From: Kappaphycus alvarezii
Lineage: Eukaryota; Rhodophyta; Florideophyceae; Gigartinales; Solieriaceae
NCBI GenBank assembly: GCA_002205965.3
Contig: NADL03000533.1
Span: forward strand, 372,001-436,000
Reading direction: 5' to 3'
DNA length: 64,000 bases
Below the pieces are notes generated by a model. It did no database searches. It worked only from the letters and a program-made list of their open reading frames with translations, and was not told the DNA's origin. A program made the position numbers and the translations under genes. This document shows, piece after piece, positions 1 through 64,000 of this stretch; within the stretch, counting starts at the first letter, position 1, and each line of letters begins with the position of its first letter.

Positions 1-338
1 AAAGTCCTTCGCGATGCTCCAAAAAGAGAGTGAGATATTAGCAACTTTCTGCTCAGTAGATACATATGTCATGTCTGGTGGCTTCCCATCGAATTTCTCT
101 CGAGAAACGATTGCAAATTTCAACGAGGTTTTCTTTCGAAGGATGTCCGACTATATTATCAGTGCCACTTGATACACTATGATTGCCTTCAAGCGGGAAA
201 TGGGGGTTCGTGTTACTGTGGGAGCCCGGAAGGACGAGGACTATGGGAGTTTGTGAGGAAGGGGTTGTGAAACAGAAAATGTAGCAGATGTCTCCATTCC
301 TTTAAGTGAAGGAAACCGAAAATTAAGTTGAAATTGTA

Positions 339-629
339 ACTGTAACCAAAACGATATCCTCCTCTCCCCGTCGGGATTGATATCTATGGCGCCTTGGGCG
401 ACGACGGTAAGGCTTTTTTCCGCCGCCTTGCTTCCTTCGCTGCTTCCCGTCGCGGTTCCTCCCCTCAACAGGAGCTCCGCGACTTCGTTACCCGTTTTGC
501 ATTTAGCCTCCAAATAATGCAGGCGCGACAGGTTTCTACCCGCCGCCCGCATCCGTAGTTAATTTATGAATACCCTCCGCACGCCTCTGTGCGACATTGT
601 ACAACCCATAAAGATTTACCACCACCAAA
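339..629 (+). mobile_element. 5'-truncated 3' tip of LINE family A
   Basis: This is the last roughly 290 bp of the same LINE that lies nearly complete on the minus strand at 47676-49482. The plus-strand reading (residues such as ALGDDGKAFFRRLASFAA) matches the C-terminus of that protein closely. A TAG stop follows the His-Pro pair; the younger copy has TTG there. The copy ends in a short ACC run (about 618-627), as the other copy does. The words TTGAAAT at 328-334 and 630-636 look like a target-site duplication. Interpretation: an ordinary 5'-truncated insertion produced by target-primed reverse transcription. Confidence 0.85.
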
Positions 630-1250
630 TTGAAATATTCCGGAAACGACCTTTTGAGGGGCCAAGTAAATACTCAAAGCCTTAACAATGGCAGGCAATT
701 CTGTTTCTTTGGACTTATTAGTCGCAATTTGCTTGTTGACAGAGCTACCGGCAATTTTTTAGCGGTAGAAATGCTCCGTAATTTGCACCATAGATCCTGA
801 AACATTGTTTGAATGTAAATCCATGAAAGCCTCAGCTTTAGCACTACTCACAGTGAACTAATCCCATCAAAATATCGCCAGTTGTCTGCTAGAGGGATTT
901 TTTGGGCACATCTTAATGTAACAGCGAACTGCTTCCAGAGAACCTCTGTTTTCCGGATATATCAGTTTCTTTGCGAAGTAGGCCTTTTCTCGTAACTTCC
1001 AGATCAACCAAACCTGCTTTGTCATTGGTCCTTGACAATAAAAACCTTGTTTACCTCTGATAGGGTGAAAATGGCGCCAACGGAAAAGGGAACCACTAAC
1101 TACCCGAGGTGAGAGTCATTGCGAGCGACTAAAGTGCTACAGAAGAAGTTAACGGGTGGTAGAGAGGAGTGAGCTTGAAAGCTGAGTGACTGCTCTAGTA
1201 GCAAATTCTAAGGGGGCAGAATCTACCACCTATGCTCTGCTACTGGCGTA
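630..1250. other. Stretch without recognisable gene
   Basis: Mixed AT-leaning sequence with no coding region I can support. The part from about 1080 onward starts to resemble the left half of the dispersed repeat described at 3215-3690. Confidence 0.5.
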
Positions 1251-1480
1251 AAAAGGTTCTTGGCCCTGAAGTTGAGTCTCAAATCTCTAACTATTCGGGA
1301 CTGGACCTGAAGTTTTCTGCAAACTTGCTTTTTGTCTCTTGGAAGAAGCAATTTACTTAGGGTAAATAGGCTTTTTTCCAAACTAAAATCTCAATAAAAA
1401 TACTGGAAGCACCGATAAAGTAAGAAAAGGCTTCATGTGGACGCAAAGAGTTTGATAAAAGATACTTGAAAGAAATTTAA
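1250..1480 (+). repeat. Dispersed ~450-bp repeat, copy 1 (partial)
   Basis: The order of words here (a GAAGTTGA block, a CCTGAAG block, an AACTTGCTT block, a TTTACT block, a CTAAAATCTCA block, then a TTCATGTGGACG block) follows the same order in the copies at 3215-3690, 22525-25120, 10375-10715 (opposite strand) and 41245-41690. The copies are strongly diverged, so boundaries are approximate. No protein is encoded. It could be a solo LTR or a non-autonomous element. Confidence 0.55.
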
Positions 1481-1544
1481 TGAATGTAGTCCTTAAAATA
1501 TTCATCTTCTCGATCTTGACCTAGCACTTCCCTTACGAAATCAT

Positions 1545-2150
1545 ATGTGCCCATGTACGCCCCACATATGTCCACGGATAGCCCACAACTGTCCACCCCT
1601 TCCTGCGAAGAATACAGCTCACCTGAATCCCCCAACCGGGTCCATGGCTGCGACCACCTGGTCCAACCAGTTCATTCTTCCCCTCCCATATGTCCTGGTT
1701 CGACGCCCTTTTCTCCGTTCACGGACTCTTCGTCTTTCTCTCCTTCCTCCCCGGCCTCCTGTCCGGACTCATCCTCGTCCTCCCCTTTTTCCACCTCGTA
1801 CCAGAGCTCTGGGGCCACCTATTTCTCGAAGTACTCCCCTGCCTTACCATACTCCTCCCCAAAGTCCCCTCCTACCGATTCCTGTGCTTCGATCTCCACC
1901 AGGGACGAGCAACCAACTCCGTCAAGCGTTTCTTGGCTTGGCGACGGAGGTAGTCCTTGACATCAATTGGGCCAGAAGGGAAAAAAGCAGAGACAGTGAT
2001 GTGACGGGGGTGACTGGTTTTGGCAATGGGGCGAAAAGGAGTGATTCTTTGCGTGATAGATGCTAAGGGGGGTGTGAATTGTAGAGCTTTTGTGGGTGTC
2101 GCGACGACGATAAAATTTAGGCGGCGTCCGACGAGTTTAAATAGTGCCAA
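1545..2150. other. Pyrimidine-rich segment with overlapping open frames
   Basis: Three plus-strand frames and one minus-strand frame stay open here because the plus strand is rich in C and T and poor in stop triplets. The plus-strand products are Pro/Ser/Leu-rich and low-complexity. The minus-strand frame at 1872-2150 (92 residues) looks less repetitive, but I recognise no domain in it. I treat this as compositional rather than a proven gene. Confidence 0.35.
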
Positions 2151-3215
2151 CCGGTTCAGACTGACAGGCCCGGTGAATCGAAAAAGTTTGCGAAAATTCG
2201 TGTTGTGGTTGGATTTAGTGAAAGCAGCCTTAAAAGGGGAGATTTATGGCGAAAATAATGTGTAGAAATATTGGTAAAGGAAAAAGATATGTAATGGCGA
2301 CGAAGATCAAATAAACGGAGAAAAATATAAGATTTACCATCACAGTGGAAGATAATCGCTCATAAAAAGAGGATCGAGAAACGGAAAGAGTGTAAAGAAA
2401 TGAAAAATTCGTGACGCAAAAGAAAAAGACGGTAAATGTAGAATCAAAAGGAAAGTAAATGAGTAGAGTAACGTAGAAGGGAGTGAATTTGTGCATGTAG
2501 GGACAATACACCAAGTTTCTCTCTTTACATCCCCCTCAATGAAACGAGTCTAGTAATCGATGAGTTTCATGCTACAGTAAAAAAGTCTATTTTTACAGAA
2601 ATGCCCTGTTGCAAACTTTCTGCTTGAAGAATTACTAGAGGATCCATCTCTCCAGACTGCTAAATGATACTCGAACTTGAAATAGCGAACTCCGAATGAA
2701 TTATTGATATTGAACGAAAATTATTATTAGTATCGCAAGATTTCTTTTCAAATGTCCCCGAACTGACAGAATGTAACTCGACGAGCACATGGAGAGAAAT
2801 CAAAAAGCTTAGTATATGTGATATATAATGTAGACCGTGAAAACGATTGAAGTTTTCCGAGAAGCTCAATAAACATGTAAAGTACCACAACACTCAATAC
2901 ATTGTCCATCCCCATCCGGAAGCGTTTTCCATTGTCACAAGCATGACAAAATATGTTGCGAATAGAGTCATGGAACATTTATCGGGGCGGTATCAATTTC
3001 TTTACAACGATATGCCGCGCTAGTGGTCTCCTGTAACGCGGTCTGCCTGTTGTTTGGTCCCCCTACATATTTTTAGACAAAATGAAGGCGTTTGTTATTT
3101 TTTGAGGTTACAAAACGCCTAACTCTCCGTTGTCAGCCCTCTGAAGTCATCCATTAACCATACACCTAATTTGCATCACTTCAAATCCTGCAAACTATTT
3201 TGCCTTTTTATGGTA
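2150..3215. other. AT-rich stretch without recognisable gene
   Basis: Short open frames only, with hydrophobic or low-complexity products typical of AT-rich random DNA. Nothing recognisable. Confidence 0.5.
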
Positions 3216-3690
3216 GAAGGGATGATAGGAATAAATCTACGAGGGAGAGACTCTCAGAAACAATTATCATAGAACGTAGGTGTTGGAAGTGATAAAACGG
3301 CTGCCGAAGTATAGTTGTGGGAACAAGGAGAGATGGATAACGAAAAAGGGTAATAAGGCTATAAAGTGGTACGGAAGGAGCGAAATATACCATGTATTTC
3401 TATGTATGCTTAGTACCTAATGAAAGAGAAACGCTTCTTAGGTTAGAAGTTGACTTTCAGCTTCTGAACTATTTATTATGCACTCTTTTTTCTCCAAAAT
3501 TGCTTGCCGGCTCCTATGGGAGGCAATTTTCTCAGCTTTTATACAGTTTTCGGCTAAATCTAAACTCTCAAAAAATACTAAATACCATAAAATGCGTTAA
3601 AAAATATTTTCTACTAACCTATGGGAAGATATTATCAACGTAAATATGTAGGTAGGTGTCCCCTCGGAGCTTAAAGTCACCAAATGGACG
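3215..3690 (+). repeat. Dispersed ~450-bp repeat, copy 2
   Basis: This is one of the two most complete copies. It begins near a GGATGATAGG word shared in variant form by the copies at 22525 and 41245. It carries the GAAGTTGACTTTCAGC block and the ACCATAAAATGC block, and ends with GTCCCCTCGGAGCT. The copy at 25029-25120 preserves the same right end (GGTAAATATCTAGG, then GTCCACTTAGAGCTCC). No open frame is conserved among copies. Presence on both strands argues for a transposable unit. Confidence 0.65.
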
Positions 3691-3839
3691 TATATAAGAA
3701 AAAAAGACTCGCATCATCAAGAATGATTCGTCACAGGATAAAAACCGTCCGTGTAATGCCCGAAAAGGTAAACAGATACTTATCATGAAAGAGTAAATGA
3801 CTTGCATACAGTTCGCATCCTCGGAGATATTGAGAAGCT

Positions 3840-6800
3840 AGGAAGATATTCTCCCTCTACCAACTGCATTTTGTGTATTTTTATGAAGGAAAGCAATAGA
3901 TGAATATGCGTTGGTGTCTCTCAATGGACGTTCTTGACCGTTTCTCGGTATACTGGGGCCTTCAGAAGATCCTCTCGGGAGACACTCAGAACCTCTTCTG
4001 GGCGTGCTATTGTCCCCAGAGGGCCCTCCTTGGATCATTTCCACTGCCTCAGGGGGATCATTGCCCCTGCTTTCACCTCTATTGAGGCGGGGTGTAATAT
4101 GAGGCTCCCAAATCAGGTACGGCACCAGTCTTCAATCCATACACGGGGGAGATTTGTACTGTCTAAGTTATAGATCTTGACGTTGTCTGGTAATTGATAA
4201 GAATTGCACAAAAAATATTGAGATAGGTATGAGACAAGTTTCTTGTACCCATGTATTCCGAAGCAATAATTGCGTATTGCCTTCACGAAATTTGGACCTG
4301 ATTCCATAACCGTCCGTTTTGGAACAAGGAAAAGGCTCGTCGTAATATTTGGGAATCTTCTAAAGGAAGAAATTTTCAGTTCAATGTACGGAAGCATAGG
4401 CATATGTTAATGTTGAGGTGGATGGTCACATGGATTTCGTAATAATTCTGCGTAAACGAGGCAACCCTTTCCCAAGCTCTCTTTCCTCCCAAATAAATTC
4501 TGTAGTTGTAAATCAGTAAATTTCGTGGTTGCAGGTAGCCGGTGATAAGAAATTATACAAGTTATTGATGCCAAGGAACAAAACGACGTACGTGAATGGC
4601 ACTACTCGATCTGTTCCCTGTGCTTGAACAGAGCCTGTAATGTGGGTGTCCCCCCTCCGTGATAGTGCAAGAGTTGTATTAATTTGATTAGAATGCTTGC
4701 CACTTAATAAACTGTTGCATGGCTTTCATTTTCACGACAAGGACTTTGGAGCCGACTGCAAGGGTTTCAGAATGGCAATTCGCATTTTATTTCTTGTCTT
4801 CTACAACGCTTTGTGTGATCTCCAATTTTCTGTGGCCCATATTTCGACCTACCTACTTTCTCCATCGACTATATTTGCCGTTAAATCTCTTTCTAGAACT
4901 TTTGAAACTTTTCCGTGCATGAGCTCGAATTTTAAGCAACTATTTACTGCATTTCATCGGGGATAACGATGCAATACCTTTGGAAAAGGATTTTCCCACC
5001 CGATGCTCTTGCCTGCCATATTATTCGCTACCGAACGTGTGATTTGTCCTACAATTCTTTCATATTTTTCGTTGGGAATAGGAATTTAGACGAGAACTGG
5101 TTCCAATTGAAAAACTTTCTCTATTAAAAAATACAGCTATTAAGTTCCAGAAAACGAAGAGGATTATCCGAGATGATCTTTTTTGGGAGACCAAATGGCT
5201 CGAACATTCCTTTCTACATTAAGTTAAGACCCACCTGTAGTAGCATTCTTAGTTGTGACTGCCAATGGCCAGCCGATAACTTACGCAACTCTCATGAGAA
5301 GATATTTGTTTCAAGAAGAAACGTCTTCGAATATACCGGCAAAATCAATTGAGAATGCTTCGAAAAATTCTGAAATCGGAACCCTTAGTATAGTCTTGTA
5401 CTTTCGGATTGGAGTGAGCTTTTGACAGGCGTCATAGCTTTTGCCGAATTTATAAACATCCTTGTGCATGTAGGGCCACTAAAATCTTTCCGTAATGAAT
5501 TGATTTTTCGTCCCGAGATCCCGATGACCTAGTGTTTATACGACAATTGTCTTCATACGAGGACATAGTTTTAGGCTTACTTTTTATGTAAAATATATTA
5601 TTTTTCTGTCTTTTTTTGCTAACCTAAAGTTTCAAAAGATAGTGAACCTCGATCAAAAATACTTTTCGGTAATTTATAGCATTGTTCACGGTACGAACTA
5701 CTTTATTCAACTCGACAACCTTTGATTTTAGTGCCAATTTGCCACATTCTATCTTGCAGTTGAATGAATTAGCCGAATTAGTGTATAGGCGAAGGCAGGC
5801 AGCACCTCTCTACTGTAGTTCTATGTTTTAGAGTATATTTTGTGTAAATTGTACGGCCCACCAAAAAATGTGTTACTTACTGTACGTTTTTGTATAATAG
5901 TTCTCATATGAGTACAGTGCTATCACAAATAGACACTAACTCTTTATGAAATTTCCTAAATATCTGTGTTCTTTCTTTAAACGGAGCTACTAGTCTTGAT
6001 TCCCCTTTAGTGTCGAAAAAGCTTTCCTTCACACAGAGCAAGCGTCTTCCATTCTTCCGCACCTATTCTCTGTGCCTTCTATCGACGTTTTGTATTTCGA
6101 AATCCTCCAAGAATCGAATTAGTTCTTCGATACTAGCCTCGAAGTTTTTCCTGCGCATTACTGGCCTTTTTTCAATTCTAGTAACATTCCCGCTAAAAAG
6201 GCAGATAGATTCGATTGACTCTTCGAAAAAGATAAATAATCAGCTGGCCGATCACTGTGTCCTGTTCTGTACAAAATTTCAAACAGGCAATTTGCTTAAA
6301 TTTCGAGCTCCTTAGCCAGCCGATGATGCACATCTTTCTTCTAAAATGGTACCTTAAGTACTAAGACCAATTTTTCCGAGTGATAAAAATTAAAACAGAA
6401 AATTTTTAAATGCGAAACGACTGCCAGCTCTTTCTTTTCAAAGGCAAATTATATCTTCTTTGCGCCATTTAGAGTGAGAATTGTGAGTTTTGCTGGGTAC
6501 GACCCTCTTTTTTCATCTTTTCGGGAGGTGCTCCCAAGAACGATCATATGCATATGTTTCCAAAATATACGCCTTTTTAAAATCCAAATATATGAGTAGT
6601 GTAGGGCCTATAACTTCTTTTTGAATTGTCGAATGCGATCTGCATTTCTTTGTTCCAGAAATGTTTCCCATTTTCGCAGTTTCAGAGTGTACCGGCACCA
6701 CTTTATATTGCAAAATTTTTGATGAGCCACCGGCAATACGAATATAGACCGAGAAATCTGCAGCCTTGATTTTTTGAAGTATTTCTCGATGTCAATTCGA

Positions 6801-7000
6801 TTTTCCTCGTTTTTCCGAGCTCTAATTTGATCCCCCCTCGTTCTAAAATTTTGCCTACTAGCTTGATTGTATCTTGCGCAAAGATTAATGTTCTAATTTG
6901 AAGCAGAACCCAAAAGTGAACAGTAACAGGAAGAATCTTCAGTAGATGAGAATGCTAGATAAAAGATAGACTTTATGGAATCCAGATAACTGGGCTCATA
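3840..7000 (-). mobile_element. Ty3/Gypsy retrotransposon fossil 1 (pol region)
   Basis: On the minus strand the parts occur in Ty3/Gypsy order. The end of reverse transcriptase and start of RNase H lie at about 6510-6860, and the rest of RNase H at about 5990-6470. The integrase zinc-binding and core regions lie at about 5080-5570, with the segment GLPKKIISDN at 5161-5192. The integrase C-terminal region is at about 4700-4980, and a further C-terminal piece at about 4110-4400 (LPDNVKIYN). The element is heavily broken, with many breaks, and reads as old. I could not locate its LTRs. The 5' limit near 7000 is uncertain. Confidence 0.8.
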
Positions 7001-9888
7001 ACCTAATTCATCTAGGTTTTGGAAAAAAGAACTTCTTGTATTTTTCATCTTTACTATTTTTGCTTCGTGATGAACTTAAGTAGAACATCGAGGTACATTA
7101 GGTGATATATATAACACATATTTGGCTCTCAAAATTATCAGATAAGTACAGTACTCTCAAATACTAAACTAATGCACAGCACATGTACTTATTGTGATGT
7201 TTACTTGACTTAGAAGTCCATATGTACAGAAGGCGCATTATTTTGCAATTAAATGGACATTCGCGAGCGTTTTGATGACTGCAGATGGATTTTTTTTATA
7301 AAAAAAGACTTAAAACATTAAAGTAATACGAGATAATTGTAAAATGTATAAACGATTGGCATAATAGCTACCAACAGAGGCACAGATTGCTGAAGTTGTG
7401 GATATTTAAAAGGGTATCAAAAGCTATAAATGCATCACCAGGAAAGAGCCAGGTTGAATTTTTTCAAGAGCTATCACATGAAATGGCACAGAAATAGAGA
7501 CATTTATTAAAGAATTATCAACACAAAGAATTCCTTCTTGACCAGCTTATTATTGTCGTGAATATTCCGCACTATAGCAAATGATACGTAAACGTGTCAC
7601 TATCTATGTACAGAAAGCTGTACAGCGCAGTGCAACTTTTCTCTCAACTGATCTGAATTGAACTATTAATTATGGTACTGAAACAGATCTTTTGCAATAC
7701 TGATGAAAGGCACTGAGGAGACTCCCGCAGAAACATGAAAGGAAAAAGGATTTTAGGGACTAGAAGAAACAATATTATTCTCTCTTCACGATGATTTCGT
7801 GGTATAAAAGGGCTTTTTGCAATCAAAGGCACAGAGCTAAGGAGAGGAACACGCTGCAAAAAGTTATTGAATTTATACCAAAGCTTTGTGAGAAGTACTC
7901 TACTGCAATGCTAACGGTGCAAGATATGCTATTAATTTCAAATGATATTGCAACCAACTGTGAGGCAAAAAGCGAAAGCGGAGAAATGTTTGATCACGAA
8001 AGTTTTACATTTTCATAAGATCATGACGATGAGAGTTACCTAGTAACAATCGTCAAAGAAGCAGTCAAAAAACAAGAGGTTCACTTTGCGATTATCTCAT
8101 TTACTTTGCAGCTAAACACTATAAAGTTCAACTAGTTTTTATTACATACTGTCCAAAAAAAAACAAGATCGAGTTTTTATTGTTCCTAGTTTTAGGTCTA
8201 TAGTTGGTAATCAATAAATTTTTAATTTTTTCTTCTTGAAGTTTTCGACCTCCGTCAAGCACTTACAGTTATAAAAAATCAATTAAGCAAGTGAGACTGA
8301 AATTTTCGTCTGAATATAACTTTATACTTGCACGGGCAGATCCTTATTCGTGTCTTGTAATCAGTACAGGGTACAATGCAATGAGTTTAATATTCCATTT
8401 AGTCTGAATACAGTTGATTGACGATAGAAGAAAGTGATAGGTGCTTCTTTTAAAAATAGTGAAAATTTCAGTGCCCTGAAAGGATATTAATCTTTGTATT
8501 GATGTAAATTTCAAAATTGCGTCAAATATTATTCCATTCTTTCTAAATAACAAGAATGTCATTGGTAGAGGTCGGATATCAGTATCAAAAGAAAAGATAT
8601 AACTCATTGAGGCTTTAAAATCGGCAGATTTCTAGAACGGTTCCATGATATATCACTGGAAGTGAGATAAAATTACGTGCAGTATGTACCCGGAAAACGA
8701 GCTTCTTATATTATCCTGAGTCTTGGGACTTTCACTAGTTAAGGCCTTAACACTTTTTCTGCGACTTGCAGATGCAAATAAAGTTACCTGTCATATGATG
8801 GATATGGTCACCGAGCTCAAGAGTATATATGTGCCTTGTGACGCAAATGCTGGACACCCTCGAAGTTTTACACTGACCTCCGGCATAGATGACTTTAGAA
8901 GTAGTAATTTCATCGCTGTCGGTACCATGTTGCTTCATAACAGAGCTACAATGCACTTTATGAATGACGTCACGCACTATATTGCAGCTAAGTTCATATG
9001 AAAACACAAGCCAATGACAGTCTCGAAGACTTTCCTTGGTGCATGGACATGGCTATATGCTGCACTTCTATATTTTATAGAAGTCGAGCAAAATTCTATC
9101 TTCGTGTTAAACGAGTATCTCAACTCGGGTGTTGGTTGCCAATGATACGATTTTTCCAGAGGGAAATTGACCGAACCTACTAATTTTGGGTCGATTACAA
9201 GGCCAGTGATTAGGAAAACAGCTGGCAACTAGGTCCAAAGCGATAATAATATTGACGTAACCATGGACAATGTACGAAAAAATAGGCAAAAAGGCTAATT
9301 GATTTTGGAACAAGACATATATTAGGACCAAGGTGTGTCGAAAAAAGCAAGGAACTGAGGAAACTACCTACCGGTTCTTCAATGTATGTGTACAGGAATA
9401 TTAATACGTTGGAATATACTGGATTGATCCTTACATTTGATTCAAGTGGGTGTTGAAACACCCTTTGTAAGATTGGTATATAGCAGAAGTGCTTTCAGTG
9501 AAATAGTAATGCATCCAATCATCAAATAAAGTTTCGACTTAGAAAAGTCGCTATTGAGTTAGCATCGCTTCAGGACACCTTCTAAAGTAACAAAAACTGA
9601 TAAAGTGATGGTGTGGACTAATCTTAATCCCTGTAACACGTAACCTAACATGATTGCAGAGACGCTTACTTCGCGATGCACAGATTAGATTATTTTGCTG
9701 CTGTTACCAAGGTGATTCCAAATGAAGAACTTAAAATTATTAAATGAAAGAAAAAAACTAGATGATTTCATGGAATATCAAATATTTCAGATTTTGTTTG
9801 TTAATAATATGAGGAAAGAAAAAAGAATCTAGAGATCAAGGTAGAAGCATGCTTCTAAATCGGTAGACGAGAACTCCATTTAGAAATC
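7000..9888. other. Long AT-rich stretch, no assignable gene
   Basis: Only short, isolated open frames occur, the longest being 90-odd residues around 8723-9007 on both strands. The plus-strand stretch 7370-8018 has a protein-like composition and could be the remains of a retroelement Gag, but I recognise no motif. No RNA gene seen. Confidence 0.4.
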
Positions 9889-10372
9889 TAGCTTGGTTGA
9901 TCAAAATTGCAAAGACTTGGACGCAACTCAAATCGCCAAAATCTTCCAACTATCAGTAAAATTGGCCAGCAAAACTCTTTCAATACAGCTGAAATGATGA
10001 ATTCGCCGTCAAATTTTGGAGGAGGCAAAGGAGCCGGATGAGTTTGAGGCGGACGTGGAGGGATCCGAGGATGAGGAGAAATGGGTGGACCCATGGAAGC
10101 TACTGGTGTATTACCGAAAAAAGTGGCTGATGAGGACGACGCTGAGAGGAAAAATGTGATTGTACTCAAGGAATCCTCGTGGGGGTGGAGCAGAGGTTGA
10201 AGGTCGCGATGAGGTATTGGAGGTCTTTTGTAAGTCCAAGGAGGCTACTTATAATCCTGTGACGTTCAACAGAATTTGTAGGGACTGCCTTAGGGGTATG
10301 GATATTTTGGAGAAATTGTTTTTATCTGATCTCGAGGACCAGGAGGACCATGATTGTGCGGTGAAGATCTAG
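9888..10372 (+). pseudogene. Unassigned acidic coding remnant
   Basis: Two plus-strand stretches read as protein-like and acidic. The first contains EFEADVEGSEDEEKWVDPW at about 10040-10100. The second, at 10160-10372, carries RICRDCLRGMDILEKL and ends in DQEDHDCAVKI. They are followed directly by a dispersed-repeat copy. The composition suits the tail of a Gag-like or other transposon protein, but I recognise no domain, so function is left open. A real small host exon cannot be excluded. Confidence 0.3.
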
Positions 10373-10374
10373 AT

Positions 10375-10715
10375 ATTTATGATGAAAATATCTACAGTTA
10401 GTCTTCCTCTTCCACAAGGAACCATTTAGTGCTATTTTTGGTATTTAAGATTTATGTGAGACTTTAGAATTAGCCAAATAATCTAAAAAAGTTGAGTAAA
10501 CTGCTTACTCGAGGAAAGGGCAAAAAAGTTGGGAGGCAACTTCAAATTCAGACCCAAATGGTCAAAAGTTGAAATTCACCTTCTGCCCTAGTAATCATTT
10601 ATTTTTAAAGTCAGTACCTAGGCATCGTTTGTAGACCTTTTCACTTATATAATCACTTTTTGCTCCTTGGCCTACCGTCTTTATCCACGTCATCTTGTTC
10701 CCCAAACCACACTTG
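10375..10715 (-). repeat. Dispersed ~450-bp repeat, copy in opposite orientation
   Basis: Read on the minus strand this segment follows the word order of the plus-strand copies at 41245 and 22525: AAAGACGG, then GAGCAAAAAGTG, GAAGTTGCCTCCCAACTT, GCAGTTTACTCA, CTAAAGTCTCA and CTTGTGGA. Finding it inverted relative to the other copies shows the repeat moves or is copied in both orientations. Confidence 0.6.
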
Positions 10716-10729
10716 AGTAGCACTATTGT

Positions 10730-11262
10730 CGCTTGCACAATATCCGATATAGGAAATGGCTCTGCGAACATCATCCTCTCGCAATTTCTTCCTACCGCGC
10801 AGAGAGAATTCTCGAGATTCGATGGTTATCTGTAGTACGGGGCATGGCGGACAGTATACCCATTTTTAGCGCCCGGGAAGATCAAAGAAGGCGGAAAGCC
10901 TGCCTCTTAGCATCTCCAAGGGGAGTTCGTTCTTGTACTGCCTCACGGATTGCGTCCGTAAGTGTCTTTTGCGATGGTGATTTTTGGGAGCAAATGACAT
11001 TGAACAGGATATTCTTAGACTGCAGACGAGAGTTTAACAACCTCTGATGGGTATTTGCGGTCGCTCTATATGTTCTCAACTCCGTAATTGAAGTTGGGAG
11101 CAAAGTATTGCACAGGTTTTCGGAGGATGAGCTCGAAGCCAACAATGCCGCAGCTGCGAAGTTTTTCGCGGATGTCCGCCCTGTCCCAAGAGATGGGGTT
11201 TTCGCGTGGGTGAGTTTGACCGGAAAATGGATTTGAAAACGAAATGGCGGATTCTGGCCCAC
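10730..11262 (-). mobile_element. LINE family B fragment, region before the endonuclease
   Basis: The minus-strand translation (ITELRTYRATANTHQRLL ... VQERTPLGDAKRQAF ... LPGAK) aligns with the copy at 59990-60990, which reads TDLTTYNNAVRAHRIWS, VQEEVPLGDQRRQAF and LPGAK. This is the linker between reverse transcriptase and the CCHC/RLE endonuclease region. The frame changes just before LPGAK and stops occur after it, so the piece is dead. It lacks both the reverse transcriptase and the 3' end. Confidence 0.75.
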
Positions 11263-11309
11263 AAAACAGTTCTGGTGTCATCTGCCGATTATTTCGGTGG
11301 CAATAACAA

Positions 11310-11605
11310 GTTCATTGGTATATTATATCCGATCTATCCCATAATTTTCCAGACAACCACAATCGACTCAAAAAGGTATGCCGACGCAGTAATGGGGAAG
11401 GAACTACGCTCCCTAAAAGGCTACCTTCAGGCCAGCCATCAAGCAGGCCGCATTGGACATGACGGCTGCTACAGCGCCTGTTTGCATCAAAAACTCCCCG
11501 AACCTTTCCGTACGTCTCCAATGCCCTCACGGCCATGTTCCCAGCTAATATCTCACATAGGTAGATCGAGGGAAACCATTCTTGTGGAAATCAACCCGTG
11601 CAGTG
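11310..11605 (-). mobile_element. LINE family B fragment, 3' end with UTR
   Basis: On the minus strand the coding end reads NMAVRALETYGKVRG, equivalent to NVAVQAMETYGMVRA at the end of the 60-61 kb copy. It is followed by a 3' UTR containing GTCGATTGTGGTTGTCTGG and GGGATAGATCGGATAT. The same UTR recurs at 11745-12125, 18457-18545, 44945-45100 and 45300-45458. This piece lies upstream, in minus-strand sense, of an internal LINE-B piece, so the two are separate insertions lying side by side. Confidence 0.75.
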
Positions 11606-11744
11606 TGATGAAATTACTCGCTTCTGATTCGTAGGGCTCTCAAAGCCGTCACTGCATAACTTAACATGGAAAGTCCAGATGATTTCAACAAAATCAGCTC
11701 CATAACGAATTACAGTTGGCTTCCGTCTTGTACATCTTAAAAGG

Positions 11745-12125
11745 TAACCCCAGAAAGTTCCGCGGGGGCAAGCTTTAGGCGTTTAACTCTTGGAAGATGT
11801 ATTTAACTTTGTCCCAAATTACTCCGGACAACTACAATCGACTCAAAAAGGCGTGGGATGATGGGGTAGTTTACTTCGTCGTGTGACATTTCTAATGGGA
11901 GGAATCTAAACGGAGTTTGGAGAGAAGGAATGGACTCAAAAGGGAATTCTGGCGCAGTAATAGGGGGGAACTACGCTTCCTCAAAGGCCACCTGCAAGCC
12001 AGCCATCATGCAGGAAGTATTGGACATGACGACTTCTGCGACGGGCCGTTGTATCAAAACCCCCCTAATCTTTCCATATATCTACATTGTCCTCGCGGAC
12101 ATGACAGGAATTTATAACAGCAGAT
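11745..12125 (-). mobile_element. LINE family B 3' end, interrupted by another LINE-B
   Basis: The minus-strand 3' UTR matches the neighbouring copy on both sides of a foreign block at 11852-11932. Left of it stand the cttggaagat word and cgactcaaaaagg. Right of it the match resumes with gactcaaaaggg, then the gcagtaat and gaactacgc blocks. The host copy therefore took a later insertion. The far right end (12040-12125) continues into decayed endonuclease coding sequence. Confidence 0.75.
11852..11932 (-). mobile_element. Nested 81-bp LINE-B (subfamily 2) 3' end
   Basis: This short block matches the 3' UTR of the copy at 12135-12640 (GGAGTTTGGAGAGAAGGAA and the TAGTTTACTTCGTCGT word) and the end of the 42.5-43.3 kb copy. 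It is bracketed by gactcaaaaagg (11840-11851) and gactcaaaaggg (11933-11944), an 11-of-12 target-site duplication. It is a severely 5'-truncated insertion, younger than the copy it entered. Confidence 0.8.
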
Positions 12126-12134
12126 AAGCGGTGA

Positions 12135-12640
12135 GAGAATGATTGGGTAGTTCACTTCGTCGTCTGACACTTCAAGCGGGGAAATCTACACGGAGTTTGG
12201 AGAGAAGGAAAGGAGAAAACAGAAATGGGTCTGCGCCTCCGTGAACCTGTGACTATATAGACGGGTCAAGGCAAGCGAAGAGCCATGCGGCATTAGACAG
12301 TACAGCTTGCGCTGCGTGTCTATGCGGGAGGACCATTTTGGCTTTCGAGAAGCTCTCTATTGCCCTCGTGGCCGAATTTTCTTCCAATTCCGAAACGGAC
12401 GTATACGTCTCCAGGTGCCATCCTCCCAGAATATATATCGGGATTGGCACCGGCCCATCCCTTCTCTCAGCAGAAAGTAGCCCTTAGTACCATGTATGCT
12501 TTGCAGATCGGGCCGCGTTCAGGGAAGTTTGGGGGTTGAAGCTCGTGCTTCGGGAATACGACAGGGCAAGGAGGTTAACGAAGGTATCATCCAGGAAATC
12601 CCTCCCGCCATGAGATCCCACGATAATCTAATCCAAGGTT
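12135..12640 (-). mobile_element. LINE family B (subfamily 2), endonuclease end and UTR
   Basis: The minus-strand frame at 12253-12450 reads PIPIYILGGWHLETYTSVSE and then ATRAIESFSKAKMV, matching the 43 kb copy (ATRAMESFSRAKMV). The segment at about 12500-12640 corresponds to the endonuclease core, with a frame change between the two. The UTR ends in the AGACGACGAAGTGAACTACC block shared with 43290-43345. It is a 5'-truncated, disrupted copy. Confidence 0.75.
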
Positions 12641-14108
12641 TCAGCTATGTCGCCTTTGTACTATTCTCAGCTGAGATTTCGATCACTGGCATAATGTTGT
12701 TCGATTACTATGACATAACTTGGAACCCGTAATTTCTGGAATTGGATTTGAACCAGAGTTTCCGTGCCACTCTCCCTCTGAATATCTCTTCTTCCTCCAT
12801 AACATCCTGCGCAGAAGTGGAAGCCGGCTCAGTGTTCCTTTGACATCCCAGATTAGAAAGAGATTCTTTAGAATCAATGCAGCTCTAATAAGGATCGATT
12901 TAGGGAGTTTTCGCTACTCCCCCTATCCCAAACCTTAAATCGAAATATTACTTCTTCTTAGCAGCAACTGCAGGTTTTTCTGGCTTGGGTCTGGGTTTCT
13001 TCGGCTTGTTGTAATCAAATCCAGTCGGCCTAGGAGTAGCTGCCATTTCGACAATTTTCAAATTCCTGTAGACTTCTAATTCTCTGTTTTCGTCGCAACA
13101 AATGGCCCACCGCGGAGAAACGAGAACTCTTAATCCAGGTGAGCAAATAGGGGTCTGAGAGAATCTAATTGCACGGACTGGTTCTTTGAGTTGAGATGAG
13201 ACCAGGTTGCTGTCTGATGTCCTCGCACGGATGTTGAGGGAGTTCGAAACTTCGGCTTTATAAAGCCTCCAGGATATACTAGATCTTATCTATCGTCATA
13301 GAGATGGCCCCTAGTTCCGAGGTATGAGGCAAGATAGTTTTCATTCGTTACAGTGCTTAACTGTGCCTGGAGTTTGGGAGGGCAGCAAAGACTGAATATT
13401 TGAAACAAATAATCAGAATAGAGTGACAACGTGAAATGCGAAGTCCCCCTTAAGATGTAATTGGTACTGAGCAAGATTTGCCCACTGAAATGAACGGACC
13501 TAAGCAAAGGAGAAAGAAAGGGCAGTGCGTCTAATATTTTTGGACCGGAATATACTCAGCCCGCAGCTCAGTTTGAAATGGGGCTCTCATTTCCAATGGA
13601 GCAGCGAATATTTGCTGTAAAGCATGGAGTTTGGAGGCACCAGCATATGCTGATGAGACTATTTGACTTCGGTTAATTGATGTCTACGCTGATCGGCAGC
13701 AACCGTTGGATCAATTAGAATGTACACGTGCGTATTCTTTGTACCGCATTGGAGATGCACCAGTAGCCAAATGACTAGATAAGTTGCTCTTCTCTCGCAA
13801 AGGAAACAATTGATTGCAGAATGCCTTTGATGGATTAATTTCTAGCAGCGACTCACCCATTATCGTCGAGATCTCAAAGGAGAGGCAGAGAGCCAAACGT
13901 TGCTCCATCATTAAAATTCGTTCAAGCTCGAGGAAGACCCATGCGTCGTGAGGGGAATTGGCCAGCAAGGGATGAGAAGAATTGCAGGCCTCCAATTGAA
14001 TGTGTGATTTTCGCAGAGACCATCCCATGATTGTGACGTCACTAGTAAGGGGAAAAATGCAATTCCACCAACCACTGTGTAATCAGCAACAAAGGTTTCG
14101 GTACCGGT

Positions 14109-14139
14109 TTACTGACTGCTTAAATTACTGACTGCTTAA
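14109..14139. repeat. Tandem 15-16-bp duplication
   Basis: The word TTACTGACTGCTTAA occurs twice in direct succession just upstream (minus-strand sense) of the coding part of the unclassified element. Confidence 0.9.
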
Positions 14140-14256
14140 GTACAGTCTGCATAGTTCGATTAGTACTGTCCTGTCTTTGTAGCCGTTCTTCTTATATTGT
14201 ATAGTACAGTACCCGAGCCAATAAATAAAACTGATGTAAAAGTTTATATACACCGC

Positions 14257-14302
14257 TGTGCTATGTGGTGCTGTACAGTACTGTACAGCACCACATAGCA
14301 CA
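14257..14302. repeat. Perfect 46-bp palindrome of GTAC type
   Basis: The left arm TGTGCTATGTGGTGCTGTAC is followed by agt|act and then the exact reverse complement of that arm. There is no spacer. Flanking DNA contains further partial copies of the words (tagtacagtaccc on the left, gctgtaccgt on the right). It could extrude a cruciform or act as a dimeric binding or replication site, but no function is shown. Confidence 0.95.
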
Positions 14303-14329
14303 ATATACATGCTGTACCGTATCGGGCTG

Positions 14330-15680
14330 CATGAGAGCAAAAATGCACAGTATGGCAAATTTCTTGTACTGCATATGCATCGCAGGTCTAGAATCGTCAA
14401 TTTCAAATTATGGTATAAAGTGTGAAGACGCCACGCTGCACTGCACAGTTCTTATTAATCACTGGACTTCCTTACAACAGACAACCTCCGCAGTCACGTG
14501 AAACGGATGAGACTGATGGAGCGCATTGACGGTAAAGTACTCCGCATTCGGTATGAGCCCGTGATGCCAAGACAAAGGAAAGAGACGAAGAGGTGTTCCG
14601 GAATACCTAAATAATCTGAGCTGGCGACTGATTCAAAACTGCGTCATTGTAGCAATGAATAGCGTACACTGGAAAGGCCGTCACTGGAAACGGTAATTTT
14701 TCAATACTCTTTAATCTCTCTCTGGACCTCAATGTTAATTAATTCGAGTCACTATACATTCGCAGTCCTTGCCTTTCCTCTCCTCCAAATCCACACTCGC
14801 AGTTTGGGTTCCAGCCTGGATTCAGCCCATTTTTTCTGTGCTTGTGGCAGACAACGCAGCCTGTCACGGTTATAGCTAGACCCCAATCTCGCCAAATCCT
14901 TAGATAATCTGGAATGCCCAATACCGCTCACAAAATATCTATCCCCCAAACTGACTGATATCATCGCCACTTGTATCCTACCACTCACAGTCCAGACTAA
15001 TAAGAATTGCCACTCTTAATCATACTGCAGCGGCTATTGCTCGCCTCGAGCCCCTTACAGCTTTCCCCCTTTTCTTTTACAGAAAACAACCTCTAAGCTG
15101 CTCTCTGCCAAATCCTCCTCACTTGCGTTCCAAGTCTCTCCTCCCACTACAGAATATGAACCCATTACTAGTGTCCAAAGAACAAGAAAATATACTCATG
15201 TGATTACAAATGATTGTTCGAAATACCTAGATTTATTAATTAATTTTATACCTTGGTGGGCTGAATCCCTGAAGACTAACATCCCCTAACTATAAAAGAA
15301 GTAGTGTTATCCCTATTCACAACAGAAGCTGTGGCCTAATCGGCCTCAAGTATACAATGAAAACAGAAATTGTGATTCTAACTCGCTGCGCTCCTCAGGA
15401 GGGCAAAAACTTCCTTCAGGAAGGTCGACATTTCTGCGACCGTGCTACCACAGTTTGCTTAGCGCGCCCACTTGAACATGACCAAAGGAGTTAATTCAGT
15501 GATCACTCATGAAGGGAAATAACGCCATAGGTACGTATGCTAATTGCTCAAGTCGAACGACGCGAATAAGAAATGTACGCAGCTATAGTCAAGGACTCAA
15601 TTTTTTATTTTTGCTTAGTCAGCCTGCAAAAAATGTAAGCGTAGAAAAGTAAACATCACTATAGAGTAGTCTAAAGCATC
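14330..15680. other. Stretch without recognisable gene
   Basis: No convincing coding region. The segment 14740-15180 is CT-rich on the plus strand and has short open frames on both strands (60-78 residues), none with a motif I know. Part may be an old retroelement. Confidence 0.4.
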
Positions 15681-15682
15681 TT

Positions 15683-17177
15683 CTAATTATGACAGAAGTG
15701 GACATCGCGTAAGTGATTTTGAAAGCAGTTGCGTCCTGTCTCTGAATGGCATATCCAAACCTTCTTGTTCAGTTTCAGGCACTCAGAGCAGAGAAATGTG
15801 GACTTCTTGTCATATTTACAAATTTTGCATCTGCTTTGAAACGCCTCTTTCGTTGGGGCCCCGTTGGCTCCTTTGCCCCTTTTCACTGTAAGCACCAAGT
15901 AGATTCCAGTACCGCAGAGCAATGACGAAACAGAATGCTCCTGAACAGAAGATCAGATCTGCGGAGGCCAATAGAATCAAATGAATTGTCAATGAGTTGC
16001 TCTGCAAATTTTGCATATAATTGCCATCTTAGAAGGATGTCTTTGCGTCCTCGAACTTACCATGGAGGTATGATCCACACGCCTAAAGAGTTCCAGCCCT
16101 GACAAAATGACAAGATAAGAAACTGCCATGTCGCATTCTTGACGGCACCTGTAAAACTCAGTCCATATTCGAAAAGTGCATTTGCTGTAGTCACAGAAGG
16201 AAATGAAGAGTCTGCACAAACAATTCAATTGGAATGAAACCAAGGCTGTGCAAGGCGAAGGGAAATAGAAGTTCCATGGGGGAAATTAGACTCGTAACGC
16301 CGATTATTGTTCTCAGATGCTGACAAAAAAATCTCCAAGTTCAATACAATTCCACTGACACCACAGAAAGCAGTCTTGATTTCACATCCATATTCATGCT
16401 TACCGTCCATAGCGACATAGTGCGGAAGTCCTTCTGACGTTCAGTTTCGGTCCATTCCGTACCTGCGACACATGCTTTCATCCACGTAAATTCTCTCCGA
16501 TGGAGACACACTTGACCTCCTATGCCGTTTTATGGCTTCCACAAATCCACTGACCAAAGAACATCTTCTGTCAGTCCTTTCAGTTTCCGTGTAGCAGCTG
16601 AACGTAATACATGAGACCAGTGCTTCGAAACGGTTCCTCGAAATTGTTTTTCCAAACATTGCAAGGGGAATGTATTTGGATGTCGACTGTGTACTACAAA
16701 GCGACCTTCTGCTTGTGAGCTCGAATCTGCATAGCAATATGAGAATTCCAAATAAACTTCATAATTTCACCAGCTGTTGCATGCATGTGCCCACTATTAG
16801 CGAGTTTCCGGTTGGCTAGCTCGGTAATTGTGAAAATGTGTTCGAGGCGAAATATGCAAAGGAAAAATCGTACAGGTCTTCTCATACTCGATATGATCTT
16901 GAATGTACGTGTCACCTGCTGGAACAATTACCTTCGATGGCCGATGTGTCTTTGGTCTATCAAACGGTAATAGTACCTCCTGATTGGTCCAAAGTTGTCC
17001 ATGCACTTCTTTGCATACCCTTCTTACTCCCGCCATCCCATTGGCTTCTTCTCGAGGTTCTTCTCCTGAAGTTTGACGATTCGGTAGCTCGATTAGGGCA
17101 GCAGATGCCTCTATTTCATTGAATGATGCGGGGAAACTTTCAGATGCTTCTGCTGGCTTGATATTGACAAGTTTCAA
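15683..17177 (-). pseudogene. piggyBac-type transposase relic 1
   Basis: Read on the minus strand the family's landmarks appear in order. The N-terminal region is at 16797-17177 (PAGDTYIQDHIEYE). It is followed by ATAGEIMKFI and IPLAMFGKTISRNRFEALVS, then the first catalytic region IYVDESMCRRYGMDRN (ending at 16441). Next come DGKHEYGCEIKTAFCGVSG near 16350-16410 and CADSSFPSVTTA near 16190-16220. A C-terminal Cys/His cluster (CKICKYDKKSTFLCSEC and WICHSETGRNCFQNH) lies at 15683-15840. This is the cut-and-paste DDE transposase that targets TTAA. The frame shifts at least four times, so the gene is dead. I did not find convincing terminal repeats. Confidence 0.85.
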
Positions 17178-17399
17178 GCTAACACGCTTTGCCCGATCCT
17201 GAATAGACCAGTGTGCGGTGAACGTTGTCTGACGTCTTCAGGTAGATGTTTCGATTTCGATGCTGACCACAGTTCCGTTGACGCGCTTACTTTTCCAAAG
17301 GGAACCGAATAGTCGTCTACACACAGCCACTGACGTAAAAAGGGTTGCTCGAGTGTTGACAAGGTTTCCGGACTGTTGACGGGGGTCATTTGGATTTGT

Positions 17400-18345
17400 C
17401 ATTTTTGGTTAAATTTTGAGATGTTGACAAACTTGTTGTGTAATCGGTTGAACAGTTGCGGTGTAAACTCCGAAGATTTGCACGGTTGACTACTTAAGGG
17501 TGCTACTAGATGCAATGAAAAGCTAATGGTGTCATTCTGTAATTATTTCATATAAAAGTTTGCCGTTAGAACTATGGACTCATGTGAGTGCATTTGAACT
17601 CATATGAGTACATTTTCCCTCTTGATACTAGTTCATCACTTACTTCTCTACTTAAATCAATACGCAGACCTCACTACATATCTTCGAACGTGGTCAGGAT
17701 CTCGAAGTATATGCTAGTATCCAAGCAAGCACCATCTCGATTTACCTTGCCCTCCATCTCTCCATAAACTCTGTTCCTTGGAAGTAGAAATAATTCTGGG
17801 ACACTCAGATAAAATATCCACGCCTCACACACATTCCCAATTGGGTTTCTTCGAGTAGTCTTTCCCATGAGCTCTCGCCGACCCCCTTGGATACACACAG
17901 ACGCTTAATTCCTCCACCCTCTATTCTTACCACTGTACAGTTCATGCTACATATACCCCCTTCAGCTAAAGTCGGAGTACTCGCCTGCACATTTTTTCAT
18001 TTTTGTTTCTCAACGAATCTGGTCTATAGGCTCATAATTGGGATACTCAACGCCGCCTGCTTTCACTCTCCAAATTATTCGCTACTAATTTTTTAGTTAC
18101 AATCTGTTTCGTCTCAGCCCTCGACGCTAAATTCACGATATACACAAACTCCTTCAGTATCATGCGAACCGCTTCGTTCTGTAGCAGAATCGGTCTGTCG
18201 CTCGACATTTTCCAGGCAGCAATAGATCTTTTCCAGAACCACTCTACTTCCTTCCTTTAAGCCATACTATGATGACCACACTACGATGATATCCAAGGTA
18301 CTCTCACAGGCTTGCCGCTGGTTTTCCCTCTACTTCATGGTAGAG
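17400..18345. other. Stretch without recognisable gene
   Basis: Mixed sequence between the piggyBac relic and LINE-B ends. The plus strand is pyrimidine-rich from 17650 to 18260 with short frames and no recognisable domain. Confidence 0.45.
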
Positions 18346-18545
18346 GTGAAAAAGTTTGGGTGTTTTACGCTTGGAAGATATATTAGATTTAACCGGTAGA
18401 ATGAAGTACCATTAGCGAATGTCTCAATATTAGACGTATATGCACTCTACTGCACAAGGGGGAACGGCTTGGGTTTTTCTCTTGGAAGATATATCCGTTC
18501 TATCCTAAAGTTTTCCCGACAACCACAATCGACGCAAAAGAATTA
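18346..18545 (-). mobile_element. Two adjacent LINE-B 3' termini (minus orientation)
   Basis: The LINE-B terminal word (TTTGGGTGTTTTACGCTTGG then AAGATATAT) occurs at 18351-18385. A second version (GGCTTGGGTTTTTCTCTTGG then AAGATATATCC) begins near 18465 and continues into the UTR words CTATCCTAAAGTTTTCCCG and ACAACCACAATCGACGC. Both run in the same orientation, as if two severely truncated copies inserted close together. Confidence 0.65.
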
Positions 18546-18749
18546 CAAGGGCTTGCGAATGCGACGCGAAGGGAGTTGATTTCTTTTATCTGTGCAAATC
18601 TGCAGTCTAACTTGTTTTCGAACTCACTCTTCAGCTCCTTATTTGTACTAAGTCTCAAATACTTGTAATGTGCTTCTTTTATCCAAATATGGAGTGACGG
18701 TACATTTATCTCTAGCTCTAATGATACCCAGAGCGGTGGAACACTAAAT

Positions 18750-18797
18750 ACATCGGACACATATTCCAAAAGTAAAACACCCAAACCTTTCCCCTAA
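18750..18797 (+). mobile_element. LINE-B 3' terminus in plus orientation
   Basis: CATATTCCAAAAGTAAAACA followed by CCCAAACCTTTCCCC is the plus-strand version of the LINE-B 3' end. Together with the copy at 18457-18545 it makes an inverted pair enclosing about 200 bp. A similar inverted pair lies at 44945-45458. Confidence 0.6.
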
Positions 18798-19079
18798 ATT
18801 GGGCCAGCACCATATCTGGGGCTACAGGCACACCAAACCTTCTCATGAAGTACACTTGTCGATCTTGTGTATACTAATTCTTCACGCAAATGATACTAAT
18901 AATACCTTACCAACTTTTTTATGCCGCCGTTTTATAGCACACCCATTTCCACCGTATTGCTTCCTCCGCCGCCTCCATAATGCACAGGCTAGTGGGAATT
19001 TTACCCTGTGTTTCACTTGCAGTGAAATAACCCCAAAGTCCCCCTTTACCAACAAAAAACTCTTTTATAATTTCTGCAA

Positions 19080-21900
19080 CACTATTTATGATTCAATGCT
19101 CTCTAAACGAACGCGATCATTCTTGACATTGTTAACTATCATTTGAGGCTTCAAATCAATGTTCTTTATCCGAACTTTGAGAGCACTGTCCTTCTTCAAA
19201 TGAATACAGCCATAATTGTCCTTAGGGATACATGTGAGTATTGCCTTAATTTTAAACAGCGTCATGAACTTCTTATACCGCAATGCCACCGGAATCACAA
19301 ATGAAAGGGCTATACATTCTGCTTCTGGTGAGCTCTGCGAGACGATATTCTGTTTCTGACTCTTGCAACTAATTACACCCTCTGTCAGCTTAACCATGTA
19401 CTCGGTGACTGACTCGCGCTCAGGACGCTCCTGAAATCAGTCTGAATGACAGTAGCAGTGGATAACGAGGATTTCCCCAGACTTGTACAAAATGCACATT
19501 TTCACAGTTTTACGCCAGTAACGGAGAAGATTTTTTCCCACCTTCAGATAAAAGTATAGCGGTTTCCGTAGGTAGCAATGGAGGTAGTTTGTAGCGTAGT
19601 AGATGTAGTGCCGTGTTTTATTCGCGAAATATATCAAGAAACTGACGAGTAGGAATCATCTTTGTAGCTTTTCTACTCTGGTATGCAGTATAAATAGTCG
19701 CAGGCTGTTAGAAAGTTTTCGCAAGCCTCGGGAAATCGAGCTGTCCCCGTCGATCAATAAATATTGAGTTCCTTTTTTATTATTCTCAGTCCTATTCAGG
19801 TAATACATCATTCATTTGCTTTGAATCACCATTTAGGATCTACGGATATGATTTAATTTTTGATATAATTTGATATCTTGCCAAGGCTCATTTTTGAAGA
19901 GTTGGGAAACAAAGCCTTGTGGCGTTGGAACTGAAATACGATTTCAATTCCCCATATTGAAGTATTTTAGTAGCTTCTCAACAGCCCCAGCCTTGTGTAA
20001 GAAGATGCCATGATACAAATCTTCAATGAACAGTTCCACAAATTTTGACTTCTTGCCAGCAACGCGAACCTTGAAACGTGTATACAGCTGATCAGACACT
20101 AGAGCCATCTGGTGCACACCATTTACCTTGAGCAATCAGTCGTTCACAAACACAAAAATGATTACCAGCACTTCACCAGCATGTTTTTCATTGAAAGATA
20201 GATCTGCATGGGTGCTATTAAGTTCAACTGATTCAAGGAAGGCATAGAGCAATTTTTTGCACAATCAGGACAGTTGGAGCTGGACGTACAGTACCTTCAG
20301 TAGAAGGTAAACGTGGTACTCGTGGCGTAGAATAGCAGATACTTCCGTCTTCTCAACTTAGAAGCTCCTGGCCCAACGATGCATTAAGGTAGGCATTCTT
20401 TATATCAAGACTCATTCGTGTCCACCCTTTTGATGCCATTAAGGCTAGAACCACCCGCAAAGTGCTGTACTTTGACACAGGAGAGAAGAAATACGAAAAA
20501 GACCACCCTCCACCTGCATAAAGCCCTTCCCGATCAGTCCAGATTTGAATCTAGAAATTAAATGCATCGACTCTACTTATAGGTAATACGTCCGACGCAT
20601 TAGAATTTATTGGGTCACCTCCAGGAGCTGTTTTAGGCTATATAAATTATGTTCAGTCAGAGAAGTGAGGTGATCCCGAATTGTGGCATGCCATTCGGCT
20701 TTATTATCCGAAAGCATGTCCTCTTTGAAGGGTACCGTTATAGACATGGTTTCATTCCCATTCATCCACTGCTGTCTATTGATGTATCATACTAACAGCG
20801 CTTCGGTGGCTCACCAGCAGTGTGGTGGGACGATTGCCTCAGACCAGGATCGTATGAAACTGATTCTAGAGGTTCTTACAACTGCTTCTCAACAGCAGGC
20901 AAGGGTGCGATGGGATCTTCGTCAAATATACCTGCAGGTATGGGCTCCAATTCATGGTCCTCCCTTTTATGGTTTCGAACTCTGGCTCAGCCTGGTCTTG
21001 ATCGTTGCTCTGGTCCGTGTCCAAGTGTTCTGACTCCAATTGAGCATCTCGAAACAGGCATAATTCTCACACGTGGCATATGCAGCTCCAGGATTACCAG
21101 ATACTTCATCAAGTGAAACACATTTCGAAATTGAAATTTTAGGAGAATCCGTGACAAATATCCGAGCAGTATCTTTAAGTTTCACTCCAATAAATACCTT
21201 TTTTTGGCTCGCGTGTAGAATTTCGACTTCCGCGTTTGTTTTTGGATTGCAGAAATGCCTTACGCTTGAAAAAATGTACATGAAAAATGGCCAGTTTCAT
21301 TCCGTGTATGACTTTAAACGAATTAGCTCTGGACCTGTTTGGGTTTACAGCCGATTCTGGACGTGATTGGCTTATTTGACGGTCTCCGCTCACAAGGGCT
21401 GAGAGTACATGGTGCAGAGGTCATTGCAGATCTCTTTATATCCATCAGGATATGGTTCAGTCTCCAAGCGAGACTATTAGAGTCTTGTGAGTAAGCTGTC
21501 TTTATATCATGAAGTATAACGCTTCTCTCAAGCCGTGACCGCAATTATTTTCCAAGATAATCCTCATCAACGTCCATTATGAACCTTTTGAGGGTTTGCG
21601 CTGAATGAGGCAGAGTTTTTTGCACGGTATGGCTGAACATGTTCTCCTGTTTTGATATCATTTCAACAATTACCTCTCCTGCTATTGACTTCCGTAATAT
21701 AAATAACCACCTCCATTGTTGAACACTTCACTGGTTTCTTTTCAGGGATTTTATCAGCTGCAAATTATTCTTTTCCTTCCTTGTTTGACAAGTATCACCA
21801 AGAAGACCATACTGAAAGGCAATTTCGATCTCCGTCCTACGCTTTCTCTCCAATTGCTTAACACCACCTTCATATTTCCTAGCCATTATCCTGCCTAATA
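19080..21900 (-). mobile_element. Ty1/Copia retrotransposon fossil (pol region)
   Basis: Minus-strand parts in Copia order: the end of integrase at about 21060-21560 (SPKISISKCVSLDEVSGNPG), the start of reverse transcriptase at about 20330-20460 (MSLDIKNAYLNASLG), its middle and end at about 19944-20200, the stretch after it at 19437-19637 (ANKTRHYIYYATNYLHCYL), and RNase H at 19086-19397 (QKQNIVSQSSPEAECIALS). Integrase before reverse transcriptase is the diagnostic Ty1/Copia order. It is broken, with many breaks, and old. LTRs were not identified. A TATA-bearing insert of unknown type may sit at about 19660-19830. Confidence 0.85.
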
Positions 21901-22253
21901 CTTTTCCATTTTGCCTTTTCCTTTGATCAACGCATGTTATTTCATTAGATACATATAATATCTCGCAACTTTAAAGCCCGAAGCTGGATTCTCGGTAAGT
22001 CTCCAGATTAATTGGTCAGCCCATCATGTGACTAGGGGGGTGCTAATGCTTCGGGGCTCGGCGTTTATAAAAAGGTGATGGGAATGACGATATCTAAATT
22101 TTCAGGGATTTTTTCAGAATCAGATTTTACAAACATTGCAACAACAGGGGCTGGATGTTGGGTATTTCGATACTTGAAAGATGTGGTCAGTTTTTGCCCT
22201 GAATATACTACAGGGTTACCAGTAGTACCACACAATTTTCCCTAAAACGCCCC

Positions 22254-22500
22254 TTCAAGGTTGTCCATTAGGCATGATGCGTTAGAAATTACGGCCGTGG
22301 CTGCGTGCCTTTGCGAAAGCACTGGTAGGACCTTTCCATTGGTTTCACCGGCCACTTTCCGCAGGTATCGCACGAGAAGGACGACTTGACGTTCGTGTCG
22401 TCGGGATCTGTGCCCCCATGCCTACAGTGCAGGAAATGATCCCCAAAACAGTCGACGGTTTCGGGACAGTTTCGTCTCAAGCATGGCACGTCTGAAAGGT
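22254..22500 (-). mobile_element. RLE-LINE fragment, zinc-binding region
   Basis: The minus-strand frame from 22489 reads MPCLRRNCPETVDCFGDHFL, then HCRHGGTD. This is the CCHC cluster that precedes the restriction-like endonuclease in these LINEs, equivalent to WPEALDGHGDHLMPCLHG in the 60-61 kb copy. Only this small piece survives. It diverges from the other copies, so it is either an older family-B member or a related family. Confidence 0.65.
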
Positions 22501-22524
22501 TTTAGGCATAAATCTCCAGAGGAT

Positions 22525-22856
22525 GATATTCTCAGAACCGATTATCCAAAGACGGAGGTGTTCTGAGCAAAAATAGTGATATTGAAGTATAGTTGAGGTA
22601 ACGAGAAGTGATGAACAAGGAAAGGGATCCGAAAGACTACAAGGACTATAGACGGGGCAGGGTACATTATCTGTGCTCAGTGAATAGTGTTGAAGAAGTT
22701 TTTGTTAGTGGAAGTTGACTTTCAGCCTCTGTAGTACTTTAGGTCTGTACTTGAAGTTGTCTCCCTGCTCGATTGACTTCTTCTAAAGGAAGTAGTTTAA
22801 TCTGCTTATGTATACTTTTTCGCCAAAGCTAAAGTCTCAAACAAACACACCAAATA
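22525..22856 (+). repeat. Dispersed ~450-bp repeat, left part (split copy)
   Basis: Matches the copies at 3215 and 41245 (GGATGATATTCTCAGAACCG, GGAAGTTGACTTTCAGCCTC, CTAAAGTCTCAAA). It stops at a TA dinucleotide at 22855-22856, where the pogo element begins. Its right part resumes at 25029 with TACCATAAAATGC. Confidence 0.7.
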
Positions 22857-25028
22857 CAGTGATGATTCAATATAAGAATAAGAAGCGAAAAAGCATCCCA
22901 TATTCTTATATAGAAAATATTCTTACGTGGAAAGATGGGGTTCAATGGGACCTTACTGGGTCGCAGCGAACCCATATGTTGTTTTTACTTAAAGAATGAA
23001 TCTATCGTTTCTTGGCGTTTGCTCCTATTAATCATCGCGGCTATATCGCGCTTCAATCGGTAGAGGTAACGCAAGGCGCCGTAATTGGGAGCATCTTGGG
23101 CCTCAATTACTCGCATTGCTACAGAAAGGGCTTCTAACTGCTCTTTATTAGGTGGTAGCACCTCTTGCTCGCCAGGTGTTTCATCTGTGTAAGCTCCAAC
23201 CGTATCCTCACGAATTTACCAAACTATATCCTCCGCCATATTGGCGACAGTAGGCTCATTTTAGCAGTCCGCATTATCACAATTCAGCAAACTGTTAATC
23301 GAAATCTTGGAGCGAGGAGGAGAAATCTGATTAATAACATCCTCAAGCTCACGCTCCTCTCCAACAGCATATTGGTTGATGTCATGCTCTGCATCATCTA
23401 CGACAGATCCAAACAAAACGGTCGCGTCCCAACAATTTGAGATGATGGAGGCGGAAATAGAATCACAGACATCACGAATAGATTACATCCCTAAACGTTT
23501 ATCAATCTTGTAAATGTTTTCTGCGCCATCATCCAAAGCACCAAGGGCCCTTTCGTATTAAAGATTTCGATAGCTCGTTTTTAAAGTAGCAATTATACCA
23601 GCATTCATCGGCTGAAGTTTCGACGTCGTGTTGGGCGGTAAAAACTAAATCTGAACATTTGATAATACCGGGAGCGTTTAAACCGTCCCATGCGCACCGC
23701 AGTTATCCAGCAGCAGCAGGGCTTTCCTCCCAGTTCTGCTCTTGATAAAGCTGTTGAAACGGTCTAGCCAGTAAAAACAAAGTCCAGAGTTCATCCAGGC
23801 CTTTTTATTATTCCAGTAGTCAAAGCCAAGATCCTGTCCGGTTTTACCTCGAAAAGCACGAGGACGGCGGACCTGTTTAATAATTATGAGCGGCATCTTG
23901 CCGGTATCGCTCGCGTTCGAACAAACCAGTAGAGTTAAACGAACTTTGGCTTTTTTGCGGCCGGGCATAGGTTCTCCTGAAATAGTCCTGTCGGTAGCCA
24001 TAGAATAATAAAGGCCAGTTTCATCAGCATTTCAAACATCACTTCTATCATACTCTGAAATCAAAGCCCGAAGGCGTGGCAAGGCAGTTTCCACAGCGGC
24101 ATTGTGGACATCCCTATTTTCCCCATAAATTCGACGGGACCTAAGATTCCAACGTTTCTGAAACTTTGACAACCACCTTGAAGTGAACTTTAAGCAGACC
24201 TGCTCGCTCTATGGAAGCATGGCATTAACTGCATCCTGCAGCCTCAGCGCGTCTTCTCGCTAATAACGGCACCGGTCAAGCATTAGAGAGAGTCATAATT
24301 TGCTCTGACCCAGGTTGCAAGATTTTTCTCTAAAGCCGGTTGTGCGCGGCCCCTTTTACGGTGAATTTGTTTGTTGGATAGGGTTACTGGTTTTTTTGGG
24401 AGAGCAGTCTGGACATGAGAGGTTGTGAAAGGAGAAAAGCCAATGAAAACCTTGGTCGAGCCTATGCTGCAAGGCTGGCATGGGAGGAAGCTAACCCCTC
24501 CGCTTTGGGTCGTGAGAATTCCTCTTGGATGACAGCCTTTTGCTTGTGCGTGAGGTTGTGACGCTGCATGTTTGCATGAGAAAATAGTGGATGATGGTCT
24601 GGGTTCAATGCTTATAAAGCTCTGTTGGTCGCCTATACTGTACAATAGCATGCCCTTTTTGAGTCGATATGTGCTTTTTCTGAGTACAGTGCTGTGTGCG
24701 TGTGAAACTTTTACTATGACGTGCTTCTGTAGCCTGCAGACTGCAGAAGGGTGTTACAGCTAGTGGTCTTGCAAAATGGTTTGTTCGTAATACTATAGCC
24801 GTTGAGATGCTTTTATATTCAAAATTTGGCACGCAGTGTGTGGTCAAAAAGTCCCCTCTTTGTGCTTTGGGGAGTAAATAGAATGCCCTATGCACATTCT
24901 TATATCAATTAAGGATACAAGTGCTCCAAAACGTACCAAAATCGCACTTACCGAATTGGGAAATGCTGTTTGCATCCTTGTAAAGGAAAAATACTTGTAC
25001 TGAACATTCTTATAGAGAGAAAACACTA
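22857..25028 (-). mobile_element. pogo/Tigger-type DNA transposon, 2.17 kb
   Basis: The ends are CAGTG... on the left and ...CACTA on the right, flanked by TA at 22855-22856 and 25029-25030. The word TATAAGAAT sits 14 bases inside each end (22871-22879, and inverted at 25006-25014). Extra copies of ATTCTTATA occur inside both ends. A broken DDE transposase is read on the minus strand between them. It inserted into a dispersed-repeat copy whose halves rejoin perfectly in order once it is removed. The ends match at about 16 of the first 23 positions, so the insertion is fairly old. Confidence 0.8.
22985..24560 (-). pseudogene. pogo/Tigger transposase relic
   Basis: This is a cut-and-paste transposase of the CENP-B/pogo group. 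On the minus strand the N-terminal DNA-binding part (RAQPALEKNLATWVRANYDS) lies near 24285-24345. The second helix-turn-helix (TSRWLSKFQKRWNLRSRRIY) lies near 24130-24190. The first catalytic Asp is in NADETGLYY near 24020-24046. The 107-residue stretch 23678-24001 holds the core and the second Asp (LLLLDNCGAHG). The third site reads LPPNTTSKLQPMNAGII near 23590-23640, with Asn where the family has Asp. The C-terminus ends QETIDSFFK, typical of pogo proteins. Frame changes and several stops (for example just before NADETG) make it inactive. Confidence 0.88.
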
Positions 25029-25120
25029 TACCATAAAATGCTTTAAAGATAATCTTATAGACGAGATTGACTAGAAGGAAGATATTTTCAAGGTAAATAT
25101 CTAGGTGTCCACTTAGAGCT
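25029..25120 (+). repeat. Dispersed ~450-bp repeat, right part (split copy)
   Basis: TACCATAAAATGCTTTAAAG, GGAAGATATT, GGTAAATATCTAGG and GTCCACTTAGAGCTCC continue the copy that breaks off at 22856. They match the right end of the copies at 3215-3690 and 41245-41690. Confidence 0.7.
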
Positions 25121-25619
25121 CCAAACCACCGCGCTAGAATTGAATTGAAACTCATGCGGTGTCACGCAATTGAGCTTGGTATCTTCAGGCACCTTACCAT
25201 CTACTATCCTTAACTATCGCCAGCATTTCACCAAACTCGTTCCATGCATTTGCCACACTGGCATAATTTAAAAACTCATGAAAATTCATATGAAATATCC
25301 AAGTTAGGTTTTTTGCTGATATTTTCGCACATCACAGGAAACGAAGGGACTTGGATGGAGTATTGGAGCCACACAGCCAATAAACAAGGATCGATACTGG
25401 TCTTAAGACCGTGGTAGGCGGCGCAATACACCCATACAATAATTTGATTTCTCTAGGAGATCACAAGACGATATTCGAGGTTTTGACTTCTACTGTCTCG
25501 ATTGCAATAGACTTCAACTTTATTGAGCACCAAAGCATCATTGATTTGACCATTCTTCATGTTCCTGACATCGCCCGTTTCGTGCACTTCTTGTGCAGTT
25601 CGTATACGTCTCTCTTCCT

Positions 25620-26100
25620 TTATATCTATGTATTAGGAACTTTACTAGGGACTTATAAAGGAGATATTTTCTCTGCAAAGCTGGTTTATCTCGCTCTTCG
25701 TCCACTTACTCTAGAGATTCAACAACTTTTTCCAAGCATCCGTCTAAATCCATGGTATGCTGGCGATGGGACATTCTTAGCACCGCGGTCCATCGCCGGC
25801 AGTGTTCCCCGCTGTATTCAGAACCGGAACAGCCCAGCAGCTTCTCGATCAACATTTCAGAGGGCTTCGCTTGATTATATTTGGCTTGAATACTTTTGCC
25901 GAGCTTTGCAACTCTTCTTCCCCTTCCAATGCTTACAACGCCCCCACATTTGAAACTCGAATCACCTCCGTCTCAGATATATGGGAGCAGCTCTCTGCCT
26001 TCCACGTTCCACAGATCGACAACAGCATGCTACACTATTGCTCTGGTGCTTGTTGCTTCTTCTATGTTTTCGAGGGACTCCACCGCATCTAACCTTTTTT
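25620..26100 (+). pseudogene. Old RLE-LINE reverse transcriptase fragment
   Basis: The plus-strand frame contains SAKLVYLALRPLTLEIQQLF then RLNPWYAGDGTFLAPR at about 25670-25785. In the intact LINE-A copy the equivalent is GPLLFALALHPLLLSL ... LNAWYADDGNIVLPR. The catalytic YADD appears as YAGD, so one metal-binding Asp is lost. A change of frame follows, and related residues continue to about 26100 (TRITSVSDIWEQLSAFHV). This is a decayed reverse transcriptase of the same LINE class but an older lineage. Confidence 0.7.
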
Positions 26101-26800
26101 AGAGCCGAGACATTCGACTGTAGACTGCGAAGGGTGTTCCAAGATTCAAAAATTGTTATGTCATTGGAATGTTGGCAGTCTGCTCAGACTTCCCTCTTGA
26201 TAGTGTTTTTATGCCTCACTTTTATGACAATCGCTGGTACAATGTAAACGTCTTTGTAAAACTCCGTTCCCCTTGTACGAACTTCTCCATGAGAACTTCC
26301 AGTATAAAACAGAAGTCTACAAACTACACTTGTACTTCAAAACTTCTGCCCTCGCCAACTCGACTCCAGTTCCGTAGAAATAGTGCTTTGTGATTTTCAG
26401 CAATCGGCCACGAATGCCCTCGTAGTCAATGCGCCAGAAGCCCTTCATTCTCCTTCTGTCTATAACACCGGTTTCCGAGCATTTTTAGGAGACACTTCAT
26501 ACTATTGCTACCCGAAAGATCCAACCGATCTCCATAATACCTCAAAGCTACCTCGGCCGCCATGTCGCACCCGAAGTATGTATCCAGATGATTTCTTTCC
26601 GCCTTGGATGCCCTAATTTTCCGATGCTCAACTTTGCTCATTCTGTAAAAGTTCTCAACGCCGCATCCCTTAAATCGTTAAAGTTTCAGTTTTACACGTT
26701 ATCGTTGTCCCTGCTCAGATGGTTCTGCTCGGGACCATCATATGCTTCGCGATCGCCTCTATTCCAAGCCCACAGGCGTCTCGGTTCTTAGGTATCCAAT
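26100..26800 (+). other. Possible continuation of the old LINE
   Basis: Short plus-strand frames (26169-26393, 26383-26616, 26588-26791) have a protein-like composition and follow the reverse transcriptase remnant in the right order for the rest of a LINE protein. I cannot match a zinc cluster or endonuclease motif, so the assignment is by position only. Confidence 0.3.
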
Positions 26801-29800
26801 CCGGGAATTAGATTTCTCCCAAGACTCTGATGTGTACTAAAAATGCATAAACAGAGACAATATCCCGATAAAGGGATACATTTGAATACAAAAGCCTAAT
26901 TTGCGAGATATATTATAATTTAGCTGGTGGTGACATATTAATGGCTGTTGTTAATAATTTATGGTACGCTGGCAGTAGTTGAAGTCAATGAACGCCAAGG
27001 TTCCGGGAGATACCAAGTGCAATTATGAAAACTCTATATAAAGGCCAATTCATTTCCACTCCTGACTAAAAGATTCCTTCCTCCACTATATACCTGATTG
27101 CATGGCCTCTTACAAAGGGAATAGTCCAATTGCAGAACACAATCTACTGCTGCTAATCCTCATCTCTTTGGTTCAGGAGTGAATTGCAATAGAAATAAAT
27201 CGCAGAAACCTACAACGCCATGGGCTCTGATAGTTATGCCGAGGGGGTAAAAATGGAAAAAGTAGAACAGTGTACGCTATTCACTTCTAGATTGATTTTT
27301 GTCAGAAAAAAGCACTTGTTAATGAATACTTGAAACGAGGAGTATAGGTGGAATCAAAGCATTTTGCTTCATCCGAAAAAGTTAACTGAGTCCGCACATT
27401 CTTTTCTCAGATAATTTATAGCATTTGATTAGTCTCAGTCTGGCCTCTAGTGTGTCTATGCCTCTCTTAATAGGTTCTCTCTTATTTATATATACCAATT
27501 TGCTTCGAAGATCTCTGCGAAAGAAATTCTCTTTGATCTTAAGAACTCTCAGGTACTCTTTCAGTCTAAGAAGAGCACCCATAATAAATTAAATGAGTAA
27601 AGGGTCTAATTGAAAAGTAATGAAATCTCAAAGTTTTTTTATGGTAATCATGTCAACAAAGTATTAAGGAACATAACCATACAGTCTCAAACCGAAATAG
27701 GAAATATTAGTACCTGTAATAAAGTTCTCAAAAAACTTGCGAACGCTTCAAAATTTTTATTTAATACTTTGAAATATATTCTACATCGTACATATCTCTA
27801 GTAATAACTATACAGCCTTGAAAAATGCGAGCTACATTACAAAATCTCTGCAGTACTTACTTCAACACCTACGTCGTCCTCACCATTGCTCTCACTCCAA
27901 ACAACTGGCTCTGTTTTTATCTCTAACTAATTTATTCTCTATTAAGTATATTTCCCAGGCCGATTAATACTTAAAAAAGAATCTTTGGTTCTCAGAAATC
28001 TGTCCATCTTCAAACTACCGAACATTGAGTTTAAAGTGACTTTGTATTCTCTTTCACCGTTATTCAGGCGGAAAAATACCCGATCGCAATGTATTAGGAA
28101 TTTTCTGTTAGAATATTTAGGAGCCGCGTCAGAGCTTTATATAGAAAGAGAAGGAGGAATATAAAGGGGGATGGTTAAAAAAGGATATGAATCCATTATT
28201 TCACGAATAGAGTATTTCTGTTGTTTAGTGGATAAAAGTTAAATATTTTTTAGATTTTGTCCTCATACAGGTTCGTCTGAGGCATATATAACATCCTTCA
28301 TTAGCATGATGCCTTCTAGCACCATTTTTCCAAACTATCAAGAAGTATAAAGAAGTAAGCTTAATTTATTAAAAAAGTTAAAAGCATGCAGAACTAAATA
28401 TTGAATATGATTTCGGTATCTTTTTTCCATTAAGCCATATTTTCTCCTTTTAGGCTATTGAAAGCAATTTTCGTAGACATTGCATGCATATCTTTACAAG
28501 AATTGCACAGCTCAGGTCGGTTATTAAAATTATAAGTTTAAGTTTGTATTGTGATTAAATAGTTAGCTTCTCCTCACTTCCTTGAGACAGCTTCTAATTA
28601 AAATAGTCCATATTGTAAGTTTCGGTCAAATGATTCGATTTTTGTGGATCGTAAGTTTTTATTCCAATAAGTATGTAGAAAACGGATGATTTTGTAAAGG
28701 TCTATCTAAAATTAAGGGGTTGTTCCTATTTGAGGTAATTTTTTCATCATTATTTAAAACTGAGTCACTTCTTTAGAAATTTATCAATACTTTTATTCAG
28801 TTTTTGCTGCCATTTATCATTTATGTCAAGTACATATTTCGGACGTGATTATGAAGACTAATGTCGAGGAAAGGGATCATGCTATGAAATTTCGACTTCC
28901 CGAAGATTGACAGCTTTCTTGTGTATGAATTAATTTAAACTATTAGAGACCGAAAGTACATGGAAAATATTTGTACATTACGGATACTCCTAATTTCTGA
29001 GGTAAAACTCTCCGTACAATTCTGAAATTTTGGAAACTGTTCGTTTTCTGATTCCTGTTGAATAATTTTTCATTGTCTCAAATAATAAAAAAATAACTGC
29101 ACAATTCCTTTTTTACATCTCTACTCACTCACCTCGTAATCAATCCTTTTCGTATATGATGCAATCCTTATGATAATTTGAAACTCATCTACAAGTTCAC
29201 TTCGCAATAACCATATATCATCATGTCGTCATGGATATGGTTCAACCTCTTCAGATGGTCTAGTATGTAAAAACTAGAACGAGTTCTGAAATGATGTTTC
29301 ACCGATTTGAAACTATGATCGGGAAACGTCAACTGAAGAATTACTGCCCCGATGTCGAACCTTATTTTCGGGAGTTCTGAAACGTTATAGCGTCTCTTGT
29401 GGTCTAGAAGGATTTATTGCCGTACTTTCCACTAATTTAAAGGGAAAAAGTGAAAACACCTTTGCTCTGCTTTATACAGACAAAAAGATGAATTTACACA
29501 CAAAAATCGTAATGTTAAAAGGTTTCAAACCAATTGTGCAAGATTAATAATGTTTGGAAGTATTATCATAATTATTTTCCCTTAAATCTGTTACAAAATT
29601 CATTTATTTCTTTCATACTTATCCATATAATCGTAGAAGACGAACCTTTTCTGTAGTATTGATACCTTTCTGTATTTCATAGTAATTGATATTTTATATA
29701 AACTTTTTAATATTAAAAAGAAGGAATTGATAGTGTTTCTGTCCCATTTCATGTACATCTGCCTTGAATAGGTGTACGAAAAAAATCACTTTAGCAGCAT

Positions 29801-31300
29801 GTAAGCAAAAAAACTATTAGTAGCTGAGTTAAACTCACACTCAAAAGCACCTCCAAGTGTCTTCTTGATTAAAGCTTGCTGGATCCCATTAAATTTTACT
29901 TCAAGACTCCCAGATACTTTCGGAATTTTTTATCTCTAAAATGTTTTACTGGAATTTAAACATGAAATAAGAGAACTATATATATACATATCTAGCATTT
30001 ATATTACTCTCACGAGTGACCCATTGTTTTGGGGAAGATTTCAGTACTAATAAAGATTGTTTCCTTGTGATGAAAATAATATTATAGCACACGTACTTGA
30101 TCAAATTTGAACTTATAATTAAGTTTTTAAAAATAAAAATTGATTGAACGATAACGCTGCCCGATAAACTTATTTCGAATAGCAATCTACAATAATTTTA
30201 CATATTAATCAACAGCATCTGAAGATAGAACAGAATCAGTACTCTTTCGCAGCACAAATTTATCATATAGAGAACCTAAAAAAGTATAGTCTTGAATGGA
30301 GAAGGTTTTGTCCTAGTTTTTATCTGCTATGACACTGCCTTGATATGAGGCAAATTTTTTATTCAAATAATTTCTTCAGGACGAACGATTACTAATGATG
30401 GGTCTCAATGCAAGGAATAAATTAAAGTAGAGTGTTTTCATCATAACTTTTACACTTTTTAGTACAAAAATGTAAAACATCATACCTTCAAATAATACTT
30501 GTTGGCTCATCGCCTCCATCACTTGAACAGTGACCCATGGTGCGAATCGTGGGTTGCGGACACAGATGTGTTGGGCTCAATTCTCTCAAGGCTTCTATTT
30601 AAGGTCGGAAGATTACAACCGGAAATCGATTGAACATATAGAAGCTACTATCTCAGTGTGTCATTATGTATCCGTTTGAGCATTAGATACTATGCACTGA
30701 AATCAAATAAAGGGACGATTCAGTACGCCACAAACAGTGGCCTCCTTCGCTAGTTAAATGACCCGAGTCAAAACAATAGTTTACTATAGAAATAAAACTC
30801 ATGAAATCATTTATCCTAATATTATAAAATCGTAAAACATCGTTTATCATATTGGAAAAATTTTAGAATACCTTCTGTGATTCTTGCATACATAATCCAT
30901 GAAGCAAAACTCCTCAAAATTCGTCTTACATATTTTCACATCAATTAGGCCAATTTCTAGTGAATTGAAACGCATTTCTAGCCTTTGAAAGTGGACGAAG
31001 AATATGGAAATGTATGTGCATGTATTTAATAAAAACCAATTGCTCCTTCTTGTCTATTCCAGTAAGATGGGTTTTAGACTTCTGCGATTGAGTACAAAAC
31101 ACATTTATCATCATCATTTTATATGTAATTATATGCTCAGTGTGATTTAAAATGAAACTTGTTCTCGATCAGTTCCTCTGACAGCATCTCAGATGAATTG
31201 GATCGTAACAGTAATAGTCTTGGCCCGAATGAGCGCTGATAAAGTAACATTGAACCAACAAATATGCTTGGTGGGTAAGAGGAATTGATCTCAAGTAGCC
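26800..31300. other. 4.5-kb AT-rich stretch without genes
   Basis: Very AT-rich with only tiny open frames (60-70 residues). I see no domain, RNA gene or clear repeat. It is probably long-decayed transposon DNA. Confidence 0.55.
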
Positions 31301-32900
31301 ACTTTTTTAGCTATGAAATTTTCCCGCCGCCCAGGCTATCTTTCCTATACCTTCTGTGACGATAGGTTTGAGAACCCGTGTCCTAGTACTACTCCACATT
31401 ACCTGAGAGAAATATCAAATTAAACTCTCTTAGAATCCTCCCGCAAAAACTATCTATCGTTCCCTACGCATTACGGTTCCTTTATTGGCTTTGTAGCAAT
31501 TTCTTGCGAAACATCTTCGTGTTCTTCCCGTACTCAAAAAATAATTAAAGAAATTTCGGCGTACGAATTCTCTCAGCCCATCATGATGTGATATTCTTGC
31601 TCTGTGAGCTCATATGAGTACTACTGTTGTATTGAAATTCCCCCCAGCTCGATTTCTGACTACCCTCATGAATCTGATTTCATATCCCAGCGAGGCCTCC
31701 GCAATTGATAGTAATAGAAAAACTGAATCGGAAGGTATGACATGACCATTGTTCAGCTACGGTTCGCAAAGCAAAGTATAATAGTGTCATTTTTACAGAG
31801 TCCTTCTTGGCAGTCTTGACGAAGGAAAATCGTTTTCCTCAATTAGGACTCACTTTACAACATAATTATAGACTCATTCCGTACATTAGTCTTCAATTCG
31901 CAGCCATTTTTGAGCTTTCTGTTGCGAGATGCGTAAATTGAGAATCCTCTCTTGCTCCAATCTCCATAAACCCAGTACTATCTGCTGATGCTTTCATTCA
32001 CGCAAGAAGGGGAGCATGGTACGACATTTTGCCTCCGTTGGTCAATACTTGCCTTCAAGAATACACTTACTAGAGACCATCTTCCATTATCTATGCTGCA
32101 GTGCTGGCGTTCAGAAGTGGAGCTGGAGCAAATATTTTTGAGACCCCACTCAAAACTTCTGAGTGACGTAATATTTACAAAGCTAGGGGCTGGAGTGCAA
32201 CTATACCCAAACTGATACCATAAATCACAGCAGCTTGAAAATGAAACCATTTTAATTAACATAATGATTTCAAAGAACTTCAACACTTCTCTTGACGACG
32301 AGGATTGCATGAGAACGGATTCTAGTCGTTCATTCACAGTTTTATGTATAAGGCTAGTGTTAAAGAGCAGAACTTGCTCATAAAACAATAAAAAGCCTTT
32401 AAATCACATACTATATTTTTATTATGGAATTTCCACCGACATAATTCGTAAATGTCTTGAATAATTTTTGATTGATCTGCAATCACCCGTCTCAATTTTA
32501 ACTCCCAACTAATTATTTCAGATTTAAATATTTAAATTACCATCTGATGCCGGCGTAGTCGGTAGAGGAGCATACAAGTCTTCGTTTTTAATGTTTTTTT
32601 GCTCCTAAGCAGTGGATTTTTCCTTCATGGCTGTTCACAGAGAAAACAAAACGTCTCTCATGGAGAAAGCATATTTTTGATGTTGGCAGCCATAAGTGTG
32701 AAAGCCTTGAGATAGCCACGTCAATTTCAACTTGCTTCTACGGAATGCATTTATAGACAAATTATGATCCCTACGTGGACACTTACAAAGGTCGTAGTGA
32801 TCGATTTTGTCTTTAATTATGATCCAAAAATAGCCTTCAATTCTTTTATTTGAAGTAAAAGGAAGTATCAAAATGATCGGAATTTCCTGGATTGGTCCAC
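31300..32900 (-). pseudogene. piggyBac-type transposase relic 2
   Basis: The minus-strand frame 31978-32388 carries a piggyBac core. FFEIIMLIKMVSFSSCCDLW and TPAPSFVNITSLRSFEWGL correspond to the dimerisation and pre-catalytic region. WSLVSVFLKASIDQRRQNVV then CVNESISR correspond to the first catalytic motif, normally VDES; the Asp codon is Asn here. Weaker matches to the following regions run to about 31450, and an N-terminal piece to about 32900. Changes of frame and stops mark it as dead. It is more decayed than the copy at 15.7-17.2 kb. Confidence 0.75.
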
Positions 32901-35900
32901 GGTTCCATGTTTTGAATATTGTATTTTTGAACATTGTATGGAACTTTGAAGGTTATCGCGTCAAAAAAAATATTTTTATGCGTCGAAAAGAGTAGAATAT
33001 CTCTTAACTTTCGTCTTTGTTTAGTATATATGTATTTAATGTACAAATATATGTGGATATCTATACTTGAAGATGAAAAAAAGAAGGTTGGAAATGCTTT
33101 TACAATAAAAAATATGTTACCAAATGGAATTATATGAATAAAATATTCTAGAGACAGGTAAGTACCAAAAATTACATTTTATGGCCTATAACAAAGAAAT
33201 TGAAATTGAAAATGACTATGTTTGTGATAAAAAACTAAATCTTAACAATACAAAAATTTATCCAAAATTTTTGCTGCATCCAATACGGCAAAATTTTCCT
33301 TTACTAGATAATTTACGGCTTAAGTTCTCTTTCCAAATAACACGGAACACACAATTCATAGAAATAGAATCAGTTATTAATTGAACGGCCTGAAAACCAA
33401 TTAGGTCATCATCAGTTGCAAAAGGACTGTATTGATCAATAGATCCTTTATAGTACGACTTTTGAGGAAAAGAAATCAATCACTGTATTGTGTTTTAAAA
33501 TTGATTCATACAAAAATACACTATTATTATAACTATGTCATAAATAAATAAGCAAATAATTGTTTCACCCGAGTAAAATATTGAAAAATTGGACACTTTT
33601 CTATGTTGTATTTATATTAAAATTTTCGATGCTATTACGGAACGAATTAATTTACCTCTACTTCGGAAATAGATCAAAATTATTGTTTCTTTAAATGTTT
33701 AGATCTTTATAGTTTTTTTCCGCATCAATTTTTCAAACGCCTCTAAAGATTACTTATTTCTATCAAATATTTAATTAGCTTCGAGACTGGGTCTCTTTGC
33801 ATTATTTGCCATTGTAAATCGCTGAAAATCGTTTTGAGGCAAATTGACGCCAATAAGACAGAAACCTGTTTTTTTGTAGCAAAGGTTCTCGCAAACTACG
33901 CAAATAGATTGCATCTACATCTTTTGGAACTAAAAAAATACCTCGATACCTGAAACTTGATGTATAAAAGTCTGTATTTATCCAGTATCAATTGATGAGA
34001 GTAGTATCTAGTCTATAGGTACTATAAAAACTCTTATAGCCCCTGTCCCATCTAAGAAATGCCCCTGATCCTTATTTTATATACCAGTAAGAAAGTAACC
34101 TGTATTTATAATAGTTGGGATAATATATTCCAGCGCATAAGAAAATACTTTCTGAAAAGTCAAGAGAGAGAAGGGTACGGAAGCGTCTTTTAAGTTTCAT
34201 GAGATTCAGGTCAAATGAATAGATCATAATTTCTAATTCGGAGAAGAAAATGACGGTGGCGAGTCGCAGATGTACGTCGGCTTAGCAATTATATATATTT
34301 GTTTATATTAATCTAAGAGACTTGAGATAGCTGAGAAGCTGTGCATATTTATTAAAAGCGATTGTAGATATTTTTGAGGGGCACGTTCAATATTTAAAAG
34401 TTGCTTATGAAAAATTGGAATCAATATGGGGGTATATTGAAGATAATGGTGAATATATCTCTATTATAGAAATATGCGTTTACGGATATGAGAAGAAATA
34501 CTGTGAAAATTACGACCACCTAAATTCCTATTTACTCGATTAATTACGGTGTATATATTTTAACATTACTCATTAATAGTATTCTTTAAGTTCATGACGA
34601 GACCTTACGGCATAAAAAATTCTATATAGATTGATTTGAGTGCTCACTACGTAAAAGTTAAGGAAGATTTGATAATCAATTCTAGTGCAAATATCTAATT
34701 TTAACTCCAGAACGAAATACCGCCTAATTAGATAATTCTGCGTATTTTTAAGTATATCGTATCTGTATGTGTTCATATTTCTGTTCCGATCTTGTCTGCT
34801 GAAATGAAGTTCTGTTAGATATTTTAGTTGAATAGCACTCACATGTGATGTTTTTTGTGTCAAATTGTCGACTTGATTAGATTTGATATTATCAAGTTCA
34901 TTTTAAAGAGATTGTAATACATTTCGAAATAGATCTCAATCCGAAGTAACTTGCCATATCTGCTTTTAATAATTATCATTTTCTCCTATTTATACGCGGA
35001 TATTGTAGATTAATAATTCCGAAAAGATCGAAAACAAGTTCTTGCTCTTAAAAGACTTTTTAAAGAGGTGTTTTGAGAATAAAAGGACCAAAAGTAATGT
35101 TTATAATTAGCTAAAAATTAACCGGCCTGAAACCTGAACTATAAGAATTTTTCATATTTATATATCCGGAGTTTACATGTATTTGGGAATGGGCGGGAAA
35201 ATATTTGCATCAAAAAAGAACTCGCTTAAGAGTTAATGACCTTCATTTATTATCAGTAACACAAAGCTCAATGATCGCTCCGGGTATATCATTAGTTTCG
35301 TAATTTTGTCAAAATATTGACACGTTTTATACCTAAACTACCGAAAATTTCTAAAACCATATTCCTATGAAGGAAAGAACTGGTGAAATTGAATTGGCCA
35401 TTACTATCTCAAAGCCTATCTCAAAATAACTTGCTATGAGTAAATTAGAAACTTTTTTACTGTTGGTACATCGGTATCGATATTTTTTTCTTTGGAAGGT
35501 TCGTAAATGTTTTCTCTACGTTTTTACTCCAACTTTAAATGAAATATTTCATCATAAATTGGTTTTGCAACCATAAAATAATTCCATGCAAAGCTAGATA
35601 AAGTGCTTTACTTTGGTTACAAATTGACTGAGGTTTACCGTTTTCATTTAATTTTGTCATGAAATATAAACGATGATATTTATATACTCACTTCTTGTGA
35701 ACGAAATTCAAAATTTAAGGTAGTAAAGTTGCAGTGAGAACAAAAAAATGCATTTTATGTGGTTTGGTATACATTTTTTTTGTCGGAATTTGTTCATTCT
35801 TCTATAGGGTTGCTACTTTTCTTTTGAATTTCCCTTTTGTAATAATCTAACAGTCATGAATATATTCAGGGGCTATTATTTAAGATAAATTACGATACGA

Positions 35901-36420
35901 GAATGGCAATTCCACTCCCATCTTGTGCAGATATTATACAATATGGTGCAACAAGAATTATAACAGTCTGTTTTGAAAGATTAGTAGCCTCTGTACCAAA
36001 AGATTTATTTCTCATTTTCATACGAAACAGCATTCTGTAGGGACAAGGGATTAGTTATACATGAGGTGTCACGGAGCGATTGAGATTATATAAAAGTTTG
36101 GTCCAACCCAAAATTTTTTGCGTCTGGCCTTACCCCAATCTTGGTGCTTGTATATCTGGCACTGTCTCTAATGTACATAAGTTCCAGTTACCGCCTAATT
36201 ATTTGACTTTTTCTTCTCTAATCTAGAAGACACCTAAAATCTCCCCCACATCTACATGCGTATTTTAAGCCGAGTTTCTTGATACATATGGACTTTTTTA
36301 ATGTGGGAAGTAAATGATGAAGTGAGGGTCGCGAGTATCTTCGCTTATCTTTTTGGTGATGTAAAGAACATATATACAGCAAAGTTCTTTGATTTTTGGT
36401 CCCTAAATGGTAATGCAACT
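32900..36420. other. 3.5-kb AT-rich stretch without recognisable genes
   Basis: Open frames of 66-96 residues occur (for example 33181-33384 on the plus strand, 34573-34863 on the minus strand), but their composition is that of AT-rich DNA and none carries a known motif. A TATA-like and LTR-like zone at 36050-36200 may belong to the Ty3/Gypsy fossil that follows. Confidence 0.45.
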
Positions 36421-39400
36421 TAGCTGAGGTCTGTGAGTGGCTTGTAAAAGAATGTAAAAAGGAAATAGGACCAGATGAGATGATCCGCACCGCCACAAAG
36501 TCCAATCTAAACTTTAGTAATTTGTGAAGTTTATAGGTTCACTTGTGTGATCTCTACGAAACCCCTGAGTTCAAAGCCCAAGCCAAGTAAGGAATTCTGC
36601 ATAAGGCGCTAATTGAGGATAAACTGCTCTCTGATTTTCTACTCATAAAAGGCCCTCAACATTTGAACTATCTGAAGTGCACTGTTGCCGCGTTCGTTAA
36701 GAGTTCGGAGACATTTCGTTCACTGGGTGAATTACCAATCGAAGACCCTATATCGACATCCCTCGTGTATCTCGGGAAGAATTATCTGAGGCCAGATATC
36801 AGCCCAGCGACTTTGTAAGCCGTGAGAAGAGAATTGAAAAATTTAGAAGAACGACTGGAAACGCGGTTCGGCAATCGACTGGACATGATAAAACTGCAGT
36901 TTAAGAGTCCTACTCTAACCATGAACAAAAAAACAGTCCGATATTTAGAAGGCTACAGAATGCTGCTTCGATTGCCATAAGCCTGTAAACTTTTCAAATA
37001 CATGCCTAGAAAATACACACTAGAATAATTTTTGCGGTAAGTGTGGTCGCTGCAGTCGTTATGAAAGCAGCTGCTGGAGTAAAGATAATAGACTGTAAAT
37101 CGTCTCTGGTGCACGACCCTTATTTGGACATGAGATTAAAATATTACAAAAAAGAAGGATGATAAACTGAACTGCACTGATATCGTATCTACCGCTGAAG
37201 AGATTGGCCAATCAAATGTGATAAAAGGGGATTCAGAAGGTTTTTTGCTATCAAAGGAGCCAGGACTCGATCATTAAATGCTTCAGTAGATTCCAGCGCC
37301 TGTATTTGTCCGGAAGAATAGATTTAATCAAGTTGTACCACTAGCATATACTGCTCTAGAAATGAAAGTAAAACTAAGGAAGAAATTCAAAGATACACCA
37401 AGAAATGTATTAGGGTATAAGAAGACGTAAATAGGTGGCCAAGCTCGCTTCTGCGCCAACTAGAGTTAAGGTTGGGGATGTATTAAGGGGACACAGAAGA
37501 TGCGAGTAAATAGCTCAAAAATATTGTGAAGTCCATTAAATCCAGCAAGGGGAAGAAACTGTTTCCTAACTCGGCCTTGACTGCACAAAGAAGTCTTAAA
37601 CAAGTACAGTTGAAAATTTTGCTGAAGAAATATACCAAGCTCTTTTCCGTCATGATTAGGTTCCACATTTCATTTCAGAATGTTTGGTGACAAATCTCGA
37701 CCTCGAAATTGTTTCAAATAACCGAAAGATAGCTCTTGCGTACGGAACTGTATCAATACTTCTGGGTACTTCTGACAACGTTCCCGTATTTTCGCGTACC
37801 GGTAACTTGGTATGGAGATTTCTTGGTATATCTGGGTTACCTCTCGATGCAATCTTTGACAGTCCGCCAATAGAAGAGTTCGGGAAATGCTTTGACCTTG
37901 GTGTCCAAAGTGTATCAGTGATAATTGACTTAAGAACCTAAATCTCCTAGACATGGATAGAAGCGTGAGATCAGAAGAACTAAGAGATACAAGAAATGAA
38001 AATTTTCACTTCTACCGATGACATTTAAGATCCAGGGTCAAAAAAAGTTCGAAGAAGGAAAATTTCATGACAAAAAGGATACTGAACACAGCGAGGGATT
38101 TTTATGATTCTGTGTGGGATGCAGTAGAAGACTGGGATTTGAAGGCAAACTTGAGCTCTGAACTCGTTGCAGTTTGTGATATCTTCGGATTTGAGTACAT
38201 TGTTAACAGTATGAAATGTGAATATTCATCCGAAGAAGCATTTGATTTGTCGCCTATCAAAACCAAAAATATGCATAGTGAAACAGAATTGGACCATCAA
38301 GCAGATAAGCGAAAGGTCACCAGCAAGAAGAGCAAAAGGTCGCGTATATTAATAAATAACTGAAACACCCCCTTCTATTGGGTATAAGAAAACATCCAGG
38401 ATATTAATATCTTTCGGAGTCATTGCATGGAGCGTTTCCGATTGAAGACAAGGAATTGTACCGGTCACTCACTTGAACGAGCTTACCAATACTCAATCAA
38501 TTAAGCATAAGTATAAACGTTAACATTCAAAATATGACCAGTGTATTTCATTAAATATTACAAATATGGTTGAAGTTGACATAATTCGGCCAATCTCGTC
38601 ACTATGGTCATTTACTGTCATTGTTAGGCCAAAAAATGATAAAAGGTTCGATTTTCACATCAACCATCGACAATGAAAACAGGGAATGATACTGGATCGA
38701 TTTCCTATTGCAAATATGAAAGGAATAGTCGAATATTTGAAGGTTCGAAGACATTTCACTTCAATTCTTTTGTACGCTGGCTATCTTTGGATTCCCTTGG
38801 ATGAAAATTGCAAGGAGAAAACAAACAGTCACAACCAAAAGCGGTACATTAATAGTGCCTTTCGGTGTCATTAATGCATTAGCCACATTCCAAAATATTG
38901 AGAATGAATTTTTTAGACATCTATACTTTATAGGAAGCATATTGATTATATTTTTATATTTTAAAAATCTGTGGATGAGAAATTTTCGGATATGAGGACT
39001 TTAAAAGCTAAAATATCAAGAAACGCTTTACAATTAATTGAGAAAATGATTATTTCCGCGATAATATATCAAGCTAATGAGCCACATTGCAGCTGGAGAG
39101 TAAGCGAAGTTTGGCTCACAAAAAAGAGAAAAATATAAATGTAGCCAGTAATTCGCTTAAAGATGCTCGTTCGAGGTGTCCTTGGTCTACCTTCGTAATA
39201 TCAACGGTTCATCAAAGTTTTCGCAAGGTAGCAGCACCACTTCGTGCTATAACATCGAAAATGGGTAGTTTTCCGTAAAAAGAGAAATAAAATCCGCATT
39301 CCACGAACTTAGAATTTACGTGTATCTTCAGTGCTAATATATATGGATTTGAAAACCCCACTTTAATGGAAGTTTATACTTCAGATCTATTTTGGAGGCA

Positions 39401-40250
39401 AATATGTCCTACAATGATTAAAACAGAAGACGATAACCCTTCCAATTTGCAAGTAGTGCGTTATGCGATGCAGAGAGTAGATACTCCGTTTATAAGGATT
39501 CAGTAGCTTTCGTTTTGTGTTGACAAAGAATCTTGTTTACCTGTTATGACTTGGAAAGTTTATTCTCATAACTGACCACCAGGTACTTGAGGTGGCGTTA
39601 CAGAAGACATATTTACGTCAACGGTTGGCTAGGTGGCTTGAAATTTTGGCAGAGTACCGGTTTGCAATGTTTCATAGACCTGGACGCAGTAATCAGCCTG
39701 ATGATTATTTATTTCGTTTGAAAACCCGACTGAATCCGAGTAGTTTCCTTCACGAGAATTTCGTTCCAAAATTGCGTCGAAAAACGTTTGACTCTAATAT
39801 CCAAGAAATCTTTTGATTTTTTAGGACTTAGAAATATGAGACGTCGACATGAGGCACAGAGAATGAGCTCGAAGGAAAGATTGAGCCTTTCCACTTTGTC
39901 AAAAATATATTTCACTCCTCACGACAAAAAGGTCTTGACTCGTAGCCCTATCGAAAGAGAGAATAAAGATATTCGGTACATTTCACGGTAAAATAGAAAA
40001 CTAAGGTCTCGTAACAACGAAAAATACATCACGGAAAGATTTTAGTGGCTCAACATCGACAACAATGTTCACAATTTCATGAAAATCTGTGCCCCCTGTC
40101 AAAATTTCACTCCGACCAAAATCTACAAAAATAAGCCCAGTTTACCGATCTCAGGCTCTTTCTAAACTTTCTCAATCAAATTTGTCGGCAAGCCGGAGGA
40201 AGCATTATATCTTTTCTGCTCCGCAATATCTCCGAGGAAGGGAACAATGT
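36420..40250 (+). mobile_element. Ty3/Gypsy retrotransposon fossil 2
   Basis: Plus-strand parts in order: Gag-like stretches at about 36420-36830 and 37080-37440; reverse transcriptase at about 38580-39000 (ILDRFPIANMK at 38689, YAGYLWIPLDENCKEK and TTKSGTLIVPFGVINALATF beyond); RNase H at about 39540-39760 (RLARWLEILAEYRF then FHRPGRSNQPDD); and the integrase zinc region at about 40040-40140 (HNFMKICAPCQNF). Reverse transcriptase before integrase gives Ty3/Gypsy order. It is heavily broken, with many breaks, and old. No LTR pair was found. It is a separate insertion from the 3.8-7 kb fossil. Confidence 0.85.
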
Positions 40251-40633
40251 GTAAGTCATTGAGTCAAAATAAGCATATATTTATGTTTACAGTAAATACA
40301 CGGACCTCAATTATTTTATGAAACTCACTCTTGCTGATGCATTTCTATCTTTCTTAAAGACATCCATTTCTATGTTATCTTCCAGGTGAGTTCGTATATC
40401 ATCTATATTACTTCCACTCTTGGAATATTAGGAAAGTTTGCCGAAGAAAATTTATTTAGCTCTTATCCCGATGTTATCAGACTTCTAAATGAGACCGCCA
40501 TGTAGAGAAAAACTTTGGGTAATTTAATATTTGGAAAGAAAAGTCATTCTCTGAAGTATAATCACAATTTCCATTAGGGGTTGAGGTGAGTAGGTGTGAT
40601 CTTACAGGGTAGGTTTTTTGCAGCGTAGCCGCT

Positions 40634-40945
40634 TTATACAAAGTGAAGTGCTAAAGAGGCGTAATTACTTTTTGGAACATCACGTTGGTAATCAATTGCA
40701 TCCGCATCCGTTTGAACGGCCGTATATCTTATCAATAAAATTACAGACGATAAAAGAAACAGCAGAAGAAAGATGAAGAACTGTGACTGTAGTCTTGGGC
40801 GGGTGGGTTTATTGGTAGGAGACATGTCTTTTATGCAGACGCCTGTTTTCTTCATCTCGAGATCCATCATTGACCTCTTCATTGTTAAACCCAATGTCGA
40901 AGTTTTTCTTTCAAAATCGAAATAATACAGATGATTTTCCTCCAT
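40634..40945 (-). other. Open frame with one hydrophobic segment
   Basis: A 103-codon minus-strand frame includes FFIFLLLFLLSSVILLI, a plausible single membrane span, with a basic segment before it. However, the conserved reading frame of the neighbouring repeat (see 40960-41105) is a different one, so this frame may be accidental. A TATATAAG word lies 35 bases before an ATG at about 41102, but that ATG is separated from this frame by two TAG codons. Confidence 0.25.
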
Positions 40946-40959
40946 GAATCCATATTCAC

Positions 40960-41105
40960 TGTACGAATCGATTTGCTACTAAATATTTGAAGACTGGTCC
41001 TCTTTTTCGACGAGTGACTTTTCCATTCGTAATCTGTTTCGTCCTCTAAATTCTGTTCCGATATTTAAGGAAGCAGATCTTTTTTCTGCTGCTGAACTCA
41101 TGCAA
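40960..41105 (-). repeat. ~145-bp repeat, minus copy
   Basis: On the minus strand this matches 42318-42480 on the plus strand over about 150 bp, starting at a shared TTGCATGA word. Translated in the frame open in the other copy it gives ISEQNLEDETDYE against ISVHNLKDETDHE, so the repeat once encoded protein. This copy carries a 4-base net length difference that shifts the frame after its ATG. The family is unknown. Confidence 0.6.
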
Positions 41106-41193
41106 GTTCAAAACATCTGCTTCGTCTTATATATTTTTGTCAACAAAACCGACAAAGATGGAAATCAAGCCCACGACCCTTGCGAGATTTCTT

Positions 41194-41224
41194 CATTTGG
41201 TACCCTCCAAAAGAGTACCAAATG
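41194..41224. repeat. Short inverted repeat
   Basis: CATTTGGTAC at 41194-41203 and GTACCAAATG at 41215-41224 form a perfect 10-bp stem with an 11-base loop, between the ~145-bp repeat and a dispersed-repeat copy. Confidence 0.85.
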
Positions 41225-41244
41225 ACAGAGATGAAACCATGAGG

Positions 41245-41690
41245 ATGAGATTTTCCGAACTAGTTATCCCAAGATGGAGTTATTGCAAGCGGAAAAAGTG
41301 CTAAGATGGCGTAATTGCGGAAACACAAAGGTATGGATCAGAACCTAGGTGCAAGGAGCTGAAATTATGTCTAGAAGGAGCAGTATCTACCAGTTACTCT
41401 CAGTGACTAGCGTAAACGAAACTGTTCCTATATCAGAAGTTGAATTTGAACTTGGCAACTATCTGAGTCTACACTTGAGGTTGCCTGCCAACTTGCTTGA
41501 CTTCCCGTAAAGGAAACGGTTTACTCAGATTATTTGGACTTTTAGGCTTACCCTATGGTAAGAAAAATACAAAGTGAATACCATGAAATGCATTCAAATG
41601 AATCTTGTGGACGATAAAGGCTAAGAGAAGATACTCTCAGGATAAATATCTATATATACCCTGACAATCTAACCCTCGGTTCAGAACCGA
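41245..41690 (+). repeat. Dispersed ~450-bp repeat, near-complete copy
   Basis: Starts near GGATGAGATTTTCCGAAC and carries GAAGTTGAATTTGAACTTGG, GAGGTTGCCTGCCAACTTGC, GGTTTACTCAGATTATTTGG, TACCATGAAATGC, CTTGTGGACGA and GAAGATACTCTCAGG. All are shared in the same order with the copies at 3215, 10375 (inverted) and 22525. Together with copy 2 it gives the best estimate of length, about 450 bp. Confidence 0.7.
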
Positions 41691-42318
41691 ATAATCCTTG
41701 CAAAATACCTAAAACTTCAATGCAAACCCTGTAAATTCTCTGGAACAGCTCAAGATCTAAGATATCCCCCATAGATATCCCCCATAGATATCTAGATCTT
41801 CCGATCCTTTCTCATGATTCTCAACCTCATCTCATACCTACTCGGAGAGTCCGAGCTTACAATCACACCTTCACTCTTATTTCCGTTTTCCACAACAAGT
41901 CCCCACGGTTTTACACCAATGGCATCCAAGGGATCCCCTTGTCTTTCTAATCTTCGGACTCCTCCACATCTACCCCTGCATCCTCCGCCTCCCACGGAAC
42001 TTGACGACAAGCGCACTCCCGAATGCGTTCCTGATCCATTCTACTGAATTATTCTTCAAATCCTCATTTCCCATGGGCCGTCAAAGCTAGGCCATTGATG
42101 AGACGCGATGAATTGCTTGATTTCCTGATGGAGACATACAGGTGAAGGTGGTTCATGTTGATGGCAAGTAATGAGGTGTGTAAGTGAGATGATAGAGTAG
42201 TTGATGGCAGACATAATGCTTCAAAAACGTTTCTATAGTACTTTTAATCGGGGCATGTGTTCAATAATTTTCACGGCCTTGGTTGAAAGGAAATTATGCA
42301 AGGCAATGTGGCGTCTTT
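41690..42318. other. Stretch without recognisable gene
   Basis: Contains a small tandem/palindromic patch around 41760-41800 (AGATATCCCCCAT twice, then AGATATCTAGATCTT) and a Pro-rich plus-strand frame at 41814-42047 with no known domain. Confidence 0.4.
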
Positions 42319-42480
42319 GAATTTGCATGAACTTAGCGGCAAAAAATCTACTTCATGAAATATCGGTACATAATTTAAAGGACGAAACAGATCACGAGTT
42401 GAACGGTTTCTCTTCGAAAGAGGAGGAGCAAATCTTCAAACATAATATATGTAATGGATCTGTACAGAGAATTTGGATTC
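42318..42480 (+). repeat. ~145-bp repeat, plus copy joined to LINE-B
   Basis: Plus-strand partner of 40960-41105. Here the frame is open: it begins MNLAAKNLLHEISVHNLKDE and runs without a stop straight into LINE-B coding sequence (LPGAKYWIYCTLAPGLRTHI) after 42480. The junction may be chance, or the repeat may be part of an upstream piece of a LINE-B-related element. Confidence 0.5.
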
Positions 42481-43345
42481 GCATAGGAAAAGGACTTCAC
42501 GAACTTCAAGCATTAAGAGCCTCGATCCATTTACCAGGAGCAAAATATTGGATTTACTGCACGCTGGCTCCCGGTTTGCGGACACACATCCCTACCAGGG
42601 AGTTTTCTGTATGGTGTCATTTCTACTGCCAAGTCCCGTCTTTGTACCAGGGACACTGTACCCCAGGCCCTTACGCCCTGAAATGTTAGAATTCATGGGG
42701 ACCACCTGTTGAACTGTCAGTACTGCAGATGCCGCATCGCTCGTCAAGACGCTCAAATTCGATTATGGGCGGTCGATCTTTCAAAAGCTGTCTGCCACCC
42801 TGTGGTAGAGCACAGGCCACGAGTGGGACATCCTCAGCGCCCAGACATTCAAGCAGTGGGATCTCATGGTAGGATAGATTTCCTGGATGTTACTTTCGTT
42901 AGCCCCCTTGTCCGGTTTTATTCCCGAATCAGGAACTTCAACCCCGAAACATCCCTGAATGCGGTCCAATCTGCAAAACTTACAAGCTACGAAGGACTAC
43001 TTTCTGCTGAGAGAATGTAAAGGCTCGTAGTAATCCCTGTATTTGTTCTGGGAGGATGGCATCCCGGAGGCATACGCTTTCGTCGCGGATTTGGCAGCAA
43101 ATATGGCCACGAGGGCAATGGAAAGCTTCTCGAGAGCCAAAATGGTCCGCATGCTCAGAAAAGCCGCCGCGCAAGCTGTACTGTCTAATACGACATGCCT
43201 CCTCGAGTGCCGTGACCCGCCCATGTAGTAACATGACCACCAAGGCGCAGACCCGTTTCTGGTTTCTCCTTTCCCTAGATTCCCCCCACTAGAAGTGTCA
43301 GACGACGAAGTAAACTACCCCATCACCCCCCCCCTATCAGGACTT
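42480..43345 (+). mobile_element. LINE family B (subfamily 2), endonuclease end and UTR
   Basis: The plus-strand frames read LPGAKYWIYCTLAPGLRTHI, then the zinc region (NCQYCRCRIARQD), then HPQRPDIQAVGSHGRIDFLD followed by VTFV. RPD ... D-VT is the restriction-like endonuclease core. Then comes a C-terminal part with ATRAMESFSRAKMV. Two frame changes separate these blocks. The UTR ends AGACGACGAAGTAAACTACC then CCATCA and a C run (43301-43332), the same terminus as at 11852 and 12135. It is 5'-truncated (no reverse transcriptase) and inactive. Confidence 0.8.
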
Positions 43346-43618
43346 CGATTTTGAAAGAAAACGTTTGGTGATTGGTTTAAACATGGAGCGGTCAATGATT
43401 GTTCTCAGGGTGAAGGAAAAAAGCGTTTTCATGATTCCCTGTTGCGCGGTCAGGTTCTTGAGAGCGAATGCTGAAACCGCAATCTATTTTACAAAAATAT
43501 TATTGGGATCATGGGAGGTTCAATTTCTGCGACATATAACGAGGCTGATACCTAGAACACTTGTATGGTAGACCGCATCCACGTGAAATTTTGTGGCCGG
43601 CGCTGGTGGTACCTTACT

Positions 43619-43790
43619 CTACCAGCTAATAGAGGGGAGGCCAAAAAGCAAACAAGCCGCATTGGTGGTTACTGCCAATGCGGAGTATCGCCGTAAGAGA
43701 ATACCTTGCACCTTGTAAATCCGTTCCATAGCACCACTAGAGACGTTTCTCACAATTTCTAGTAACTGGAATCCTCTCTTCACCAGGTTG
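43619..43790 (-). mobile_element. LINE family B C-terminal fragment
   Basis: On the minus strand, EIVRNVSSGAMERIYKVQGI and ALAVTTNAACLLFGLPS correspond to the last 50 or so residues of other LINE-B copies (RNVAVQAMETYGMVRA ... AAVMSNAACLLSG). Only this tip is present. It abuts the LTR that starts at about 43818. Confidence 0.6.
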
Positions 43791-43817
43791 TTAAAAGATG
43801 GAAGGTGTGGGAATGTG

Positions 43818-44200
43818 CCTGTTAAGTGTTGTAACATCGCTATCGATTTGATGTGACAAGATGTTCTCATGTGTAATTGACAAGCTGTTTACCTGATGTG
43901 TTTCTGATCTGACAAGATGTTTACATGCCCGAGATGAGATGTTAATTGTGGCTCAGATGGATCGCTGTGTATACCATATTGTGGGAGGTCGCATAGACTT
44001 TTCTCTAGTGTTGAAGATTGGGGTCTCTTTTGAGGGGTCCTTTAGAATAAGGGACTCTACGTATGTGTTTAAGCAGGTGCGAATGAGCCAAAGTAGTAGA
44101 TTTCCCTAGGAGGTTTTAGTATAAATAGTTGGGCTTGACTCAGAATAAAAGGGATGCTTGAGTCAGCATTGACAAGAACAACCACAGTGGTATCAGACTC
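43818..44200 (+). mobile_element. Copia-type LTR with primer-binding site
   Basis: A unit of about 369 bp starts TGTTAAGTGTTGTAAC and ends AACCACA at 44186. It holds a TATA-like AGTATAAATAG near 44120 and AATAAAAG near 44145. One base after its end stands TGGTATCAGACTC (44188-44200), close to the TGGTATCAGAGC primer-binding site complementary to initiator tRNA-Met used by many Copia elements. The internal region that follows (to about 44640) has no recognisable Gag, so this is an LTR plus leader of a broken element. It is in the opposite orientation to the Copia fossil at 19-22 kb and need not belong to it. Confidence 0.65.
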
Positions 44201-44886
44201 ACAAGCAATCGCCTTCAATATTCAACAGTGCCCTTCTGTAATTCCTTCATTATACCGTAGTAAGGGCGAATATTATGCAAAACGCAGTCCCCCGTGAGCG
44301 GATGATGACTGATTACACTTTAATCACCTTGTTAGTAAAGATAAAATTATGTGAACATACCTTTTTATCGTTCTGGTAATTTAGTGTGAGGGATTAGCGA
44401 AGCCCAGAGTATTTGACCAAGCGAGTGCTTATTGGTGTTCCGCTTAATCCCATGGTTACGAGGAAAATTTGTGCAGATATGCCTCTCCGTCGCTCAGCTA
44501 GGTGTTTGAGAGCGAATGTGGAAGAGGAGTCTTGGCAATCCGAACAATTTACACACAGGTGCGTTTAGAGAGTCCTTGGCCCAATTTAATCCAACCAGCC
44601 GCTGCATTTGGACATCGTAAGCAGTCAATCATCTGAAACTAGCGCTAGTATATTCTTGTTTTGGTAGGTGGCAGTAGCGAATGAATTTGCACCTTCGTAC
44701 TTCTGCATCGGCTGTTCTCCCACTTCGCATGAGGAATTCCTGATTCGTGGAGCACAAGTTCATTTCGACGTTTTGTACATCACTTCATTCGTTCACAAGT
44801 TATTCGTTTGCAACGCAAATTCATGCTTGGGATGCTTATTCGAAAACTGTAATCTCTGGCATGTATTTTCTCAATTATTAGTGGAA

Positions 44887-44931
44887 AGTTCTGGGTGTCT
44901 TTACTGTCCAGTAGTAAAGACACCCAGAACT
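44887..44931. repeat. Perfect 19-bp stem hairpin
   Basis: AGTTCTGGGTGTCTTTACT at 44887-44905 and its exact reverse complement at 44913-44931 flank a 7-base loop. It sits just before the inverted LINE-B 3' ends. It could be a transposon end or a recent palindromic mutation. No gene is nearby. Confidence 0.95.
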
Positions 44932-44944
44932 GATCGTCCAGTTG

Positions 44945-45100
44945 AAAGTTATATTCGATCTATCCTAAAGTTTTCCAGACAACGACAATCGACTCAAAAA
45001 TGTATGCTAACACAGTCATGGGGAGGAACTAAGTCCCCCAAAAGGCTGCCTTCAGGCCATCCGTCAAGCAGGCCGCATTGGACATGACGGCTGCTGCTTT
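44945..45100 (-). mobile_element. LINE-B 3' UTR, left arm of an inverted pair
   Basis: Carries the minus-strand LINE-B 3' UTR (TCGATCTATCCTAAAGTTTT, ACAATCGACTCAAAAA, CCGCATTGGACATGACGGCT). It ends where coding sequence would begin. It is the mirror image of 45300-45458. Confidence 0.75.
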
Positions 45101-45299
45101 ATTAGTCGGCTACTAATAAGCTAGGTCGCTACTGACTTTATGCACTGTTCGAAAATGGGAATAAGAGCTATATTGATAGCGGTATGAAACTAATGCATTT
45201 ATCTCTGTGCAACTCATCCTTTTCATATGATTGCCGAAAACATCAACATCGTCTACACATGTTAGCCAATTTAAAAACTACGACACGGTCCCGTCGGCC

Positions 45300-45458
45300 G
45301 ATGGTCGGCCTGAAGGTAGCATTTTAGGGAGCGTAGTTCCTCCCCCATTACTGTGTCGGTGTACCCTTTTTTAGTCGATTGTAGTTGTCTGGAAAACCAT
45401 GGGATAGATCGGATATATCTTCCAAGAGTAAGACACCCAAACCTTTTCCCCCTTCCAG
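45300..45458 (+). mobile_element. LINE-B 3' UTR, right arm of an inverted pair
   Basis: Plus-strand LINE-B 3' UTR with the full terminus (GGGATAGATCGGATATATCT, TCCAAGAGTAAGACACCC, AAACCTTTTCCCCCTT). The two arms, about 150 bp each, enclose some 200 bp (45100-45300) that includes a small stem TTATTAGT/ACTAATAA at 45099-45119. Either two truncated LINEs landed tail-to-tail or a foldback unit uses LINE ends. Confidence 0.75.
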
Positions 45459-45459
45459 T

Positions 45460-45950
45460 CTGACGCGGTTAAGTTTATTGTCCGCAGATAAATTGTACTC
45501 AGTCGTCATTCTCAGGACGGAAGCTAAACTCTTATGCGGGATACAGGCTGCCAAAAGTTTTTTCCGTAGAAACTTCGGAAAGGAAATATCGTAAGATACT
45601 AGGCAGTGTGATTTACTGGACGGAAATACTAGCGATAAGGCATTCCATCCGTTGCTTTAGATATCTCATAGGTCACCCTACAAATTCAAGAGATTTTAGT
45701 TGACACTACTTCCATTCCTGCGAAATCTGCTAACGGCACTGAATACGCCTCTGTCAAAGGCATTGCTTCTACACTTAGATCTTCTAACAAGATAATCTCA
45801 AACTGACATAAGCCTAAATGGCAATAAGATGAAAGATAAGTCGGAAGGGAATCCTCAGAAAAGGTACAGAAACCGTATCAGGTTGACGATGCAGGGGGCT
45901 GTAAATTCTAGCGAGCCGAATCCATTTATTTTGGTTTCATCCCTTTTAGG
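45460..45950. other. Stretch without recognisable gene
   Basis: Mixed sequence with no supported coding region, RNA gene or repeat match. Confidence 0.45.
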
Positions 45951-47260
45951 CTGCAACCACTGGCTTCTCGGGTTTCGGTTTGGGCTTCTTGGGTTTTGAG
46001 TGATCGCATCCCTTTGGGCCTGATATAACTCTCATTTCAGCGTCGATAACTTCAAGAAGTTCTCGATATTTCTCGATCAATTTTGGTCTTGTTGTACTCT
46101 GCTGAGCAGATCTAAATGAAGTCAAATGCGTGAGTTATTCGGTATCCCTCAGCACGCCTTCCCCTTTTACTCTGCGCCAGAGCAGATCTGTGCCAAGGTG
46201 AAAGTAGGAATTGGTTTCGGTATTTGGGAGCGATCAGTAACACAGGGTGAGCTGGTCAGTAGCACAAACGAATCTCAGCGCTTATTACATACATCTCAGA
46301 GAGCCTGAAACGTCACTTTTATAGTAACTTTCGAAAAGGATATGTGAAACCATGTTTGCCATCTAGACAAAGGCCTTAGTTAATGTTACAACAATCATGT
46401 GATCTGGACGTTTTACAGCACACACCAATGCTTGTTTGGGAATTCTTCTCATGATTGAAGCTTGCAAAGAAACTGGCCATTAAATTTATCATTCCAAAGG
46501 GCGCAAGCGTTGTGGGGTACAGAAGAAGGATTGAAGACGACTTCTTGTGGAGGGCAATGAAGAAGATATTTACAGGGCACTGGGCAACTTTGTTATTTGA
46601 AGCACCTATCTCTTAGTCAAATGTGCAGTACAGCTGGGCTTAATTTGGATTGATTGCCTTCAGAGCGGCAAATGTTTGTCCCTATGCTTAAAGTACAAGT
46701 TTCCGACCCTTTCCCTTCTAAGAAATTGATAGAGCTGACTACTAACTTCAAATAGTGATCCAGAACATGACATTCCTCCTTTGTATTTCAGTTGAGATAT
46801 ACACGTGCGTACCCTTTGTACTTGAAGAGATGACCAGACAAAGAAACTTGCCGTCATAGTAACCTGTAATACAGCAGGGAACTGTTCGGTTGAAGAAATT
46901 TGGCAGAATCAGGTGAACTGAGGCTTTTGGGTACCTGATAGGTCCTGTTCCTTGAAGAGGGGGAGGGTAATCGTGAAAAATGACGCCATCCGTTAGCGTA
47001 AAAATATAGCTGTACTGCACAGGTGTGTGTACAGTACTGTACAGTGCAGTACAGTACTGTGCAGTACATGCATACACTGTATTTTGTTCTTTAGACTGCA
47101 ACGGGACCTCCCCAATTTCAACAGGTTGTGCATCATTGCTATGTACATATACAGTATAATACTTTACTGCGTTAGTGCTGTACCGTACTGTGCTGTACGT
47201 AGGAAACAGCACTATTTCAAACGTTATGTTAAAATAATGTACTGTACAGCAGTGCAAAGT
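45950..47260 (-). mobile_element. Unclassified coding element, copy 2
   Basis: Colinear with the element at 12948-14330. On the minus strand its C-terminal stretch (about 45948-46130) reads EKYRELLEVIDAEMR and ends HSKPKKPKPKPEKPVVAA; copy 1 has NKPKKPRPKPEKPAVAA. Further up, TACAAAGGGTACGCACGTGT near 46800-46820 matches TACAAAGAATACGCACGTGT of copy 1. The region beyond, 47030-47250, is again dense in TGTACAGTACTGTAC-type words. It is broken, with several breaks, and more decayed than copy 1 in the middle. Family unknown, treated as a fossil. Confidence 0.45.
47030..47250. repeat. GTAC-palindrome-rich zone
   Basis: TGTACAGTACTGTACAGTGC, AGTACAGTACTGTGCAGTAC, GCTGTACCGTACTGTGCTGT and ATGTACTGTACAGCAG occur within about 220 bp. 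The same word family forms the 46-bp palindrome at 14257-14302, in the same position relative to the coding part of the unclassified element. Confidence 0.85.
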
Positions 47261-47281
47261 CAAAAAATTGTTAAGCTAATG

Positions 47282-47394
47282 AACTTCTGTCGCGATCAAC
47301 CGACGACTACTCAACCGTTCCTGGCTCGGATAGAATTTTCCCCTTTTGAGGGCCGCTAGCCCCCCCTTTCCTGCTTGGTAAAGTCTTCTTCTTC
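47282..47394 (+). mobile_element. Short TTC-tailed retroposed insert, copy 1
   Basis: A 113-bp block is bounded by a perfect 11-bp target-site duplication, TTAAGCTAATG, at 47271-47281 and 47395-47405. It ends in a TTC repeat. Its last 74 bp recur at 59571-59644 with about nine differences. The shared parts include CTGGCTCGGATAGA, TTTTGAGGGCCGCTAG and CTGCTTGGTAAAGTCTT. This is either a SINE or a heavily 5'-truncated LINE with a (TTC)n tail. It encodes no protein, and I see no tRNA-like A and B boxes. Confidence 0.85.
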
Positions 47395-47668
47395 TTAAGC
47401 TAATGCGGTATTGGTCGCAGGATACTGAAACTATGCTATGCTACTTAATAAGGTAGTTTTATTAAGAGACGCCTTGTTGTCCGTGGTAATTACGTAGTTA
47501 CCGTAGTGGCTAGTGATTGCGTCTTCCTCCGGAGCATGAAGCGATCATTGCTTCGGTCAGTTGTAAGAGATGTAAGGCCAATGGGGTCGACGCTTGTCAT
47601 GCATTCATGCTATGGTAAAATTACTGAACGGTTAATTCCTTCATGGCAACAGCCTTTTAAATGACCCA

Positions 47669-49486
47669 TTATATTGGTGGTAGATCTTTATTTGTCGTAC
47701 AATGTCGCACAGAGGCGTGCGGAGGGTATTTATAAATTAACAACGGATGCGGGCGGCGGGTAGAAACTTGTCGCGCCTGCGTTATTTGGAGACTAAATGC
47801 AAAACGGGTAACGAAGTCGCGGAGCTCCTGTTGAGGGGAGGAACCGCGACGGGAAGCAGCGAAGGAAGCAAGGCGGCGGAAAAAAGGCTTACCGTCGTCG
47901 CCCAAGGCGCCAAAGATATCAATCCCGACGGGGGAGAGGAGGATATCGTTTCGGTTGCAGTAAGTGCCGTAATGACGATGTTTCTCGCGCTCTGCGAGTG
48001 TCACGGCGGCGCCAGCAGTAACCGTACTTGGCGAAATGTGGCGGCGTGCGGAGGGGTGGGCAACAGTAACGTCGACGGCTATATCGGTACTGTGAGGCCC
48101 GTATGCAGCGGGTATGTAAATATCCATTCGTAGCACGGGGGACTCCGAATGCCCAGATGAGTCGGGAACCTGGTGGAGGAGCGGATGTTCGACGAGGGCG
48201 ACGATCCCAACTTCCTTGCAGTAGCGGGCAAGAACGTTGCGGAGGATGTGGTGACGACGAGTCATTCCGTCTTCGTATTTGCAGGTCAACGCGTGTTGAC
48301 CACTTGGATCTAAGACGGGTGCGATGTCGGCCGAGCGGCGGGAGCAGACCGGACAGCGAGTAGATCCAGGGAATAGCGCGATGCCGAGACGTAGAGCCAG
48401 AGCGACTTTCCAGGCGGAAGAGGACATGTACGTACCGCGATGGGGGTGAGGAAGCGAAGAGAAAACAGTCGATGCGGAGGATGTGCGCACGGAGAGGAGC
48501 CGTGCTCGGTCGTGGGCTGCCGCGGACGAGAACAAGCTATCGGACTTCGATAGCATGAGTTCAGTTGTGATCGCAGACTGGAGCCTTTCGCCGGGGACCG
48601 GCGATGAACAACGCTCGAAAAGAGCCGCAGGTGTAAGCGACGAAGACAGCTGCGGGTGCCGGGAGGATAAGAGCGAGATGGCAGACCGAGGGATCTCTTC
48701 CAAGTGGCGGCCCTGGGAAAGGGTAAGCAGGTCGGAGATAAGTCCAAAAGAATCAATTACAGATGCTGCGTATGCAGCCTCGGTAATGTCTGAAGTTTGC
48801 AGGAGACCTAGACCGCCCATTGAGAAGGGGAGAGAGGCTTGGAGCCAGGTTCGCTCTGGACAGGGCAGCTGCAATTGGTGGAACGCTTCCCTCTGCTTCT
48901 GATCGAAGCTAGCGGCGAGAACCGCAGATTGAGTGGAGGGAAGCGTACGCAGCAAGTGCATGACCTTGGAGGCGTTCGCGCAGAAGCGGTGTAAGTGGAA
49001 AGCCAATTGAGCATCATCCAAGTCTCGAAGGGATTGGAAGATTGCGTCAACTTCGTTTTGGCGGCCTGCGAAAAATTGGGAAACAAAAGCGTCCGAGCCA
49101 ATCGGGGATCCCAGCACGATAAAACCAAGGGGGGTTGAAAAGGGGCAAGGAAGTGCCAAAGGGGAGTGGGAAGGGGAGAAGCCGTAAACTTGGGTCTTGG
49201 CAAGGTTGAGCTGGAACACTAGTGGACCTCCTTCAAGCTGGATGAAACGGATGGCAGCAGCGGCTTGGGATCGAGGAAGAACAATGTTACCGTCATCTGC
49301 GTACCAAGCGTTCAGGGCAGGTGAGAACTTCTCCTGTAACGATAGCAAGAGCGGATGGAGAGCCAGGGCAAAGAGCAAGGGACCGAGGTGATCACCTTGC
49401 TGAGTGCCCTCTGAACTACGGACATAGTAGGGTCCGAAAGCAAGCTCTGTAGGAGCATCGTAACAAGAGTGTACCCACCGTGCCAT
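47669..49486 (-). CDS. LINE family A reverse transcriptase-endonuclease, C-terminal 605 codons
   Basis: This is a reverse transcriptase/RLE polyprotein that copies its own RNA at a nicked target. Residues 27-42 (GTQQGDHLGPLLFALA) and Y62-A-D-D form the catalytic palm, and a thumb region follows. CPVC at 378-381 with HALTC at 398-402 is the CCHC cluster. D455, D472 in IAVDVTV and K502 are candidate residues of the PD-(D/E)XK endonuclease. There is no stop or frameshift in 605 codons. The N-terminal half is absent because the insertion is 5'-truncated. The ATG (49484-49486) and the TAA (47669-47671) both lie in the duplicated target site, so neither is the element's own. The tip copy at 339-629 has TAG after residues HP where this one has TTG. 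Confidence 0.92.
   Translation of the reverse strand: MARWVHSCYDAPTELAFGPYYVRSSEGTQQGDHLGPLLFALALHPLLLSLQEKFSPALNAWYADDGNIVLPRSQAAAAIRFIQLEGGPLVFQLNLAKTQVYGFSPSHSPLALPCPFSTPLGFIVLGSPIGSDAFVSQFFAGRQNEVDAIFQSLRDLDDAQLAFHLHRFCANASKVMHLLRTLPSTQSAVLAASFDQKQREAFHQLQLPCPERTWLQASLPFSMGGLGLLQTSDITEAAYAASVIDSFGLISDLLTLSQGRHLEEIPRSAISLLSSRHPQLSSSLTPAALFERCSSPVPGERLQSAITTELMLSKSDSLFSSAAAHDRARLLSVRTSSASTVFSSLPHPHRGTYMSSSAWKVALALRLGIALFPGSTRCPVCSRRSADIAPVLDPSGQHALTCKYEDGMTRRHHILRNVLARYCKEVGIVALVEHPLLHQVPDSSGHSESPVLRMDIYIPAAYGPHSTDIAVDVTVAHPSARRHISPSTVTAGAAVTLAEREKHRHYGTYCNRNDILLSPVGIDIFGALGDDGKPFFRRLASFAASRRGSSPQQELRDFVTRFAFSLQITQARQVSTRRPHPLLIYKYPPHASVRHCTTNKDLPPI
47676..49482 (-). mobile_element. LINE family A, young 5'-truncated insertion
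   Basis: The 1,807-bp insertion is flanked by the perfect 10-bp duplication CCATTATATT at 47666-47675 and 49483-49492. Its 3' tip (minus strand) is AAAGATCTACCACC, ending in ACC units rather than poly(A). The copy at 339-629 ends with more ACC units. The exact duplication and intact frame make it one of the youngest events in the window. Confidence 0.93.
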
Positions 49487-49639
49487 TATATTACTGTTCT
49501 TTAATCTAGTTCCTGTCGCAGTATAATAACCCTACGGTTCAAACATTTAAGGAAACCAACCTATGGTTTCCACTATTTATTATTCATCACGTACTTGATT
49601 GAGGGAAACATTTTGGTTATTTTAATGTATGGAAGATGT

Positions 49640-50110
49640 GGTCGGTTGTATCCACGCCGCTAGTGCGTTGGGCGGGATAAGTATTCACTGATGGATAACA
49701 CTAAACAACATTCCTTACAGAGCCGGCTCAGTGCAAGCGAGCAGCCATGCCGCGTTAGACATGACGGCCAAGGAAGTGTGTATTTGGGTAAGCATCGCTC
49801 TAAACTTCCCTCAAGTCTCCATCGCTCAGACGGCTACGTTCGCGCGACATCGGTTAGCACCGCGTACGCGCCTGGGTGCAAGCCTCCAAGGGTGGATATT
49901 AGGATAGGCAAAAGCATTCCTCCAGCAGAAATCGCCAGCAGGGGTTCATACCTTCTACGCTTGGCGGAAATTGCTGCGTTGAGGGAGGCGAGTGGATCGA
50001 AAGTACGCATAAGGGCGCGACAAAATTCTTGATTACAAGCCCACGCGCTGCGATGCTCTTTCCGTGCGTAATTTGTAGAACAACATTGTTTTGAATAAAA
50101 AATCGTAGGC
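49640..50110 (-). mobile_element. LINE family B (subfamily 3) 3' part
   Basis: The minus-strand frame 49834-50142 reads LASLNAAISAKRRRYEPLLA, PILISTLGGLHPGAYAVLTD and VART. It matches the 60-61 kb copy nearly residue for residue (NSLNAAISAKRRR, FPISTLGG, YAMLTDFARN). Coding residues continue in other frames to about 49730. The word GAGCCGGCTC and the adjoining UTR are shared with 60940-60955. It is the endonuclease C-terminal end only, with frame changes. Confidence 0.8.
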
Positions 50111-50941
50111 AGCCCTACCAACGCATCATTTGCAGTAAACAAAACCCATTTCCCTTTTATTAACTGTGCAAAAGATGAGTTCGTGCGGTGAATAATAATT
50201 TGAGGACCACACTAACACTTTATCAAAGCAAATTGCTAACAGCAACAGGGATAACTAAAAAAGTACGCATTACAGCAATCAGGGATAACTTATGCAGCTT
50301 ACTTGCTCCAGTAGTTGGGACTGATTTGAACTTTTTTGTTGGACGTTTGCTCGAGACAGAACTGGTGAAGGCAGGGTTAAAAATTCTTGATCACTCGAAT
50401 CTCCGGATGCTGCTATACAGCGGCTATGGGCGCGGGGCGCTTCTTCCCGGGATGGTACCCCAAAGGGGTGTAGTGTGACAGCTTCCGTCTGGTGCCAACC
50501 TTACTTGTCTTGAGTGGACGTACGCTGCCAGCAATGGCCGACCTGGGGAGGCACACGAAGCGGAGAGGATGTTCCAGCGAAAAGGCAGGTGAATTGCCAG
50601 GACCGAGATAAATGACCGGGAGTGATGGAATGGTGGAATTGGATGAGGTGATCGGCGTGTCTCCCCAGACGCTGAAATCTTTGTCCGGTTCCATTTGTTC
50701 CATCATGCGCACGCTTGGGTAAACTCTTTTTATTTGGTGTGTTCGCGTTGTACGCCCGTGACCAATATGCGCGTTGATCCTCTGACCAGAACCAAATCAA
50801 CATTTCCCTTGGTTAATGAATTTGCGTGACACTTGAATCATTACATATTCATGATAAAACCAAAAAACAATCATAACATAAAATCAAGAACAAAAGACGG
50901 CTTTTGAATGGGCTATGAAGGATGAATCGAGGGTTGGAGGC
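50110..50941. other. Segment of unknown nature next to the YR element
   Basis: Open frames occur on both strands: 50188-50478 on the plus strand, and 50413-50712 and 50501-50803 on the minus strand. The minus-strand frames are less biased but have no domain I know. The word GAATAATAATTTGAG at 50190-50204 recurs exactly at 51218-51232, immediately beyond the terminal repeat of the neighbouring element. This segment could therefore be part of that element's 3' region or a separate insertion. Confidence 0.4.
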
Positions 50942-50944
50942 GGG

Positions 50945-51217
50945 AGAACAAGCGACGACTTGGAGAGCAGAGAGAGCAGCGGTGGCGACCAAAGTCGAAG
51001 CTTATATAGCCCTGTTCGACGGGTTGCCTTCGCACTTTCGCAAGTATTTGAACACGAGAACCTTACCAGACAGACACTTTGGCTCAGTGTTGATGTACTT
51101 ATGACAGACTGCCATAGTAGGAAGCAGCCTGTCACGCGTGACCTGCTTGTAGTTATGGAAGGCAGACACGATGAGGCCTCTCAATACATTCACCCATAAT
51201 TTTCCAATCATAATACC
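50945..51217 (-). repeat. 3' terminal direct repeat of the DIRS-group element
   Basis: About 273 bp, matching 55208-55480 with roughly 12 differences. On its right it is followed at once by GAATAATAATTTGAG, also found at 50190. Confidence 0.9.
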
Positions 51218-51269
51218 GAATAATAATTTGAGAAAACCAAAGGACCGGAGGGATGATACGAGGGTGAGG

Positions 51270-52712
51270 TCACAACAAATGACCGAAGAAAAACAGATAA
51301 TCATCACACTGCAACACACGCCCATCCAGATACGATTCGCGGAATGTGCGACTGTTAGAGCATTCGCCCCAGATTAGGATGCGATATTCTTGCACCCCAA
51401 TTACAGCACATTCGGATGCTGCACCCATACGGAGAGAGTGCGAGGACCACGAGACTTGAGGAGGTGGAGATACCTTGACCCTATCCAGGCAATTCCTTAA
51501 CCATACTGTAATGGTGCGAGCACTGGTCGAAAGTCTAACTCCCGGGAGAGCCCAATAGTGCTTGCTTTGGGAACGTTTGTTGCGGCGAAGTGAGTCATAA
51601 CGATCGACCAGATCCAGAAGACTTGTTTGAAAATTCCTGTTCCTCCGATAGGAGAGAGTGTGAGCCACTCGCTGCTGATTCTTGCGCAAGGCTACAGCGA
51701 CGTTGATTGAATCAGACGTGACCGAAATGTTTGAAAGTAGAAGAGAGACTCCGGCTTCTCCTCTTCCAAAGAAAACATAATTAACCAGGACAGCTGTTGC
51801 GTCACGCAGAAACTCGATTTCTGTAGACTGCGAAGCGAGCTCAGCCTCGAATATTGTACGTGCCACGGAACTGGACAATGCACACCTTTCTTTAACCGAG
51901 TCCGGATCGCTGAGGAGTTTCCTTTCCCGATCGCTTTGCTGATAGGCGACCACAGCTATCTGTGGGAGAGGGGTGAAAGTGATGGACTTTCCAATGCGAG
52001 AATGAGCGGTAGTGACAGCCGAGAGGTAGTTACCAGCTGACGAGCCGCTAACCTTGTCTTGTGTAAACAGCCAACCCAAATAGCGGAGAAACGCCACTTC
52101 AGATGCAGCAAAGGGGTCAATACTATCTGCCATATAAAATTGTAGCCATTTTTTCCAGAGAATCTCATTGGAGCGCCAAGTGTTGGATGCACGAGCCTTC
52201 GGCACGAGTTGCGCAATGATTACACCACCCCCCGAATTGCCATGGCCAGCGGCAGCCAAAACAGATTGCTGGAGCGTGACAGCTAGTGGGAGTGTTGATG
52301 CTTCTTGCTCGAGATTTTCCAAACGGCGAGTTTCCACGGCGGAGCGGGTATTGTCTTGGGTGCCCAGACTGGTTGAAGATAGAGATTTTCGGCGTCGAAA
52401 AGATGCGGGCTTGTCAAATGCAGCAAGCGAGTGAACCACTGCTGCGCGGGCCAATACGGCGTGACCAATATTCCGGTGGCTTTTTCCTGACAGATCTTGG
52501 TAACGACTAGAGGGATCAATTTGAGCGGTGGATTCCAGAAGTTGATTTCCTGATTTCAATTTTGCGTGAGAGCGTCTATGGCAAGGGATCCGGGACACGC
52601 ATGCTCGCTGTTGAAGCGCGGGCAAACCTTGTTCAAACTGTCTGCGAAGCGGTCCATTGTGGGGGATACCTTGCGCAAGAGGGGTCGCAGCGGTTGCAGA
52701 TTGATCCTCCAA
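51270..52712 (-). CDS. Tyrosine recombinase of the DIRS-group element
   Basis: A 480-codon open frame. Its second half has the tyrosine recombinase signature: an Arg in FFGRGEAG (about residue 317), the H-x-x-R box in SSHSLRMGAAS (425-428) and the likely nucleophile in RESYLDGRV (Tyr 461). The N-terminal 160 residues resemble the end of the upstream RNase H/linker region and may belong to an overlapping frame. Such enzymes insert a circular DNA copy without making a target duplication. The frame lies directly before the 3' repeat, its usual place in this group. Confidence 0.85.
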   Translation of the reverse strand: MEDQSATAATPLAQGIPHNGPLRRQFEQGLPALQQRACVSRIPCHRRSHAKLKSGNQLLESTAQIDPSSRYQDLSGKSHRNIGHAVLARAAVVHSLAAFDKPASFRRRKSLSSTSLGTQDNTRSAVETRRLENLEQEASTLPLAVTLQQSVLAAAGHGNSGGGVIIAQLVPKARASNTWRSNEILWKKWLQFYMADSIDPFAASEVAFLRYLGWLFTQDKVSGSSAGNYLSAVTTAHSRIGKSITFTPLPQIAVVAYQQSDRERKLLSDPDSVKERCALSSSVARTIFEAELASQSTEIEFLRDATAVLVNYVFFGRGEAGVSLLLSNISVTSDSINVAVALRKNQQRVAHTLSYRRNRNFQTSLLDLVDRYDSLRRNKRSQSKHYWALPGVRLSTSARTITVWLRNCLDRVKVSPPPQVSWSSHSLRMGAASECAVIGVQEYRILIWGECSNSRTFRESYLDGRVLQCDDYLFFFGHLL

Positions 52713-52866
52713 TCGTCCATTGTATGCAGGCGAGATAGCTTGTCGGCGAATCGGTTCACAGCAGACGGGAGGTAATGAGATTCGATGGATATGCCGAGAA
52801 GAGTAAGCAATCGGTGTAACACTCGGAGCTCTCTAATGAGCGGTTTGAACTTCGTTGTCATAGCGT

Positions 52867-54186
52867 TCAAAATTGATACCACTGCCTTGATTGTCCTCCC
52901 AGATCTTGAGGTGGGTTCCAGAGCGTAACATCCTTGCAAACGATCTGATGTTGTCCTTGACTGCGCGTAATTCTAGGAAGGTGATTGGTTTCACGCGAAG
53001 TACTGGATTCCAAAGTCCTCAAGCTTCCCACGTACCTTGTGCTCCCGGCCGAAGATCCGATCCTAAAGTCCCTCCCTGACCGATAGAGGTCGATGCGTCT
53101 GAGTGCATCGCCAGAGTAGGGGATGGGGCTGATATTGGCCGTTCTGGCGGGATTACAGGAAGGTCCCGCCAAAATCTGAGGTCCCGAATAGCTGCGTGTA
53201 GCAGCCGAACTCTTTTCCCTGACTTGGTCTTGAGTTTCAGGGAGTCGTACATCGAGCGGGTGTAAAATCGAGCGAGTGTCATTGCGAGAGAACAAGACAC
53301 TGCTACTCCTGTGAAGTGGCGTAACAGCTGGACGTCGACCAGGCGGCGGTTCCGGCGACTTTGGCGTAACAACTGCTGGGCAATTACACGAATCTTTTTC
53401 ATTCTGCGAGCCGAAATACTAAAAACCATACGCGAAGTGTCCAAGATGAAACCCAAATGATCGATACGGCGAGTACCAGCCCAGTTCCCTTTGTCCTCCT
53501 TGCGCAATAGTCCGCAGGATTCCAGGAGATGATCGATTTGTTGACGAACCTTTCGTAGGCGAGAGCGGCTTCTTACAGCGATTAGGAAGTCTTCCATTTA
53601 AGGGTGAATTCGCAGACGGTAGTGCTGGCGAATGTAATGGACGAACGGGGGCATAAACTTGACGAAATATGCTGGGGAAAGTTTCCAGCTGAACAGTAGG
53701 GCAATACATCGAAAGTACCGGTTGTCCACCTTGAAAAGGAACCAGTTCCGGATATCGGGGTGTAGGCGGAAGTGGTGGTACCCCTTCGCGATGTCGAAGG
53801 AAAACGTGATATCTGCTTGTTTGAGTTCCAGAGCGATTCCTTCTAACGTTTCCATCTTGACCGGTACGTCTCTGAACAACGCCGATTGACGAGAGAGGTT
53901 GACAACCAATCGTTGCTTGCCTCCAGGTACTGCTACGAAAGCATTGGATATTGGGTATCCTTGGCGGTGTAACTTGAGAGCCGTGGCGGTTGAGATTTCC
54001 TCGTAGGTCTTCCGATGTAAGGCGTCCGCGATAGCCGAGTCGAAGAACTCCCGGTCTTGTGGGTCGACAGGGATTTGAGGGAGTTAGAATTGAGTAAGGG
54101 AAAGGGAAGTTTGTATGGGTGCTTCGTATACTCCGAACCGAATTGCACGTACGAGGAATTCCGAGGCGTGGAGGTGTTCGGACCAA
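52867..54186 (-). pseudogene. Reverse transcriptase/RNase H region of the DIRS-group element
   Basis: The minus strand carries the DIRS-type reverse transcriptase. The stretch FSFDIAKGYHHFRLHPDIRN in 53598-53909 is the palm. RRIDHLGFILDTSRMVFSIS in 53019-53597 is the connection, with RNase H-like residues (LAMHSDASTSIGQGG) near 53060-53110. Adjacent frames to 54186 hold the N-terminal part. The region is broken with a few breaks. It is typical in sequence of DIRS-group rather than Ty3/Gypsy enzymes. Confidence 0.85.
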
Positions 54187-54262
54187 TACGAAGCGGCTTT
54201 ATGAGTGTTGCGCCATAGAACGTGCGACATAGCAGAAAGAGAAGGTCGCGGCTGCGACGAGT

Positions 54263-55139
54263 TTACTTGCGAGCAGGCTTAGGTTCTTGGGAGTTACCCC
54301 TTCCTTGAGGCCGGTTTTGACGCCGGGTACTAGAGGAGGCCTGCTGCTTATTGAACTCCTTAGGATAGGCTTGGGAACGGAGCTCGACGAACTTGTGCTT
54401 GGTGGAGCGGTAGAGTTCGGAGGAGTAACTGAAATCGTCTTCGCGGAGGTACTTCTGTAAGAGAATGGCCTCTGATTTGCCAGATTCCCAAGCGTCGGTG
54501 AAGAAGTCGACGCGTTTCAAAACGAAAGAATAGGATGCTTGGAGAAAGTGGTGAAGAACGGCAAATGCCTCGGTAGCAGCTGCGACGTCCTTAGCCACAA
54601 GGGCTTCGGTAACCTTGTGGGCTGCTGCGAGAGCGTTCTCGCCGTTTTACCCAATATTCCACAGGACTTCTGCTTCCCAACCGTCACGTTGGTTAGCTGA
54701 CTTGATACGACCGAATAATCCTTCCGGTTCCGGGATGAACCTATTTGCGGGGAAGGGGGCAACGGTAGACGGTTTCTGAAATTTGTTGAGCTTTCCGGTA
54801 GCGGCGTAGGCTGGACGGGTACCAAAAGTTTCGGCCACGGCTTCTGCAGAGGGCGGAGGTATGAGATAACTGCAGGTTACTAAACTGGAAAGCCTCGGCA
54901 GCGGGACGAACGACTTCGGTATCCGGCGTAGGGTTGACGGCGGCAGGGTCCGACGGATTCTCTGCGGCACTTGTTTGGGCTACCGCGGGAGTTGCGGGGT
55001 TAGCAGATCCGGACTTCGGCTTGAGAAGGTTGATGATCTCGGAGAGTTGTCCTTCGATGCCAACAACCTTGTTCTCAAGGGTGTCAAAGCGAGAGTTGGC
55101 GGATGGTGCAGAAGAGGATGAGGAGGACTCATTAGACAT
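54263..55139 (-). pseudogene. Gag-like region of the DIRS-group element
   Basis: The minus-strand start at 55139 reads MSNESSSSSSAPSANSRFDT, then LENKVVGIEGQLSEIINLL, a probable short coiled coil. It is followed by a Pro/Ala-rich linker. The C-terminal part (54263-54598) is helical and ends in a basic Gln/Arg-rich tail (RQNRPQGRGNSQEPKPARK). Position and layout fit the structural Gag protein. The region is broken, with a few breaks. Confidence 0.7.
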
Positions 55140-55207
55140 GTTGATGTGTGAATTGTGAAGGTCGGCCTAGACGGTTGATTCGTCCGGAGCTGGTTCGAAT
55201 GGTGAGA

Positions 55208-55480
55208 ACAAGAGACGACTTGGGGAGAAGAGAGAGCAGCGGTGGCGACCAAAGTCGAAGCTTATATAGCCCTGTTCAACGGGTTGCCTTCGCACTTGCG
55301 CAAGTACTTGAACACGAGAACCTTACCAGACAGACACGTTGGCTCAGCGTTGGTGTACTTATGACAGACTGCCATAGTAGGAAGCAGCCTGTCACGCGTG
55401 ACTTGCTTGTAGTGGTGGAAGGCAGACACGATGAGGCCTCTCAATACATTCACCCATAATTTTCCAATCATAATACCAAA
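55208..55480 (-). repeat. 5' terminal direct repeat of the DIRS-group element
   Basis: Partner of 50945-51217. The element's RNA probably starts here, since TTATATAGCCC on the plus strand provides an AT-rich core and the Gag-like frame begins 70 bp inside. Confidence 0.9.
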
Positions 55481-55483
55481 GCC

Positions 55484-56310
55484 TAAAATACAGTACAACG
55501 CTTTATGTTACTAAAATGAGGAAAAATTGGGGTGTTTCAATGATTGAAAAGTAGTTTAGCTTATGTTTCAAAGCGCATCAAATAATTTATAATTACAAAT
55601 AGTCGGCATGGAGGAACCAAGAAACGGTGATAATTTTTGTTGTTTGCTCTCACTCTCCGCTTCACTTGGCTTTTTCCAACCTTCATCCTACCATTCTCGG
55701 CGCCCGCGCTGCTATGGGCGCGGGCGCCGGACGCTCGTTCCTTCATGCATCTTACAGACGGCTCTTCGTTTACTGGGCTTCCGCTGCAATGCGGTTTGCC
55801 ATATTCTTTTCAAGTGAATTGTATTCACGCGCCCCCAGCGCACGTGGGTCCTCGAACTGAGAATAGCGTGTAAGGAGGGCTCTCTACCTGAATCAAGTTC
55901 TGCAACGCTCATCGTACCCTGCCGCACTTAACCCGGCTGTCCTTGTGGACAGCACGCGAGGGATTTGGGTCCGGTGGTTCTGCTGGTGTGTCTGAGGCCG
56001 CAAAACAGGAGCACATGTCGACGTCGTCGCCAATCTCTGTAAGCATCGCGCTTACACAGGGAGTTTTTCAAGCTACCACCGCCTTGGCCCGCAAGTGTGT
56101 CGATGGTGGAATTTTCTTCCTTCCCTTCTGTTGGCGTGGGCATTGGTTTAGCCGGTTCGGGGTTGAGTCGGTTTAGCAGGCCCACTAAAAATCAAATTAA
56201 AGGTCTCAATTTCGTATTAAACCAGTTCAAGGTCGCTAGAAAGCTGGTTCAAGGCCAGGTAACAGGCAGGCCGAGGTATGCGTGGCAGCGGCTGCCACTA
56301 AAAGCTTCTT
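55484..56310. other. GC-richer stretch of unknown nature
   Basis: Several overlapping short frames on both strands (60-85 residues) without a recognisable domain. It contains a strong GC hairpin at 55698-55729. It may be part of another transposon. Confidence 0.4.
55698..55729. repeat. GC-rich hairpin, 12-bp arms
   Basis: CGGCGCCCGCGC at 55698-55709 and GCGCGGGCGCCG at 55718-55729 pair perfectly around an 8-base loop, unusual against the AT-leaning background. No CTRR terminus in the right place was seen for a Helitron. Confidence 0.9.
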
Positions 56311-59060
56311 GATTTAGAAGAAACCGGAAATTTCAACTCGAAATATACTACGTAGGGTTTTGAAATTAAGGCAAGCCACGGGGCGCTCCTTAGATGCAGC
56401 AAATGCTGTAAAACTTCTGATGGGGAGCCCTAAGAAGAAAGAAAACGTGTAGCAAATCCGATTCGTAGCAATTTTCCCGCAAAATGATATCATTTTTCGT
56501 GGGAATGGGAGGTCGATTAAAAGCTTTGATATCAACATATTCGATCGATCCCCGTTATTCACAGTCGGTGCCTCCAAGTCAATCTTTGCTCATCTGGTTT
56601 TCCTTAATATACTGCAGTCACACCAATCACCCTTTCAATATCGGAATCTATGATCAAACTGTTTTCCTCAACGATCGGGTCGACAATTACTATTCAAATA
56701 ACTCCCTGAACATTCCTGAGCACGACCAAAGCCATAATCAATCCAATTATGGTGCAATCAATCCCTCTCTTCTCTTTTTTTTGAGATTGTTGAATGAGAA
56801 CTAACCACTAAAACTGGCCAATAAAACTTTCCTTCTGATTTATTTACATTTCAAAAAGTTGTAAATCAAGTTCAAAGAGTAAAAGTAGAATAAATAGGGC
56901 CTCTTATTGGCTCTGATGTAAACGAAGAAGAGACACTACATCATGACTTCCACCCGTTGTGACCACTTGCATCAATTCTATTCATTTAGATTGATACGAT
57001 AAGATTAACAAATTCTGCAGGTCTCAATTTCCATTTATTCTTTCAGGAAGAGCTGATGTCTTTTGATAGGTAAAACACTAGACATAGACTTTAAATGGGT
57101 CACTGCCGAGAGCAAATACCCTATCCCTTCGCGCAGCTGATGCAAGCAAAAAAAAGAAGGTCGCAGTGAATTCGGAAAGGTCAATTGAGGGAGCCGCGGA
57201 TTTTTTCTCGCAGCGAAAGTAAAAGCTCAATTTTCTTTTTATATTGACACCCGCCGCTGATCAAATACGAATTAAAAGTTCGTGATGACATAGAATAAGC
57301 CATATGTCCTCAGGTCGCGACTCAGACCCCCTCAAACTATATTATCTTCCCATTACAGTTTGATTCCTTAAAATTTAGATCCCCACATAATTCCCAGGTT
57401 GTGGAAGCCAAATATATTTGAAATCAAATAACAAAATGGCCAGATATTGGGGATAGTAATATTCAGATCAAGACTATAGTAAAGTCTTCGGTGGGGAGAC
57501 AACACTGCTTCATTACATGCGTCCCCCAACACAGCAATCATTTGTTCGGAGTTTTCGGAGCAGTTGTAATATCAAAAATATAGTGCAAATTCAAGAGCTG
57601 AAAATGAAGTAAAAATGAATGGAACTACCTACACAGGTTACTGCTTAATATCACATAATTACCGAGAGAACAAAATAGTTGAGTTTCAGAAAACTTTTGA
57701 AGAAAATGGAACAATAGATGCAACTCAAACATAAAATGGCAGATAACATTAAAAAGGACAGAAAAGGACAAAAAATTGATGAACAGAGGAGGAAAGAAAA
57801 CGAACAGGGATAAGAAGGAGTATGAAATACAGAGAAACAAAAAATATTAACGCAAGAACATCAATTTAGGAAGAGAATTTCTTTGGTGATGCTCATTGAA
57901 CTATTTCATATTCGTGTTAAAAAATTGGTACCATACCGAGAATAAAGTCGAGACTCCTATAATCTATAGGTTTAGTGAAAATAGCTAGGTATTACTCTCA
58001 AATGCGACATGGAGATGTATAAACTTTGATTTATACCCAGGATACGGAAAATTATTTCATAAAGTAGAATCATAACAAATTTTAACTGGTTGTGTATAAA
58101 TTTAACGATTGCAATTAAAACAATTGTTATTCTTGAAAAAACCCCTAAAGAGCCATTTTCCTCACCCGGATTATTTCGAGTAGATTTCTCTTTAATTAAT
58201 ATCTTAACTGATTCTTTGGTTCTATTGCTGCCAAAAAATCTTAAAATTTTTTAATTATCGAAAGATACTTTCGCATTAAAAATTCGGAATATATTCTGTA
58301 TATGGGGATATGTTCTCCATAATGACGGAACACCTTCCGCTTATAGAAATCCATTTCGCAACAGCTCAGTCCTGCATTGAGCCAGTAGCATTGATAGGAA
58401 ATACAAAAGACTATTGGAAGTAGTCAAAAATATACTGATTACGTAATGACCATGCGTCGAAACTATGGAGAAAATATTCGGTTGGATTAAATCTCCAAAT
58501 CGGTCCATGTACACCTTCAACTCATCAAAGGCTCAAAAAAATTCAACATCGATAATTTGGACGAAAATCCATTTGGTATTATAAAATTTTACCCCCAAAT
58601 GACATCTCTACCATAGATAGTAATTTATTTTTGTGCTTTGAGTATTATGCGATGGCTAGTAAAAAACGAGAACAAACTGAACCTACTATTTTAAATAACA
58701 AGCAATTGGAAACATCAGCTCGTAAAGTACTATTACACGTCATAATGAGACCAAAGCAATAAGTTTGTTCCATTTTTCTCGTTCTATCGACTTATATAGT
58801 TGGATTAGGTAGCTATATTTGAGCACCATCTCAGAACAGAGTAGATCTATTACATAAATTTTCAAATCTATATATTAAGAAATTAAAAGATAGATTGTAG
58901 AACTAATTTTAATTGAATGCTGATCTCATCAACATCCTAGAAGGGCGGCCAATTCGAATGTCTCTGATTTTTGAGGTATTTTCTTCTTATATTTTGATCT
59001 CTCTTGCAATGACCTTTTCGCGAAAGATAGTATTTGAAATCGGGACACAATTCACGCCAG
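56310..59060. other. 2.7-kb AT-rich stretch without recognisable genes
   Basis: The longest frame (56484-56804, 106 codons, plus strand) has no known motif. Nothing else stands out. Confidence 0.5.
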
Positions 59061-59430
59061 CAGCGTATTATACAGAAGGCTGAAGCCATTGTTGCCCCTG
59101 AAAATACCATTGGAAAGAGATATACGATATGTGGTTTGGCATCGGAACACGGTCCCTTAATGTGAATTAAAGCCGTTCTGCAGTACCTTGGTCCATTTTT
59201 TATATGGGAGATTCGAGTCCTTGATTATGAGGATGGTTTAGCACATGAGGACGGAATTCAAAATAGCCTAGAATCACTTAATAAGACTTTCAATTTCCGA
59301 GGTCAAATGGCATGAATGGGTAATGTACCTGACGCTCGGCTATTTATTACCATAACATGATTTCTGGACAAACCAATTACTTACAAAAAAACTCCAGGAA
59401 GGTGCAACTTTCAAGGACATGGAACATCTT
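59060..59430 (+). pseudogene. Unassigned decayed coding remnant
   Basis: The plus strand holds a run of protein-like sequence with only isolated stops: KAEAIVAPENTIGKRYTICG, then IWEIRVLDYEDGLAHEDGIQ, then NVPDARLFITIT and KTPGRCNFQGHGTSY. The last piece faintly resembles a Gag zinc knuckle, but not well enough to assign. It may be a retroelement or a dead host gene. I do not recognise it. Confidence 0.35.
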
Positions 59431-59570
59431 ACTGAAACAAACCTAAAGATGACACTTAAACTGTATGTAATCATCTTTACTTCATGTATTATATAGACTA
59501 AAACTGGTTAATAATATTGATTTTATATTGATTGAAATTCAAGCTTGCATTGTTGCTAACCTATTCAATG

Positions 59571-59644
59571 CTGGCTCGGATAGATTATTTCCTTTTTGAG
59601 GGCCGCTAGACCCCTCTTGCCTGCTTGGTAAAGTCTTATTCTTC
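59571..59644 (+). mobile_element. Short TTC-tailed retroposed insert, copy 2
   Basis: A 74-bp block matching the last 74 bp of the insert at 47282-47394. It is flanked by TTCAATG at 59564-59570 and 59645-59651. It has the same 3' tail but a shorter 5' end, as expected for reverse-transcribed copies that stop early. Confidence 0.8.
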
Positions 59645-59990
59645 TTCAATGTACTGTACATGGTAATAGCATTCAAGATATCCAATAATTTCCTGAAAAG
59701 GGGGAAATAGCGAATGTTAATAAGTCGAGATTTTGGAGGGCTGAGAAAAAGGCACGTTTTGGTACTATAGTTCAAAAATACTGTATACTGTTCAGTAGAG
59801 TGTTACGGTATTTTCTATACGTTACACATGTGCTCCGTGCCTGTTGTCCGGCTTGCAGCCAGTTTTCTAGCGTTTTTACGGTTTCCCGCCAATCCTTTAT
59901 ATTGTAAGCCTTTACTCACATCACGACATCCCATAGGGAACAGCTGACCATATTTTTCATGGACTACGACAACCCATATTTCCCCTCAGT
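59645..59990. other. Stretch with GTAC-type words, no gene
   Basis: ATGTACTGTACATGG and ATACTGTATACTGTTCAG recall the GTAC-rich zones at 14.3 and 47.1 kb, but no coding part of the unclassified element is adjacent. Confidence 0.4.
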
Positions 59991-60990
59991 AGACCTATTC
60001 AAAGTTTGCTTTCCTTGCCTGCAGCACAGCTGCAAACAATCTGGGCACCGGAATCTTGCCGGCACCTACCACGGATCTTACGACGTACAATAATGCCGTC
60101 CGCGCCCACCGAATATGGTCGATCTCCTACCTGCCCTCACGACTCCTATCCTTGGGTGTATTTTGCTCAAGCAAAACACTTCCGCAAAAGACACTAACAG
60201 TAGCATTCCATGCCGTAGTACAAGAAGAGGTCCCTCTCGGCGACCAACGAAGGCAAGCTTTTCGGGCTTCTATGGGCCTTCCCGGCGCAAAGTAATGGGT
60301 CTGTTGTGCTCCGTGCCCCGGCCTCAAGACCAATATTGACGCCCGTGAGTTCTCAGTGTGGCTCCGGTACTACCTCCAAGTCCCGCTCTTCTCCCCAGAC
60401 ACGCCGTGCCCACGCACAAACTGGCCTGAGGCCCTCGACGGCCATGGGGATCACCTCATGCCCTGCCTGCATGGTGAGTGCCGCACCCACTGACACGACC
60501 GTCAAGTCGTCTGCCTCGCCCAAGACCTGCAGAGGGCAGCCCGTCATTCGGCCATCGAGCGCCGACAGAGGCCGGATATCCCGGAAATGGGTAGCAACGG
60601 AGGAACGGACTTTTTTGACGTCACGTTCGTCAATTCTTTTGCGCCCTCCAATAGGAGAGTGCGTAATTTCAACCCACCCAACTCCCTCAACGCAGCCATC
60701 TCCGCCAAACGGAGAAGGTAGGAACCACTGCTCGCGACGGCTACTAGAGGAAGGCTTGTGCCGTTCCCAATATCCACCCTTGGAGGCCGGCACTAAGACG
60801 CGTACGCGATGCTAACAGATTTCGCACGGAACGTGGCCGTTCAAGCGATGGAGACTTATGGGATGGTTAGAGCGGTGCTTACCCAAAGGCACGCTGCCGC
60901 GGCCGTCATGTCCAACGCGGCATGCCTGCTCAGTGGCATTGAGCCGGCTCTGTAAGGAAGGTCTTGTACTGCAGTGTTACCCATCAGCGA
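59990..60990 (+). mobile_element. LINE family B (subfamily 3), best-preserved endonuclease copy
   Basis: Plus-strand blocks in order: linker (TDLTTYNNAVRAHRIWS, VVQEEVPLGDQRRQAFRASM); LPGAK and GLKTNIDAREFSVWLRYYLQ; zinc region CPRTNWPEALDGHGDHLMPC; endonuclease core ERRQRPDIPEMGSNGGTDFF then DVTFV; and C-terminus NSLNAAISAKRRR ... NVAVQAMETYGMVRA ... AAVMSNAACLLSG. Several frame changes and stops separate them. Reverse transcriptase is missing (5'-truncated). The coding end and GAGCCGGCTC match the 49.6-50.1 kb copy. Confidence 0.85.
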
Positions 60991-61456
60991 CGAATTATCT
61001 CGCACAATGAAACAGAGAGGGAAGCAGCCGGGGCGCTGCTAAAGGAACAGTAGAGACGATGGTAGTGGGTTTCGGAAAGATGGGGGCAAAGGGTGTGCGG
61101 AGTATACCTGTATTCCCACACAAGAATCCAGATGAGCCATCCCTTTCATAGACAGTACGGTAGTTCTATTATAGAAGTTCTATACTTTGTTAGCTTAGTA
61201 GAACTTACTGGAAAGTAGAGGTGTAACTATAGAATTGCCCTATTTAGAATATACTGTAACTACGTAAATAAAACGATGACGTGGGGCTCCACGTCAAATA
61301 AAAATATTGAAGGATAATCAAAATTCTGAAGTCATTCAAGATGATACAGTTTCTCTGTTACAGCACTATGTAATAGAGAATTGGAATAGCGATAACGAAC
61401 AAGTCTCTATGTAATGGCGAACAAGTCTCTATTACACAGTGGTGTAGCAGAGACAT
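60990..61456. other. Intervening stretch with small repeats
   Basis: Includes a stem TGACGTGG/CCACGTCA with a 4-base loop at 61277-61296, and a tandem CGAACAAGTCTCTAT-type repeat at about 61396-61435. No gene. Confidence 0.5.
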
Positions 61457-64000
61457 TGTTACACATGACGCATTAGCCGCGTGGATATAAGCGACCATAT
61501 CTTTCATCTCTGAAAATAACTAAAAATTCCCCCAATTCAAAGCCGCTGTAGTATTGTGATATCCCGCAGGTTGGGGAGCCGGGAGTAACATTGCGGCGCC
61601 GCCCTGAGGGATTCTGTAAGCTGAGGGGTTCGGGTGTAATGATCCAGCAGGAATGAGGACGTGCATTGCTGGCCGTCCAGGTGGGTATGACATATATAGG
61701 TTTTGGAGTCCAGTCGGAGATTGCTGTAAGGATCGGGCGTACAGTAAGGATCTTCATGGAGATGTCACAAGAAACCCTTGGGTACGCACCGTCGTCGGTT
61801 GGCGAAGGTGAGCTCGCGGCTCACCTTGATCCCCGCCTCTGGATTTGTGATCTATCCCCCAAATGGTTGGTTGAGAGCCCCTCTGGAGCGATAGAGTCTT
61901 TATAGTGGAGCTAGCGAGCGGTACATCCTTTAGGTTATATAATGCGGTCAATCCCAAGTGGGAAAGTAAAAAGTTAAGCAACCTAAGGCGCCAGAATTGT
62001 TCGCGTCTCCAAGCTTTCGGCACCAACCTGGATGACTTTACCCCAGCTGGTTAACCGCCTGCCCATTAAACGCCTTGAATACCTTGCTTCCTTGGCCACT
62101 TTTATCCCTTCGGTTTAATCGTTCCCTTTAGGTTCGTGTTTGGTCTACCATACTAAATCTGCTACTGACGAACATTCCCCTAGGGTTTTTATCCTACAAA
62201 TTGGTCTCCCGACCTAGAAAACTCTTTTTGTGTTATTCTGTGCGTCGTTTGAGCCGGTTCTACCAGAAGTAATCAAGTATCCAAGAGGTTTTCAAGAAAG
62301 CAACCTGTATCAAGGGTCTCCACCATTTTCCTCATGTCGGAAAGAAGTTTCAGATCAACCCGTGGATCCGGTGCCCCTGTGGTACCGCCACACTCCGAAC
62401 CAGAGAAGGTAGTTAGAAGGACCCCAAGTGGCTCGCCTCCAGCTCCTACCGGTTCAAGTGCACCGAATCAGACCCCGGAACACCCCCACCAGCCGTACCC
62501 CAAGTGGCCCTTCCCCTGTAGGACAATCGCCAGCATTGGCTAAACACCGAATTGACTCCAAGTCTCACACAATAGCTACAAGCCGAATTGGAGTGGCGTA
62601 TCCCTTTATCGGTGAACCCTTTGGTGGGAAAGTTCCTTGAGGAGACGTTACCTGCGACCCTCCCCGAGATGGTTCAAGGTGCCGTGTCGAGCCTGTTGGA
62701 TGAATGGAAGCGGACCCCAGAGTCTAATCCAATTGAGGAAATCACTCGCCTGTTGGTATCTCAGATGGTTACAACAACCCTTCTAAGGGAACGTCTGGAT
62801 GCCCTCAACATTCTCAAGTCACCCAAGGTGGAAGATCTACAGTCGCCCCGTGCGGATGTTCCCGAGCCCCAAGGGATAATTCTGCCAGAAAAAGCCAGTA
62901 GGAAACCCTCCGGAGGAGAACCAGAAGGAGCCGGGGACTCGTCAAACTCGTCATCAAGAGATGACAGCCACAGTGGTGGTCGTCGACGAGGAAGTGTGAA
63001 CCGTAAGGACAGGAAGTCCAGGCGGAAAAAAGATAAGAAAAACCGAAAGGATAGACGTCGGTCTTCGTCTTCATCCTTAGAGGAAAGCTCGAACGAATCG
63101 GAAGGGTCGAGTTCCGAAGAGGATAGGCGTAGTCGCCGTCGCAACCGTGCAAGGAAGCACATCGATCGGGTTGTGCCTTTAAATGAACTGTTTACCCGTT
63201 TGGTAGACTACCGTTCCTACAGGTTGGAAAACCGTTCAAAGGTCTACTCCGAGAGCAAGGCAAAGAAGATATCGTCGATAGCCAAAAGTTTAGCTGTCCA
63301 GATGCCAGAGGACCGGTTCACAGGGCGTGATCCCATAATTGTGTTGGGGTTCCTGACGGAATTTAGGAACGCCTGTGACCACAATGGCGTCTCGGAAGTT
63401 TTAGCCCTGTGGTTATTTCAGTATTTCATGGACGGTACCGCAAAGGAGAATCACCAGTCAAGGTTGTAAACCAGACGGAGCATGATCACGGAAGAAGAAG
63501 ACACGGATGACCAAGTCAGTACGTACCCCGAAGCGGTTAACTACCTGCACAAGACGTATGCAACCGATGAGGTTATCGCCCGCGCATATTCAGAGGTAAC
63601 GGGGATGAAATAAGCCCCAACGATGACGGAGGAAACCTTTGCGGAGATTATACGAGCTAAGGCTCGTCGTTGCGGTTCTGTTTTTTCCGAGAGAAGGCTG
63701 AAGTCCATTTTTGTTGATGGTTTGCACCGGAGCATCCAAGCCTCCACAAGGAACCATGTCTTGATGAACAAGCACCTAAACTTCTCGGATATAAAGCAGT
63801 ACGCGATGGCCAAGGGGATGACGAAAGGAACAAGGCCAAGCCTGCAAGGGGATTCTGTATCCGATGGGAAAGAAAGCCAAACCATTTCCAAAGGTGCACT
63901 TGGTTAAAGAGGAAGACACCACCTCGTCGGATACAACGTTTACCAATCACGCGGGTGAAGGCTCCGAAGGGATCTTACATGTCCACGTGGCAGCGGAGAG
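61457..64000 (+). mobile_element. Ty3/Gypsy-like element 3: LTR, primer site and Gag
   Basis: A probable 5' LTR runs from about 61457 (TGTTACACATGACG, start uncertain) to TCCTACA at 62198. It is followed at 62202-62214 by TGGTCTCCCGACC, a good primer-binding site for a tRNA ending GGTCGGGAGACCA. Gag follows on the plus strand, and the element runs off the right edge of the window. Assignment to Ty3/Gypsy rests on the Gag type. It is much less decayed than the other two Gypsy fossils and so younger. The visible part is broken, with a few breaks. Confidence 0.7.
62334..63907 (+). pseudogene. Gag of Ty3/Gypsy-like element 3
   Basis: The visible stretches are an N-terminal Ser/Pro-rich start at 62334 (MSERSFRSTRGSGAPVVPPH), the long frame 62588-63469, and a further piece at 63623-63907. 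The 293-codon frame has an amphipathic N-terminal region, then a strongly charged Arg/Ser/Lys tract of about 100 residues. A capsid-like domain follows (EDRFTGRDPIIVLGFLTEFR, then ACDHNGVSEVLALWLFQYFM). The charged tract before the capsid is unusual for Gag, where basic sequence normally follows it. It is broken, with a few breaks. Confidence 0.75.

Follow-up and report, generated by a model that had tools for sequence, protein, structure and literature searches.

Organization of the locus

The analysed stretch of DNA (the window) comprises 64,000 nucleotides, positions 372001-436000 of contig C529, in an assembly of 336.0 Mb and 884 contigs. Two related segments, copy A at 12948-14330 (-) and copy B at about 45946-47260 (-), lie in it on the same strand, 33 kb apart. 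They have in common a short open reading frame (ORF), one further island of nucleotide similarity and a GTAC-rich patch about 1 kb upstream of the ORF (Table 1). In copy A the ORF opens with an ATG at 13046 and its stop codon occupies 12948-12950. The second colinear copy reported in the initial annotation is thus present, the Lys/Pro tail at 12951-13046 (-) corresponding to 45949-46035 (-).

Table 1. Features of the window discussed in the text (strand "." where the feature has no orientation)
Feature	Position	Strand	Remarks
Decayed end of LINE-like element	12138-12644	-	just downstream of A; by eye
Micro-ORF A	12948-13046	-	32 codons and stop; rich in Lys/Pro, pI 10.5; all six A copies intact
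Body of A, from ORF to GTAC patch	13060-14130	-	no coding signal in any frame; six-copy alignment
Conserved island A, ACGT core (TACGCACGTGTA)	13711-13763	-	A/B alignment
TGACGTCA, 8-bp palindrome upstream of A	14034-14041	.	present in all six A copies
GTAC-rich simple-repeat patch of A	14193-14302	.	perfect 46-bp palindrome at 14257-14302
Decayed piggyBac-type transposase	15686-17237	-	upstream of A; DDE_Tnp_1_7 at 16444-16758, E 6.1e-10
DDE_1 fragment	23681-24031		Pfam, E 1.8e-19
Micro-ORF B	45946-46035	-	29 codons and stop; pI 10.1; three of four B copies intact
Conserved island B	46788-46837	-	colinear with 13711-13763; A/B alignment
GTAC-rich simple-repeat patch of B	47008-47260	.	
Reverse transcriptase	47672-49531		RVT_1, E 2e-6, just under Pfam cut-off
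Reverse transcriptase	53601-54083		RVT_1, E 4.6e-6, just under Pfam cut-off

Several transposon-related features accompany the two copies. A longer relative of the LINE-like end, in locus L048, gave no Pfam match, and the outer parts of the piggyBac-type transposase, where Pfam found no match, were assigned by eye. A LINE-like insertion with reverse transcriptase (47675-49483) is absent at the matching place at C529:355.9k; an overlap of about 10 bases between its flanks resembles a target-site duplication. The second reverse transcriptase belongs to an element at 50164-55478, which also holds an ORF of 480 aa, tyrosine-recombinase-like by eye, and two direct repeats of 277 bp that are 95% identical (50944-51220 and 55204-55480). 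This element is probably DIRS-like; it is absent at the matching C529:356.6k, and sequence about 70-75% alike is found at C529:444-449k. Further, the stretches 3682-6670 and 36316-40370 are mutually inverted members of a multi-kb repeat family, 65-70% identical, with more copies on both C529 and contig C780. In the assembly as a whole, phycobilisome genes gave three matches over the cut-off, which fits a red seaweed as the probable source, though contamination by cyanobacteria may also account for them.

Copy number and genomic arrangement

Segments 12948-13450 and 13451-14135 gave six genome matches each, at the same six places: C529 321k, 385k (the window copy) and 471k, and C780 505k, 575k and 638k. 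Copies of type B lie at C529 354k (a partial match, E 0.2) and 418k and at C780 534k and 604k. A search with the tail peptide at E up to 10, in which ten first-look candidates were scored, returned at least ten places (6 A and 4 B). Since all of these lie in the arrays, we reject the idea of a more remote parent gene in another part of the genome.

All ten places in the 336 Mb fall in two tandem segmental-duplication arrays and none is dispersed. The order is A-B-A-B-A on both contigs, and the spacing of A copies gives duplication units of 64-86 kb. The sequence flanking each A copy remains homologous over kilobases, at 85-98% identity and with interruptions by private insertions. What was duplicated is therefore a segment of 64-86 kb and not an element of 1.4 kb. 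The genome-wide copy search proposed in the initial annotation as a means of defining ends and copy number thus yielded the number (6 A and 4 B) but no common ends. The array regions are C529:300001-496000 and C780:496001-516000, 566001-586000 and 630001-650000. The C780 array is opposite in orientation to the C529 array and about 85-93% identical to it in the main blocks, and the two may represent either two loci or two strongly diverged haplotypes.

Homology between the two copies

A and B are colinear ancient duplicates, representing two old lineages. Outside the GTAC patch only two islands of A/B similarity are statistically detectable, the ORF and the ACGT island, the latter with 53 bp at 74.5% identity and E 3.7e-4 in a comparison of 1.5 x 1.5 kb. 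The copies therefore align beyond the Lys/Pro tail as well, a point on which the initial annotation had made its reading depend. Comparison of the A and B bodies gave a Smith-Waterman score of 21, whereas 300 shuffles reached at most 17 and 56 other pieces of the window at most 16. The longest common word, 12 nt in the core of the island, is not significant alone (words of at least 12 nt appeared in 63 of 1000 shuffles and in one of 59 tiles). Three sub-stretches of the body compared separately gave no signal, the observed score being reached in 100, 187 and 125 of 300 shuffles. Homology of A and B could be detected neither downstream of the ORF stop (293 of 300 shuffles reach the score) nor upstream of the GTAC patch (159 of 300). 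Because the divergence is so high, this absence of outer homology does not prove that the duplication boundary coincided with the ends of the element.

A 21-mer covering the ACGT island has zero-mismatch matches at exactly ten places genome-wide, the 6 A and 4 B copies; four more places match with one or two mismatches, the same number that the reversed control gives when up to two are allowed. The 8-bp palindrome TGACGTCA stands at the colinear position in two of the three B copies examined, in addition to the A copies: within 46979-47022, both C780 copies carry TGACGTCA and the window carries TGGCGTCA. We consider TGACGTCA a putative regulatory site and the conserved upstream islands candidate promoter elements. 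TATA-like words upstream of both ORFs in the A/B alignment were too weak to claim.

Selection on the reading frame

Both ATG and stop are kept in nine of nine copies examined, leaving out the fourth B copy (C529:354k), in which the ORF is split by an insert of 1.56 kb. This insert (C529:354219-354281, about 2662-4222 of locus L011) has flanks that overlap by about 5 bases.

Across the 29 aligned ORF codons, A and B differ at 29-32 nucleotides in the 18 pairs (6 A x 3 B), with 18-20 of the differences at third positions; these counts come from an ORF of only 29-32 codons, and its low-complexity Lys/Pro composition makes matches easier to obtain. For the 321k copy, 19 of 29 differences from B are third-position (binomial p 0.0004) and 8 residues are changed, against a neutral mean of 17.3. 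The window copy has 32 differences, 19 of them third-position (binomial p 0.002), and 11 residue changes against a neutral mean of 18.5. None of 5000 neutral simulations was as low in residue changes as observed, for either of these two A copies. The last 16 codons hold 13 and 14 differences from B in the two A copies, of which 12 are third-position, and only 1 and 2 residues are altered; the first 13 codons are poorly conserved, with 7 and 9 of 13 residues changed.

Owing to this excess of third-position differences and to residue changes too few for the simulation, the earlier claim holds that most differences in the tail are third-position ones, that few of them change the residue and that the two lineages diverged while the protein was under selection. 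Purifying selection has acted on the ORF between A and B; as in a conserved small ORF, the frame has been retained under such selection across diverged copies. Comparison of the A copies with one another rests on five sequences, since two of the six are identical. Of their 14 variable ORF sites, 7 are synonymous (neutral mean 3.4, P 0.026); the distribution of these 14 sites over the codon phases, 2, 5 and 7, is no more than suggestive.

Over the six codons that precede the ATG, where gaps were placed by hand, A and B differ at first and not at third positions, and the window and 471k copies have insertions of 1 nt shortly before the ATG. Because of these two features coding seems, on the alignment, to begin at the ATG, which would then be the real start. 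The B frame is open well upstream of its ATG.

The body between ORF and GTAC patch

An alignment of the six A copies over window positions 12630-14128 gave pairwise identities of 93-99%. Every frame across the body is broken by 1-nt indels in each copy, and the 179 variable sites among 1499 bases favour no codon phase consistently; two of 13 blocks reached p<0.05 uncorrected, neither of them spanning the tail. Because of the frame-breaking indels and the absent phase signal, the body bears no sign of being protein, and we reject coding in this stretch of about 1 kb. Of the protein-like minus-strand stretches over 1.1 kb described in the initial annotation, the tail stands and the rest does not, as no frame is open in the six A copies. 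Long open frames in the other A copies were also considered: the six A loci contain two stop-free stretches of at least 150 codons, one in L003 and one in L004, both on the strand opposite to the ORF. A by-eye impression of WD40-like or other protein in the body found no credible support in Pfam, PHROGs or PDB. We regard the body of A as a candidate promoter or 5' untranslated region.

GTAC words

The GTAC tetramer occurs 237 times in the window, against 237.5 expected. Four GTAC clusters were listed there, one beside A (14273), two beside B (47012 and 47180) and a weaker one at 20286-20319. Both copies do adjoin GTAC-rich patches, as had been noticed, but the packing is local only and the window as a whole is at expectation. 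TGTACAGTACTGTACA, a palindromic junction of (TACTG)n, has 1119 exact places in the genome versus one for the reversed control, and a (GTACT)n 21-mer occurs 1973 times genome-wide (both strands, overlapping words counted) versus none for the control. Four sampled GTAC places have no common flanks by eye. As in a microsatellite, the unit is scattered genome-wide between unrelated flanks: a single pentanucleotide simple repeat, in its different phases and at its inverted junctions, gives rise to the GTAC words. Because this repeat is spread through the genome, the words do not mark this element, and GTAC palindromes in this genome should be taken as simple-repeat background and not as cis-acting sites. 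A literature search for the GTAC motif found no paper.

The perfect 46-bp palindrome is present in the window and 471k copies and absent from the four other A copies; possibly one arm was copied from the other by templated conversion of an imperfect palindrome. An RNA gene was considered and rejected, since the 17 permissive Rfam matches were all to microRNA models, far below gathering scores, and all fell on the palindrome region 14245-14311.

Evidence against a mobile or viral origin

The initial annotation had proposed a unit of mobile or viral derivation that carries cis-acting palindromes of its own. This proposal is not supported: the copies found occur in two arrays only and without common ends, and GTAC is genome-wide. 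We reject such a unit on copy number, context, missing ends and missing homology. No dispersed copies with common ends exist among the ten exact places, and common element ends are lacking because the homology of A copies continues well beyond either end. Neither 12948-14330 nor copy B is bounded by terminal inverted repeats (the 5 and 8 inverted pairs detected are short or weak and consist of GTAC palindromes), and no direct repeats longer than 25 nt, as of LTRs, lie around the element. Pfam gave no Gag-type domain or zinc knuckle above the cut-off, and no capsid, Gag, polymerase or transposase match was obtained within the element in Pfam, PHROGs or PDB. The suggested profile search of the main stretches returned no credible family in these three collections, in agreement with the first impression that they match no nameable family. 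A stretch of 113 aa had no credible match among viral contigs, phages and plasmids, a negative that extends to eukaryotic viruses only as far as these sets contain them. One candidate virus-like element is thereby removed.

As a rival account, the same view would make A and B the remnants of an old transposable element or endogenous virus that has lost nearly all of its coding region. The neighbourhood is full of decayed transposons (RVT_1 just under the Pfam cut-off, DDE_Tnp_1_7, DDE_1), and two diverged lineages do exist. Nevertheless, we think this improbable in view of the confinement of all ten exact places to two segmental-duplication arrays, of flanks common for kilobases without terminal repeats, and of the missing matches to capsid, Gag, polymerase, transposase and, for the 113-aa stretch, viral contigs, phages and plasmids. 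No empty site was seen either; as units were found through the element they carry, one could escape.

A probable small gene carried in segmental duplications

We suggest, with a probability of about one half, that A and B are two copies, long diverged, of a single small host gene, probably without introns, for a basic Lys/Pro peptide, together with about 1 kb of upstream non-coding DNA with a few conserved ACGT-type sites. Stated more broadly, the locus most likely contains a micro-ORF gene specific to the lineage, or such a gene's last exon, which a segmental duplication has carried along; it resembles a small orphan gene more than it does a virus or a transposon. Such a gene would consist of an upstream control region of about 1 kb, a short 5' leader and a strongly basic Lys/Pro peptide of 29-32 residues, and may well have its own promoter. 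The pair of A and B would be carried along as a segment of about 64 kb, duplicated in tandem on each of the two contigs, and the GTAC simple repeat would just happen to sit in the upstream region of the gene. Its expression, by putative transcription and translation, is a guess from the sequence. The peptide could be, from its composition, a putative microprotein binding nucleic acid or another polyanion (DNA, RNA, sulfated polysaccharide); this function too is a guess, because no homologue is known. More speculatively, we imagine an orphan microprotein family of one algal lineage, in which a peptide of about 30 residues rich in Lys/Pro, with an ACGT-site promoter, has stayed intact in almost all units of the two tandem arrays for the sake of its dosage or function.

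The chief rival is that the tail represents the last exon of a larger spliced host gene, whose other exons are too diverged or too short to be recognized, A and B being paralogues. Although we hold it less probable, it would account for the B frame, which stays open for 108 codons in the two C780 copies (62 in the window) with a helix-like stretch before the Met, and for an AG dinucleotide that precedes the conserved stretch in A. On the other hand, a joined frame would be broken by the 1-nt insertions that the window and 471k copies have shortly before the ATG, and no second A/B coding island was detected beside the tail, the sole strong tblastx block. Some upstream minus-strand pieces were searched, and above the cut-off they yielded transposase domains only. 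It is also conceivable, with small probability, that the ORF was selected during A/B divergence and is now a pseudogene, a relic amplified passively by segmental duplication. One B copy is indeed split by the 1.56-kb insert, 11 of 29 residues are changed relative to B in the window copy (8 in the 321k copy), and the evidence for selection within A is weak (P 0.026). Still, nine of ten copies have the ORF intact, and synonymous changes among A copies remain above expectation.

If the small host gene is real, it is a very short protein-coding gene of a kind that gene finders would miss, recognizable only since an ancient duplicate pair and recent tandem copies allow selection to be measured.

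Comparison with known systems

GTAC words in this DNA are phases and inverted junctions of the (TACTG)n / (CAGTA)n pentanucleotide microsatellite; the patches in the window differ from it in being short and degenerate instead of long clean arrays. Linker histones are an example of proteins with basic tails rich in Lys and Pro. The A/B peptide is like such tails in its repeated K-P-K words and its pI of 10.1-10.5, a resemblance of composition only, without a Pfam or PDB match. Small-ORF or microprotein genes have a short conserved ORF, no known domain and a strong third-position bias. The A/B ORF is like them in all these respects, and differs in being a candidate read from DNA, with no homologue found outside the arrays in this genome and no family match. 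As for the carrier, the arrays resemble a tandem segmental duplication (low-copy macro-repeat) in their direct-order units of 64-86 kb, with 85-98% identity and private insertions, and they differ from it in that each unit holds two ancient copies, A and B, of the candidate gene.
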